Shown here piece after piece: positions 1 through 64,000 of a stretch of DNA of 64,000 nucleotides (position 1 is the first letter of the stretch; every line of letters begins with the position of its first letter). The notes under the pieces were generated by a model. The model ran no database searches and was not told the origin of the DNA. It saw nothing but the letters and a program-made list of their open reading frames with translations. The stretch lies in the NCBI RefSeq assembly GCF_910596095.1, contig NC_056550.1, positions 27,085,001-27,149,000 of the forward strand. Reading direction: 5' to 3'. The translations under genes and the position numbers were made by a program. The stretch comes from Thunnus maccoyii. Taxonomy: Eukaryota; Chordata; Actinopteri; Scombriformes; Scombridae.

Positions 1-1195
1 TTATGCATTAACTGCACTGACCTTGTAGATAGTTTAAGATTTTATGTTATTAAAGTATTAACATTAATCTAGTTTAAATTATACTAACTGAGCAAACTGA
101 TTAGGGCCTGAGAACAAAAGTCCCTGGTGTTGAAAGTGTGAGGAACCTAATGTCTCTGTAGAGATTATTATTCTCCTAAGCCATTGCATTTTTTTAGGGT
201 CTTTTGGACGCTTGAAAACTCAGGAACACAAGTCATAACTGGCGAAATTTGCAAAGTTCTGTATTGATCAGGTTGCAGCGAGGCCAGCGGGCTCCATAGC
301 GATCCCTAATGCGTGGCAGGCCGTAGTCGGCATAAAGTTGCTCTGATATTCATAAAATTTGGTACGCACGTTGCTCTCATCATTTCGGACATATTTCCCC
401 ATTGGCTTTCATTAGCTCCGCCCAACTGGGAGTCGGCCATTTTGAATTTTGTGCGTTTTTCTTGTATTTTATGTGAACTTTTTCAAACTCCTCCTAGAAG
501 GTTTATCGGATTCGTATGAAATTTGGTCGGTATAACCCTCAGACTAATGTGACGCTAAATTGTGAGGGAATAGTCAATACCTTGAACAATGATGTCATAG
601 GTCATGTGACAACACGCCATTTTAGGCAGTTTACAGGTATGGGACTTTTCGAAACTCCTCTTAAAGGATTCAACTGGTCCACCTCAAATTTGGTCAGCGA
701 AATCTCAAGACCTTCACGATGCCAAATTGCGAAGCTTTTGAGTTTTTGTGGAACGCTGTCGCCGTGGTGATACAGAAAATTTGCATGTTTTGCCATGAAA
801 GAGGAAGCTGCTCTAACTTGACTTTACATCGTCCGATCTGCCCTAAATGTCATATGCTGGATAAGAGTCCAGGCCTGAAGACCTCTAGATGCCCATATTG
901 AGTCGTAGTCATAGCGCCACCTGCTGACAACAGGAAGTCAGCCTTATGTTACAAACATCATCTGATTTACGTGAAATTTACATGACTTATAATTAGTGGG
1001 TGTTCTCTAGTGCCACAAAGTGGACACAGGAAGTGATATTTTACCCGTTCACACAGTGTCCGATAATCCTGCAAAATCAGAGCCGTGTGAACAGACCTCC
1101 AGTAGCGACATCACGGCTGCCGCTGCCTCGATGCGTGCGAGGTGTGAGGGCCCGTTTATTGCTGCTTGCAGCTTTAATTGATTTTGTATTTTAAG
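1..1195. repeat. Dispersed teleost repeat, degenerate
   Basis: No gene is visible here. The block reads like a family widespread in fish genomes. It has phrases such as 'AGTCGGCCATTTTGAATTTT' near 431-450, 'GCGCCACCTGCTGACAACAGG' split around 915-932, and a terminal 'TTGCTGCTTGCAGCTTTAAT' near 1158-1177. Short open frames inside it show no recognisable domain and are not called. The element class is not identified; the family recognition is from memory, not from a search. Confidence 0.45.
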
Positions 1196-1362
1196 TTTTT
1201 TTAATCTTAGTTTTAGTCTGAATTAAATTATTAATATTGTATTATTGTATTATCATCTTTTGCCATATTTCCTCCATACGTTTGTTACTCTTTGACTTTG
1301 ACGGATCAGTTACAGAGCAAAATTATCAATCATGCAACACCATACGGCATAAAGTAAATTCT

Positions 1363-2123
1363 TGAAGGTTTTGTCTGGCGATTTTCTATATTTTTCTTAT
1401 TGTCAACAAATTTCATCTGTAGAACCAAACCAACAATGAATTGATCTACATACAAGTACTGTGTGTGTGTGTATCCAAAGCCTGATACATTTTATTCCTC
1501 TGTGCCGTAGACCTCTGTTGTTGACCTAAAACAATTAAAAACACGTCAGTGAGCCACAGCGCTGCACTGGGTGACATGTTCCTTCATATGAAGGTTTGGT
1601 CACGTTAGTTTGTTTAGAAACGGCTCCAAAGACTAATAACAGCATCATGTTTTCAGTCTCAGGAGAGTAGTTCTGTGGAAGGCAGACGCTACTGAGCATG
1701 TGCAGGAACACTGTTCTGTTTACAGCTTCACTAGCTTGTTGTGCTTCATATCACAACCTCTTGACTTTGAACCGAAGGTCTTTGAGAAATTTACAATGTA
1801 GCACAAAGTCCTGTACATGCTCATTGGCGTCTGCCTTACACAGAACTACTCTCCTGAGACTTAAAATTAGTCTTTTGAGCCGTTTCTAAACAAACTAACG
1901 TGACCAAACTCTTCATGATGAAGCAACATGTCACCCAGTGCAGCGGTGTGGCTCACTGACATGTTTTTAATAGTTTTTGGAACAACAACAGAGGAACAAG
2001 ATATATCAGACTTTGATACACACACAATACTAGTTAGTAGATCAGTTCATTGTTGGTTTGGATCCAAACATGGAGTTTGTTGACATTAAGAAAAATACAG
2101 AAAATTTCCAACCATATCCTTTA
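1363..2123. repeat. Long foldback (palindromic) element, family A
   Basis: The two halves are reverse complements of each other over roughly 300 bases each. The left arm includes TTGTCAACAAA (about 1400), ACCAAACCAACAATGAA, GAGCCACAGCGCTGCACTGG and TCTCAGGAGAGTAGTTCTGTG (about 1658-1678). The right arm carries their complements, ending with TTTGTTGACATTAAG near 2078. The loop lies near 1690-1820. The structure fits a non-autonomous DNA transposon with long inverted repeats. Related copies or fragments occur near 19440-19620, 30830-30930, 32960-33838, 44900-45115 and 51430-51690. Confidence 0.7.
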
Positions 2124-2221
2124 AATAAGCTTGATTCTGCTCAAGTTTGTCAGCATTTGTCTTTTTTTTTTTTTATTCACGTGCCTAATCATGTCATTTT
2201 TAATTAAAAGTTGTCCGTTTT

Positions 2222-2370
2222 AGCCAGGAGATGATTAGCTTAGCTTAGCATAAAGACTGGAGTCAGGTGGAAACAGCTAGCGTTGCTCTGCTCAAAGTTT
2301 ACCTCCAAAACTCAATAATTAACAAATTACATCTTGTTTGTTTAATCTGTACACAAACAGAAAGTCTTTT
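2222..2370. repeat. Teleost dispersed repeat fragment (AGCTTAGCTTAGCAT type)
   Basis: It contains TTAGCTTAGCTTAGCATAAA followed by GACTGGAGTCAGGTGGAAAC and CTCAATAATTAACAAATTAC. This word order recurs in many fish genomes. No coding potential. The rest of 2370-3850 is AT-rich intergenic sequence; 3025-3180 resembles a degenerate repeat of the 'ATTTATAAGCAG...' kind that also occurs near 31979-32180. Confidence 0.4.
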
Positions 2371-3852
2371 GGCCTCTTTAGCACCTTTAGGCCTCCTTTG
2401 TTGTTGTTGTTGTTGTTTAATTTAATCCTCTAATGATCTGCAATAAATGTTTCATTGCCATTTAATAAAATTCATACATATTTAATATACTGATGTGTCT
2501 TCTTTTCAGATGAAGCTTATCTGGTTATAAACTGCTAATAAAAGAATTTAAGTAGAATCTCATGACAGTCTTGTGATTTAATCAAGTCTATAATGTCAGT
2601 AAGAGACTAAACCTGGAGCTGCTTCGTTAATAATTAATTCCAAACAGAATTCGTGTACATAGATTTAATGGGATTTATTCTGACTGCACTGAACCACAAA
2701 CCGTGGAATCAAAATCCCCCGTCGGCACTGCCGCAAGTTTCATATTTCCTACAGTTATTCTGTGATTGCTCATTTATATTCACAATATTTAAACAAACTG
2801 ATCTGTCCTAAATCAGAGGTGATGCCTCGGTGGTTTTCAGACAGTCACACAAATGAGATAAAGTCGCCTCAAACCAGCGATCCCACCACTAAATGTTAGA
2901 GACGGATGTTTGTGATATTAGTATTAACAGTGGCTAAATCTTATCTGGAAACCTTGAAATTATCCAAATTGTTCTTAAATAGTGTTTTATGGGTGGTAAC
3001 ATTTGATTTTAAATTCCTTTTATTTAGCATTTATAAGCAGCATAGAAACATTTAATAAATGGTTTATAATGCACTATAATGTAGTTGTAAGCAGATATAA
3101 GTGTTTATTAATGTATTTGTCATCAGCTATAACTCCTATGGGCACCTATAAGTGGATGCTGGTATTAAAACAGATAATGAATGAATATATAGTACAGCTG
3201 TAATAATATAAAATGTCTTTTTATAAGTAAAAGGAAGATTATGTTATTGCTTCTGTCAAAAGTTATATAATCACACTTGATTTTGCAGAGATCAATATAC
3301 TGTTTCCAACCTGTTAAATGTGCTTAACTCATCGTACTGTAATTATATTTAATGATGTCATTCAAGCGGCTGCTGCCAAGACCAGACTGTATCCTTCATT
3401 CATTATGTGAGTGTAGGTGTTCATCCTCATCCTTGTTCTGGCAAAGCTAAAAGAGAGGTGAGTCATGATGTTACGAAAACAAAAAAAACACATGACACAA
3501 ATAGCTCAAACACACCACTGTACATCACATTTCATCAGATTATTCATGCTTCCTTTCAGTAATGCTTACGCAGAGGGACCACATGTTATTTTTTTCCCCC
3601 CCTAAAATGTCACACAGATCTTTTTTTGTGACAGCGTGTAAACAGAGAAAATGACAAGAGTGGCCATTTCTATCAGTCGTATCAGAAATTGTGCAACTTT
3701 GTTTCACTCCATTTAAACATTTTGTCATGTTAATTTGTCAAATATTCAGAATTTGTGCAATTAAAACACCCGGCTTTTAAAGAAACTAAAGAGACATTTA
3801 AAAGAAACATAAATCAAAGCTTTAATTTAATCATGTTTTATCCTTGTGATTA

Positions 3853-4155
3853 GGACTGCAATTAGCGATTATTGTCATTATCGATTAAACTGTCGACTAG
3901 TTTCTTGATTAATTGATTACTCATTTGGTCTATAAGATGTCAGAAAATGCAAGATGCAACCTAAAATGTCTTGTTCAGTCTCGACCAACAGACCACAACC
4001 CAAATATATTCAGTTTACTGTCATAGAAGACTAAAGAAAGCTGGAACCAGAGAATTTTTGTATTTCTTTTAAAAAAAAATTACTCAAAACTATTAATCAT
4101 TTATCAAAACAGTTGGCAATTAATTTTCTGATGATTGACTGATTGTTGCACCTCA
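3853..4155. repeat. MITE-like repeat, family C (ATTAATCGATTA ends)
   Basis: It starts with AGGACTGCAATTAGCGATTA and ends with TGATTGACTGATTGTTGCA. In between it holds the diagnostic words ATAAGATGTCAGAAAATG, CAAATATATTCAGTTTACTG and GAATTTTTGTATTTC. This is the best-preserved member of the most frequent repeat family in the window. Other copies: 4836-5030 (partial), 7770-8035, 11430-11640, 12192-12440, 14095-14210, 24180-24370 (degraded), 25812-26060, 26755-26960, 31307-31520, 34770-35025 and 44312-44560. Confidence 0.65.
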
Positions 4156-4489
4156 ACCTATGCTATTAAATATTCAATAAAAGGTTTTCTCTTTTCCCCT
4201 CAAAAATAAATAGTAAGTAGTAATAGAAATTGTTTCCCTTTAAAAAAAAATAGTGAATGATACTTCTCTGTCAATCAGCAAATTGATCAATCAACTAATT
4301 GTTTCAACTTCAGTGTCAGCTATCGCTGTATAACTACCGATTATGACAGCTGGACTAAACTAGCTAACTGTACATAAAGTAGTTGAAACTAGCTCCACCT
4401 CCAGCAGCTACAACAGTTGCTTACTCACTGATGCTTCAGTATTAATAATCTAATGATGTCATATATATAATAATATATCAGTCAGAGCA

Positions 4490-4680
4490 ACAGGGTACAA
4501 AATTAGCACCAGCTACCAGCCAAATGCTGGTAAAATAGGCAAGTGGCTGGTAGATTTGCTTCAATCACCAGCCAAAAAAAAAACAAAAAAACAATGGTAA
4601 TCTATTGAGTGGCTGGTAAAATTTGAACATTCACTAGTCATTTGACCAGTGGACAAAAGTTAATTTTACACCCTGCTGAG
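4490..4680. repeat. Dispersed repeat (GGCTGGTA motif)
   Basis: It contains repeated AGTGGCTGGTA and CACCAGCCAAA words and a short A-rich tract. It resembles a common fish intergenic repeat. No coding potential; 4680-4840 also reads as repeat-like AT-rich sequence. Confidence 0.35.
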
Positions 4681-5114
4681 GGACCAAACCACTACTTTTA
4701 CTGTAATACTTTACTTCAGTAGGATTTTTCATGCAGGACATTTACTTGTAATGGAGTATTTTTACATTTCTGTAATGGTACTTTTAGTAAAGGATCTGAA
4801 TAGTTCTTCCACCACTGGACAGATTAATCAATAATGAAAATAATCACTAGTTGCAGCCCTAAAAGTTACAATTCCTTTTTTATGTGGTACGCCTAGCCTA
4901 TTTTAAACAGCTGTTTACAAAATTACATTAGATTATTTAAAATGACTCAAAATGATAAATCAAGTATCAATATATATATATTTTTTGGTTGATTGACTAA
5001 TCAATTAATCGACTAATCGTTGCAGCTTTACTCGTAATAAAGCTTGTTTTGCTTTGTTCTGTGTGTTCAATGAGAAAGGAATCATCTTTGTTGACAGCAA
5101 ACTTTGATGGACGC

Positions 5115-5290
5115 TTTGCTCAGCCAATGATAGCCCCAGCGTGTGTCATCGTGAAGAGAGCGTCCAATCATACGAGCGAGTGGGCGGTGCTTGGAGCGGG
5201 AGGGCGGGAACACAGAGCAGCAGCGCAGTGTTGCGAGCCGATCTGTCAGCAGCGCATTCAGTGTTGTTGAGCGGCGGAGAGTGACCACAG
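5115..5290 (+). promoter_or_regulatory. Probable RAB40C promoter / CpG-rich start region
   Basis: The local base composition changes from AT-rich repeat to CpG-rich unique sequence. Visible elements are CCAAT boxes at 5124-5128 and 5164-5168 and GC boxes (GGGCGG) at 5182-5187 and 5202-5207, with no TATA box. This is the layout expected of a housekeeping TATA-less promoter. The first exon would be non-coding and lie within about 5210-5460, because the coding start is downstream of a splice acceptor near 6436-6476. The exact start site and first donor cannot be fixed from sequence alone. Confidence 0.5.
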
Positions 5291-6488
5291 CTGGGATTAT
5301 GATTGAATATAATGGAGAAAAATGGAAACAGTACGGACTGAGATTACAGAGTACACCTACAGAGATTTGGACTGGACGTAAAAACCCCGCAGCTGTCTGA
5401 TTCCGTTGCAGCTGTCGGCATTTTCTGGATGTGGATGTAACGGGAATCTTTGTAATCCCGGACTAAAGAAAGACAAGGGGGCCTGAAATTACACAGACGT
5501 CGGTTGAAGTTGAGCTACGGGCTGCGCTAGCTAAGTTAGCATTTAATTTGTTTTAACCACTAAGAAGTCAGTTTGTAAAGAGTGCAAAGCAACGCTATAT
5601 GTGGCTGTGCGTAGCACGACACAACGCTACCAGTGTCGGTGTATTTTTTTAAATAATTATCGCGTCTATTGACTGCTTTGGGAACGTTAGCAGTGATAAT
5701 AGCTAAGCTAGCTGGCTAGCTCTGTGGCAGGGCTAGCTTGTTGTTCCCCTGCAAGCTTCTTGTACATGGGAACAAAAAGACAAACTTACACCCTCCAGGT
5801 TTGGTAGTTTGTTTGCTTAGTAGAAAAAATATCTCAGCAGTGATATCTGCTCATAAATTTTGCATGGTGGCAATAACCACATAAAATATTATAATTACCC
5901 TTCCAGACAATAAGCATGATTTTATTTCCTTCATAGACTTGTGGCACAAGAGTCACCCCGTCCGGATACAGCTTGAGTTACACTATGAATGTCTTTACGT
6001 CTAATCTCTGAAAGATTTCACTAAATTAGTGTTTTGTTTTGTTTTTCTGGCTCAAGGAAGAATTATAGTCTCAGATTGTGGTGACACTTTCTGTATTTGC
6101 CATCAATTGGAAAGACAAGTTGTTTACATAAAGTTAAACTTTAATGTTTATTATTTTATTATCTTTCGCAATAAGGATGTTTTGCGTATCAGAACCACAT
6201 TCTTGGCACCCACCTTGCTTTTCATGTAGGACTTTCATGTGAGACTGTTTTTTAGCCTTGAGGTTACCTGCTTTCACACAGGTTGGAAGACTTAAAATCA
6301 ACAAGCAAACAAGGACTTTAAGCTTGTGGACCATTCAGCAAATTCATGTCACAAACAAACAACAAATCTTTATTTTGGATCGAGTGAGTAGGATAACACA
6401 CACAAGGGGGGTTTGTTGGTCACCCATCCTTGTCTTCAGTCACTCATCTTCAGCCTCCCATCGCCCCTGGGCTCAGATGTGAGACGCG

Positions 6489-6630
6489 ATGGGCAGCCAG
6501 GGCAGCCCAGTGAAAAGCTACGACTACCTGCTCAAGTTCCTCCTGGTCGGAGACAGCGACGTTGGCAAAGGAGAGATCCTGGACAGCCTGCAGGATGGCT
6601 CGGCTGAATCCCCATATGCTTACAGTAGCG
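6489..6630 (+). CDS. rab40c: RAB40C coding exon 1
   Basis: It encodes residues 1-47 plus the first base of Gly48. It holds the [20 protein letters not shown] start typical of the family and the P-loop. The donor is GTGAGT at 6631. The ATG at 6489 was chosen because it begins the conserved MGSQ N terminus. An ATG followed at once by TGA lies at 6477-6482. Confidence 0.93.
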
Positions 6631-7348
6631 GTGAGTCACTCCTGCCTCAGCTGACTGGGACCCGCTGGTTCAGTTTAGCTCTCTCGTCGTGATGAGCTCC
6701 TCGCGTTGTGTCATGCTTGCTCATCACAAAAGTCCTGAACATACTAGCTGGGTGCATTACATACTAGCCGCATTCGACTGTGTGGGAATACACAATGAGC
6801 TCTCTTCACTGTCTTTGAAAAACACACTTGCATACACTAACGCTCATAACACACACCATTCACATGGAAGTGAGTCAGACAGTCATGAATGTAGGCCTGT
6901 GTGCATTGTTGTTGACTTAGAAGACAATTAAACTTCAGGTTTTCATGACGTCATAAGCTAAAAACAAGACAATAGGTTTAAGATCAACGTATGATGTTCA
7001 TATTAATATTCTTTAGTCAGCATCTCCTATATGAAGGTGGTTCCTTTATTTACTAAACAGCTTCAACTAAAAGAAAAACAAGCTTGTTTAACTCAACTAT
7101 AACAGTGTGCTTACTTGTCTGCATGTATTTGAGCTGTTTGGCAGCTGCTCAGCTATGGCTGCAAGTCTGCTGCTCAGATATTTAAACATGACTAAGGCAA
7201 ACAGAATTAGATACTTCAAAGAGTTCAGGAACACCAGCACTTTTTAGATGTTTTTAGTTCCATCCACCATGCGGTGGAGGGGAAGTCTGATGGAGCTGTG
7301 CCCGGTCAGATGAGCCCTCCCTGGGTGTGGGAGCTCAGATCTCGTCCT

Positions 7349-7386
<38 letters not shown>

Positions 7387-10300
7387 TTCTGCTACAGAGC
7401 TGACAGCCACCATCTGATCACTGCCGGCTGCTGCAGTGAGCTGCTGGTCTGCGGCTGCTCTACGCACATAAGCGCACTGTCCTGCTCCCATCAAAGGAAA
7501 GGAAAACCATAGAAGAAGAGCAGATAGCACAGAGGGGCTAAGGAAAAAAAAATATAAGAAAGTTCTTAAAGGACCATTCTGGTGTTTTTTGTATGTTTTA
7601 GCCCATTTGAAACAAGTGATCCATAGTGTTTATAGTGTTTTGTTTTCCAGATATTTATTATTTCCTGCAGGCTGAGAGTTCATTTGCGGTAGTCAACTTG
7701 TTGGGGTTATGATATGGCTTCTATAATCTTTAGACTTTATTGGTTACAACAGGCTATGTAACCCATATAGTTGCAGCTATAGATTGTTTTAACTATTTAT
7801 TAATCTGCTGATTATTTTCTCAATTAATCATTTGGTTTATAAAATAGAAAATCAGAAAATAGTAATTTAAAAAAAAATTCCTGTCACCAAAAATATTCAG
7901 TTTACTATCAGTGAAGAAAACCCTCACAATTTACAGGCTGGAACCGATGAATGTTTGTTATTTTTGCTTAAAAAAATTAGCTTAATGATTTACCAAAATA
8001 GTTGCTGATTAATTTTCTGTTGATTGATAGTAACCAGTGATGGTTACTGATGCTTTTTATTATAAATTCCATTTTGCTTCTGCTCTTCTTTGTCCAAGTG
8101 GCTCAAGTTTTTCTTTGTTTTTGTTTAGAGCCGAGCAATATTATCAGTATTATATATAGTATATATATATTTATTGTGATATGAGACTAGATGTCGTCTT
8201 AGATTTTGGATATTGTAAAATCTTTTCCTGCTTTTATCGGCTGCATTACAGTGAAATGATGTCGTTTTCTGAACCGACCAGACTGTTGCAGCTGTTTTAT
8301 TATTTGCCTTTTATCCACTTAGTCATTATATCCACATTACTGATGATTATTTATCAAAAATCTCATTGTGTAAATATTTTATTAAAGCACCAATAGTCAT
8401 CCCTACAATATCTATATAGTATATATAAGTATTTAATAAGTATTTGGGCAAAAGTATCATGATATTTGATTTTGTCCGTATCGCCCCGCCCTGTTCATAC
8501 CACAGTTTTCACTCAGTTCTTCAAATAATCAGCAGCTTTAACTGCATTTCCCCCAAAAGAAAAAGCATAAATATAGAATAAAAGTAATGCTTTTGAGGTT
8601 TTGAGTCGCCCCAAATCATTTCTACTGATGGAAAACACACGATGCTTCCACAAAGTGGTCGATTGGTCTTTAAATAAAAACAGCAACAATAAAACAAACA
8701 GCAACAGTAAAACGAGAAAAAGCAAAACAAGCCGAACAGAAAGATGGAAGATAAGTTAAATAACTGTGAAATAAAAAACAGAAACCAAAAGTCTCAATAA
8801 ACATCCTGTTGGCTGTTATTGTTCAGGTTACTTTGCTCCAGCGAGGTGATGCAGCGAGAACCGTCTGCTCTGAAAGCTGCGTTACAAATAAAAGCAGACG
8901 TGTCGTCCGTTCGCCGTTTGACGGATCACCCTCCGCTCTCAAGTATCTGGAAGTTGATTTTTAATAGTGAACAGGAAGGAGCTGCGTGCGGACGGCAGGA
9001 AAAACACAATTCAAGGAACAGAAGTGCTGCCGTATGTCTCGGAAAACGGTCATTAATGATGTAAATGATTGATGAAAACACGCGTCGTTAACAGATGTAG
9101 TGAATGAATTCTGTATCGCAGATGTAAAGGAAGTAAAACACGGCACGTATGCAGCCTAATTAGACATCAGCTGCTCAGTTTTCTTCTTCCTTAAAGGTAA
9201 AAAAATGTGCAGATGTCGGCTCCGATTCCCAGAGTATCCATTTTGTTTTGTTTTTTTCCCAGATATAGATTTCCATCTCCTCCCCTGCAGAAAGACAGAC
9301 AGCAAAGCGTTCATGAAAAATACATCAGTCAGCAGAATGACCCCCTTTTCATCAGCGCTTATCTAATGAATGCTGCCAAAGGGTGACGCTGCCTGTTGGC
9401 GTTTGGCAGCCGCGTAGAGACCCTCAGACTCAGAGGGCCAGTTCACAATCACAGATAAGTAATAACTGAGCAGAAGAAGATAAGAGGCTCTGCTTTGTGG
9501 TTGAGGTGTTGCACTTATGTGTCGGTATTAAACTATGATTTTTAAGGTAGGTAGAGAGGTAGAGCACAGCCTCCCGTTTGACTGTGTTAATGCTGCAACT
9601 CAGTTATTCTCATTAAAGCTACATTAATTAGTAATTTTTGTAATGAAAAACAAACATTTGCTGGTTGTAGCTTTTCAAATGTGAGGATTCAAAGCTTTTT
9701 TTTGTGTCATACGTGATAATAAACTGAATATCTTTGGTTGATCAGACAAAACAAGACATTTGAAGACGTCACCGTGTTCTCTTAAGACATTAAAACAGAC
9801 ATTTTTACTATTTTCAGCAGATTTTATCAGAGCCGTAGTCAACCAAAGAAAATCTTGGTCGACTAAAATCGTACATAATCTTCAACTAATGGATTAGTCG
9901 TGTGGGGGCAGGAGGTAAACTAGGCAGTCACACATTTCTCTGTTCTGTATTTCTCTGTTTTGTGTCTTCAGGTTATGCTAGCCCATTGTTGCTAACTTTG
10001 GAGCTAACCCCCTTTACTTTTCCAGCAACAACAGACGTGACTTTTTAGCATTTATTAACTGACACACTGTAGTCTGTACTGTACATTTACTGCCAGACTG
10101 ACAACTTACTACTAACCTTTTCCTCTGCTCCGCTCGCATCCACCGTCACTTCTCTGCCCCTCGCTCTTTCTTTCCCGCTCGCTACGCAAACATACTCCTT
10201 AACGGAGCCGCGAGACCAGTGGTTTCCCAGGCAACGACAGAGGTTGACTCACGTATTGGAACAGCGCTGCTCTGAGACTCCCAAACGCCGTTGGTTCTCG

Positions 10301-13300
10301 TTGTGTCATTATGGAGAAACACAGATTCAGTAAACGTTCAGTAAACGTTGAGTACAGTTAGACCCAGCAGTCTCCGTTAGGTTGGGCGAGTTCAAAGTTG
10401 TTAGGTAATTTGTTAGTCTGTCCCTCCCGCTGCAGGAAATAATGGATTAATCCTGGAAAGCTGTTGATGTAGCACTTTTCTCCTTATGAAAATAACACGG
10501 AGATTATTCGACCAATGAGAATTTAGTCGGACGAGAGCATATCGACCAACTAATCGACCAGCAGACTGCAGCCCTACATTTTATAAACACCAGTTGGGAA
10601 AATTAGCTGAAACAGCTCATATGTCATATGAAACTATACTGTGTGTAATAGTGTAACTAACGAACTGACTAATGAGTCCTTCTGTCCTGATGTCATAATG
10701 TTATGAACACATAATAAAACACAAACACCAACAGGTTTTGACCGGTCAGCATGACTCTTATACCAGTAAGGTGATGATGCAGGTGCTGTGTGGGAGAGAA
10801 ACAATCTAATAATTAGTCTCTCGGCTCTGTCGGTCCTTCACGCTAGTACGTTATTTTATGAAACGGGTCAGATATTCGCTAAAATGTAGGTGCAAGTTGA
10901 TCAACAGCAGCAGACTCCCTACGTCCGGTGTAGACAGGAAGTTAAAAGACAAAATCAGGGAGTAGGAGCCTGAGTAGGAGTCATTACTGGATTTTTTTTT
11001 TTTTTAAATCTCTCAGATATCAATATTGTTATCAGCCTCGTAAATCCTGAGCCCGGCCGGCTCTGAAAGAGGAAGCTGTCCTGATTGATGCCAGCAAGAT
11101 CAAACGCCTTCATTAAATATGGAGGCCGAGCGGAGCGCAGCTGAACGGCCCTCCATCCCTCCGTCCCTCCATCCCTCCCGGCTCAACGAGAGGTTAGCGC
11201 GGAGGGAACGAGGGGAACCCGAAATATTTCAAAGAGGAGAAAACCAGGACGGAGGAACGGGTTTTGATTGGATGACAGTGTCCTCAGGCTGTGATTGGCT
11301 CCCTGGTTTAATTAGTTAGATAGACCAATCTGCCACAAGTCCTCCTCACTGATCAGTGTTTAATGTCATTTATTGATCAGAAATTTGGTGAGGAGTGACA
11401 AACGTGTCATACGTTGTTTGTAATTAACGATTATTTTCATTATCGGTTAATCTGTTGATTAATTGATTAGTTGTTTTGGTCCAAAGTGACCAATAACCAA
11501 AGATATTCAGTTCACTGTTATAGAAAATATTCACATTTGAGAAGCTTTTCCTTAAAAAATGACTCAAAATGATTAATTGATTATCTGTAGTTCCTGATTA
11601 ATTTGATTGTTGGCAACTAATCAATGAATTGCTGCAGAAGGACAGGGATTATGGTGATTTAATCAAGTTGTTTTTGGCTCTCTGGTAGTCTTCATGGTGC
11701 ACTTTGGGATATTTTTAAAGGATATTTTTTGGGGGATTTATTGGATATTTGATAGTTTGGAGACAGACGGGGAACCAGAGGTTGGTATGACCTTCAATAA
11801 AGGATTAATCAGCCAATCACCAACATTTTCCCGGTTCTTTGTCTAAAGGCTCGTTCACGCTGCGTGACTTCGGTCTGAGAGCTGCTGGATCTCACTGCGA
11901 GACTCGACGGCCGACGTTCAATAAACTTTACACCGTTGTTGTTAACGTACAGTCTGACGGCGCCTCATCATCCGTTTGGGGGTTTTTGGACGTTTCAGGC
12001 AAAGTCGTGTCGGACAATTTTTCACACTTTTCTGACATTATACAGTTAAAACGATCAATCAGCAGACTGGATAATATTGAGACTAACGGTTACTTGCATT
12101 TGCATTAGGAAAGTGATCTGAAGTTTAATCATCATCACACAACTGTAAATAACCACATTGATCACTAATTAAAGGAATTAAATACCTGACTTGAGCTGCA
12201 ACGATTAATCCATCAAATGAACCATCAACTGGTTTGATAATCAATCTGTTCAAATTGTTTCTTTGACAGTAAACTGAATATCTTCAGTTTGAGGACGTCG
12301 TTTTGGGTTTTTGGGAAACACTGATTTTTCACCATTTTCTGACATTTTTTAGACCAAATAACAAATTGATTTAATGAGAAAACAGTCGACAGATTAATTG
12401 ATAATGAAAATCATGAAAATAATGCTTAGTTGAGGCCCTGAACCTGACAAATCACCTCCTCTCAAACCTCTAAATATGATATTTTATATTAAATGAAGAG
12501 CTTTTTTTGGCGTGTTGGGGTTACAAATAATTTGTGAGATTTCAGGATTAATATTTCACACTGCGATAAGGTTTTTTTTTTTTTCTTAAGTCACCATCAG
12601 ATAACACCCCTCAAAGCCTTGAAGAGAGTGAAACTAATTAAAATGCAAAAGCAGGTTTGAAAAGATGTTTTTTTTTTTTCAGTGCAGCTGCGAGACAAGT
12701 GAGACTCTTCAATCTGTTTTTATTCACACACACACACACGCCAACAAAGACATATTCCCCAGGGGTCTACAAAGCGAGGCGGTCCATTGTTTCACCATAG
12801 CGGTGGTATATATCCATAGACAGCAGTTATCTCTGGATGCAGGCCAGCTCACAGATAACCCCCCCCCACCCCCCCCTCCCTCCCCATACTGCCTTCCTGA
12901 TGGAGACCAGTATAGGGGAGTGAACTGGTAGGTAAATGAAAAGCTGAACGTGGTCTAATCCTCTTGAAATGTGCACAGAACTGAGCTACAAATGCTGTCT
13001 CACTGCTGTCAAATCAGATTTTCTGCACTTCTGCTGCTCTCGGCCTCATTTCCTGTTTCCTTTCTTCTTTTCACAGCCGCGACGTTAGAGAGTCACAGCT
13101 TCTTAAAGAGTCCAAGCTCATGTCTTCACATGTCTAGGCTGCTTGTTTTCATTATCAATGAACCTGTCGATTAGTTTTATTATCATTTTCTATTATTGTG
13201 ATCATGTTTAAAATAGATATCTGACATTATAACAGTATATAAATAACAGGAAACATAATAGTTCCCCTTTAATGTTGGGAAATATGACGATATATTCTGC

Positions 13301-16300
13301 TGTATCTGCTGCATGGTTATATTAGTGTTTAAATAAAATATTTTATCAGGATATTCCAACATTTGTGATATAAACCTGTCAAACGTTCCCGTAGAGCTGA
13401 ATCAACACCTCTCTGACACAGTCTCAACAAAAGCTGAACATTATTATTATTATTATTATTATTATAAGCTTCACTCATCCTGAGAAGAAACAAAGTCAGC
13501 AGAACTCCCAGAATAGAAGCGGCGGCAGTTTCCAGCCAAGACATCAGAGAAGCTATTGATTATCCGGGATATCTAAGTGAGCCTTGGCAACGAGAGGAAA
13601 GGGAAGCGCTCGGCTACGAAAGCCCTCGCACTCACTCCAATTAAATTAGAGACGAGGCTGAGCTCAGCAGCTTTAGCTCAGCGGCAGCTTTATGTTGCCT
13701 GGAAAAAAAAATTGGAAGATATTGCTAATGTTGTTAGCCAGCAGCTGCTACCTGCCAGAGGCTGATGCAGTCATGTGGAAGAGTGTGGGAACAGGAGAGG
13801 CTGCGCTGTTGTTCCTGTTATGTCTCTCTCCCTCATGTTTTAATGTGGTTGTTGACAGTTAATAGGAAATACTGATGTATATTTAAACGTGCGTCTGTTC
13901 AGTCGGCGCCGCGGCCAGAACGAGCCCTGAAATAATCTGTTTAATAATCAATTTGTTGGCAGAAAACTGAACGTCGCTTTTGATAATAATTTTAGTCAGA
14001 TGTCACATAAATATACAAAGCATCTGCTGTGATTTTTATATTTCCCCAGTTCATATTATTTATTGGAATATCTTGGTGGAGTTGGAGGTTCTGACTTCAT
14101 TTTTTCATTTTCTTGACTAATAAATTAATCATTTGGTCATAAAATAGTGAGAACTTCTTAAAGACACAACTCAAATATATTCCTTTTACAATTATTGTAT
14201 ATAAAACAAAGAGAAGTAGATTGATTGAAAGTTTTAATATGGTTCCATTAAATAAAAGTTACATAAGTTTAATATGTTTACTATGTAAACAAGACACATT
14301 AATAATACATTACATTGGACAAAAACTGGAAACAAATTCACAATACAGACACATTACAACACAATATTATCACAAACAAACAAAAAAAAAAAAATAAAAA
14401 GTCAATAAAACTGACCAGAACAACCGTTTTATATGCATGTTTAATTACAAGCACACTGTTATATGTTTGTTGAGCTCAAAGCTGCTGAATGTGGTCGTTC
14501 AGGAATCAGTTAATTATAATATAGAGAATGTTTGCTGCTTCATTGATTATCAAAGTAGCTGCTGAATCATGTTCTGTTTAATCGACTAGTTAATAAATCA
14601 ACTGATCGTTCAGCTCTACTGTCGTCATCGTAAAATTATCAAAAGGTGGATTAAATCATTAGTTCCGGACAAAAACCAGCACCCATGACCAACGATGTCG
14701 GCGTTTCCCACAGTTGACTCATCCTCTTGGTGGAAATGTCACTGAAATGTCAGGACAGGTTGAAAAACATTTCGTAACAGGTTCCTCAGACTCTCAGATA
14801 AACATGTCATCACAGGTAAATTATCCGGTAGTTCACCTGTTTGGCCTCAGGTGGAACCAGAGCAGATCCGGGTGAACGTGTCCAGACGTGGAGCAGCAGG
14901 GCGGCAGGTGCAGCAGTCAGGCAGGTTTTGTGTCTGAGCCACAGCAGAGAGGGCTGTTAGCTGCCTGAGGCGGGATACAGACGCCGCCGCCGCCACCGCC
15001 ATCCTGACGGTTGAACAGTAAACGCTGTCTGTGTAGCGCTCGTTAGAAGTCAAAAGTGAAAGTTTATCACCAGGCAGTGATTCAATCAATTAAATGTTTT
15101 TAAAAAAAAATGTATGCTTTGATTTATTTGAATGAATAAATGACTGTAAGCGGTCGTTGACGTTTTCCAATCAACATGTTTCAGATGTGATTCAGCTCCG
15201 ACATGTACGGATGGATTTGAGAAGTTGACATAAGGAGGAAAAGAAGTGAAATCCTGCTACTATAGTTTGTTTACGAGGAAGCTTCCTGAAGCTGACCAAT
15301 CAGAACAGAGCGGGCTCATCAGGAGGCGGGCCTTAAAGAGACAGGAAGCTAAAACGGCCTGTTTCAGACAGAGGCTGAACTGAGGGGCTGCATAAAGGAC
15401 CAGCAGAAGATAAATAAGGAGTTTTTAACCCCCAGAATATAAACATAGATGTGTAAATGTGGATGTTATGTCTCCTTTAATGCCGACAGACACACACACA
15501 CCTCTCAGTAGTGATTACAGCAACGATATCTGCCAGTTATATTTAGCCTCAGAAAACAGCTGCACGGTGCAAAAACTTCAGGCAGATTGTTGATTGTTAT
15601 TGAGTCTGAATGTTAGTGAAGGACCTTCACTTTGAATGTCACATAGTAAATCAATTTCTATTGTTTTATATGCAAAATAATAAACACATGAGCACAAAAT
15701 TAACACATGAGCTCGAGACAACATCTATAAACCAGTCGACAGTGTTGCTTCCTTCCTTTGGGATAACGTCCGTTTCTCTCACTTTTTCTCCATTTGGGTT
15801 TCTTGCAGTGTCACGATGTGTCATTTTTTTCTCCATCAAACAGAATCAGCTTTGCTCCATTTCCATGTTAAAGCCTTTTTACAAGCCGCTATTAATTTTT
15901 TAACTAGGTATTCATCCTTTCAAGTCAAGTCAGGACTTCTAAACGTGCTGCTCACGCTACGTTTACTGTGTAGACGCACTGTAAACATTAAAAAGATTGC
16001 TACGTGTGCTGTGACGGTAATTTAACAGTAATTTTAACAAAGAATCAATCGTCTCCACAAACTACATAAAAAAATGTGTTTAACTCAAACAGTTAATGAG
16101 TGATAATGATGATGAGCAGTGATGAGGAGGGTAAATCTGATATTCAGAACATGCTGAAAGATCTTCACTGTCAGTCACTATTGTCACACTTTTAAAAGCT
16201 GATCAAAGTCCGAAATTTACACTCAGATATTCTGTATTTTTATGTGGATCCTTTAGCTTCCACAAAGTGGTTTCTAGTCTTCCTGAGGTCCACAAAACAG

Positions 16301-19300
16301 CAATAAAACAGCAATTTAACTTTAAATTAGTCAAAAAAAGAACAAGAGAAAGCTCAACAAGCCGAATCCACAGATCAGGAAATAAGTGAAACAACGTTGT
16401 GAGGAGCTGACGGGTGATGTGTTGACTGCAGTATTGTTGTTTTTGATTGATGTTGACCTTCTTGATGCATCTGTTTGCCTGACGTCCGCCTCTCTCTCTC
16501 TCTCTCTCTCTCTCTGTGTTTCTGTCCAGGCATTGACTATAAAACCACCACCATTCTTCTGGACGGGAGGAGAGTGAAGCTGGAGCTTTGGTAAGCAAAC
16601 ATCATCACGGCTGAACGTGTAACCTGTTGTTGTTGTTGTTGTCCGGACAACAAAAGAGAGAAACGACCGCTGCTCTTTTTTTTTTTTGTTTTGTTCTGGC
16701 ACTTACTCTCAAATCCCCTCGTCGTTCTAGACCTTAAAGGGTTTGTTCACCCAAATCACAAAGGAACATTTTCTCACATTTAGTTTCTCATTTTATACCA
16801 CAAATACTGTGTATAATTAAATTACTTCAAGCCATGATTTAATTAAATGATTATTAAATACACCTCACAGCAGAGCTCTCATTGGTTATAGACTTAATCA
16901 TATTTATTTACCATATTTTTAGATATTTGTTTGCTCCGTTTTACATCGATGTGACTAAAATTATGTCGGTTAAAGAGTCATGATGTCAATTTCTGTTTCT
17001 TTTTGATTTATTACCCAGTCATCCCACATCCACACATCAAAAACACCACAAACCAAAAAAAAAAAAAAGCAGATTGTTATTGTTTTGATGTCTGATGCAG
17101 CTCAGTGTCGCTTTATCTCAGATTCTCTGCATGTCCTGGTTTGTTTTGTGTGTTAATAGTTGTGAAAAAAAAACACAAAAAAATGTGTGTAATCTTGACG
17201 CTGGTCAGTCGATACGAAGCCGCACTTCAGCAGGTCGATTAGCTGCTGTTAGCGTAGCGAGTCGTGGCCGCAGCATGTGTTTATCTGAAGATGATATTAC
17301 TTTTTTTTTCCATTAACGGCTTAAACGCACAATATGTAATTTCAGCCGCTAGGGGTCTCAATCAAAACAATAACAAAGGACGGAGTGTGAAGTAGCAAGG
17401 GATCATGGGAGTTGTTGTCTTCGTCGTTAAATAACCAGCTTCACCGGGATAGGATTACTCCAGTGTTCATCATTCAGGATGTTTTTATCCGCAGAGGTCT
17501 CCTCCTCTCCAGAACAAACGGACCCGCAGATGATTAAAATCGTTAAAATACTAATCAAAGCTGTTTCACCTAAAAAAATCAATATTTCTCCGACGATGTA
17601 CGGCGACCACCGGACGTCCGGTACGGGCTGTTAGCCGAGCTGCTGCTAACACTTGTTCGGTTTATTTCTCTTATAACTTTAGATCCAGACGTTCGGTCGG
17701 TTTCTACCGGGAGCCGAATTATCCGCAGAGGTCTCCTCCTCTCCCGAAACAAATGTACACGCTGATTAAAATCGTTAAAATACTAATTAAAGCTGTTTCA
17801 CCTAAAAAATCAATATTTCTCCGACGATGTTCGGCGACCACCGGACTTCCTGGAGGGGCTGTTAGCCGAGCTGCTGCTAACGTTTGTCCAGTTTATTTCT
17901 CTGATAACTTAAGATCCAGACGTCCAATGACTAAAATCCTTCTTCCAGCTACAAGATATAGTTAAAAACGACCTAAATTTATCATGAAAATGTGGCTTAA
18001 AACTGAATAAAAGTCATTTTATAACAATTTGTGTGGAACAACCACAACGCCGATGTATTATCTTGTATGTGTGTAAGTTACTCTTTGGTAGACGCCATTG
18101 TAGCGGACAAACACAGCGCCGCCGTATGCATCTTGTGCGTGTTTGCTCTTTGGTAGAGGAGGTATGACGCCATTGACATGCGACCAAATGTAACGGTCCG
18201 TTACTTTGATTAAATGACAGATACAGATAAGTACACAACTCAACAACATATATAACATAGGTCTAGTTGTTTTTAGACATTTTAATGTGGAATAATTACA
18301 GATTATAGCTTTAAATCAAGTAGATATCTTCCAACATAAACGGTCTTTTCAGTATAAAATTCCCTCTTTGTGTTTCCCTGCTGAGCTGCAGTGGAGAGAC
18401 AGTAAAAAAAAGGGGGAATTGACAAAATGACATCTGAAGCCTCATATTCTTATCTTCATATTATCTTCAGACAAACATTTGAATTATTTTTGCACAAAAT
18501 GAGGATTTTGTCCCACATCACCTGCACTGGAAGCACACTGGGAAGGGATCTTTTAATATCCAGTATATTATATTCACATGTGCGACTGACTGTTGTTTTA
18601 AGACTGACCTGAAAAGCTGTGAACTCGTCCTTTAAGGGAGTCGTTTTGTTTTTTTTTGTAAATCTCACTGACCTCCTGGTGAACCAGTCCTTACAAATTC
18701 ATGTTGTTTTAGTCAAACATTGTTCAAACCTACAAATCTTATTTTAAATTCTAGCAAAAATCTCAGAGTTGCCAAAGATACTAAATATGTCAGACTGAAT
18801 GATGTACAAATATCTGCACTTAATGGAAAGATGCAGCCATAAAAAAAAACATGAGTTTGAATATTTAACATGATGAAGCTTTGCTGAAGAACATGATGCA
18901 GAATATATCTGTCAGACAGTGTGAAATAAGATTTTTCCAACCTTTTAAAGCTGCTTAAAGGAGAAAAGGGGGGGGCGGAGGGGGGGTAAAATTTGCATAA
19001 TTCATCACATTAAGCTAATTCGTCAGACACCTCGTAGTGCTGGTGTACAGAGAAGCTGCAGGGTGATGCAGCGTTGTGTTGTGGGTCCTTATCTCCTGCG
19101 TATTGTTACGCGCCTCACCGATAATCTTGCATCAGTAGAGATGCAGCGGATGCATGTAACCGTCAGCGAAGACGCTCCGCAGCGCTAGGCGAGGCTCGCT
19201 CGCTCGGTGGAAGCGGGCCAAAGAATTCAACTCTTCAGGGGGAGAGCCAACGCCTCGTCCTCCCCTCCATGGAGAGAACAGTTAACAGTTTTTTTTTTTT

Positions 19301-22300
19301 ATTTCTGCTGCCTCAGATTTTCCTCCTCTCCTCACTGTCTCATTGTTATTTGACTGTCTAAGGATCTTGCTCCCACTCTTCACCTCGTCCTCGGCTTCCT
19401 CTTCGTTTCTGTCTCCGTAAGAGAGAGAAACTAACAACTTAAAGGATTAGTCTGCTCATTTTCTGTGTTTACTATTGTCAACAAATCTCATACGTAGAGC
19501 CGAACAACGATCTGATCTACTAACAAGTATCATGTGTGTATCTAAAGCCTGATATATGTTATTCCTCTGTGCTGTAGATCTCTGTCGTTGCTCTAAAACT
19601 ATTAAAAACACATCAATTAGTTTGATTTAATCACACACACGAGCCAGAAATACTCACTAGAGCAGCAATCTGCCACTAAAAATAGTCCCCAACAGATGCA
19701 CTATTTCCTTTTTTTTTGGGTAACGTTTGCTAAAAATATCAGCTCAGCTGTTTTTAGGAAATTATTCAGTGGTTTTTAAAAGGTTTTATGCCTTCAGTAG
19801 GAACCAGTGGGCTAATATCTCATAACTATGTGCGCAAGAAGGACACAAGTTGCGTCAAAATTCGTATCTTATGTGTCTTAAACCAGCAGTCAGGTGTCCA
19901 TAGCAACAGTGAAAGAGGTTTTCCTCGCTGTAATCATTCCTCCTGTTCATACTGGATATTAAAAGATCCTTCAAATGTGTTTTCAATGGAAGTGATGGAG
20001 GATAAAAATCCACAGTTTTGTCATTTAAAAAAGTCTGTGTGAAGCTTCTATGAGGCTTCAGCAGTCTGACACATTTACAGTCTAAAATATTTTGCTTTAA
20101 AATGACTTGATGATGGAAATAATTAGAGTTATAAAGGAAACTGGCTGTGAAGTAGCAGAAGTTGTGAAATTTTTACTTCCTTTTTATATGTTTTTACGCC
20201 TGTTTTTTTAAACAGCTGTTTATAATATTTTGGAGTTAAGAAGCATCAGGTCACAACATCGTTATCTAAAGTTAATTCTCTTTGTGAAAACTGAAACTAT
20301 GGGATGTATTCTGGTCCTGCAGAGCTGAACGTGTGTGACGAGACAAAAACCGAATCTCTAAAAGTCTTTTAAAAGAGCAGCATTAAAGTTTGATCACCGC
20401 TGCCTCTGATAAAACTGAATCAGCTGTTTTTTAGATGAAAGAATGAGATCAGTGTTTTGTCCTTGATGCTAAAACCTATAATATTACAGTTTAATTTATC
20501 CATATTTAACATACTGTAAGATTTTAGAGGGCAGTACTTTTCCAACTGATCTGTATAAAACGTTGCTGCTGCAGAAACAGTTTTTACTTTTTAAACTGCA
20601 GTTAATGAATATTTTTGACCTTCTTTAAATCTCTACATTAGTTTTTAAAGTTGAGATATAAGAATGCAGATTTACCTTAATTCATAAAATCATAATTATC
20701 CTGCTAGACAGGCTAAAAATCTTCATCTTCCTTTGTATAAAACATCACGTGTTCAGTTTAAATATCAGATATTGAAGATTTATCTTGTTGAATAAAACTG
20801 TACATCTAATAAATAGATTTAGAGAATATCCTGCTGTCACAAACATCTGACGTTTATCCGCTTTACTCCGTTTTACTTCTGCTGTCGACTCTACAGTGTT
20901 GTTACCTTCGCCTCCACCTTACAGTTAATTTTGTACATATTTTTAATCTTAGATAACCGTTAGCCAGTCACTCAGTGTAGCACCAGTGCTGATTTTCACA
21001 GCTTTAAGTCCTTACAGCTTCTTTTTGACACTCTGTGCTTGGAAACGCTGTCAGAACTGATGTATGAAAGCGAGCAGTAAATCTCCGACCTCACTGCTGG
21101 ATTAAGGGGTTTAAACTGTACGTTTCCAGCTACATCTTCAACTACGAAGGTGAGTAACGTTAATGTAAAAACTGGACTTTTGGGTTATTTCTGCATCGGC
21201 ACACACCAGTCAAAGTATGAGAACCAGAGATGAGCAGTTCAACAGTTTATTGTCTTTTCCACAGGTTTACAATGAATAGTTGACTGTCAGATGTTGCTGA
21301 TGATGATTTAAAGGCTAAAAAATGAAACAATAAGCAAACAAAGTTACTCCAGTAATCTTAATCAAAATGATTATCGGTACACAAACGGCACTTTAATACT
21401 TTAAGTCTTAACTCAAACTCGTTCGGCTTATAAAGAAACTACAATAACTATAACAAATGTCCACAACTTACTGCGTCTGATGCACAGTCAACAGGAGACG
21501 GAAGCTAACGCGCACAGCTCACCGTGCTGCAGCAGACAACAGGAAGAGACGGAGCCAGGCCTCTTATCGGTTCAGGTGTGGCTGGTTAGATGGCGTCCCG
21601 CCCTCCCAGTTAACGTAACTCAAACGTTCACCAGCGTCGTTCTCACGGAGGAGTAAAGAAGGACTGAGCTGAGCGCCCGGCGAGGCTAGCTGAGCGGCTA
21701 ACCCGGTTATTTAAAGAGTTGACAGCAGGTTGACAGGAAGTGACCAGACGTGCAGTTTGTAAAACGTCATGGTGGAGAATAACCATCAGTCCCAGTAACT
21801 GTTGTTCATGATGTTAATACAACAAAACTCTAATCTAATTTTACACTGATTTTATGGTGCAATTTTATATTCTAATTCTAATATTTAAAATGTTTTTGTG
21901 ATTTTGTATGTTTGTGTTTTATGTTTTTCATATAAATTATTACAAGTTTCTACCAAACTCTCACATGTACTTTTTATATTTCATTCATGTGTTTTGTCTT
22001 CATGTGTGAAACAAATTAAACCGAACTGACTCTGTTTGTCTCTGTCCACCTCTTCTTCTCCTTCTCCTCCTCCTCCTCCTCCTCCTCCTCCTCCTCCTCC
22101 TCTGCAGGGACACCTCGGGTCAGGGCAGGTTCTGCACCATCTTCCGCTCATATTCCCGCGGCGCTCAGGTCAGAGAATAGAATAAAACAGAATAAAATAG
22201 AAACAAATCCAGTCTGTAAGAAGTCAAACCTGCTAATCTAAAGGTTGTGTTGACTGTATTAAACTTTAATACTCTGAGAGTTAAAGTTAATTTTGTGCGT

Positions 22301-22547
22301 CTCTTCTTCAGGGGATCCTGCTGGTCTATGACATCACCAACCGGTGGTCGTTTGACGGCATCGACAGGTGGATCAGAGAGATCGACGAGGTGAGTTTAAC
22401 GGACGGATGGATGGATGGATGGATAGATGGATGGGTCGTGTTACGTTGAAAGACGAGGCAATTATGTATTCATAAGATAAGACATTCATACAAAAGAGTG
22501 AATGAACAGTAGAAAATCAGTAACATAACTAAAGACACACAAACATG

Positions 22548-22582
<35 letters not shown>

Positions 22583-23661
22583 CTAATTAAAAGTTCAATT
22601 AAATAAAAAATGTCTTCTGCTCAGTTCACTGAACGCTCTGTCGCCAGTTTAAGGTTGTGGATTTGGAGGAAATACCTCTATATAATATCTATATAAGCTG
22701 GAGCCAGACCAGTCAGTGCTCTGTAGACCAGTAGTCGGTCCTGTACTGAACAGGAAGTCAGTGGAATTGTTTGAGCGTTGTGGTGACACAGTTAAACATT
22801 CAGGTCCCGGTCAGGATACAGCAGCTGACGCCGTCGTGCAGCTTTTACAGGACGACCAGTGAAAAAAACAAAAGCATGGATGAGTGTTTGTGACTGTGAG
22901 ATGGAAAGAAAAGAATGTTTGAAACATTTCTGAGGCTGACTGATGTGTCGAATAGAAATTCAGGTCAGCATCAGAAATAACTGGCAGGCATGTTGCTGCT
23001 ACGCTAGCGAGCGTCTCCCGGTGTGTCTCTACACGAGTCTGTCGGTGTCAGTCAGCGCTAAACGTGTTAGCTCAGGTTCTGAAGGCTTGTGCAACCTGTT
23101 TTTTTTTTCTGCCGCCGAGGAAATAAACTCATGACGAGAGAAAACGAGTCCGAAGGCGACTTCTGACGTCTTGACAGGAAAGAACGACGAGAATCACTGA
23201 ATCACAGACGAGGAGGAGCTCAAAACAGACTGAAAAATGTGGCAGAGAAGATACAGATTCATGTTTTCACTGCTCTAATGGAAGAGAGAAAAGACTCGAA
23301 GGATGACAACGACTCCTCACTATCTCTGGGAAACTTTCCCAACAGGACGTCTGTTGTAAAAGGTGGTCCTCTTATATTCGGGCCAATACACGTTGACGAG
23401 ATTTGAAACCATCTCATTAACTTGTAGATGGATTGTTGAATCCTAAGAGTAACAAGGAGTCAAAAACTGCTGTAGAATAAAAAAAAAACAATTGTAATTT
23501 GCTTGTTTTTTGGCTGTTTTTGCTGTTTTTATTGCTGCAACGATCCAGCTGGATCTTCTAATGATCCTGCAGGGATCAATAAAGCCTCAGTGATTAGAAA
23601 ACACTCCTGTTCCATAAAACAGGAACAAAAGTTCAATACAAGTGAATCACTAAAGCAACCT

Positions 23662-23697
<36 letters not shown>

Positions 23698-23698
23698 C

Positions 23699-23729
<31 letters not shown>

Positions 23730-23781
23730 CTCATCATCTCCTTCCGCTTGAGGATGAGGATGTCCGCTTTGTCTGCCTGCC

Positions 23782-23813
<32 letters not shown>

Positions 23814-26800
23814 TGTGTGTGTGTCTGCCTGTGTGTGTGTGTGTCTGCCTGTGTGTGTGTGTGTGTGTGTGTGGTTTTATTTTTGGCCTGTGGAATGTAT
23901 GCTTTAGTTTGGCCTTTCCTGCTCCACCTCCACGGACGTGGTGCGGTCGACCGCTGTTAAAGACAGAAGTAAAGCAGAGATGGAGGGATGAAAAAAAAAA
24001 CGTCTGCAGGATGAAACTTAAACGCTGTAAAAAAAGATGTTGAAGGACGGATCGCTGTTTATTCTTTTATGTACTTTATATTCTACCACCCTGAACTGTG
24101 TTGTCTCAGTGAAACTAATGATTATGCAGTTTTTTTTCTATTCATCAGTCTATAAATTTGCTCCTCACGTTTCACGGCAACATATTAAAGTTGTAAATTG
24201 TCCAATTAACAATCCAAAATATTCAATTTACAACAATACAACACTGAGAAAAGTAACAAATCACCACTTATGAGAATCTGGGAACAGAAAATATTTGATA
24301 TTTTTGCTTAATAATAAATGAGTTAATCAATGATTTGTTTTCATCAGTGATTGAATCGTATCGTGGATCAATCAACAGCCATCGATTCCTCGTCAGCAGG
24401 AACACAAGGAATCTTTTCAGCGCTGATCCAGAATGAAAACCTGCAGAATAATTCATTTAAGATAACAAAGATTGTTTTTGAGCAAAAATAAGCAAACGCA
24501 CGATACATGAAAACAACCTAAAATGACCTCAAACATGCTGGAAGAAATGTTTAGTAGATTTTAGTAGAACTGTTGAAACATTTCAAAACAAAGAGTTTGT
24601 TGGAAAACTCGACAGGATTAAAACACACACAGCCAATAAAATGCAAGATTCAATGTGGAGCAAAAATGACAATAAACACAATAAATACAATGGTTAATGT
24701 TTTTCTCTCTGCAGCTGAGCAGCTAATTAGCATCTAGCTGCTAACTGACGTTAGCGATGACTGTTTGTTATCATCAGGTTTTGATGATGTGGACAGAAGC
24801 TGTTTCATTCTCTGTTGAAAACAGGAAGGTTTCAGGCCTCATATTACAATAACTGAGCATTAAATATTTTATATATTTTATTTTATTTAAACATTGGACA
24901 TCTTAAATGTTGTTTTCATTTAAGACCAGGGGAAAAAGTTCCTTGCTGTTTCTGGCTGATCCTAATAATGATCTGATCCGTGACTTAAATCCGTGATACG
25001 ATCCGAACCGTGAGTTTTGTGTTCATGTTAACACCCCTACTGTTAACATGTCAGCTTTTGTATGTCGTGCACATAGATGAGAGTGTGTAAGTCATGTATT
25101 TGATACATGCAGTAATACTTTCTGATGTGAACCTTCACTTTTAGATCTGTGAATGTTTTTAATGTTCAGCACTGATCTGTTCCTGTATCACATTATAAAC
25201 TTTGTGCTATTTTATATATTTCTGTATACTAAGAAAATATATAGGAAACACGTGTAAATCATGTGATATCTTGTCTGTTTTTGATGAGAACATAAATCTG
25301 TTGTCACAATAGAACAATACTATAAATCTTAATGTCACATTGTTGGTAAAATCACACATCTGATCCAGTCCATGGCTAAAATGAGCTCTTCTTTGTTTAG
25401 AGACAATATGTAGATGCTAAATGTCATTAAAGAAGCAGCCTTTACACCACTCAAGCAAATTGTTTTATTGGCATATAAAATTGCCCCCCCACCCATCAGG
25501 TGGGACAATGATATAGTTTGATGCGTCATGTTGGTTTTCCTCTCGTCCTCCCAAATTTTTTGAGTCGCCAGCATAAACAAACAAATACATAAATAAATAA
25601 CTGGTGAGGCCTCTTTGACCTCAACTTCACCGAATATCTTTTGACACTCAAACATAAAACTTAGAAGCAGCATCTCTCGGTGTGGTCCTGCTCGTTACTG
25701 CCGTTAACACTACAGCTACTTCTTTTACTGTATGACTAACTCATACAGTTACTGCTGTTTTTGCTACTAACGAGTGTCTGATCTCATTATAATCAATCAC
25801 CTCTTGTGCTGAAACGATCATTAGATGAACAGATTAGTCAGCTGACAGAAAATAAATCAACAACATTTTAGATAATCAGTCATCAATCATAATTAGCACC
25901 GTTGGTACAGGTCAGTGAGACTGACAAGCTGATAAAACAAATGTAAAAACAGCTTGAGACTAATGATTATTGTCATTATTGATTATTTTGTCCATTAATC
26001 GATTGATTGTTTTAGTAAAGACTTGTAGTGAGCTGCAGTTCAACCCTCACATCATGTTTTATTTCTCAACAAATGCAGATAAAAGCACAGAGAGCTTAAA
26101 GTCTGTAAACATGTTCAGTATTTGCCGCCGCCGTCGGTATGAGAGCGACCTCGGCGGAGAGGAGAGACGGCGCGTGGAGAGGCTGATGCGTGGTGACAGT
26201 CGGGATGAGAGAGGTCGGCCTCTCGCTGCCGTAACGTTTCATTCGCTTTGTCAGAACAGATGAGGATGAATTAAAGAGAGGCCGAGAGGCCGAGCGAGAC
26301 ACACGCCGCTCCCACAAGCTCCTTGAATTAATAACGAGCCTCCGCTGGTCACTTTGTATGAAGGTAACGAGCCTCAGACAGGAAGTTGTGGTACCAACAG
26401 GTTCACTCTGAAGAGGCGCGTCACAGTGATTCAGGAGAATCTGTGGCTTTTATTGGTTTTCTCGTACAAAAGAATTTTCTGAATTTTACGAGTTCAAGCC
26501 GTCGTATGAGTCTGAATTTCTTCACAAGAGGAGAAACATTTGTTTAAATTAGTCATAATGTCAAAATGAATCAAAATAAAACCAGTTTATTATCATATAT
26601 GACTCAGAAAACCATTAAAGCATCACATCTGAGAGGCTGAAAACAGCAATTTTCTGGCATTTTGGCTTAAAAAAATATTAAATCAACTATTAAAATAGAT
26701 TAATTTTCTGTCAATCAACTAATAGTTTCAACTCTAGTGTCAGTTAGCTATCGCTGCAACTATCGATTATTTTCTTGATTAATTCATTTTGGTCTATAAA

Positions 26801-28299
26801 ACATCAGAGTCCAGTGTAACATCTTGAAATATTTCAGTTTACTGTAACAGAAGACACAGAAATGCAGCAAATTCTTACATGTGAGCACCTGAGATCAGCA
26901 AATATTTGGCATTTTTACTTAAAAATACTTAAACAATGTGATATTAAAAAGAATTAAATTTATTTAAGGGCAACGTTGCAGAAAGTCTTTAAAATAAGTT
27001 AAATCTGTTGCGTTTATCAGTTCAAAGAGTGTTTTTCCTTCCTAGAATATATTAATTTAGGTTTTAATATCATATAACACATCTGTCAGCTACGTGTAAC
27101 GCCGTGTCTTGTTTTTTTCCTCCTACCCAGCATGCTCCGGGGGTGCCTCGGATCCTCGTGGGTAACCGGCTGCACCTGGCCTTCAAACGGCAGGTCCCCA
27201 CCGAGCAGGCGAGGGCGTACGCCGAGAAGAACGGCATGACCTTCTTCGAGGTGAGCCCGCTGTGCAACTTCAACGTCATCGAGTCCTTCACGGAGCTGTC
27301 GCGCATCGTCCTGATGAGACACGGCATGGAGAAGTTCTGGAGGCCCAACAGAGGTGAGAAAAAAACAAGACAATCTGATGCATCAGTGAGCCGCTTACGT
27401 ACCGCAGTTGTCATCAGGTAGAAGTCATATTTCAAGCCTCTCGTTGGATAATTAATCCTCCCTCGTTCCTGTCGTTTTCCGTCTCCCTCGTCTGTAATTA
27501 CAGAGTGAAAGCGAGTGGAAGTGATGTGCTGCTTGTCTTCAGAGGATTAATAGTGAACAGACTCAGGCTCGCTCTGCTGAAACTTAATTTGACGCGTTAA
27601 ACGACTTTAATGTCAGCGGGACGAGCTCAGCAGACACAAATAAAGTCTGAGTCGTCCTCCTGGAACCTCTGAAATCCACCTAAACTTTGTTTTCTTTGTG
27701 TTTGTTCTTACTGTGTCTACATATTAAGTATAAGAATAATCTATAACAGATTAAATGTTTAACACTGTTTGCTTACAGGATAATTAGTATTTATAATAAA
27801 TACTTTGTTGTCTCAGGCAGTGCGGTTCGGTTCTGTCCAGGGAGGCATGATACTGATATTTCCAACTCATAGTGGCCGATACCAATACTGATATATGTGC
27901 ATATTATTTACCAGCCGGCTGAGGAGACTATTATAGATGCAAGTATAGATTATACTAAGTATGATCAAGAAAGACAATATATGAAGGAAGAACTGAGGAA
28001 GACTGGAGTTCAGCATTAAAACTTTAATGAACCTGCCGAGTTGGAGCAGCAGTAGAGTTTTCTTTGAGTTTATTAGACAGACAGGATTAATGAGCAGGAT
28101 TTAATCTCTGGTTCAAACTCCGGAGCAGAAGGTGGCGGCAACAACACAGAGTATCTGCAGGTCTTCCTAAAAAAAAAAACCCTAAGTTTTCTAAAACAAA
28201 AAAAAGGAACAAAGGCCGTAGATGGCATTAAAAAGTCTTACATTTAATTCACAAAAGCATCAATATTTACTCTCAGTAATGTAAATTATATATCATGTG

Positions 28300-28330
<31 letters not shown>

Positions 28331-29678
28331 GGTTGCTGGTTGGGCTGTCGTTAAACATCTATAAAGTACATTCTTCATGCTGGAAGCTGCAGACAGTTTC
28401 AGTCACTACTGAGGAAACACGTCTCTCATAACGTGCAGGTGTCAGTTTAAGCAAAAATGCTCTCTGTGTAGATATAAAGGGCTCGTTCAAAGCCAACAAA
28501 AACACAACGGTTCTTATTTTCAGGTGATTATACACTAATTAAAACATACTTATGGATATTATACTCCATTTCTGCCAAGTGTGTTCTGTTAGATGATGCC
28601 ACTAAATCTCACACGCTGGACCTTTAAAGGAGCCACTCTTATAACAGCACCTCTCACATAGATGTTCTTTGAATAATGAGGAGAGGATGATCATTAATAG
28701 CCCATTGATATTGATTATACACTAATTAAAACATACTTATGGATATTATTTTTCGATTTCTGTTGATATTTTTGCTAATAGAGAGTGCTGATAGTAATAT
28801 ATAATTATATATCTTGTCCCTGCTGGTTTTCTATCCTACTTTCATGCTGACATGAAGGTGAAACAGGCATTCAATTACATTTTATGTTGCAGTGAAACGT
28901 CCACATAGACCTTGATGAACTCTGCAGGAAAACCCTGAACAGCTGTTAGTCTTCTTCCTCTTCTTCAGCTCTCGAGTTCACCAGAGTTGAACAAGAGAAA
29001 CTCACTGATACACTGATCGTGACTCACTCTGTTAAAACGAGCTGCCAAATTTCACTGTTTTAAAAGCGGGTGTGACCAGGCATCCTTTATATATATATAT
29101 ATATATATATTTCCTTTTTTTTGGCTACAACATCTGGTTTACATAGTTTAACAATACAATAATTTACCAGTGTGAGGTTCAGGTGCATCACGTCATCCTC
29201 TAAACACCGTCCAGCTCTCTACACTCTCCTCTGTTTAGTCCGTTTCCAGCTGTTTCTCATCAAATGTTTTCCAGCCTGAAATCTCGTAGTGAAAACTGAA
29301 CTCCTGACTCCTCTGCAGGTTTGTTGAAGGTCGTGTGCAGCTCAGAGTCTCAGTATCGGGTGTTTAGGTTGTGCTTAACTTCCTCTTCCTTCCTTCTCCG
29401 CAGTCTTCAGCCTCCAGGACCTCTGCTGCAGAGCCATCGTGTCGTGCACGCCGGTCCACCTCATCGACAAGCTCCCCCTGCCCGTCGCCATCAAGTCCCA
29501 CCTCAAGTCCTTCTCCATGGCCAACGGCATGAACGCCGTCATGATGCACGGACGCTCCTACTCGCTGGCCAACCCGGCCGGCGGCTCCAAAGGCAACAGC
29601 CTGAAGCGCTCCAAGTCCATCCGTCCACCGCAGAGCCCGCCGCAGAACTGCACCCGGAACAACTGTAAAATCTCCTAA
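6489..29678 (+). CDS. rab40c: RAB40C: Rab GTPase with SOCS box, CRL5 substrate receptor (6 coding exons)
   Basis: Joined exons 6489-6630, 16530-16590, 22108-22168, 22312-22389, 27131-27353 and 29404-29678 give a continuous 279-residue protein, against about 281 in mammals. All introns are GT/AG and the phases match. Residues 14-185 form the Rab G domain: P-loop GDSDVGKG (21-28), WDTSGQGRF (68-76) and GNRLH (125-129), where most Rabs have GKS/T, DTAGQ and NKxD. These departures are typical of the RAB40 group. Residues about 189-230 form the SOCS box: BC box SLQDLCC (191-197) for Elongin B/C and a Cul5-type LPLP. The tail ends CKIS, a prenylation-type C terminus. Known role: the family recruits substrates to Cullin-5 ubiquitin ligases at membranes and affects focal adhesions. 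RAB40B is the main alternative; the near-identity recalled with RAB40C favours the latter. Confidence 0.95.
8636..8762. repeat. Dispersed repeat, first of two intronic copies
   Basis: It shares CTTCCACAAAGTGGT, an A-rich CAGCAA(T/C)AATAAAAC stretch and CAACAAGCCGAA-like words with 16256-16390. Both lie in the same RAB40C intron and in the same orientation. No coding potential. Confidence 0.45.
9833..10577 (-). repeat. Long MITE-like element with TAGGGCTGCA end
   Basis: Read on the minus strand it starts TAGGGCTGCAGTCTGCTGGT. Both ends carry a related GTCGACTAAAAT / ATTTAGTCGGAC theme, for example TTGGTCGACTAAAATCG at 9857-9873 and GAATTTAGTCGGACGAG at 10520-10536, so the termini are imperfect inverted repeats. 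The interior is CpG-rich with no long frame. The family is common in teleosts (recognition from memory). It is intronic and probably inert. Confidence 0.5.
16256..16390. repeat. Dispersed repeat, second of two intronic copies
   Basis: This is the partner of 8636-8762. It ends about 140 bases before RAB40C coding exon 2. Nothing indicates a function. Confidence 0.45.
16530..16590 (+). CDS. rab40c: RAB40C coding exon 2
   Basis: It encodes the rest of Gly48 to the first two bases of Trp68 ([19 protein letters not shown]), covering switch I/effector loop and strand beta-2/3. The acceptor is TTTCTGTCCAG ending at 16529; the donor is GTAAGC at 16591. A (TC)n microsatellite at 16490-16515 lies 14 bases before the acceptor AG and probably serves as its pyrimidine tract. 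Confidence 0.92.
17325..18310 (+). repeat. Dispersed repeat E, copy with internal tandem duplication
   Basis: It is nearly identical in stretches to 47425-48165. Both start ACACAATATGTAATTTCAGC / CACAATATGTAATTTCAGC and share CAAGGGATCATGGGAGTTGT and GACGCCATTGTAGCGGACAA. Here a segment of about 234 bases starting ATCCGCAGAGGTCTCCTCCT is present twice (17487-17720 and 17721-17940). The 47 kb copy has it once. Same orientation. No protein is evident. Confidence 0.7.
18300..18650. repeat. Foldback family D fragment
   Basis: It has ATCAAGTAGATATCTTCCAA, AAATTCCCTCTTTGTGTTTC and a GAACTCGTCCTTTAA end, as in the complete copies at 35935-36580, 41120-41715 and 59175-59780. It directly follows repeat E. 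Confidence 0.5.
19868..20090. repeat. Foldback family D, left-arm fragment
   Basis: It contains GTCTTAAACCAGCAGTCAGG, GTAATCATTCCTCCTGTTCA and AAGCTTCTATGAGGCTTCAG, which match the arm of family D. An 84-codon frame across it is repeat sequence, not a gene. Confidence 0.55.
22108..22168 (+). CDS. rab40c: RAB40C coding exon 3
   Basis: It encodes the end of Trp68 to Gln88 ([20 protein letters not shown]), the switch II region. The acceptor CTCTGCAG ends at 22107 behind a (CTT/CTC)n tract at 22049-22103; the donor is GTCAGA at 22169. The following intron is only 143 bases. Phase is correct on both sides. Confidence 0.92.
22312..22389 (+). CDS. rab40c: RAB40C coding exon 4
   Basis: It encodes residues 89-114 ([20 protein letters not shown] then IREIDE), beta-4 and alpha-3 of the G domain. 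It is exactly 26 codons. Acceptor TTCTTCAG ends at 22311; donor GTGAGT at 22390. A (GATG)n microsatellite lies at 22401-22434, just inside the next intron. Confidence 0.93.
22390..27130 (+). other. RAB40C intron after coding exon 4 (4.7 kb)
   Basis: No gene is seen. It holds (GATG)n 22401-22434, (AC)n 22548-22579, a dispersed fish repeat at about 22640-22870 (phrases AGACCAGTCAGTGCTCTGTA and GTCCCGGTCAGGATACAG), a compound TG minisatellite at 23664-23873, family C copies at 24180-24370, 25812-26060 and 26755-26960, and a unique CpG-rich block at about 26110-26400. Frames across the TG tract are low-complexity and not genes. Confidence 0.75.
23664..23873. repeat. Compound (TG)n minisatellite
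   Basis: Blocks of TG dinucleotides are separated by CGCCTG, a 60-base unique insert and repeated TCTGCCTG spacers near 23776-23783, 23824-23830 and 23844-23850. The spacers suggest expansion of a (TG)n-TCTGCCTG unit. Intronic. Confidence 0.85.
27131..27353 (+). CDS. rab40c: RAB40C coding exon 5
   Basis: It encodes residues 115-188 and the first base of Val189. It contains the guanine-specificity motif GNRLH (125-129) in place of NKxD, the [19 protein letters not shown] segment, and the alpha-5 region up to WRPNR. Acceptor CCTACCCAG ends at 27130; donor GTGAGA at 27354. It is GC-rich relative to the flanking introns. Confidence 0.93.
27354..29403 (+). other. RAB40C last intron (2.05 kb)
   Basis: No gene is seen. 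It holds AT-rich sequence with (AT)n runs at 28302-28324 and 29089-29111. A 40-base segment, including ATTATACACTAATTAAAACA, is present twice, near 28526-28562 and 28712-28748. The acceptor at 29401-29403 is CAG after TTCCTTCTCCG. Confidence 0.7.
29404..29678 (+). CDS. rab40c: RAB40C last coding exon (SOCS box and C terminus)
   Basis: It encodes residues 189-279. It begins [12 protein letters not shown], the Elongin-binding BC box, then [20 protein letters not shown] with the Cullin-5 box. A basic, proline- and serine-rich tail follows ([19 protein letters not shown]) and the protein ends NCKIS before TAA at 29676. The Ser/Gly stretch (NPAGGSKG) is slightly shorter than recalled for mammals, which accounts for 279 against 281 residues. 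Confidence 0.95.
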
Positions 29679-30823
29679 CTGTCCCGAGTCGTCGACGACG
29701 ACGAGAGACGACGACGACGGCGGAAGGAGGGATCGACGGCATCATCGGGAGACGGGATGTACAGGATGTGTTTGAGCCGGAGGGGAGGGGACGCGATTAT
29801 CTCTTGAACCTGAAGAGCTGAAGAGCAGGAATGATGGATAAAGGGATATAAAAAAAACAAAAACCAAACTGAAGCGGCTACCTCCCTCCTTTCACGAGTG
29901 TACAGGACTCTCCGGCTGTCGGGGGGACGGAGGGGGGGAAGGGAAGGAGGGCTCTAACGGTCTCAGGATATCAGAGGAGAACGAACCTTCTGGTCTCTGC
30001 AGGCCTGATTTTCTCACTACTTAACCAACCGCTAAAGAGACGAGTGTTAACTACATGTACAGAAATCCTTCACCGAAACCATATTTAGTTACTCTACATG
30101 CAACTCATCGTGTCTGTCGGCGTCGCAGACATCACCTCAACATTCTTTCACTTTTGTGTGTCTCACATTTCTTTCTGTCTGTCCACACGTCCGTTTTATT
30201 TGCTGTTTTTTTTGTTTTGAAAGACCAATAAGCTACAGTAACGATCCAGACACTAGTAGAAGCAGTCAGTCGTCTGTTTGTCTATCAGCTGTGTGTTTTA
30301 TCGCTGAAGGAGAAAATCTTGGTGACGAGATGAGAGGAAGTTTCCCCCGTCGTGGCCTTTTAGGTTCTAAACTCTTAAAAGGTCTTCAGGTAAACTCGTC
30401 CCCCCCGTTAAAAATCCCAGAGGGGACGCAACCTGAACCTGGACCAGGTCTCAGGTTGCTCTCACGTCGTGTCGGCTCTGATCGGACAAACACACGCAGC
30501 TGTTTTTATCCGCTTAAAGCACGGCAACGACTAAAAATATGAAATCGACGAGTTAAATTCCTTTAATTCAAACCTTTAAATGTTTAGATTTTACGTTACG
30601 GTTCACACGGATACCGAATAATACATCGACAAATTTAAAGTTCCCTCCATTTTTTTAATGAGTTTTCTGCTCACCTTCAGGTTTCAGTGACATTTAAAAA
30701 GCTTCTGACTCGACTTAATTAAACTTGACGTGCAGATAATTAATTTTATCGTTAAAGTCTTTTCTTCAAATCTGTTCAGAATCCAAACTGTGGGTTTTTT
30801 TTATTTATTTAAAGTTTTTAAAG

Positions 30824-30829
30824 AATAAA
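30824..30829 (+). terminator. Candidate proximal poly(A) signal of RAB40C
   Basis: AATAAA about 1.15 kb after the RAB40C stop. It is followed within 25 bases by T-rich sequence (ATTATTCTGTATTTTTGTTAA), as expected downstream of a cleavage site. A family A repeat fragment begins at about the same place, so the T-rich stretch may instead belong to the repeat. Confidence 0.35.
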
Positions 30830-32285
30830 GCTGGAATTATTCTGTATTTTTGTTAATGTCAACAAATCTCATGACGTCTCTGCTCCGTCTGCGGCCGTCA
30901 GCTCCGAACCCGCCGGTTCCTACTGAAGATAGAAATCTTTAAAAAAAAAAAAATTTTTTAGCAGACAAAAAGGAGGAGATGGTGCATTTGTTGGGGACTA
31001 TTTTCAGCGGCGGATGGATCCACATTTGGTGCTGTAGAGAGTATCACTTGTCAGTCAGTTTGGGTCTTTATGTGTCGTTTGTTGGCAATAATAAGAATGT
31101 TTAATATCCACTTTGGTTCGGATCAGGAAACATTTTCTTTTTGACCAAAGAGCTTCTGGGAGTTGTAGTTTGGAGATGATCTGCTGTCACTTCCTCCTCC
31201 TCCTCTTCTTCTTCTTCTTCTTCTCTCTTGTCGCTGAGTGTTTAGTTTATTTTACGCCTCACCTTTCATGTCGCACCTTCTACACGCAGTGAAAACTCTT
31301 TTATTAAAGCTGCAACTATTAGTTACTATTTTAATAATCGATTAATTGTTTTGAGTGAATATTTTCTGGTTTATTTCATCTTTATGACAGTAAACTGAAG
31401 ATATTTTGGGTTGTGGACAAAGCAAGACATTTTAACTTGTATCTCGGTTCTTTGTGAAACAATAATCAAGATTTTTTTCACCATTTTCTGACATTTTATA
31501 GACTAAACAACTGATCAATAACGACAGTAACGTCTGCTGCAGATAGAATCTGTGTTTCCAGTTTCCTTCTGTGTGTTTATTACGAGCCAAACATAACGAG
31601 CACACAGACGGAGAGAAGATGAGACGTTTTCCACCATGAAAACTCTCGTCAGACGTCGAACGTTTCGTCACTAAAAAGACAGATTTTTTAAACTCTCCTG
31701 TTCCAAACTGCCACACCTTTTTAAAGCAGCCAGATCCTGTTTTTCTGCTCTATGTCGAGCCCCCCCCCCCCCCCCCCCATTCATGCTATCTACTAATGTG
31801 TTTTCCATACGTTCATTGCAGCCCCCCCCCCCCCCCCCCACCCTGAGGTGATGTGAAGCAGAGATATGTGAGGCTGTAAACAGAAACCAGTGGGTCCAGT
31901 AAAGTGGAATATTACCAGTGTTGACAGTAAACAGGGACCCGTGTTTGTCTCAGTGAATTTCCCACAGTTGTTATTAGCTGTTATAAGCAGAATATAAACA
32001 TTTACATAATGTAGTTATGAGCAGGTAGAGGGACATTTTAACAGTTATAACTTCTCCTATGAAGACATATTTTATATTATTACAACTGTGTTTTACTGTG
32101 TTGTAGCCTGCAGTTACCAGTGTCCACAGGAGGAGTTATAGTTGTTGACATTATAGTGAGTTATTAACTGTTTATATGCTGATTATGAACACTAACAGGA
32201 CCAAAGGACAGAACTCCTCGTGCACAGCCGGTGTTTCCAGTCAGGTGCTGGTCGGTCGCAGGAACATAGACGGTTGAAAATCAAC

Positions 32286-32685
32286 AGTGTAACGACTTTA
32301 CTGTGACTTTATTAAGAGCGAACGAGGAGTTTCGCCTGTAGGTTCACTCAGATAAACACATCTGAGTCACTATCACAGTCTCCATTCCCTCAAAGTGAAC
32401 ATTTCACAAAGGGCACGAGAATGAAAATATACATATTACAAAAAACATGACGTGATTAATGTTACACAAAGTTACAAGAATGACAGAATTTTATATAATT
32501 AAACTTCATTAAACATCTGACTGAACAGGATGAGCAGACTACAGCCGTCCCTCTAATGTTCACTTTGAGAGAATGAAGACTGTGATAATGAGTCATGTGA
32601 CTCAGATGTGTTTATCTGAGTGAACCTACAGGTGAAACGCCTCGTTCACTCTTAATAAAGTCACAGTAAAGTCGTTACAGTGTGC
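32286..32685. repeat. Foldback element with arms of about 120 bases
   Basis: The left arm (about 32287-32402) contains GTAACGACTTTACTGTGACT, TAGGTTCACTCAGATAAACA and CAAAGTGAACATT. The right arm (about 32556-32684) contains AATGTTCACTTTG, TGTTTATCTGAGTGAACCTA and AGTCACAGTAAAGTCGTTAC, the reverse complement. The 150-base loop is AT-rich. It could form a hairpin and is probably a MITE. It also shares the phrase GTGAACCTACAGG(T/C) within itself only, not with families A or D. Confidence 0.7.
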
Positions 32686-32959
32686 GCTGCTTAATGTTTC
32701 ACTATTAGGACCAAGTTAGTGTTTTATAGGACAAACATGGTGATGTTCTTTAAAACAGATCACAAATATATAGTTTCATTTTTTTTTAACAGCTCAGTGA
32801 TTCCCTGAAAAAGCTGCTCACTGTGTATTTATTGGGGACTATTTTCAGCGGCGGATGAATCCACATGTGGTGCTGTAGTGAGTGTTTCTGGCAGCAGGAC
32901 GGTGTGTGTGGGATTGAATCAAAATAAACTACAGGGTGTGTGTTGGTGACTCAACAGAG

Positions 32960-33838
32960 AAACAGAATCAAACCAACAATGAACTGATTTACTAACCAGT
33001 ACTGTGTGTGTTCATCCAAAGCCTGATATATATATTATTTATTACTCCTCCGTCGTCGTTGTTGTCCAGAAACCATTAAACTGTGCTGCGCTGGCTGACG
33101 TGTTCCTTCATCGTGAAGAGTTTGCTCATCTTAGTTGGTTTAGATCATGTTTTCAGTCTCAGGAGAGAAGTTCTGTCACATCCTCTTGACTTTGTTCTGA
33201 TGTTCTTTGAGAAAAGTACAATGAAGCACAAAGTCAACGAGCTGTAGAAGAATTCGGAGCCGTTTTAGTCGTTTTTGGACAACAACAGAGGAATAAGATA
33301 CATCAGGCTTTGATCATAGACTGTAGTTGCCGTGACGTCACCCGTTGGTTGGTTTCTGAAGAGCGGTTCTCTCAAAGCGAGCCGCTCCGGCCGTCGCCAT
33401 CTTGGCAGTGCGTGACGCACGGGCCGAATGGCTGAAACAAGCCACCTAGCGGCTGGCGGACCTGTCACTCAAAGCAGCCATGTCCTTCATTATGCACAAC
33501 TTTACAGCTTAATAACATTTAAGGCGTCATGAAAGAGGAAATTACCCGTTGAGGCCGAAACCAGGCTGTAAACATGTTTATTTCTGCTGTAAAGTTGGAC
33601 ATTTTAACATGGGGGTCTATGGGGATTGACTCGCTTTTGGAGCCTCAAGTGTCTGTTCAAGGAACTGCAGGTTTTGGCACTTCCTGTTGGCTTCATTTTA
33701 CAGCCCCGGAGGTTGCTGCTTGGGTTTGATACAGACACGATACTGGTTAGTAGATCAGTTCATTGCTGTTTTGGATCCGAACATGAGATTTGTTGACAAT
33801 AAGTAAAAATATAGAAAACCAGCAGACTGATCCTTTAA
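32960..33838. repeat. Family A foldback interrupted by a nested element
   Basis: The left arm has CAAACCAACAATGAACTGAT and the middle has TTTTCAGTCTCAGGAGAGAA. The right arm resumes at about 33728 with a GATACAGACACGATACTGG stretch and ends GTTGACAATAAGTAAAAATA. The interruption (about 33319-33727) is unrelated. Its right half is similar to the complement of 56160-56500, sharing AAACATGTTTATTTCTGCT, TTGACTCGCTT and GGAGCCTCAAGTG. TTTGAT occurs at both edges and may be a target duplication. Confidence 0.6.
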
Positions 33839-35703
33839 TATCTGATGATGAGAAAACTGTAAACAGGTTTCATGTTCCTGCCGCCTTCATGTCCAGCAGG
33901 AAAAAGACGACACATACAAGAGAACGTCTTGTAAATATAGTTTTAACAACAAGGAAACATCTGCTGTTTAAAACACAAGATGTTTCACTTCATGTGCGAT
34001 TCGACGGTCAGTTTGAACATTTCTTTAAAAAGCGCTCCGGCTTGCTGGATCTCCCACAGGAGCGAATGCAGCATGTCATCGTCATCTTCTTCTTCATCTT
34101 CTTCTTCTCCTCTTCTGATCTGCTCCGCCGCCTCCGCATGCCGTCCCATGATTCATAGCTGCTGAATAATAGATGCTCTCTTCATAGATCTCTGGAGGGC
34201 TTCATCAGTACGCCCCGGCTCCGTCTCTGCTCTCTTTCATCCTCCACTCCTCCTCTAGGAAGCTCTGCCAGCTGCGTGCTTTGTTTCTCAGTAGGTCCTC
34301 CTCAGCATCTGTTACCGTCTCCTTTTATTCCTCTATAATATACCGAACTAACCTGCCAGCGTCGTCGCCTCTTTTAACACCAGGTTACGCAGAAATTTCA
34401 CCTCTAATAGTCTGTTTTTTGGTTGCTTCTCCTCGTTTATCGTCCTCGGTGTGTCTCCACGCTCAGATTACTGCAGCGTTAACCGTCTTATTACCTGCTT
34501 TAGTCCATCTACTGCAATTAACCATTACTTTCATCATCAATTATGTCACTAAAATGTCACAAAATAGTGAAAATTCCTGCTGTAATAACATAACGCTCAT
34601 GGCGATGTCTTCATATGTCATATTTTGTGTCATCAGCAGCTCAAAACCCCCAAAAATATGTAATTTTCTCTCACGTACGACACAGAAAAACCTCAACCTC
34701 AACCTTTTTCAATCATCAAAACATTTGTTGTTTTAATTTTTAATTGTTTCAGCTCTAATTCTCAACTGTGAGGTGACCAAGAGTGCAACTAATGATTAAT
34801 TTTGATTAATAATTCATCTTTTCAGATAATCAATTATTCATTTAGTCTATAAAATGTCAGAAAATAGTGATCTAATATATTCCATTTAAAATTACAACCC
34901 TGTTTGATACAGAAACGCTTCAAATCGTCAAATTTGAGAAACATTTTTGCTTAAAAAAATGAGTAAAATGATTATTAGATTATCAATGGATCAACTGATT
35001 GATTAAGGGACTGATTGCTGCAGCTCAGGTTTCTTCTTCTGCTGTATCTTCATCTCCCGACTCCTCAGTGTGGAAACTATAATGAGAGTTGTGTTAAATG
35101 AGCTTAAAGTTTCAGTCCGGAGGGTAAAAGATGAACCGACGGGACGTCTTTCTGCTTCCTGTCTGCGTTTGTTCATCTGTAAAATAAGAGATGTTAGAAA
35201 CAGCCGACGCGTCGCCTTCGTTTTGTTTCGTCGCCGTCAAACGATGTAAGAGGAGCCCGAAAAAAGGAATCAGACTCGAGCTCGTCGCCAAGATTTTCTG
35301 GAAGAGGTTTCCCTCTCTGTGATAAACAGGAAGAGGTTTTTGTTTCGTGCATCAGCCTCGGCGTGTGTTCAGTGATAACGACCGTTTCCATCCATGTTTT
35401 GGTTCCTCGAGTGTTTGTTGACTCTTTGCAACAGTCTTGTTGCTCCTCCATGTTTGGTTTCCATGAACTTTTTTTTTTTTTTTAAGATAGAAATGTTTTG
35501 TAGAGGATGGTGGGAAATTAGATTCAGGACCCCTTCAGGGATGCCCTCTGATATCGCCTGTTGTGGAAGTGTTTGTGTAACGGAGCATAAAGGAGTGTTG
35601 TGATGATAACTTAAAAAAAAAACAAAAAACAACAAAACAAAACAAACAAACAAACAAAAAAAAACACTTGTAAAACACTATTCTTGTTTTTTGGCTAAAG
35701 CTG

Positions 35704-35780
<77 letters not shown>
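35704..35780. repeat. (TG)n(GA)n microsatellite
   Basis: About 20 TG units run straight into about 18 GA units. Frames that read through it are artefacts of the repeat. Confidence 0.9.
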
Positions 35781-35785
<5 letters not shown>

Positions 35786-35869
35786 TCTTCAAGCTGAACA
35801 TTTTTCTTTTTTTTTAAATTATTGATTGTACAGTTTCAAGGCGAGGGTATGAAGAGAGACTTTTTTCAC

Positions 35870-35875
35870 AATAAA
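35870..35875 (+). terminator. Candidate distal poly(A) signal
   Basis: AATAAA within unique-looking sequence immediately before a family D foldback. It could end a long RAB40C 3' UTR form or belong to nothing. No gene other than RAB40C lies upstream on this strand. Confidence 0.25.
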
Positions 35876-35934
35876 ACTATTGAATGTTTAAGTCGAGATG
35901 TCTGCTCCTTATTTTTTACATCATTCACAATTTA

Positions 35935-36580
35935 TTCAAGTGTCTTAAACCAAACAGTCAGTGAAACATGTTCTTCTTGCTGTAATCATTCCTCCTGTTC
36001 ATACTGACCATTAGAAGATCCCTTCATAATGAGCTTACAATGGAAGTGATGGAGGACAAAATGTGTTTAAAAGTTTATCTGAAGCTAATATGAAGCTTCA
36101 GCGTCCAAATGAGTCAAATCAAGTAGATATCTTTCAACATTACAGTCTTTTTAGTGCCAAAGTCCCTCTTTTTGTTACTATACTTCCACCTGCAGCTCAA
36201 CAGGGAAACACTGTCCGAGGAAACACAAAGAGGGAATTTGATGCTAAAACGACTGTAAATGTGTCAGATATCCACTTGATATGACTAACTCAGACTGCTG
36301 AAGCTGAATAGAAGCTTCACACAGACTTTTAAATGACTGTGTGGACACACTGTGGATTTTATCCTCCATCACTTCTATTGAAAACACATTTGAAGGATCT
36401 TTTAATCCCCCCCCCCCCCCCTTTTAATCGGAGGACAGACAGCATTATTTCCAGTAAAGTGTGTCCTTGACAGAATGATGGACGTGTAGGTTTGTTTTCA
36501 GCCTCTTTCACTGTTCATTTAGGATCCTGACTGTTGTTTTAAGACACACTTGAAAAAACTGTGGAACTGTCCTTTAACGG
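35935..36580. repeat. Foldback family D, near-complete copy
   Basis: The left arm contains GCTGTAATCATTCCTCCTGT and AATGGAAGTGATGGAGGACA; the right arm carries the complements, such as TCCTCCATCACTTCTATTG. The centre has TGCAGCTCAACAGGGAAACA. A poly(C) run at about 36408-36421 replaces part of the right arm. Complete relatives are at 41120-41715 and 59175-59780. Confidence 0.65.
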
Positions 36581-36636
36581 TTCCACTGCTGCTTTAAAAT
36601 GTGAAGAACTTTGGTGGAGTTTAGTTTGGGAAGGCT

Positions 36637-36648
36637 GCCATCTAGTGG
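36637..36648 (-). promoter_or_regulatory. Strong CTCF-type motif
   Basis: On the minus strand the sequence is CCACTAGATGGCAGCC (36633-36648). It matches every position of the vertebrate CTCF core CCASYAGRKGGC. It lies in non-repetitive sequence between RAB40C and the zinc-finger gene, next to a (CA)n(CAT)n run at 36659-36702. Binding is inferred from the motif only. Confidence 0.45.
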
Positions 36649-36702
36649 ACTTTACAAACACACACACACACACACCATCATCATCATCATCATCATCATC
36701 AT

Positions 36703-37842
36703 GTAGACAGAAAATAAAACTACAGATGTTGCTCGTTTAAAGGAAAGAATCAGACATTTAGACTACGTTCGTTAGTGGATTTTATTATTTAAACATCTTT
36801 ACTTTGGATCCTGAAGTGTTTTTGTTCCTTTTGATGAAACAGTTTCAAGGTTCAGCTTCTTTATACAAAACAGTGAAACGCAGCTTCATGCTTCACACAC
36901 TAACAACGTATGAAAACATTTAGATATTAAATCACAATGAAAAGTATAATAGAACAAGGTTGTAACACTGAAGAAAGAAAAGGAAACTACAATATTTAAA
37001 GAGGAAGACATGCATCTATGTACATAAATACACATAATAAATACAGTATATCTATAATGTTGTAGATCTTTGAGCCCAGAAGTCCTAAAAGGTCATTTTT
37101 TTTAAATTTAATTAGTTATCTTGTGAGCAGATATGCATCTCGATCTCTCAAGTCATCCACATCTGGTGTTTATTAGATTATCCTATCATTAGTGCACGAG
37201 ATAATAGATCCGTCTTGTTTGCAGACGTTATTATATTAAAGGCACAATGCAGTTTATTATCTATTGTGTGCACCAAAAAAAAAAAAAAAGTATCTTTCAG
37301 GACTTTCGAGGCTTTAAAAATATTTCAACAAATAAATCAAAAGGCTCTGTGTGTGATTGGCTGAGCCTGATATTCTTACCTTAACATTAACCAATCTCAC
37401 TCCTCACGCCCAAACCTGACCAACGACGGCAGGTACCAGTACCAGCCAATCAGAGGCAGAGTAGGGCGGGTCTATGTGGAATGTGGGTGGGCATCAGCGT
37501 TGGTTTAGCGGCTGGCGGTCAATAAGTTTATCTGCGAAATAATCAGCAGGATAACGATACAGTAAGATTTGGATCAGATTCAGACTTCAAGACATCACAT
37601 CAATATAATTTAATTTCACAGGCGTAGACTTGGTTTAACGTTTATGATCTTTATTATAAACATTACAGGAAGTGACGCCGTGTCGTCTGTTTTATCAGTG
37701 ATTTACTATGAATTTACCCTCTGTATGAAAAGTGTTATATAAATAAAGTTGCCTTGAATGCAATTCATACAACACTTAATATTAGATAACTTTTCATTGG
37801 CACAATAAAAAAAAACAAGTATAATGAACTTTTGCACAAAAG
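36703..37842. other. Intergenic sequence with an L2-type LINE tail and a Y-box repeat copy
   Basis: No gene. 37444-37471 is a perfect copy of a 28-base motif (AGCCAATCAGAGGCAGAGTA then GGGCGGGT) that recurs as an inverted pair in the zinc-finger gene intron. 37640-37760 ends with GTGTTATATAAATAAAGTTG, the typical 3' tail of fish L2-type LINEs. The rest is unique AT-rich sequence. Confidence 0.5.
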
Positions 37843-37900
37843 TACGGAAGCCGAGAAGTGTCGTGCTTGCAATTAGTTTTTTTAATGCTGTTATCTCGAG

Positions 37901-37954
<54 letters not shown>

Positions 37955-38047
37955 TAACTTACAAGGCTCAACAAAACACATTTAAAACACTTAAAAACAA
38001 ATACAGTTAAAACTACAACTGACAAGAACAATATTAAACAGTACAAG

Positions 38048-38085
<38 letters not shown>

Positions 38086-38817
38086 CATGATCTGGAGATA
38101 ACAAAGCTTGTTTTCTCTTGATAACGGGTTAATTTATCTTGTAATCGAGAACAAAAAGGCAGATTTTTTTCAGATAACGACTTCTGTTTTATCGAGATCA
38201 CGGGATAATTATGGAAAATTCAAAAATGAACGTCTGGTTCATTTGATCATCTGATTTCAGCCTCTAAGATGACTGTCGGGGAGGATTCATCCATAATTCA
38301 TCAAAGAGTTTATAAATCTAGTAAAGGGTAACAATGAACCTTATTAACAGATGATTAATTATCTCCACATATATTTCTACATCAACACACGGAGACAGTT
38401 TTTGGTAAATAACCATTATTGAGTAAAATATGACATCAAAGCGATGACAGCGGTGAGTTTACACATGTTTTTCCTGTTTCATGACGTCTTGCCCTGAATC
38501 TTTACATATAAAAGCAAAGTCAAAGCTGCCCAGCAGATGTCGCCATTTTAACTGTATCAAATACTTTGAAACAGTGAAACATTTTCAACACAACGGCTTC
38601 ATATGAATCACTTGAATCTCTCCCGTCACTAACGCTGACGTGGCGCTCCTGATAACTGATTAACATTACAAGTAATAAGAGGAGACAACCTTCCCCTGAT
38701 AACGAGGTGATTACCTCGTTATCTCGAGGTAACAAAATAATTAACTTGTGATCTTGAGATAACGGCGTTTAAAAAAAAAAAAAAAAATTGCAAACTCGGC
38801 AGCTCGCGGCTTCCGTA
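37843..38817. repeat. Foldback element with TACGGAAGCCG ends and internal (AAT)n/(ATT)n hairpin
   Basis: It begins TACGGAAGCCGAGAAGTG and ends in the complementary CGCGGCTTCCGTA, with about 65-base inverted ends that also hold TTGCAATTAGTTTTTTT and CTGTTATCTCGAGAT against their complements. Inside, (AAT)n at 37901-37953 and (ATT)n at 38049-38085 are themselves complementary. The GTTATCTCGAG / CTTGTAATCGAGA theme recurs throughout. CAAAA flanks both sides and may be a target duplication. No transposase is seen. Confidence 0.65.
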
Positions 38818-39749
38818 CAAAACAGATTTAAAGTCCGGATGAAACAGCATTTCGAGAGAATCTAACTTCCGTATCGTGACGTATTTCCGAGTGAAACAGG
38901 AAAGAAAGGCGAAATGTGATGTTGGGATGAAAATTAAACGCTGAAAAGTGGGCGTGTTATAATGAATCTCAACTCTGTGCTGCTAAAAGTTGAAGACTGA
39001 TTGTTTGATGTCACGATATTATTGGTTGAAACCGGTCGGTTCAAGCCTACGTAAGCACGCGTCGTATTTTGTTTTACAGGAAGAAAACATGATTGGATTT
39101 CCATATAAATAGCAATGAAAGTGATCTGGAAGAAAGAACACCCGTCCCTTCACATTTACTGTGAGAGAACTGATTTCTGAAGGACGCTTCACACATTTTA
39201 TATTCTGAATATGATCTGTCACCTCCAGTTAGACGTTACAGAGTCAGCAAATGTAAAAACAGCTGCTTTAAGCTTTCTGTCCTCCCTACATCTATAGCAC
39301 TGTTGCATTTATCTTTATGCATTATGAATTATGTTTTTTTTAGTTTCTATGATTTCATTCTTCATTTTATAATGTTTAGGTATTTATATTATATTTTATC
39401 TCTCAGGGCATGTGCAATATTTTACGTTTCTTATGTATTTTGTTGTGTGATAATTATTATTGTGTCTTTGATGTACAGTTTGTTGGTTACATATTGTATT
39501 TAGGTTGATCGTAGTGCTACACAGCTGTGTGTAGAATATAAAGAAATTGATTTTTTTGTTGTTGTTTTTTTTTTTTGCATATATTGTTAAATAGCTGCAC
39601 AATATGACCAGGGATTCATTTCACCTCGACTTTTAGTGCAAATCACATAGATAAACAAGTATCTGATAAACAGTTCACACGAGAAAAATCTTCAGAATAA
39701 ACAGTAAAACAACTTTAAAATAAAAAGAAATCGGCTCTCAGAAGGAGCA

Positions 39750-40138
39750 GGTGTTACACTGTATTTGGTGACCCTCCAGAGGTTGTGACCCTGCAGTGTT
39801 GGAAGAACTATTAAGATCCTCAAGTAAAAGTATCAATACCACAATACTTCATTACAAGTAAAAATCCTGCATTTAAAATCCTACTTAAAGCACTAAAATA
39901 AAAGTAAAAGTGCCCGATTTTCTTCAAACTACTTTTACTTTTGTGCTTTCTGTAAATGTAGCTGGTAATACCTCAAAACTTTTACTTAAGTAGGATTTTA
40001 AATGCAGGATTTTTACTTGTAATTGAGTATTTTTACATCGTGGTATTAATACTTCTACTTACGTAAAGGATCTGAGTTACTTCTTCCAACACCGCAGGTC
40101 ACAGAATCTGATAGGTCACCATATTCGGTGTAACACCG
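39750..40138. repeat. Palindromic repeat with CAGTGTTGGAAGAA core, just upstream of the zinc-finger gene
   Basis: The inner part (39790-40094) starts CAGTGTTGGAAGAACTATTA and ends with TTCTTCCAACACCG. It is full of AAGTAAAAGTA / TACTTTTACTT words and is a teleost palindromic element. The symmetry continues outwards: GTGTTACACTGTATTTGGTG (39751-39770) pairs with CACCATATTCGGTGTAACAC (40117-40136). So either one large element or one inserted in another. It ends about 170 bases before the zinc-finger start codon. Confidence 0.65.
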
Positions 40139-40309
40139 GCTCCCGTCGTTCAGACTCGTTCACGGCCGACACATCACTGGTCAGCTAGCTTGACTACAGT
40201 GAGCCGCTGCACGTCGCGCTGCCGTTTTCACAACAAAAACTACATTAAAAAAACCCCGCTGAACAGCTGTCCGAGCCGCCGGTTCACCAGCGGAGAGTCC
40301 GCCCGCATC
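40139..40309 (+). promoter_or_regulatory. Probable promoter and 5' UTR of the zinc-finger gene
   Basis: This is a CpG-rich stretch continuing into the first exon (to about 40470), between the palindromic repeat and the ATG. No TATA box is seen. The start site is not resolved. A frame upstream of the ATG is open from 40190 but lacks an ATG and does not resemble the family N terminus. Confidence 0.4.
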
Positions 40310-40505
40310 ATGTCCAGCGTCCTGCGGCTCAGAGAGCTCGTTAACGAGCGGCTGTCTGCGGCCGCGGAGGAGATCTTCGAGGCGGTTAAAAAAGCCATCG
40401 CGGGCTACGAGGAGGAGATCCTGCTCTCCAGACGGGAGATCCGCCGGCAGCGCAGGATGCTAAAGACACTTTCTAAACCTGAAATAAACATTAACAAACA
40501 CTCAG
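40310..40505 (+). CDS. Zinc-finger gene coding exon 1
   Basis: It encodes residues 1-65 and the first base of Asp66. It is an amphipathic, Arg/Glu-rich segment (EIFEAVKKAIAGYEEEILLS, RREIRRQRRML), likely a coiled coil for dimerisation or cofactor contact. The donor is CAG/GTTTGT at 40506. Reading on through the donor gives a frame that stops at 40577-40579, so splicing is required to reach the fingers. Confidence 0.8.
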
Positions 40506-43500
40506 GTTTGTGGATCACTGGCATGCTTTCATTATTTAGCCACGACCCGGCGCCGGCTATTCACTGGGTCGCTATCTGATAGCGATCTATTTTTTTTTCC
40601 TAGGACGGCGAAGTTACGACCCGCCCTACTCTGCCTCTGATTGGCTAGTACTCGTCGCCTTTGTAGGTTGGGTTGGTTAGGATCAGGGTAAGAAGATCAG
40701 GATCAGCCAATCAGAGGCAGAGTAGGGCGGGTGGTATCTTCACTATCCTAGGAAAAAATATCGCGTCCCGTCAACGCCCACTTTCCTGGAGAAAATGAAG
40801 TGCGACACAAATATTTAGTGAGTTAGCGACGTCATCGGCTTTTATTAATATGACAGGACATTTAATACTTTGGTAGCTAAAGTTGGTAAATGTTAAAGCA
40901 GGTTCATTCTCAGGTTTACAAGCCGCACAGGTCCTTCCGGGGTTGGATACAACCTGCCTACTGGAGAGAAGCCAAACTCTAGTGAAATATCTAGAAATGT
41001 AAAGTTTGCTTCTATATCTGTAAACGTCTGTATATGAAAGGCCACGATTTAAGATATATTCTCTATTTGAAATGTATGGTTTAATATCTGGTATATAATA
41101 TATCCACCAAGCAGCATGACATTAAAGGACGGGTTCAGTTTTTCAAGTTTGTCTTAAACCAACAGTCAGAAGCCCAAATGAACATTAAAGCTATTCTTCT
41201 TGCTGTAATCATTCCTCTTACTGACCATTAGAAGATCCCTTCATAATGACCTTACAATGGAAGTGATGGAGGACAAAATCCACAGTCCTCCTTCTGTGCA
41301 AAAAATGTATTTAAAAGTTAATCTGAAGCTAATATGAAGCTTCAGCGTCCAAATGAGTCAAATCAAGTAGATATCTTTCAACGTTACAGTCTTTTTAGTG
41401 CCAAAGTTCCTCTTTTTGTTACTATACTTCCACCTGCAGCTCAACAGGGAAACACAAAGAGGGAATTTGATGCTAAAAAGACTGTAAATGTGTCAGATAT
41501 CCACTTGATATGACTAACTCAGACTGCTGAAGCTGAATAGAAGCTTCACACAGACTTTTAAATGACTGTGTGGACACACTGTGGATTTTGGCCTCCATCA
41601 CTAACATTGAAAGCACATTTGAAGGATCTTTTAATATCCAGTATGAACAGGAGGAATGATTACAGCGAGGAAAACCTCTCACTGTTACTATGGACACCTG
41701 ACTGAACATGCTTTGTGACACAGTGTGCATCCCTTTGTGCTGCATCTCTTTCTCTGATATTTCAGAAAGTTTTAAAGTCATGACACTGAGGTGGATGAAA
41801 CGCAAACTAATCAGCAGATTGATCATTAATGAAAATAACTAATAGTTGAAATCAGAATCAGGTTTATTGCTCTGTAAAGTTTGCACATATAAGGACTTTG
41901 TCTTAGTGCATAACAGTCAAAAATACACAAAATGAAGTAATCCTAAATAATATAATAAAGGAAAAAAAGAAATTTACAATAAAAAATATGTCAAATATAA
42001 TCTCAGTGAGAAGAGCTGCTGCTGGCTTCAATTTTAAACTGAAGAGAATAAAATACAAAATATCAACCAGGAATGTTCAGATGTTCATAGTGTAAATAGT
42101 ATATACAGTATGCAATTAATGAGGATAATAACATGACAAGTTGCATCAACGTAACTCGTCGCATTAGTCAGTCTCTCCAGGAAACTGCGATTTTGCGATT
42201 GCATTAATCAACGCTAATACAAGACGTCTTCTTAAAGTCTGTAAGTTTGCAATTTCACTAAATTGCTGCAACTTTTCCACATGAAACGTCCAAATCAACC
42301 GACGCTTGTGATTTATTTTCTTTTTTTTATAAAACTTTGAAAGTGAAAATGGTTCTCCTGTTAAAAATAAATTCAATAATTAGCAGTGAAATAGTTGTTT
42401 CTGTGATGTGCAGTAATGATTGAAGCCATAACATGAGACTCTTCATGAGTCGTATTTAAAAAAAAAAAAATCACATTCCCAATTCCTGCAATTTTACCTC
42501 CAAAAACATCGCAAATTGTATCACAATTTTTGAGACATTTGAAACATTTTTGGCTGCAAAAATTACAAAAAAACCTTGAAATCCTGGAGGGACGACGTAG
42601 AATAAACAAGAAAACATTTTTACATTCGATGTTCTGGTTAATATGATTAACCAGCATCATTTCTTTTGAGTTCATAAAAGTTTCTTCTGTTTTTTTCCTG
42701 CAGACCAGCCGCAGCTGGCTCTCTCCGTCTGGGATGAAGACTTCTTCTCCGAGCAGCAGGAGGAGGAAGTGGAGGACGAGGAGGAGGAGGATGAGGGGCG
42801 CTGTGAGCAGGAGTGGAGCTCCGGTGTGGACCAGGAGCCTCCGCAGACGGAGAAGAACCAGGAGGAGCTCCCCAGCGGTCAGGAGGAGGAGGAGCAGCTT
42901 CAGGACATAGAGGAAGACAGCACCATCAGGTTCATCTTCACTCCTCCGTACGTGAAGAACGAGCTCGACCAGCTGCAGTCCGAATACCAGAAAGGAGGAG
43001 AAGGAGATCCTCTGCCGAGCACCTCGGCGGAGCAGAGCCAGACGAAGGAGGAGGGCGACGACGACGACGCCGCGGCGTCCTCCAGCTGCTCCGCGGCCGA
43101 ACACGACGACAGCGACGAGGAGTGGAGGGGCAGCGCTGGATCTCAGAGCGACGACAGCGACGGCAAGTGGAAGAAGAGGAAGACGTCTCGTTTATCGGCG
43201 GACGCGAAGCTGCATCCCGCCAAGAAAGCCAAACCGCGCATCTGCTGCAAAGTGTGCGGGAAAGCTTTTCACGCCAACGTCTCTCTGGTGAATCACATGG
43301 AGGTTCACCCGAAGGACGTCTGCGGCGTCTGCGGGGAACGCTTCGACACGGAGGAGAGCTTCCAGGCTCACGTGAAGACGCACGTGAAAGCCGGGATCTG
43401 CAGCGTTTGCGGGAAATGTTTCGGCACCTCGAGCGCTTTGGAGACGCACATGAGGATCCACACGGGAGAGAAACCGTTCAACTGCAGCGAGTGCGGGAAA

Positions 43501-44223
43501 TCCTTCAACTGCCGCCACAACATGATGCGACACATCCGGATACACACGGGGGAGAAGCCGTATCCCTGCAGCGTCTGCGGGAAATGCTTCAACGACTACT
43601 CCACGTGGAAACGCCACCTGCTGGTTCACGTGAACAAGAAGAACCTCGACCCGAACAACGCGAACGAGAACGAGAACGGCAACGACGGCGAGAAGAAGAT
43701 CAAGACGTCGTATCCGAAAAAGCAGCAGACGCGGACCATATGCGAAGTGTGCGGGAAGATGTTTCACTCCGTGGTTTCGCTGGTGAATCACGCCAAAAGT
43801 CACGCGACGGACCTGTGCGGCGTTTGCGGGACGCATTTCGACTCGGAGGAAAGTTTAAAACTCCACCTGAAAACTCACAAAAACGGGAAGGTGTGCGAAG
43901 TGTGCGGGAAGTGCTTCGACAGTCAGGGGAACCTGGAGATGCACATGAGGATCCACACGGGGGAAAAGCCCTTCCTGTGCAGCGAGTGCGGGAAATCCTT
44001 CAACTGCCGCCACAACATGATGCGACACATGAGGACGCACACGGGGGAGAAGCCGTACCTGTGCAACGTGTGCGGCCGGTGTTTCAGCGACCACTCCACC
44101 CTGAAGCAGCACAGCGGCACGCACACGGGGGAGAAACCGCACCGCTGCGAGGTCTGCGGCAAAGGTTTCCACCGAAAGACGTACGTGAGGCTTCACATGA
44201 AGAGTCACACCACGGAGAAATGA
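40310..44223 (+). CDS. C2H2 zinc-finger protein, 11 fingers, two coding exons
   Basis: Exons 40310-40505 and 42704-44223 join in phase to a 571-residue protein. The ATG (A at -3) starts MSSVLRLRELVNERLSAAAE, a helical, charged N-terminal module common at the start of fish-specific C2H2 genes, running to residue 65. Residues 67-240 are strongly acidic and Ser-rich (EEEVEDEEEEDE, DDDDAAASSS), then a basic stretch. Eleven CX2C...HX3H fingers span about 247-567. Canonical TGEKP linkers join fingers 3-4-5 and 8-9-10-11. Short non-canonical linkers join 1-2-3 and 6-7-8. A 37-residue linker (375-411) separates fingers 5 and 6. It is likely a nuclear DNA-binding regulator. No KRAB, SCAN or BTB domain is seen. 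The orthologue and target are not identifiable. Confidence 0.9.
40619..40732. repeat. Inverted pair of 28-base CCAAT-containing repeats
   Basis: The right arm 40705-40732 reads AGCCAATCAGAGGCAGAGTA then GGGCGGGT. The left arm 40619-40646 is its exact reverse complement. The spacer is 58 bases. A third copy, in the right-arm orientation, is at 37444-37471. There the preceding 40 bases (ACGGCAGGTACCAGTACC) also resemble the complement of this spacer. ATTGG/CCAAT and GGGCGGG words make each arm look like an NF-Y plus GC-box site. Confidence 0.75.
41120..41715. repeat. Foldback family D, complete copy inside the zinc-finger intron
   Basis: It starts ATTAAAGGACGGGTTCAG and TTGTCTTAAACCAACAGTCA. 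The centre is CCACCTGCAGCTCAACAGGG and the right arm ends ATTACAGCGAGGAAAACCTC. The halves are reverse complements. A minus-strand frame of 117 codons falls within it and is not a gene. Confidence 0.65.
42704..44223 (+). CDS. Zinc-finger gene coding exon 2 (all 11 fingers)
   Basis: It encodes residues 66-571, from DQPQLALSVWDEDFFSEQQE to HMKSHTTEK and TGA at 44221. Fingers 1-5 and 6-10 are paralogous in order: SLVNH, EES, a third finger followed by GEKPF, CRHNMMRH, and ST(W/L)K(R/Q)H. Finger 11 is the extra C-terminal one. The exon is GC-rich and CpG-rich compared with its flanks. Very long open frames on both strands (for example 42813-44249 in another + frame) are by-products of the finger codon pattern. 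Confidence 0.92.
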
Positions 44224-44244
44224 CTGTCCGCACCCAGAGCTGTA

Positions 44245-44250
44245 AATAAA
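44245..44250 (+). terminator. Poly(A) signal of the zinc-finger gene
   Basis: AATAAA begins 22 bases after the TGA and is followed by GGTTTCACTGAAATG and a T9 run. This would give an unusually short 3' UTR of roughly 40-50 bases. Confidence 0.65.
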
Positions 44251-47189
44251 GGTTTCACTGAAATGTTTTTTTTTTACCAGTATGGCCTTTTACTGTTCAT
44301 CAGAACTAAAATTCATCCTGACGATCATTTTCATTATCGGTTGTTTTCTCGATTCATCAAACAGTAAAAACCTCCTCTATAAATGTCTTGTTTTGTCCAA
44401 CTAACATCCTGAAAAACACAAATATATTCAGTTTACAATCATGTGTGACAAAGAAAAGCATTTTAGAGGCTGAAACAAACTAAATTTTGCTTAAAAAATG
44501 ACAAACGATCATCGGATTATCAGAACAGCTGCTGCTTCATTCGACTAATCGGTTAATCGGTTTTGCAAATTTGCACTGATTCTTCACGTCAAACTCTTCG
44601 GCTGCGTTTATCTTATAATAACAATAATCATCTTTATGGAGCACTTTTCAAAATCCACAAAACTGCTAAAAAAACAATTTACTGTCAGATAAAACAAGAG
44701 AAAATTAATAAAACTGAGATAAAAGTTCAAAGAAAATAAAAACTCACTACAACGATCCAACGGCCTTAATGATCAGATCTGATCTTTTCACGTTCACGTT
44801 TGTAAGTGTGTTTCCGACTTTTAACTGAAACAGGAGCCGAATTCGTACAAGAATAACAACGAAACAGTCGGATCGTACAGACAGACGTCGCGGCTTCGCT
44901 GGTTAATCGTGATGTATTTTTACACAGAACTGCTCTCCGGAGACTGAAGACGTGATTCTTGTTATCAGTCGTTTCTAATCAAACTAAAGTGATTAAACTC
45001 TTCCTGATGAAGGAACATGTGACTCAGTGCAGCGCTGTGACTCACTGACGTGTTTTTAATCGTTTCTGGACAATAACGGAGGAATAAGACACATCAGACT
45101 TCAGTCTTCACGTCTGTTTATTTAATTTTACAGATAAAAACCTGATCTGGAGACAGTTTAGAGCTCAGAATCTCTTTATCTGTAAAATAAACATAATAAG
45201 TTTTTTTTTTTTAATATCAAAACCAACTTTTCTCATTTGTTACATGCTGCATATTTTTCTATTTTCATAATTTCACTCACATGTTTGCACTACATATATT
45301 TCATATTTTTTTTGGAATATTTTCATCCCGTAAACATTTTCCTGTTGTCGTTCTATATACTCATATAATAACTCTAAAGTTCAACATGTTTTAGTGTTAA
45401 ACTCGTGTTTCTTACTGTATCCTGTTACCGCAGCGACAGAAAAACTCCCTGAAAACCACTAAAAACACGACTTTATTCTGAGTTTAACTTTAACAGCCTC
45501 GAATCTTTTATTTACAGCTGTTTGACGTCGTGACATCAGATCACATTAACGCCAAAACATTTTACTGAAATCTTTTTTTTTTTCCTTTCAGCCAAAGACG
45601 TTTGCAGTGAGCTGTTGGACTGTTTTAATAAACCTTCACTTTATGACTGATGCTTGAGTCCAATTTGTTTGTTTTTTCCCGTCTTGAGAGAAAAAGACTG
45701 AAAGCTGCAGAGTCAGAGGTGAGTTTACAGAAACCAGCAGATAATCTGATATTTACAGTGTTTAAAGAGGAAATGTTCCAAGCTTTTGGTTTTTTCTTTA
45801 AAAAAACAGTATGAAGAGCAGGCAGAGGCGTCGGGAGACAACAGATTATAGATACTGAAAAGATTATTAGACTATATGTTTTATTTTAATGGTAAATGAC
45901 TAATTTCAACATACAACCGTTTCATTGCTGGTGAGACGTTATATGACGTGTTGCAGTGATTCTGACGTGTCTGCTTCCACCTACGACTCGTATTCAACTC
46001 GTGTCTGAAGGTTTTTTTTTAAGCCGTAACAAATAAATACGATTCATTATAACAGTTTTATTTGCAGTGAAGTAACATTTGTCTTTAGTCCAAATGGAAA
46101 CGTGAACAGATCTGAACAAAATAATTCAACCTTTCTGTCACATTTTTGAGAGTCGACACATCTGTCAGAAATCCGTGAAACATCCGGGAAGATGAGAAAA
46201 TATCTTTTAACCGTATAAAACTGTACGATGAAGCATCATCATCATCATCATCACAGACCAGATGAGCTGCAGTGTTGATCGGCTGCAAGCAAAACCCAAA
46301 CTAGACGTGGGAATAAAAAGGATCGAATGCAGACGGGAGAGAAGTTTGGATGCTAGCTGCTCCTGGGTCGATGCCCAGCCTGCATTACATCCTGTTTCAT
46401 TAACGTTTGAGTGCACGAGCAGCGTTTTATCATTATTATTTGATCTTCAGGACTTTATAAGAGTCATAATATAAATCTGAGGGACTGTGAGATGATGGTT
46501 TGTGCAGAAAAGATGAAAAAAAACTACTGATTGTGGGAAAAATTTATGGTCACAAAGGAATGTTTTAATTTGTGCATGATGGTCAGTCAGAGGCCCTTCA
46601 CACTCGGTATGTTTTACTGTCTCGGAGGCTCGGAGGTGAAGATAAGAGAGAACCTTGGAGGAGAACCAGACTCCTCCTGATAACACTGAAGGATAAATAA
46701 ATAAGCAGAGTTCACTTGTTTCTGTCTCCCAGACGGTGGAGCTGAGCTGCTCTGTAAAGATGTTTTATTCTGTCGTATTAAACTTAAATATATTGAAGTA
46801 AGGACGACTGAAGCTCGTTAAGTATTAATTGTTCTAAAGTACAAGTTTTTCCACATCAGTGATACATAAATCTGGATTCATGTTTCAGAACTTTTCTCTC
46901 ATCTTTGTGTTTTTGTGAAATATTGAAGTTTTACCTCTTTGGGTTTTATTTATTTGAAATGAAGTTTAGAGGAACTAACAACTCACAGACACGTGAAACA
47001 TGACGACGAGGAGACACGACGATGATGATGATGATGTTATGTGAAGTTTAAAGGTGCAAAATGTAAGAATTCATGTCAATTAGTGGCGTCATAACACCAG
47101 AAAGTTGGGATGTTAGTTTCTTTCCACCACTGCAGAAAATTACTGAGCCTTTTTTTTTTTTTAAATTAAATATATATTTTTGAGTCATT
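44251..47189. other. Intergenic sequence with repeat fragments
   Basis: No supported gene. Family C copy 44312-44560, a reverse L2-tail-like stretch at about 44625-44720 and a family A right-arm fragment at 44900-45115. A splice-acceptor-like pyrimidine tract ends TTTCAG at 45591, followed 35 bases later by AATAAA (45627-45632), a possible orphan terminal exon. A short (CAT)n run lies near 46232-46252. The remainder is unique AT-rich sequence. Confidence 0.5.
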
Positions 47190-47402
47190 TTAAAGATTTA
47201 TGTCTTCAGTTTTTATGCTCCACATATCTGGAATAAACTGTCTTATTCCCTTTGTAGCTTCTATTTATTTCCAAATTTAACATTTTTTAATTGTTTTTAT
47301 ATGTCTTTCTACTTGTGTCGCTTTTATATTCTGTTTTAATGTCTTTTATGCTCGATGTAAAGCACTTTGAATCACCTTGTTGTACAAATAAACTTGCCTT
47401 CA
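47190..47402 (+). pseudogene. L2-type LINE remnant (reverse transcriptase end and 3' tail)
   Basis: Near 47198-47238 one frame reads FSFYAPHIWNKL, like the conserved C-terminal FxxxAPxLWNxLP segment of L2/Rex-type LINE reverse transcriptases. The block ends with TAAAGCACTTTGAATCACCT and AAATAAACTTGCC, the typical LINE 3' tail in fish. It is 5' truncated and non-functional. Confidence 0.55.
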
Positions 47403-47424
47403 GTAGGAAGCAACATACTCAGAG

Positions 47425-48165
47425 TTAAACACACAATATGTAATTTCAGCTGCTAGGGGTCTCAATCAAAACAATAACAAAAGACGGAGTAGTAGTAGCA
47501 AGGGATCATGGGAGTTGTTGTCTTCATTGTTAAATAACCAGCTTCACTGGGATAGGATTACTCCAGTGTTCATCATTCGCAGAGGTCTCCTCCTCTCCAG
47601 AACAAACGCAGATTAAAATCGTTAAAATACTAATTAAAGCTGTTTCACCTAATAAAATCAATATTTCTCCGACGATGTTCGGTGACCACCGGACTTCCTG
47701 GAGGGGCTGTTAGCCGAGCTGCTGCTAACGTTTGCCCAGTTTATTTCTCTGATAACTTAAGATCCAGACGTCCAATGACTAAAATCCTTCTTCTGGCTAA
47801 AAGATATAGTTAAAAACGACCTAAATTTATCATGAAAATGTGGCTTAAAACTGAATAAAAGTCATTTTATAACAGTTTGTGTGGAACAACCACAACGCCG
47901 ATGTATTATCTTGTATGTGTGTAAGTTACTCTTTGGTAGACGCCATTGTAGCGGACAAACACAGCGCCGCCGTATGCATCTGGTGCGTGTTTACTCTTTG
48001 GTAGAGGAGGTATGACGCCATCGACATGCATCCAAATGTAACGGACCGTTACTTTGATTTAATTAGATACAGATAAGTACACAACTCAACAACATATATA
48101 ACATAGGTCTAGTTGTTTTTATGTATTTTAATGTGGAATAATTACAGATTATAGCTTTAACAGAC
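47425..48165 (+). repeat. Dispersed repeat E, single-unit copy
   Basis: It parallels 17325-18310 through shared words such as CAGCTTCACTGGGATAGGAT, TCGGTGACCACCGGACTTCC and TCCAATGACTAAAATCCTTC. It lacks the second 234-base internal unit. Same orientation as the intronic copy. Confidence 0.7.
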
Positions 48166-48351
48166 ACAGACCTCTGTCTGTCTTCGTCTCACAGTTTTTG
48201 CCTGTGAGACGAAGGATTTAAAACATCATCACTGATGACTCATAATGTGTCACATTTCACATTTTTGGTAGATTTTGCAGCGGAGAATCCAGCCAGAAAC
48301 AACGAGGTTCGTGTGTCAACAGTTAAAGCAGCGGAGCTCACGGCGGGAACG

Positions 48352-48399
<48 letters not shown>

Positions 48400-51300
48400 T
48401 CAACCGTTTCTTTTTTACTTTTATCTACTGTGAAAACTGCAGCTGCTGTTCTACACACAGAAACTCTTTACAGTCATCCGTCACTTTTTCCTTAAAGGGC
48501 AGGTTCAGGTTTTTTCAAATATGTCTTAATACAATAAACTGATGTGTGCTGATGTGTGCGTGGAAATAGGTTTTAGTCGCTGCTCTCGATACTGACCCTG
48601 AAGATAATCTCTCTGGACGTCAATACACTGTAAGAAATGTAGAAAAGGACAAAATCCAAAGCTCAGCTGAAGCTTAAATGATGCAACAACAGTCTGAATT
48701 AGATAAATTAAGTGACAGTTTTTATCAAACAAAATTCCTTCTTTTTGTTTCCGTGGACTGAAGTTCTTCTCTGATCTGTGGTGGAAGGATATATCCGGGA
48801 ACGGGCTCGGAGTCAGTGACGAAGGAGGGAACCACACATGAATAACGCTTTTAAAAATTATTGTTAACTTAACATAAAATTGTAATAATGTTAGTCAATT
48901 AAATCAGTCATGAATGCGATGTATGGATGAGTGAAGTATGTGGTGCCTGTAAGGAAGAGAGAGAGGAAGAGGTTCACAGGAAGACGCCTAAATAGGCTGG
49001 AGGCCTAAACTACCCAGGTGCAGGTAGTTCCCAGACGTTCCTCTCCAACGCCGCCCGCTGGCTCCTGCAGGTAGAGTCTGTTCAGAGAGGGTCGTCACAG
49101 TGTTATCCAGCTTTGATCTCCGGCTGGTCCTCCAGACTTCCTGGATTCGCTCCTGCCTCTGTGTTTAATAAAACACGAATATTCTCTGTTCTCGTCTGTG
49201 TTTATCCGCTGTGTTGTCATAGACAGAGTTTTCCTTTGAGAGATAAATACACCGTTTGCAAGACTTAGTCAACTGTGGCCAAATAATTACAACTTAAAGC
49301 ATTTTTTTGCTGCACACAATCATTAGAAAAGGAGCAGCGTGAACATTTGGAAAGTCTAGAAGAGTGAGAGTCTAGATGAAATGATTTTATCTCAGGGATC
49401 CAACTGGCAGTTAGTCGTCTTGGCCTGCAGATGTCTCTACTGAGCCTGCAAAAATTGACAAAAAGAAGCAGACAAAAAAAAAAAAAAAGGAATTGTTGAA
49501 ATCAATATTAAATAATCAAAATCAGAGAGAACAGGCATAGTGTGGAGAAAAGTACATCAACAGCGGCAACGGCACTGAGATAATGTAAAAAGAAGACACT
49601 TGATCCAAAACAGAGTAAATATGTTGAGAAGTAGGAAAGAACAAGTAACAAGAGACAGGCTGAGAAACATGAACAGTAAACTTCTCATCACAGGAAAACA
49701 TCTGACATGAGGCTGAGACAGTCGAGCATATAGCACACGATCACGGAGGACAACGGAGGACAGGGCAGGTAGAGGACGAGGTTAAAAGTAGACTAGAATG
49801 TGGATGAAATGATTATTTTTGAGGACGACTGAACTGGAAAGACGGATTTGATGGAGAATGAAAGCGGAAGGTGGCAGTAACGCAGATGCCAACTGCTGTA
49901 AAAACTCACAGAAGAAGAAGAAGAAGAAGAAGAAGAAGGTGATTTCTTTAACTTTAAAAGATTCGATTGATCTAACTGAGACTGTTGAAGCATCGTATTA
50001 GCTTCAGCTGAACTTTGGATCATTTCTTACAGCGTAGCCTCGTTAAGTAGAGTATCTTAATGAGGCTACAAAGAACCATTTCATCATATATATATATATG
50101 AACATGTTTGTACATGACAGACTTGAAAAAACCTTTAACCAAAATAATTTGAGCTACTTCAGTCGAATCCGATAAGATTGAAACACCTGAACAATTGTGC
50201 ATAATTTAAATCTGAGTGCAGCGTTAGTCACAAACCGTCTCTCTCTCTCTCTTTTCTCTTTTCTCAGTTAAGGTCACATCTCACGCTTAAGAAACTAAAT
50301 TCGATGTGTGACTTTGTTTTGAGCCAAACAACTTGGAGCAGAAGTGAAGTCGCGTTAAAGATTCACCCTTTTAAACCTGGTTTAATGTGTAACTGAACCA
50401 TGTTCAAGCAAATATCAAGGCTCAACCCACTGTACACTATTTCTAGATAAAGCTGGGAAACACTGACAGAGATGTGATATAAATATCAATTATTTAATGT
50501 ACTTAATGAATAATTAAACTGTCCATAGAGCTGCTACAAAAAGCAGAATATGTCCCCTTTAAATCTGATTTGGCGACGTTGTGGCTGCACAACAAAGCAA
50601 CGATGAACAACGGCATGTGTAATCAGTGAGATCAGCAGTGCAGGTGAATGCACGAGTGGAAACGGTGATGCAGTGTCGTGTGGTGCAGACAAAACAAACC
50701 AAACGTCAATAAAAAAACCAAAGGAGGAGGAGAGCACGCAGCGACTGAGGTCCAGGAGGGTTTTTGAAGGACCCTACAGGGTCTCAGGTGTTGCCAGTGT
50801 CGCCGATGACGCTGCCACGCCCACCTCCAGGACCTCCAGAAACAACACAGACAGCAGCCACACAAATCAAGCCACAGGCAGACGGGACGGAGAGGGTCGT
50901 AACACCGCTCTGATAAAAAGGAACGAGACAAAAATTGTCACACTTTAATAAAACTCATGTGGTCACGCTGACGCTGTCTGTGTTAGACAAAGAATGAAAA
51001 GTCAAACACACAACAGCTTCATTCATCCCTTCACTCTTTGTTTGTTTCTTACTTATCAGCGTTTCTTTTCTTTTTTTTTCTGCCTCTGTACACCTGCTGA
51101 GTCAAACACTTTCTCACGCTTCTTTATCAGTCTTTCTATCCTCTGACGCGTCTCTGTAGCCTTGGCCTTTCTGAACAATTAAAAAAATGTTTTTTTAAAA
51201 GTTTGCAAACTCCCTGCTCACACTCCCAAAGACTCCATGAACCCTTCTGTCACATTAATAGTCCTTCAGTATATTATCAAGCTAAAGTTGTGTCAGTTAA

Positions 51301-51851
51301 AAGTGGTAAGAATAACTAAACAGTGGAAATTAAACATGATTAAATGTGCAGTAGTATGTGTAATTTCTCTCACAGTGAACACTTTATACACAACACTAAA
51401 GGAAACCAGCAGAGACGTCCAGAGACTGTAGCCTGCATATAAAGATGGACGTTCTGTTTGGAGCGGTTCGGTGTACAGCTTTGCTAACAGCCTCCTCTTC
51501 ACTTTGTAATACATTGTCGTCAAGAGGTTGTGATATGTAGCGAGCAACAAGCTAGTGAACCGCATTCCTGCACACGCTCAGTGTCTCGTCTGCCTTGAGC
51601 CGCCTTCAGATGATGAGGAATTTTACTCTTTGCTCACCGTGACGTAGGGAGCAGAGAATAGTGCAGACACTTGGTGCAGAGGCAAAGTGCAGCGCAGGTA
51701 CACGCCCTCAAAAAGTGTGAAAAGTAGCTGTTCACCATGTGTGGAAGCCGCATCTGACTGCTGCCATCGTGGTCCAGGGAATTCTGAAACACAGCATTTA
51801 GAGTTTTCTGTACCTCTCCTGCTTGAATCTGGCTACGTCACATTCATATAC

Positions 51852-51893
<42 letters not shown>

Positions 51894-51969
51894 AAACTTT
51901 ATTTGTACAGCACCTTTCATACAAAATGCAGCTGAAAGTGCTTCACAAAAAAATAAGCAAAAAAAATAC

Positions 51970-52005
<36 letters not shown>

Positions 52006-52033
52006 ATATATATATACATACATACATATATAT

Positions 52034-52076
<43 letters not shown>

Positions 52077-52110
52077 GCCCAATATGCAACACCAGAGGGA
52101 CCCAAATCCT
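48166..52110. other. Intergenic sequence between the zinc-finger gene and the Gig2-like array
   Basis: No supported gene. It holds a 13-base perfect hairpin (48182-48214), (TG)n at 48353-48398, divergent family D-like sequence at 48495-48760 and 49935-50040, and a stretch at about 48950-49230 with an AATAAA near 49168 that resembles a 3' end or LTR but has no partner. Also (AAG)n 49915-49938, a family A interior fragment 51430-51690, (TAA)n 51857-51890, a reverse L2 tail at about 51890-51950 (CTTTATTTGTACAGCACCTT) and a (TA)n/(TG)n/(CA)n tract 51967-52075. Confidence 0.55.
51967..52075. repeat. Compound (TA)n(TG)n(TA)n(CA)n microsatellite
   Basis: It runs TA, TG, TA/CATA and CA in turn, and the TG and CA blocks are complementary. 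It lies about 40 bases left of the first Gig2-like unit boundary. Short frames on both strands are low-complexity artefacts. Confidence 0.85.
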
Positions 52111-52467
52111 CATCCTCATCTTCATTACTTGGACCAAATAAAGTTTACAAGCTGCTTTATTCCATGGAAATGGAAACCTATGACAGGAATGTGATTCTGG
52201 TTTATTCTCTCAGTTGTCAAACCTATTTCTTCTTGATAGTGATGTCTTGATGGAATAGATGGTGTTTCCCACTAATATGCAGCTCATCTGTCACTGTATA
52301 TGAGCAACATTATTATTATTATATTTATTTTTTTTTAGATTTAAGGCCATAAAACCTCTGATGCCACTATCTGGCAGGACAGAACAGCACTGCTGTGGAG
52401 GCCGCACCCGTGTACAGCATTCAAAACATTCCTTATCTGACCAAAGTCATAAAACATTGCAAGAGGA

Positions 52468-52540
52468 GAAACGAAACTGAAAGAAGACGTCATGCACATT
52501 TATGGTATTTCCTCCGAAAGCCTGAAGCTGTTTATATAAA
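52468..52540 (+). promoter_or_regulatory. Gig2-like unit 1 promoter: IRF-type element and TATA box
   Basis: GAAACGAAACTGAAAG at 52468-52483 contains GAAACTGAAA, a match to the IRF/ISRE core GAAANNGAAA. TTTATATAAA at 52531-52540 is a good TATA box about 50 bases further on, and the 5' exon follows at TATA-appropriate distance. Interferon induction is known for fish Gig2 genes; here it is inferred from these motifs. Confidence 0.7.
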
Positions 52541-52562
52541 CTGCTTCAAAGCGAACATTCAT

Positions 52563-52607
52563 TTACAATCTGCCTGCACTCAGGGACCAACACAGGACTG
52601 GACAAAG
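52563..52607 (+). other. Gig2-like gene A 5' non-coding exon
   Basis: The sequence ATCTGCCTGCACTCAGGGAC is followed by a donor (AAAG/GTACGTG, GT at 52608). The same block recurs at 57342-57387 and 62430-62475. The start is placed from the TATA box and is approximate. It has no ATG, so translation begins in the next exon. Confidence 0.6.
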
Positions 52608-54846
52608 GTACGTGAAACACAAACTTTGATGAGAAACGTTTTCTTGTTAAAACGCTTTTTTTTGTTATAACGAGAAATGTGAAGGCAACTTTTTTTTTTT
52701 ACTAAGGGTTGCAGTTCTGTGCTGCTGGTATTATAAATAATGGGAAAAGACATTTTAACAAGGTCAGAGTTGGAAAACTGTGCAGCAATCCTTTTTACCA
52801 AACAGAACCATCGTCTATAAATACTGTGTCCACAGGAGAATTAAGAGTATTTTTACGGTCACCAATCTATAAGAGCTACAAGCAGTTTAGAGTCTCCTCT
52901 TTATCTGTTTATCATGACTTTTGGACCCAATAAACACAACACCTGAATTTTAGTCTGACATGCTCACAGTGACAATATTAATATGCTGATGTTTAGCAGG
53001 CAAAGTGTTAGAAAAATTAAAAATTGAAAAAAAACTGATGGTGGCGTTAACGATGAAATGTTAAATGAAAGTTTCACAATCTTTCAAGTGTGTCTATAAA
53101 CAGCAGTCGGGTGTCCGTATGAGCAGTGAAAGAGGTTTTCCGCGCTGTAATCATTCCTCCTGTTGATACTGGCTGTTAAATGAGCCTTCAAATGTGGTTT
53201 CAATGGAAGTGATGGAGGCCAAAATCCACAGTGTGTCCACACAGTCATTTAAAAGTCTCTGTGAAGCTTATATGAGGCTTCAGCAGTCTGAGTTAGTCAT
53301 ATCAAGTGGATATCTGACACATTTACAGTCTTTTTAGCATCAAATTCCCTCTTTGTCAAACAAACGCTTGATAACTAAAAGGTGTGAACACATCACTTCC
53401 ATTTTAACTTCTCTTCACTGGCTCCCAGTAACGAAGAATTGATTTTAAAATTTGACTTGTTGTTTTTTAAAGCTATGAACGTCGTTGACATGCTCTCTGA
53501 ATACACACCAGACAGACTCCTGAGATCATCAAGTACAGGTCTCCTCACTATACTGAGAATTAATCTCTAAATCAGCTTTTATCACAAGCTTTAAGTTAGG
53601 TTTAAAGTGTGTAGTTAACGGGTAAAACCTTCATTTTAGAATCAGTATTATTATTGTTATTCCTTTTTAATAATACTTACTTTAATACTCCTTACTTTAT
53701 AATTTTATATGTTGTCTTATATGTTTATATATATATATTGTTAATATAATGTTATATGTTTTTGGCATGTACACTCTTTATTCATATTAGCTTCAGATAA
53801 ACTTTTAAATACATTTTTGCACAGAAGGAGGAATGATTACAGCAAGAAAAACAGGTTTCAATGTTCATTTGGGCTCCTGAATAAGTAATAATAGTAGTAA
53901 AAATAAATACAAATAATAACAATAAAATACAACTTCTACATTTTTGGGCCTATAGAATATGCGACTTCTAAATGTTGTCAGATGAATTCTGATAATAAAA
54001 CATTTTGCGTAGATTGTGATGTCAAAATAAATGTATTCACTGGTTTACAGCTGCTTCTTTTCCACTGATTGTGTGTGAAAAATACTATTTGGGCCAGTGT
54101 GCATCACGCGATGGACCCGTAATTTCTAATTACACAGTTTAGCCACTATATCAAATTGGCTTCACAGCCCAGTGCTGATCTTGGGGCCTTGGGCTGTACT
54201 TAGGCACAGCAGGGGCTATGAGCTAAATGCTAACACCAGAATGCTAGCATGCTAATGTTTAGAAGGTATAATGTTTACCATGTTCACCAGCTTAGTTTGG
54301 TGTGGTATAGCAAAACACACCAAAGTACTAATTAGCACTAAACACAAAGTACAGCTAAGGCTGATGGGAATGTCAGTTTTGTAGGTATTTGGTCATAAAC
54401 CAGAGTACGAAATTTTGTAGCAATCCATTCAATAATTGTTGAGATCCTCATGGTGGGGCTAGAGGAAAAGTACTCTGTGTTTGGTGCTAATTAGCAAATG
54501 TTACCATGCAAACACGCTAAACTACCCGTTAAACATCAGCATGTTAGCATTGACACTGTAAGCATGTTAGCATGCTGACATTAGCATTTAGCTCTCTCTT
54601 AGTTTCATTTCACTTTTGATAAAGCTAGGCTAACAGTTTTCCTCTGCTTGTTCAAGTCTTTTTGCTCTAAGCTAGGCTCCTCAGGAAGAATAGCACATCA
54701 AATGAACCTTAAATATTAGTAAATGTCTCTGAATCATGTCCTAATTGTCTTGTTTCATTCCTGTATCATTTTTAATTGCAGTGATGTTTAGTTTACTTGC
54801 GTGGAATAATCTGAAGTCTTTACACTTATCAATCTCTTTCCTACAG
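52608..54846 (+). other. Gig2-like gene A intron (2.24 kb)
   Basis: No gene. Contents: a conserved unit segment 52830-52980, a family D foldback fragment 53075-53355, an L2-type LINE piece 53356-53786, the rest of the foldback 53787-53885, and a GCTAGCATGCTAA-rich dispersed repeat at about 54170-54600 that also occurs in unit 2 (60175-60640). The acceptor TTTCCTACAG ends at 54846. Confidence 0.65.
53356..53786 (+). pseudogene. L2-type LINE reverse transcriptase fragment
   Basis: A frame at about 53387-53572 encodes a stretch including NFSSLAPSNEELILKFDLLF and KAMNVVDMLSEYTPDRLLRS. It resembles the C-terminal part of L2/Rex-type LINE reverse transcriptases (LTSLHWLPVxxRIDFKIL...FKALNGLAPxYL). 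It is only about 60 residues and 5' truncated. It is present in unit 1 and absent from unit 2, where the family D foldback is intact at this point. CTCTTT occurs at both junctions. Confidence 0.6.
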
Positions 54847-54862
54847 TGATACTGAGACCAAC

Positions 54863-55453
54863 ATGTACCAGTGGGCTGCAGATGACTTTACTCTGCCTGC
54901 GGGGATGTTTTTCCAGAGCTTCTCAGCACCAGTTAATGGTAAAACGTTTTCCATGTACCACGGCACCAGCAGAGCAAACGCTGCAGCCATCCTGGCCTCA
55001 GGTTTTCGCCGTTCTCTAGACGGGATGCTCGGCCCAGGCGTCTACCTCACCAGAGATCTGAAGAAAGCTAGGTTCTATCCCGTTGGTCACCCTGAGCATG
55101 ACAAAGTCATCATTACGGTCTTGGTCAACGTGGGAAGAGTGATCACCATCGATTGTAAGGGCCACCCACGTCAGAAGAACTGGCGCGACCCCAGATGCGG
55201 CAAGGTGTACGACACCGCCTGGATACCTCCTTGGAGTGGAATGATGAAGAGCAATTTCGAGACGCATTGTGTCTGGGATCCCAATCGAATCAAAATCCTT
55301 AATATCATCGAACCACTTCCAGTTCAACCTGGATATGGATATGGATATGGATATGGACATGGACATGGATATGGACATGGACATGGACATGGATATGGAT
55401 ATGGACATGGATATGGTTATGGGTATGGATATGGTGCACAAGGCTACATGTGA
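54863..55453 (+). CDS. Gig2-like PARP-fold protein A with Gly-Tyr/Gly-His tail
   Basis: A single coding exon (exon from 54847) of 196 residues. The ATG has A at -3 and lies 16 bases after the acceptor. The core (1-150) resembles the fish Gig2 (GCRV-induced gene 2) family: MYHGTSRANAAAILASGF (31-48), GMLGPGVYLTRDLKKA (54-69), GHPRQKNWRD (100-109), YDTAWIPP (116-123) and CVWDPNRIKIL (136-146). His33 and Tyr61 correspond to the first two residues of the PARP H-Y-E triad; the third is unclear (Glu133 or Thr134). No signal peptide or membrane segment, so probably cytosolic. Residues 157-196 are a low-complexity GYGYGHGH tail encoded by a GGATAT-type microsatellite. Known family role: interferon-induced antiviral response in fish. 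Enzymatic activity is unproven. Confidence 0.85.
   Translation: MYQWAADDFTLPAGMFFQSFSAPVNGKTFSMYHGTSRANAAAILASGFRRSLDGMLGPGVYLTRDLKKARFYPVGHPEHDKVIITVLVNVGRVITIDCKGHPRQKNWRDPRCGKVYDTAWIPPWSGMMKSNFETHCVWDPNRIKILNIIEPLPVQPGYGYGYGYGHGHGYGHGHGHGYGYGHGYGYGYGYGAQGYM
55331..55432. repeat. Coding hexanucleotide repeat (GGATAT/GGACAT)n
   Basis: About 17 units of GGATAT or GGACAT (late units GGTTAT and GGGTAT) encode the Gly-Tyr/Gly-His tail of gene A. A decayed remnant is at about 61367-61411 in the 3' UTR of gene B. Confidence 0.85.
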
Positions 55454-55523
55454 GATAATTTAATATATTTTATAAAAAGGAAATGATACTTGAATTTTGT
55501 TACTCTATCATTGTAACCTGGAA

Positions 55524-55529
55524 AATAAA
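55524..55529 (+). terminator. Poly(A) signal of Gig2-like gene A
   Basis: AATAAA about 70 bases after the stop, in GGAAAATAAATCCTCAATAA. The same context is conserved in unit 2 at 61497-61502. Confidence 0.6.
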
Positions 55530-56159
55530 TCCTCAATAATTTTATATCTTAAATGGCTGTGTGATGGGTATATTTTTATGTTGAGGTATTCACCTTTGAA
55601 ACATCTGCTGCCATCTGAATACAATGGAGGTGAAAAGAATTTTGTTTATTATGTGTGGAGCATTAAAAACACATTTGGAAATATTTAAAACAACTTGCAT
55701 TTCCAGAAACAGTTACTCTAAATAATCCACCTCACTGTAGGTTTTCACATAAATAGTGTCTATTTTAACAATAACAAAACATATCCACCACTGTCACCTC
55801 CTAAAACAAAATATTAAAATAGTCCAGCACATAACGCCTTGTAAAACCATGACATGTAATTTTTACATTTACTTTTTTGTACGGATTAAACAAACAACAT
55901 TAATTAACCCTAGCCTAGTTGCTGGCTTCATATTTATCATACATACGTCATTTTTAATGGTCTTAAATCAGAGATTTTGAACTCCTCGTCTAAGTTTGTA
56001 ATCAATAACATCCCCATAACTAATGTGCAATCTACACGATGGTGTTCTGCTTCAAGAATCCTTATCTTGGTAACCTCATATCAAGGCCATAACCACCAAA
56101 ATGACCGGGAGTATCGGTATACTAGGCAACACTGGTCACTTGATCAACACTAAGGTAGC

Positions 56160-56500
56160 CACTATGTTATATTATACTATGGTTTATCCAAGCGGCAATC
56201 TCCAGGGCTGAAAAATGAAGCCAACTCGGAAGTGACAAAAACTGCAGTTCATCGAATGGCCACTTGAGGCTCCATAAGCGAGTCAATACCGACTTTATAG
56301 CAGAAATAAACATGTTTAAAGTCTGGTACAAAAAACAGTCTTGGTCTCTGTAGCTAATTTCCCCGTTCAACTGTACTAGGTGTGAATTTTTGAATAACTC
56401 ACCCATTTAAATTTTATTAAGGCTTAAAGTCATGCATAATTTAGGGGAGGGCCGCTTTAAGTGACAGGTGGGTGCCATCACAGGCAAGTTGCTACCACAG
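56160..56500 (-). repeat. Dispersed element related to the nested insert at 33319-33727
   Basis: On the minus strand it contains AAACATGTTTATTTCTGCTA, ATTGACTCGCTTATGGAGCC and GAACTGCAGTTTTTGTCACT, which parallel the insert in the family A foldback. It lies in the extra 3' segment of unit 1 and is absent from unit 2. Class unknown. Confidence 0.5.
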
Positions 56501-57248
56501 CAACAATATTGGTTAGGTAACATAACCATAACCCTAGATTCACAGTATAGGTGTAGCCGTAGTTGTCGCTATTTCAGTGTGTTTTCAGTTCATGAAAGTT
56601 AATTATAACATTATGATCACGTAAAAAAGTATTCAGCATTTGGTTGTACTAAAAGATCCTCTAAGGAGTCGGATGTTCAGTTTTTTCCAGTAAGTATATT
56701 TTGTTTTAATGGTTTTAAGCCTGTTTTTTGCTAGCAAAAATTAGCATTAGCATTAGCACTATCACAGTTAACCACAGGCTGTAATGCACCGTGCTAACTA
56801 AGCTCCTGCTCCTCCCCCTCCTTATTATTATTACCTGGACCAAATAAAGTTTACAAGCTGCTTTATGTCATGGAAATAAAAGCAGCTGCTCCAGCAGAAT
56901 GGAAACCTAAGCAAATATGACAGGAATGTAATCTGGTATGTTCTCTCACTTGTCAAACCCATTTCTTCTTGAGAGTGATGTTTTTGTTTAAATGTTTCCC
57001 ACTGTTATGCAGCTCATCTGTCACTGTATATGAGCAACTGGGCGACATTATTATTTTTTTATTTTTTCTTGTCTGAAAAACATAAGCAGGGAGGCTGGAA
57101 AGTCATTCCCTGCTCAGATTTAGGGCCCTAAAGGCTCTGATGCCACTATCTGGCAGCACAGAACACATCATTGCTGTGGTGGTCAAACCTGTTTAGAGCA
57201 TTCAAAACAATTGTTATCTGACAACAGTCATTAAACAGTGCAAGAGGA

Positions 57249-57320
57249 GAAACGAAACTGAAGAGGACATCATGCAAATTCGTGTCCTTGCCTCCCAAAG
57301 CCTGACACTCTTTATATAGG
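57249..57320 (+). promoter_or_regulatory. Gig2-like unit 2 promoter: IRF-type element and TATA box
   Basis: GAAACGAAACTGAAG at 57249-57263 differs from unit 1 in the last A of the second GAAA, so the core reads GAAACTGAAG. The TATA box is TTTATATAGG at 57311-57320. The spacing of about 50 bases is the same as in unit 1. Confidence 0.65.
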
Positions 57321-57341
57321 CCTCTTCCAAGCGAACATTCA

Positions 57342-57387
57342 TTTCCAATCTGCCTGCACTCAGGGACCAACAACAGACTGGAGACAG
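57342..57387 (+). other. Gig2-like gene B 5' non-coding exon
   Basis: The same block as unit 1, ending GACTGGAGACAG/GTACGTG with the GT at 57388. The start is approximate. Confidence 0.6.
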
Positions 57388-57469
57388 GTACGTGAAACAC
57401 AAACTTTGTTTTTTTCACTAGAGTTTTTACAGAAAGTACAAAAAATACCGTGCAACTTAAGCTTGTAGA

Positions 57470-58326
57470 TACAGTGCGTATACAGTCTCATCACTCCAAA
57501 TGACTTTGTTCCAGAAGTTGTGAGTCTTGTCTAGGTGCTGTTTGGCATATTGTAAGTGGACTGTTTTGTGGCGTTGGTAGCAAGTAAAGTCAGAGCAGCC
57601 CTGGATGAAATGTGCAGAAGCTCATTGACTATTTATACAAAAACACTAATTACAATCAAACAAGTTACAGGTGTGGAAACTTACCCTTCATAGCCATTTA
57701 AACCTGTGTGTGTATATTATCAGGCCAAACTTTCAAGTGTATGTAAACTTTTGATCAGGGCCATTCTGTTATCATTATGATTTAAAAAGGGCTCAAACAA
57801 TTATGTATGAATAAATGGCTTCACCTGACCACTGTCCCTAAATAAAACTAAACTTTTAAGCATGATCAGTCATATTTTCCAAAAAATGGTCAATATTTCA
57901 TAAATTCTGCCAGGCTATGTAAACTTCTGGGCACAACTGTAACTTTCTATCTTCTATATAACCGTTTTGATATGTTAAAAACTGCATCACTAAAATGAAA
58001 AGTCATCATAACAAGATGCATAATAGAAAAAATATTAAAGAATCAAGAAAGGTGTTTGAGATGTAACACAGTATCTGTATCTCATAAAAATGGGATGTGC
58101 GCGAATGTTTTAATGAATCGATCAAGTCTAACTTGAAATTCTGCTCTTACTGAGCAACCAGGATGTGGTTTTTATTGGTATGCATGGCAGGTATTTAAAA
58201 AGGGCTCAAACAATTATGTAAGAATAAATGGCTTCACCTGACCACTGTCCCCCAGTCATATTTTCCAAAAAATGGTCAATATTTTATAAATTCTGCCAGG
58301 CAATGTAAACTTCTGGGCACAACTGT
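57470..58326 (-). pseudogene. Tc1/mariner remnant with duplicated right end (unit 2)
   Basis: On the minus strand 57483-57557 encodes a transposase-like QHLDKTHNFWNKVIWSDET. The right inverted repeat AAATTCTGCCAGGCTATGTA...GGGCACAACTG plus TA occurs twice, ending at 57939 and 58324. The left inverted repeat is deleted, and most of the transposase is gone. Inactive. Confidence 0.75.
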
Positions 58327-58580
58327 AACTTTCTATCTTCTATATAACATTTTTGATACAATGTTTCATAAAATTGCCTCATTAAAATTGAATGTTTTTT
58401 ATCATTTTAACATGAAAAACAAGTCATCGTAACAAGATGCATAATAGAAAAAATACTGAAGAATCAAGAAAGGTGTTTGAGGTGAAACATTGTATCTGTA
58501 TCTCATAAAAATAGGATGTTCATGAAGGTCTGAATAAATCATTCAAGTCTTACTGCTCTTACTGAGCAACCAGGATGTGG
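57780..58580 (+). repeat. Tandem duplication of about 414 bases in unit 2 intron
   Basis: TTAAAAAGGGCTCAAACAAT starts each half (57782 and 58196), and GAGCAACCAGGATGTGGTTT ends each (near 58153 and 58563). The first half keeps 29 bases (TAAATAAAACTAAACTTTTA and on) missing from the second. Unit 3 has the segment once (63125-63560). Confidence 0.7.
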
Positions 58581-59174
58581 TTTTTATTGGTAGGCAGACA
58601 TTCTCCGTCTCTATCGAGGCAAAACCAAGCCCATCGGATGTATTTGTCATGAGAAGAGCACTCAATATTATGGGAGAACTTTATAATTATAATGAGAAAG
58701 TAGTTCTTAATGAGGAAATCACATTTTCTCATTATGATGGGAAACATTTTCTCGTTGAAAAGGAAGATGCTTTTTTTGTTAGAACGGGAAAAGTGAAGGA
58801 AACTTTTTTTTTTTTACTAAGGGTTGCAATTCTGTGCTGCTGTAATTATGCATAATGGGAAACTGTGAAGCAGTCCTTTTTACCATACAGAACCATCACC
58901 TATAAATACTGTGTCCACAGGAGAATTAGGAGTTTTTTTTACACTAACATGAAATAATATTACAGACCACCAATCTATAAGAGCTACAAGCAGTTTAGAG
59001 TCTCCTCTTTATCTGTGTATCATGACTTTTGGACCCAGTAAACACAACACCTGAATTTTAGTCTGACATGCTCACAGTGACAATATTAATATGCTGATGT
59101 TTAGCAGGCAAAGTATTAGAAAAATTAAAAATTGAAAAAACTGACGGTGGCGTTAGATGAAACGTTAAATGACA

Positions 59175-59780
59175 GTTTCTCAATTTTTCAAGTGTGTCTT
59201 AAAAACAACAGTTATGTGTCCATAGTAACAGTGAAAGAGGTTTTCCTCGCTATAATCATTCCTCCTGTTCATACTGGATATTAAAAGATCCTTCAAACGT
59301 GCTTTCAATGTAAGTGATGGAGGCCAAAATCCACCGTTTTGTCATTTAAAAGTCTCTGTGAAGTTTATATGAGGCTTCATCAGTCTGAGTTAGTCATATC
59401 AAGTGGATATCTGACACATTTACAGTCTTTTTAGCATCAAATTCCCTCTTTGTGTTTCCTCGGACAGTGTTTCCCTGTTGAGCTGCAGGTGGAAGTATAG
59501 TAACAAAAAGAGGGACTTTGGCAGTAAAAAAGACTGTAACATTGAAAGATATCTACTTGATTTGACTCATTTGGACGCTGAAGCTTCATATTAGCTTCAG
59601 ATAAACTTTTAAACACATTTTTTGCACAGAAGGAGGACTGTGGATTTTGTCCTCCATCACTTCCATTGTAAGGTCATTATGAAGGGATCCTCTAATGGTC
59701 AGTATGAACAGGAGGAATGATTACAGCAAGAAAAACAGGCTTCACTGTTCATTTGGGCTCCTGACTGTTGTTCTTTTATT
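59175..59780. repeat. Foldback family D, complete copy inside unit 2
   Basis: It starts TTTTTCAAGTGTGTCTTAAA, has the centre CCCTGTTGAGCTGCAGGTGG and the right arm ATGAACAGGAGGAATGATTA. It is intact here, whereas the equivalent in unit 1 is interrupted by a LINE piece. Confidence 0.65.
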
Positions 59781-60897
59781 GGTATTTTCCATTATACAAA
59801 AATATAGTTATCTTGACATGTGGATACATATGCGGTCTGTTATCATCATCCTCCCACATCCTCTAATCCAGGGTCACACAAATCACAGAAAGAGAAAGAA
59901 TGAGCACATATAAAAAGAGAGAAAAAAATAATAATAGTAATAATATTAGTAAGAATATATAAAAATAATAACAATAAAATACAACTTATGCGTGTTTAGG
60001 CCCATAGAGTATGTGACTTCCAAATGTTGTTGGATGAATTCTGATAATGGAACAAGTCATTTTGCAGGGGCTGTGATGTCAAAAAAAAAAAAAAAATCCA
60101 CTGTTTTACAGCTGCTTCTATGGACCCAGAATTCCTAATAACACAATTTAGCCACTATATCAAACTGGCTTCACAGCACAGTGCTGATCTTGGGGCCTTG
60201 GGCTGTACTTAGGCACAGCAGGGGCTATGAGCTAAATGCTAACACCAGAATGCTAGCATGCTAATGTTTAGAGGGTATTATGTTTACCATGTTCACCAGC
60301 TTAGTTTGGTGTGGTATAGCAAAACACACCAAAGTGCTAATTAGCACTAAACACAAGGTACAGCTAAGGCAGATGGGAATGTCAGTTTTGTAGGTATTTG
60401 GTCATAAACTAAAGTACAAAATTTTGTAGCAATCCATTTAATAATTGTCGACACATTTCACTAAAAACCAAAAATGTTGACCTCATCGTGGCACTAAAGG
60501 AAAAGCACTTTGTGTTTGGTGCTAATTAGCAAATGTTACCATGCAAACACGCTAAACTACCCGTTAAACATCAGCATGTTAGCATTGACACTGTGAGCAT
60601 GTTAGCATGCTGACATTAGCATTTAGCTCTCAGTTTCATTTCACTATTGATAAAGCTAGGCTAACAGTTTTCCTCTGCTTGTTCCAGTCTTTTTGTGCGA
60701 AGCTAGGCTAAACAGATCCTCTAGAAGAACAACACATCAAATTAACCTCAAATATTACTACATGTCTCTGAATCATGTCCTAGTTGTCTTGTTTCATCCC
60801 TGTATTATTTTTATTTGCAGTATAGTTTATTTGCATGAAATCCTTTTGAAGTTTTTACACTTATGAATCTCTTTCCTACAGTGATACTGAGACCAAC

Positions 60898-61347
60898 ATG
60901 TACCAGTGGGCTGCAGATGACTTTACTCTGCCTGCGGGGATGTTTTTCCAGAGCTTCTCAGCACCAGTTTATGGTAAAACTTTTGAAATGTACCACGGCA
61001 CCAGCAGAGCAAATGCTGCAGCCATCCTGGCCTCAGGTTTTCACCGTTCTCTAGACGGGATGCTCGGCCCAGGCGTCTACCTCAGCAGAGATCTGAAGAA
61101 AGCTATGTTCTATCCCGTTGGTCACCCTGAGCATGACAAAGTCGTCATTAAGGTCTCGGTCAACGTGGGGAAAGTCATCACTATCGAACGTAAGGGCCAC
61201 CCACGTCAGAAGAACTGGCGCGACCCCAAATACGGCGAGGTGTACGACACCGCCTGGATACCTCCTTGGAGTGGAATGGTGAAGAGCAATTTCGAGACGC
61301 ATTGTGTCTGGGATCCCAATCGAATCAAAATCCTTAGTATCGTGTAG
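60898..61347 (+). CDS. Gig2-like PARP-fold protein B, short form without tail
   Basis: A single coding exon (from 60882) of 149 residues. It starts with the same MYQWAADDFTLPAGMFFQSF and keeps MYHGTSRANAAAILASGF, GMLGPGVYLSRDLKKA, YDTAWIPPWSG and CVWDPNRIKIL. His33 and Tyr61 are retained. Relative to gene A, two extra bases appear right after the IKIL(S/N)I codons and the frame meets TAG at 61345. The Gly-Tyr tail is lost, although its remnant (GGATAT... and GCACAAGGCTACATG) is still readable downstream as 3' UTR. The core domain is complete, so the protein is probably functional. Most substitutions are between the PARP-like motifs (for example TVLVNVGRVITIDCK against KVSVNVGKVITIERK). Confidence 0.83.
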   Translation: MYQWAADDFTLPAGMFFQSFSAPVYGKTFEMYHGTSRANAAAILASGFHRSLDGMLGPGVYLSRDLKKAMFYPVGHPEHDKVVIKVSVNVGKVITIERKGHPRQKNWRDPKYGEVYDTAWIPPWSGMVKSNFETHCVWDPNRIKILSIV

Positions 61348-61496
61348 AACCATGTCCAGTCCAACCTGGATGGATATTGATATTGATATGGTTATGGGTA
61401 TGGATATGGTGCACAAGGCTACATGTGAGATATTTTAATATATTTGTATAAAAAGGAAATTATATTTGCATTTTGTTACTCCATTGTAACCTGGAA

Positions 61497-61502
61497 AATA
61501 AA
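61497..61502 (+). terminator. Poly(A) signal of Gig2-like gene B
   Basis: AATAAA in the conserved context GGAAAATAAATCCTGAATAA, 150 bases after the TAG. Confidence 0.6.
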
Positions 61503-62340
61503 TCCTGAATAATTTTATATCTTAAATGGCTGTGTGATGGGTATGTTTTTATTTTGAGATATTCACCTCTGAAACATCTGCTGCCATCTGAATACAATGG
61601 AGGTGAAAAGAATTTTGTTTATTATGTGTGGAGCATTAAAAACACATTTGGAAATATTTAAAACAACTTGCATTTCCAGAAACAGTTACTCTAAATAATC
61701 CACCTCGCTGTAGGTTTTCACATAAATAGTGTCTATTTTAACAATTTGTGGCTGTTATACCAAAAGGTTAACATAACATATCCACCACTGTCACCTCCTA
61801 AAACAAAATATTAAAATAGTCCAGCACATAACGCCTTGTAAAACCATGACATGTCATTTTTACATTTGTAGCCTGGTTGCTGGCTTCATATTTATCATAC
61901 ACACTTCATCTTTAATGGTCTTAAATCTGGGATTTTTAACTCCTAGTCTAAATCTTAACTACTGCTCCTCCCCTCCTTATCTTTATTACCTGGACCAAAT
62001 AAAGTTTACAAGCTGCTTTATGTCATGGAAATGAAAAGCTTACAGCTTCTCCAGCAGAATGAAAACCTAAGCAAATATGACACGAATGTAATCTGGTGTG
62101 TTCTCTCAGTTGTCAAACTTATTTCTTCTTGATAGTGATGTTTTTGTCAAAACGTTTCCCACTGTTATGCAGCTCATCTGTTACTCATCTGTATATGAGC
62201 ATCTGGGCAACAGTTTTATCTTTTTCTTTTTTTCTTGGGGCAAACATAACCGAGGAGGCCTGGAATTCCCTGCTCAGATTTAAAGCCCTAAAACCTCTGA
62301 TGCTATTAGCTGTCAGGACAGAACACATCACTGCTGTGGT

Positions 62341-62408
62341 AAAACTGAAAGAAGACATCATGCACAATTTGGGGATTTCCTCCTGAGGCCTGACGCTCTT
62401 TATACAGG
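62341..62408 (+). promoter_or_regulatory. Gig2-like unit 3 promoter: weakened IRF element, kappaB-like site, weaker TATA
   Basis: A deletion has removed the first GAAA, leaving AAAACTGAAAG (62341-62351). GGGGATTTCC at 62371-62380 fits the NF-kappaB consensus GGGRNWYYCC and is not present in units 1 or 2. The TATA position is TTTATACAGG (62399-62408). Confidence 0.55.
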
Positions 62409-62429
62409 CCACCTCTCAGCGAACATTCA

Positions 62430-62475
62430 TTTCCAATCTGCCTGCACTCGGGGACCAACAACAGACTGGAGACAG
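62430..62475 (+). other. Gig2-like gene C 5' non-coding exon
   Basis: ATCTGCCTGCACTCGGGGAC and GACTGGAGACAG/GTACGTG, with the GT donor at 62476. This is the evidence that a third gene continues to the right. Confidence 0.6.
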
Positions 62476-62643
62476 GTACGTGAAACACACACTTTGTTTT
62501 TTTCACTAGAGTTTTTACAGAAAGTACAAAAAATACCGTGCAACTTAAGCTTGTAGATACAGTGCGTACATGGTTATATACGGCAATGTAATGCTGCCAC
62601 CATGACAAAAAAAGGGCTCAGTTATAATATATAAAGTAATATA

Positions 62644-63284
62644 CAGCTGTGCTCATAAGTTTACATACCCTGGCAGGATTTACAAGATATGTACCACTCA
62701 TAGTGTTTATGGTTGTGATCATAAAGTTCAATTTTGATCTCATCACTCCAAATGACCATGTTCCAGAAGTTTTGAGGCTTATCTAGGTGCTGTTTGGCAT
62801 TTTCTGGCAACTCGACCGTGTTGCCCCATTTTCAAATCTTCAGATATCTTTTTATATCCTTTTTCCTGATTTATAACGTTCAACTATGTTTTCTCGCAGG
62901 TCCTTTTACAGTTCTTTTGCTTTCCCCATGGGTCAGTATCCAGTAAAGCCCTGGATGAAATGTGCAGAAACTCATTGACTATTTATACAAAGTCACTAAT
63001 TACAATAAAACAAGTTATCCTTCATAGCCATTTAAACCTGTGTGTGTATATTATCAGGCCAAACATTCAAGTGTATGTAAACTTTTGATCAGGGCCATTT
63101 GGGATGATTTCTGTTATCATTATGATTTAAAAAAGGCTCAAACAATTAAGTAACAATAAATGGCTTCACCTGACCACTGTCCTCAAATAAAAGAAAAAAT
63201 TTAAGCATGATCAGTCATATTTTCCAAAAAACGGTCAATATTTTATAAATTCTGCCAGGCTATGTAAACTTCTGGGCACAACTG
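62644..63284 (-). pseudogene. Tc1/mariner remnant with both inverted repeats (unit 3)
   Basis: TA at 62642-62643 precedes CAGCTGTGCTCATAAGTTTA. The other end is AACTTCTGGGCACAACTG followed by TA at 63285. The ends are about 38-base imperfect inverted repeats. On the minus strand 62734-62815 encodes KQHLDKPQNFWNMVIWSDE, a transposase fragment. At 641 bases it is a deleted, inactive copy and the parent form of the damaged one in unit 2. Confidence 0.8.
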
Positions 63285-64000
63285 TAACTTTCTATCTTCT
63301 ATATAACATTTTTTGATACAATGTGTCATAAAATTGCCTCATTAAAATTGAATGTTTTTTATCATTTTAACATGAAAAACAAGTCATCGTAACAAGATGC
63401 ATAATAGAAAAAATACTAAAGAATCAAGAAAGGTGTTTGAGGTGTAACATTGTATCTGTATCTCATAAAAATAGGATGTTCATGAAGGTCTGAATAAATC
63501 ATTCAAGTCTTACTGCTCTTACTGAGCAACCAGGATGTGGTTTTTATTGGTAGGCAGACACCAACCAAGCCCATCGGATGTATTTGTCATGAGAAAAGCA
63601 CCTAAAATTATGAGAGACCTTGATCAATATAATGAGAAAGTAGTTCTTAATCAGGAAATCACATTCTATCATTATGATGAGTTTTTTTGTTAAAAAGGAA
63701 GATGCTTTCTTTGTTATAACGAGAAATGTGAAGGCAACCTTTTTTTTTTACTAAGGGTTGCAATTCTGTCCTGCTGTAATTATAAATAATGGGAAAAGAT
63801 ATTATAATAAGATCAGAGTTGAAAAACTGTGAAGCAGTCCTTTTTACCAAACAGAACCATTGTCTATAAATACTGTGCCCACAGGAGAATTAAGAGTATT
63901 TTTAAGGTCACCAATCTATAAGAGCTACAAGCAGTTTAGAGTCTCCTCTTTATCTGTTTATCATGACTTTTGGACCCAGTAAACACAATACCTGAATTTT

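Follow-up and report, generated by a model that had tools for sequence, protein, structure and literature searches.

Copies of a tandem Gig2 array on Thunnus maccoyii chromosome 18 differ in the enzyme pocket, a hint of an arms race with viruses

Introduction

Gig2 genes are described as interferon-induced, PARP-like genes of non-amniotes, which are switched on by viruses in other fish and whose proteins are reported to be antiviral (PMC3617106). The right edge of the window analysed here, a 64-kb stretch of chromosome 18, cuts into a tandem array of such genes and raises the question of what the neighbouring copies share and in which respects they have diverged. A sequence-only reading had proposed that a Gig2-like array reaches this edge; the array proved real and homologous to named Gig2 proteins, the homology search returning 126 homologues, among them Epinephelus Gig2, Scomber Gig2e, Danio Gig2l and an interferon-inducible protein of crucian carp.

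Locus and Gene Content

The array comprises four Gig2 genes arranged head to tail, all with open frames. A distant fifth copy (gene 5), also open, lies on the opposite strand 150 kb past gene 4, and three further copies are located on another chromosome. The PARP-like domain PF00644 is recognized in genes 1, 2 and 3 with 27.5, 31 and 29.1 bits, respectively, and gene 4 with 24.3 bits falls below the cut-off of 26.7. Within the window, tblastn with the first 120 homologues (best match per 300-base bin) revealed no further Gig2 remains beyond these coding exons of genes 1 and 2 at E <0.02. The flanking genes, which were placed by domain, are represented in the window by the following features:

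27068..29678, + strand: RAB40-type gene, left-hand synteny marker (Pfam Ras 4.5e-10, SOCS_box 9.1e-10)
27068-27421 and 29379-29678, + strand: stretches containing the exons of this gene for Ras and SOCS box, respectively (Pfam)
42670..44223, + strand: large exon of a C2H2 zinc-finger gene, stop-to-stop frame (zf-H2C2_2 2.9e-51)

Together with a Xylo_C domain at C18:27360844-27365169, which marks an XYLT-type neighbour, they give the order RAB40 type, zinc finger, Gig2, XYLT type. Since the order RAB40C-ZG57-Gig2-XYLT1 is already published for barramundi and yellow perch and holds in several, not all, fish (PMC9122973, Table 1), the array at this locus is ordinary in kind. The C2H2 zinc-finger gene occupies the place of ZG57 in that order.

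Units 1 and 2 lie entirely within the window:

52467..52478, + strand: unit 1 ISRE (AGAAACGAAACT), match to the published ISRE consensus
52533..52539, + strand: unit 1 TATA box (TATATAA)
52565..52607, + strand: unit 1 exon 1, non-coding, with inferred start and donor GTACGTGA
52608..54846, + strand: unit 1 intron
54863..55453, + strand: Gig2 gene 1 CDS, 196 aa, PARP-like core and Gly/Tyr/His tail; H33, Y61, T134
55330..55434, + strand: hexanucleotide repeat TGGATA/TGGACA, 17.5 copies, coding for the GYGYGHG tail of gene 1
55524..55529, + strand: unit 1 poly(A) signal AATAAA
57248..57259, + strand: unit 2 ISRE, match to the published ISRE consensus
57313..57319, + strand: unit 2 TATA box (TATATAG)
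57345..57387, + strand: unit 2 exon 1, non-coding, with inferred start
57388..60881, + strand: unit 2 intron
60898..61347, + strand: Gig2 gene 2 CDS, 149 aa, intact core without C-terminal tail; T134
61497..61502, + strand: unit 2 poly(A) signal AATAAA

The two intact coding exons, put at about 89% identity by the sequence-only reading, agree at 132/149 residues (88.6%) in protein and at 423/450 nucleotides in DNA. Gene 2 has lost its C-terminal tail through a local frame change running into TAG. The intron of unit 1 contains part of a dispersed palindromic repeat, other copies of which lie at 59.2-59.8, 41.2-41.7, 36.0-36.4 and 19.9 kb.

A third gene had been implied by a promoter and 5' exon at the right edge. 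Extension of the sequence to the right revealed its coding exon 2.9 kb past the edge (C18:27151876, 2,876 bp past the window), with 168 aa open from the ATG, and then a fourth unit:

62341..62351, + strand: unit 3 ISRE remnant (AAAACTGAAAG), left after a deletion of ~70 bp
62401..62407, + strand: unit 3 altered TATA (TATACAG)
62433..62475, + strand: unit 3 exon 1, non-coding, with inferred start and intact donor
62476..64000, + strand: unit 3 intron, truncated by the window edge
66860 (extended coordinates, past the window): start of unit 3 exon 2
66876-67382 (extended coordinates, past the window): gene 3 CDS
77082-77600 (extended coordinates, past the window): gene 4 CDS

The protein of gene 3 is only ~70% identical to its neighbours, with 86% identity in DNA. 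A description of unit 3 as combining a neighbour-like intron with a foreign exon was abandoned as too strong: exon and gene 1 share 86% identity in DNA, the 5' part of unit 3 is 75-100% identical by block to units 1 and 2, and the contrast is mild.

In coding-exon DNA, genes 1 and 2 differ by 5.6%, and both differ from genes 3 and 4 by 14-16%. In addition, the introns carry different insertions, and near-identical proteins exist in other records for gene 2 (P0001, 146/149), gene 3 (P0005, 156/159) and gene 4 (P0004, 171/172). Hence, an assembly duplication of one gene, for which units so alike and head to tail might be taken, is very unlikely to the point of being negligible. The proposed recent local expansion and diversification of an immune family is supported overall. 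The nearest full-length Gig2p proteins are those of Pampus (85%) and Scomber (83%). The Gig2p genes on chromosome 9 have a Cys-rich tail, for which a transposase zinc ribbon was suspected; this idea received no support from Pfam or PDB and was dropped.

Promoters and Splicing

The donor GTACGTG after exon 1 and the acceptor TTTCCTACAG are identical in all four units and an AATAAA signal is present in each, the unit 3 and 4 copies of acceptor and signal lying outside the window. Judged by the conserved donor and acceptor, all four units would share a non-coding exon 1 followed by a single coding exon. The repeated unit order of the earlier reading is thus borne out for donor, acceptor and AATAAA; the full promoter is not repeated in unit 3.

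The published fish ISRE consensus has 8 matches in the window against 3.9 expected (sd 1.9), two of which (52467 and 57248) sit where the promoters of units 1 and 2 are placed; at such a site, the chance expectation of a match is 0.006 per 200 bp on one strand. Neither the pattern GAAANNGAAA (8 found against 6.9 expected) nor GAAACNGAAACT at up to 2 mismatches (38 found against 32.8 expected) is enriched in the window. It is the placement relative to TATA box and exon 1 that makes the matches convincing. A promoter ISRE is found in units 1, 2 and 4 and upstream of gene 5. In unit 3, the deletion of ~70 bp has removed the 5' half of the element, leaving 0 consensus matches, and the TATA box reads TATACAG versus TATATAA or TATATAG in the others; a complete ISRE set across the array was accordingly discarded as a description. 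If only the short core GAAANNGAAA is scored, unit 3 reaches 7/8, equal to unit 2, so that some IRF binding at its promoter is conceivable.

The NAD Pocket

The His and Tyr of the PARP catalytic triad are kept as H33 and Y61 in genes 1 and 2 and are also present in genes 3-5, and the glycines beside His33 and Tyr61 are retained. On the contrary, the position of the catalytic Glu, assigned as residue 134 from structure-alignment end points rather than from side-chain geometry, holds T, T, M and V in genes 1-4 (T134 in genes 1 and 2), Glu being absent in 4/4. The aligned Glu is present in gene 5 and the three copies on the other chromosome, and it occupies this position in 313/342 instances. P0001, P0005 and P0004 carry the same T, M and V as genes 2, 3 and 4. 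The lack of the aligned Glu in all four array genes is new here. Since T, M and V are unlike the I, L or Y of typical mono-ART PARPs, the pocket could be inactive.

A second pocket change was considered and rejected. Residue 70 is S in 102/122 alignment rows and R or M in the array proteins, and it had been read as the counterpart of the nicotinamide-binding S904 of PARP1. We take Tyr61 to be Y896 and Tyr72 to be Y907 of PARP1, a count by which S904 corresponds to Ala69, and every one of the 122 alignment rows has Ala there; the argument from serine loss was therefore dropped.

Selection, Conversion and Decay

Site models were fitted to the five genes on chromosome 18 with our own code and naive posteriors; the five sequences come from a single genome and bear signs of gene conversion. 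The test favoured M2a (2dlnL 15.3, a value reached in 0/71 null simulations) with w near 0 at about one third of sites. Whole-gene w is not significantly above 1 (2dlnL 1.5). With a separate tree for each gene third, the summed 2dlnL is 20.8 (6 degrees of freedom) and stems mostly from codons 51-100, which alone are significant (14.4); the third containing residue 134 gives 2.7 with an M0 w of about 1 and is not significant on its own. Positive selection is favoured, and the small number of sequences and gene conversion weaken the case.

Conversion between paralogues would shuffle old differences and mislead site models. It is suggested by a best tree that changes by segment (genes 3 and 4 pairing in codons 1-50, genes 3 and 5 in codons 51-100) and by coding exons that pair genes 1 and 2, whereas an intron segment of unit 2, presumably Tc1-like, recurs in units 3 and 4 and was not found in unit 1. 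As the source of the selection signal, conversion is nevertheless improbable, given that M2a comes out ahead on all 15 topologies, that the segment-wise trees preserve the signal and that pairwise w exceeds 1 in several gene pairs.

A birth-and-death process, in which redundant copies drift under relaxed constraint and the losses of the Glu, the gene 2 tail and parts of the unit 3 promoter mark early decay, is a serious possibility, albeit one we consider less than even. The tail loss and the ISRE/TATA change of unit 3 fit decay equally well, w is near 1 for genes 1 versus 2, and three stop-containing Gig2 fragments lie near by (C18 27262186, 27299666 and 27308381), as Gig2 pseudogenes do at other fish loci (PMC9122973, Table 1). 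Among the Gig2p controls, a single recent pair has a w of 1.1; the low w of two other pairs may reflect age, since these are older, with a dS of 0.43-0.52 for gene and PARP part compared with 0.065-0.23 in the array. Decay is opposed by the near-zero w at about a third of sites, the retained His33, Tyr61 and adjoining glycines, the splice signals kept in four units and the recurrence in other records of near-identical gene 2, 3 and 4 proteins, their T, M and V included. The open cores of the four array genes and gene 5 point the same way, but because 16% of frames survive 62 random substitutions without a stop, open frames alone prove little, and frame survival was dropped as proof of selection.

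Proposed Mechanism

The reading we prefer, and to which we grant an even chance, is an array of interferon-induced ADP-ribosyltransferases with a remodelled NAD pocket, perhaps shifted toward mono-ADP-ribosylation. Sensing of virus or interferon would direct IRF/ISGF3 to the ISRE beside the TATA box (seen in units 1, 2 and 4 as well as ahead of gene 5, but half gone in unit 3), and the non-coding exon 1 would be spliced to the single coding exon. The product is predicted to be a minimal PARP-fold ADP-ribosyltransferase domain, in which the retained His and Tyr would orient NAD and T, T, M or V stands in place of Glu. By analogy with the H-Y-hydrophobic mono-ARTs, it would probably mono-ADP-ribosylate a protein of the virus or the host. 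Repeated change of pocket and C-terminal tail under positive selection, statistical and subject to the caveats above, may then reflect conflict with viral antagonists or targets, and the pocket differences between copies hint at an arms race with viruses.

A bolder version, rather unlikely in our estimation, holds that the whole Gig2 cluster gave up the catalytic Glu in one lineage (this species, perhaps Scomber) with the NAD pocket as the virus-conflict surface, its products being interferon-induced mono-ADP-ribosyltransferases or NAD-binding decoys whose chemistry was switched under positive selection and whose C-terminal tails are exchangeable. If Gig2 is a small ADP-ribosyltransferase, the locus offers a natural one-genome series of one copy with Glu (gene 5) and four without, which vary in replacement residue, tail and promoter, and would allow a direct test of whether catalysis underlies Gig2 action.

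Comparison with Known Systems

The array shares with the Gig2 family of fish (PMC3617106; zebrafish DreI, PMC3296712; flounder and halibut loci, PMC9122973) the PARP-like core, a non-coding exon 1 followed by one coding exon, a promoter ISRE and tandem clusters. Unlike that family, unit 3 has no intact ISRE and gene 2 no C-terminal tail, and the last 30 residues of gene 1 are 73% Gly+Tyr versus at most 37% in 120 homologues. Mono-ART PARPs such as PARP10 and PARP14 (PMC9189837) likewise combine the PARP fold and retained His and Tyr with an uncharged residue for Glu; their third residue, however, is I, L or Y, a pattern that the T, T, M and V of the array do not follow, and the array proteins have no accessory domains. 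PARP9 (Q-Y-T) and PARP13/ZAP (Y-Y-V), described as inactive, resemble the array in a Thr or Val as third residue and in an antiviral link, but lack the triad His that the array proteins keep (PMC9189837).

In the portions of the Gig2 literature on ADP-ribosylation and positive selection covered here, neither enzyme activity of Gig2 nor selection on it is tested, and Gig2 has 0 occurrences in the mammalian PARP selection paper PMC4038475. The mammalian PARPs described there are under positive selection, evolve fast and are tied to virus conflict, in likeness to the Gig2 array, which, if our reading is true, would be a fish counterpart of the PARP-virus conflict described in mammals.

Array architecture and further Gig2 copies

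At the right end of the window lie two complete Gig2 genes, followed by the beginning of another, arranged in head-to-tail units. In units 1 to 3, a non-coding exon 1 with the donor GTACGTGA is followed by an intron, and the common acceptor TTTCCTACAG, the opening of the coding exon (...GAGACCAACATG) and an AATAAA signal recur in each unit, those of unit 3 lying outside the window. Genes 1 and 2, the coding sequences of the first two units, are identical at 423 of 450 nucleotides and 132 of 149 residues. A genome-wide search with the gene 1 core (782 Mb, 54 contigs) returned 11 matches, 8 on the contig of the window (C18) and 3 on another chromosome (C9). The window itself covers C18:27085001-27149000.

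Units, coding sequences and further copies (window numbering unless a contig is named)
near 52107: start of unit 1
52607: last base of exon 1, unit 1
54863-55453: gene 1, 196 aa
between about 56450 and 56813: start of unit 2
57387: last base of exon 1, unit 2
60898-61347: gene 2, 149 aa
near 61959: start of unit 3
62475: last base of exon 1, unit 3
C18:27151876, + strand: gene 3, open, 70% in protein to the gene 1 core, 168 aa from ATG
C18:27162082, + strand: gene 4, open, 68% to the gene 1 core, 172 aa from ATG
C18:27262186, 27299666 and 27308381: three partial Gig2 pieces with stop codons, between genes 4 and 5
C18:27312990-27313430, - strand: gene 5, 66% to the gene 1 core, 169 aa from ATG
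C18:27360844-27365169: XYLT-type exons, beyond the Gig2 genes

The sequence-only reading had claimed at least three Gig2-like genes, the third implied at the window edge, and gene 3 supplies the coding exon beyond 64 kb whose absence would have refuted that claim. Gene 5 lies 150 kb beyond gene 4. The three C9 copies (44-48% to the gene 1 core; C9:22752272-22759801) are of the Gig2p type and carry a Cys motif (CxxC...CxxC....C) after their PARP-like domain; this motif occurs in 111 of 120 Gig2p proteins and received no name from Pfam or PDB.

As a separate observation, a palindromic (foldback) repeat with a full length of about 575 bp is dispersed over Gig2 introns and other parts of the window (59201-59775, 53082-53356, 41141-41704, 35959-36406 and 19872-20069), and a tandem repeat with a 231-bp unit occupies 17485-17923 (1.9 copies, 89% matches).

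Promoters

Promoters were compared with the ISRE consensus as quoted in PMC3296712.

Matches to the ISRE consensus
52467: unit 1
57248: unit 2
70743 and 70748 (window numbering continued past the right edge): unit 4
C18:27315025: gene 5, about 1.6 kb upstream of the coding match, just before an exon-1-like stretch

The unit 3 promoter gave no match to this consensus, the 5' half of its ISRE being gone through a deletion of about 70 bp. The remnant agrees with the unit 1 15-mer at 10 of 15 positions, a score of at least 10 also being reached by 95 of 255 control tiles; at the short core GAAANNGAAA, units 2 and 3 score alike (7/8). The TATA box of unit 3 reads TATACAG. Induction of the array genes is something we infer; gene 3 is predicted to be poorly induced, because a two-base ISRE mutation made zebrafish DreI unresponsive to poly(I:C), interferon and SVCV (PMC3296712).

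Exchange between units and C-terminal tails

The coding-exon tree pairs genes 1 and 2 and leaves genes 3, 4 and 5 unplaced. A transposon-like intron segment is common to units 2, 3 and 4 and was not found in unit 1; moreover, the best tree differs from segment to segment along the coding exon. Together, the distribution of the intron segment and these tree changes point to some exchange between units.

The tails differ as well. A short GxGY(M/K/R)-like motif ends 43 of the 120 listed homologues, and genes 3 and 4 (both GARGYK) and gene 5 (GAGGYM) end in this way. In gene 1 this tail has grown through 17.5 copies of a hexamer repeat within the coding sequence, and the last 30 residues are 73% Gly+Tyr, compared with at most 37% in the 120 homologues. 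Gene 2 has lost its tail through a local shift of frame that runs into TAG, the old ending being still visible downstream. A strongly hydrophobic, membrane-anchor-like end is found in 14 of the 120 (P0021, P0038, P0098 and 11 others). Speculatively, tail exchange may change location; PARP16 is a membrane-anchored mono-ART (PMC12377720).

Absence of the catalytic glutamate

Across 240 sequences, the two window genes included, 313 of 342 motif instances carry Glu at the PARP catalytic-Glu place, as do all 128 instances in the 120 Gig2p proteins. The C9 genes read EED or QED there, with E at the Glu place, and gene 5 also has E; genes 1 to 4 have T, T, M and V. Sequencing error is an unlikely source of these residues, since the near-identical protein records P0001 (146/149 to gene 2), P0005 (156/159 to gene 3) and P0004 (171/172 to gene 4) carry T, M and V, respectively. 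In a 317-domain tree, where P0005 and P0004 represent genes 3 and 4, the Glu-less array sequences group with a Scomber scombrus protein (V) in a single clade (local support 0.955), so the change may be older than Thunnus maccoyii. Other departures elsewhere, such as Q (7 instances) and G (5), make the change a recurrent one in the family.

Selection

Over the core, the ten pairings among genes 1-5 gave NG86 w values from 0.72 to 1.49 at dS 0.065-0.23. The three Gig2p pairs of the same genome gave 0.34, 0.41 and 1.11, a control not age-matched to the array, the two low-w pairs being older, at a dS of about 0.52 across the gene, and the remaining pair recent, at 0.034. Under M0, w was 1.27, no different from 1. 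M2a was preferred to M1a in 15 of 15 topologies (2dlnL 15.3 to 33.4), a test limited by five sequences, gene conversion, naive posteriors and our own implementation of the models; in the 71 of 200 planned null simulations that were completed, all on the best tree, 2dlnL reached at most 12.2, with a 95% point of 6.0. Split into thirds, each with its own best tree, the gene gave 3.7, 14.4 and 2.7.

Residues 30, 52, 53, 98, 134 and 147 exceeded 0.95 in all three leading topologies. Residue 134 (0.99, 0.97 and 0.95) belongs to the last third, whose own value falls short of significance, and there is some sign of positive selection at the catalytic-Glu site. Residues 52 and 53 come after the first helix and before the strand of Tyr61, the place of the D-loop in PARPs.

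Comparison with known systems

The left flank contains RAB40-type exons, for Ras and the SOCS box, and a C2H2 gene; with flanking genes assigned by type, the order matches RAB40C - ZG57 - Gig2 - XYLT1, as given for barramundi and yellow perch in PMC9122973. The array belongs to a known family, sits where that family is known to lie, and is ordinary in this respect. What is new is that all four array genes lack the catalytic Glu, together with that sign of selection at the site, and the variant is worth testing. Binding and chemistry are likewise something we infer. According to PMC9189837, H-Y-I/L/Y is typical of mono-ARTs, and the inactive PARP9 (Q-Y-T) and PARP13 (Y-Y-V) are without His. Unlike these two, the array proteins retain His and Tyr, and for this reason mono-ADP-ribosylation is favoured over inactivity with modest confidence.
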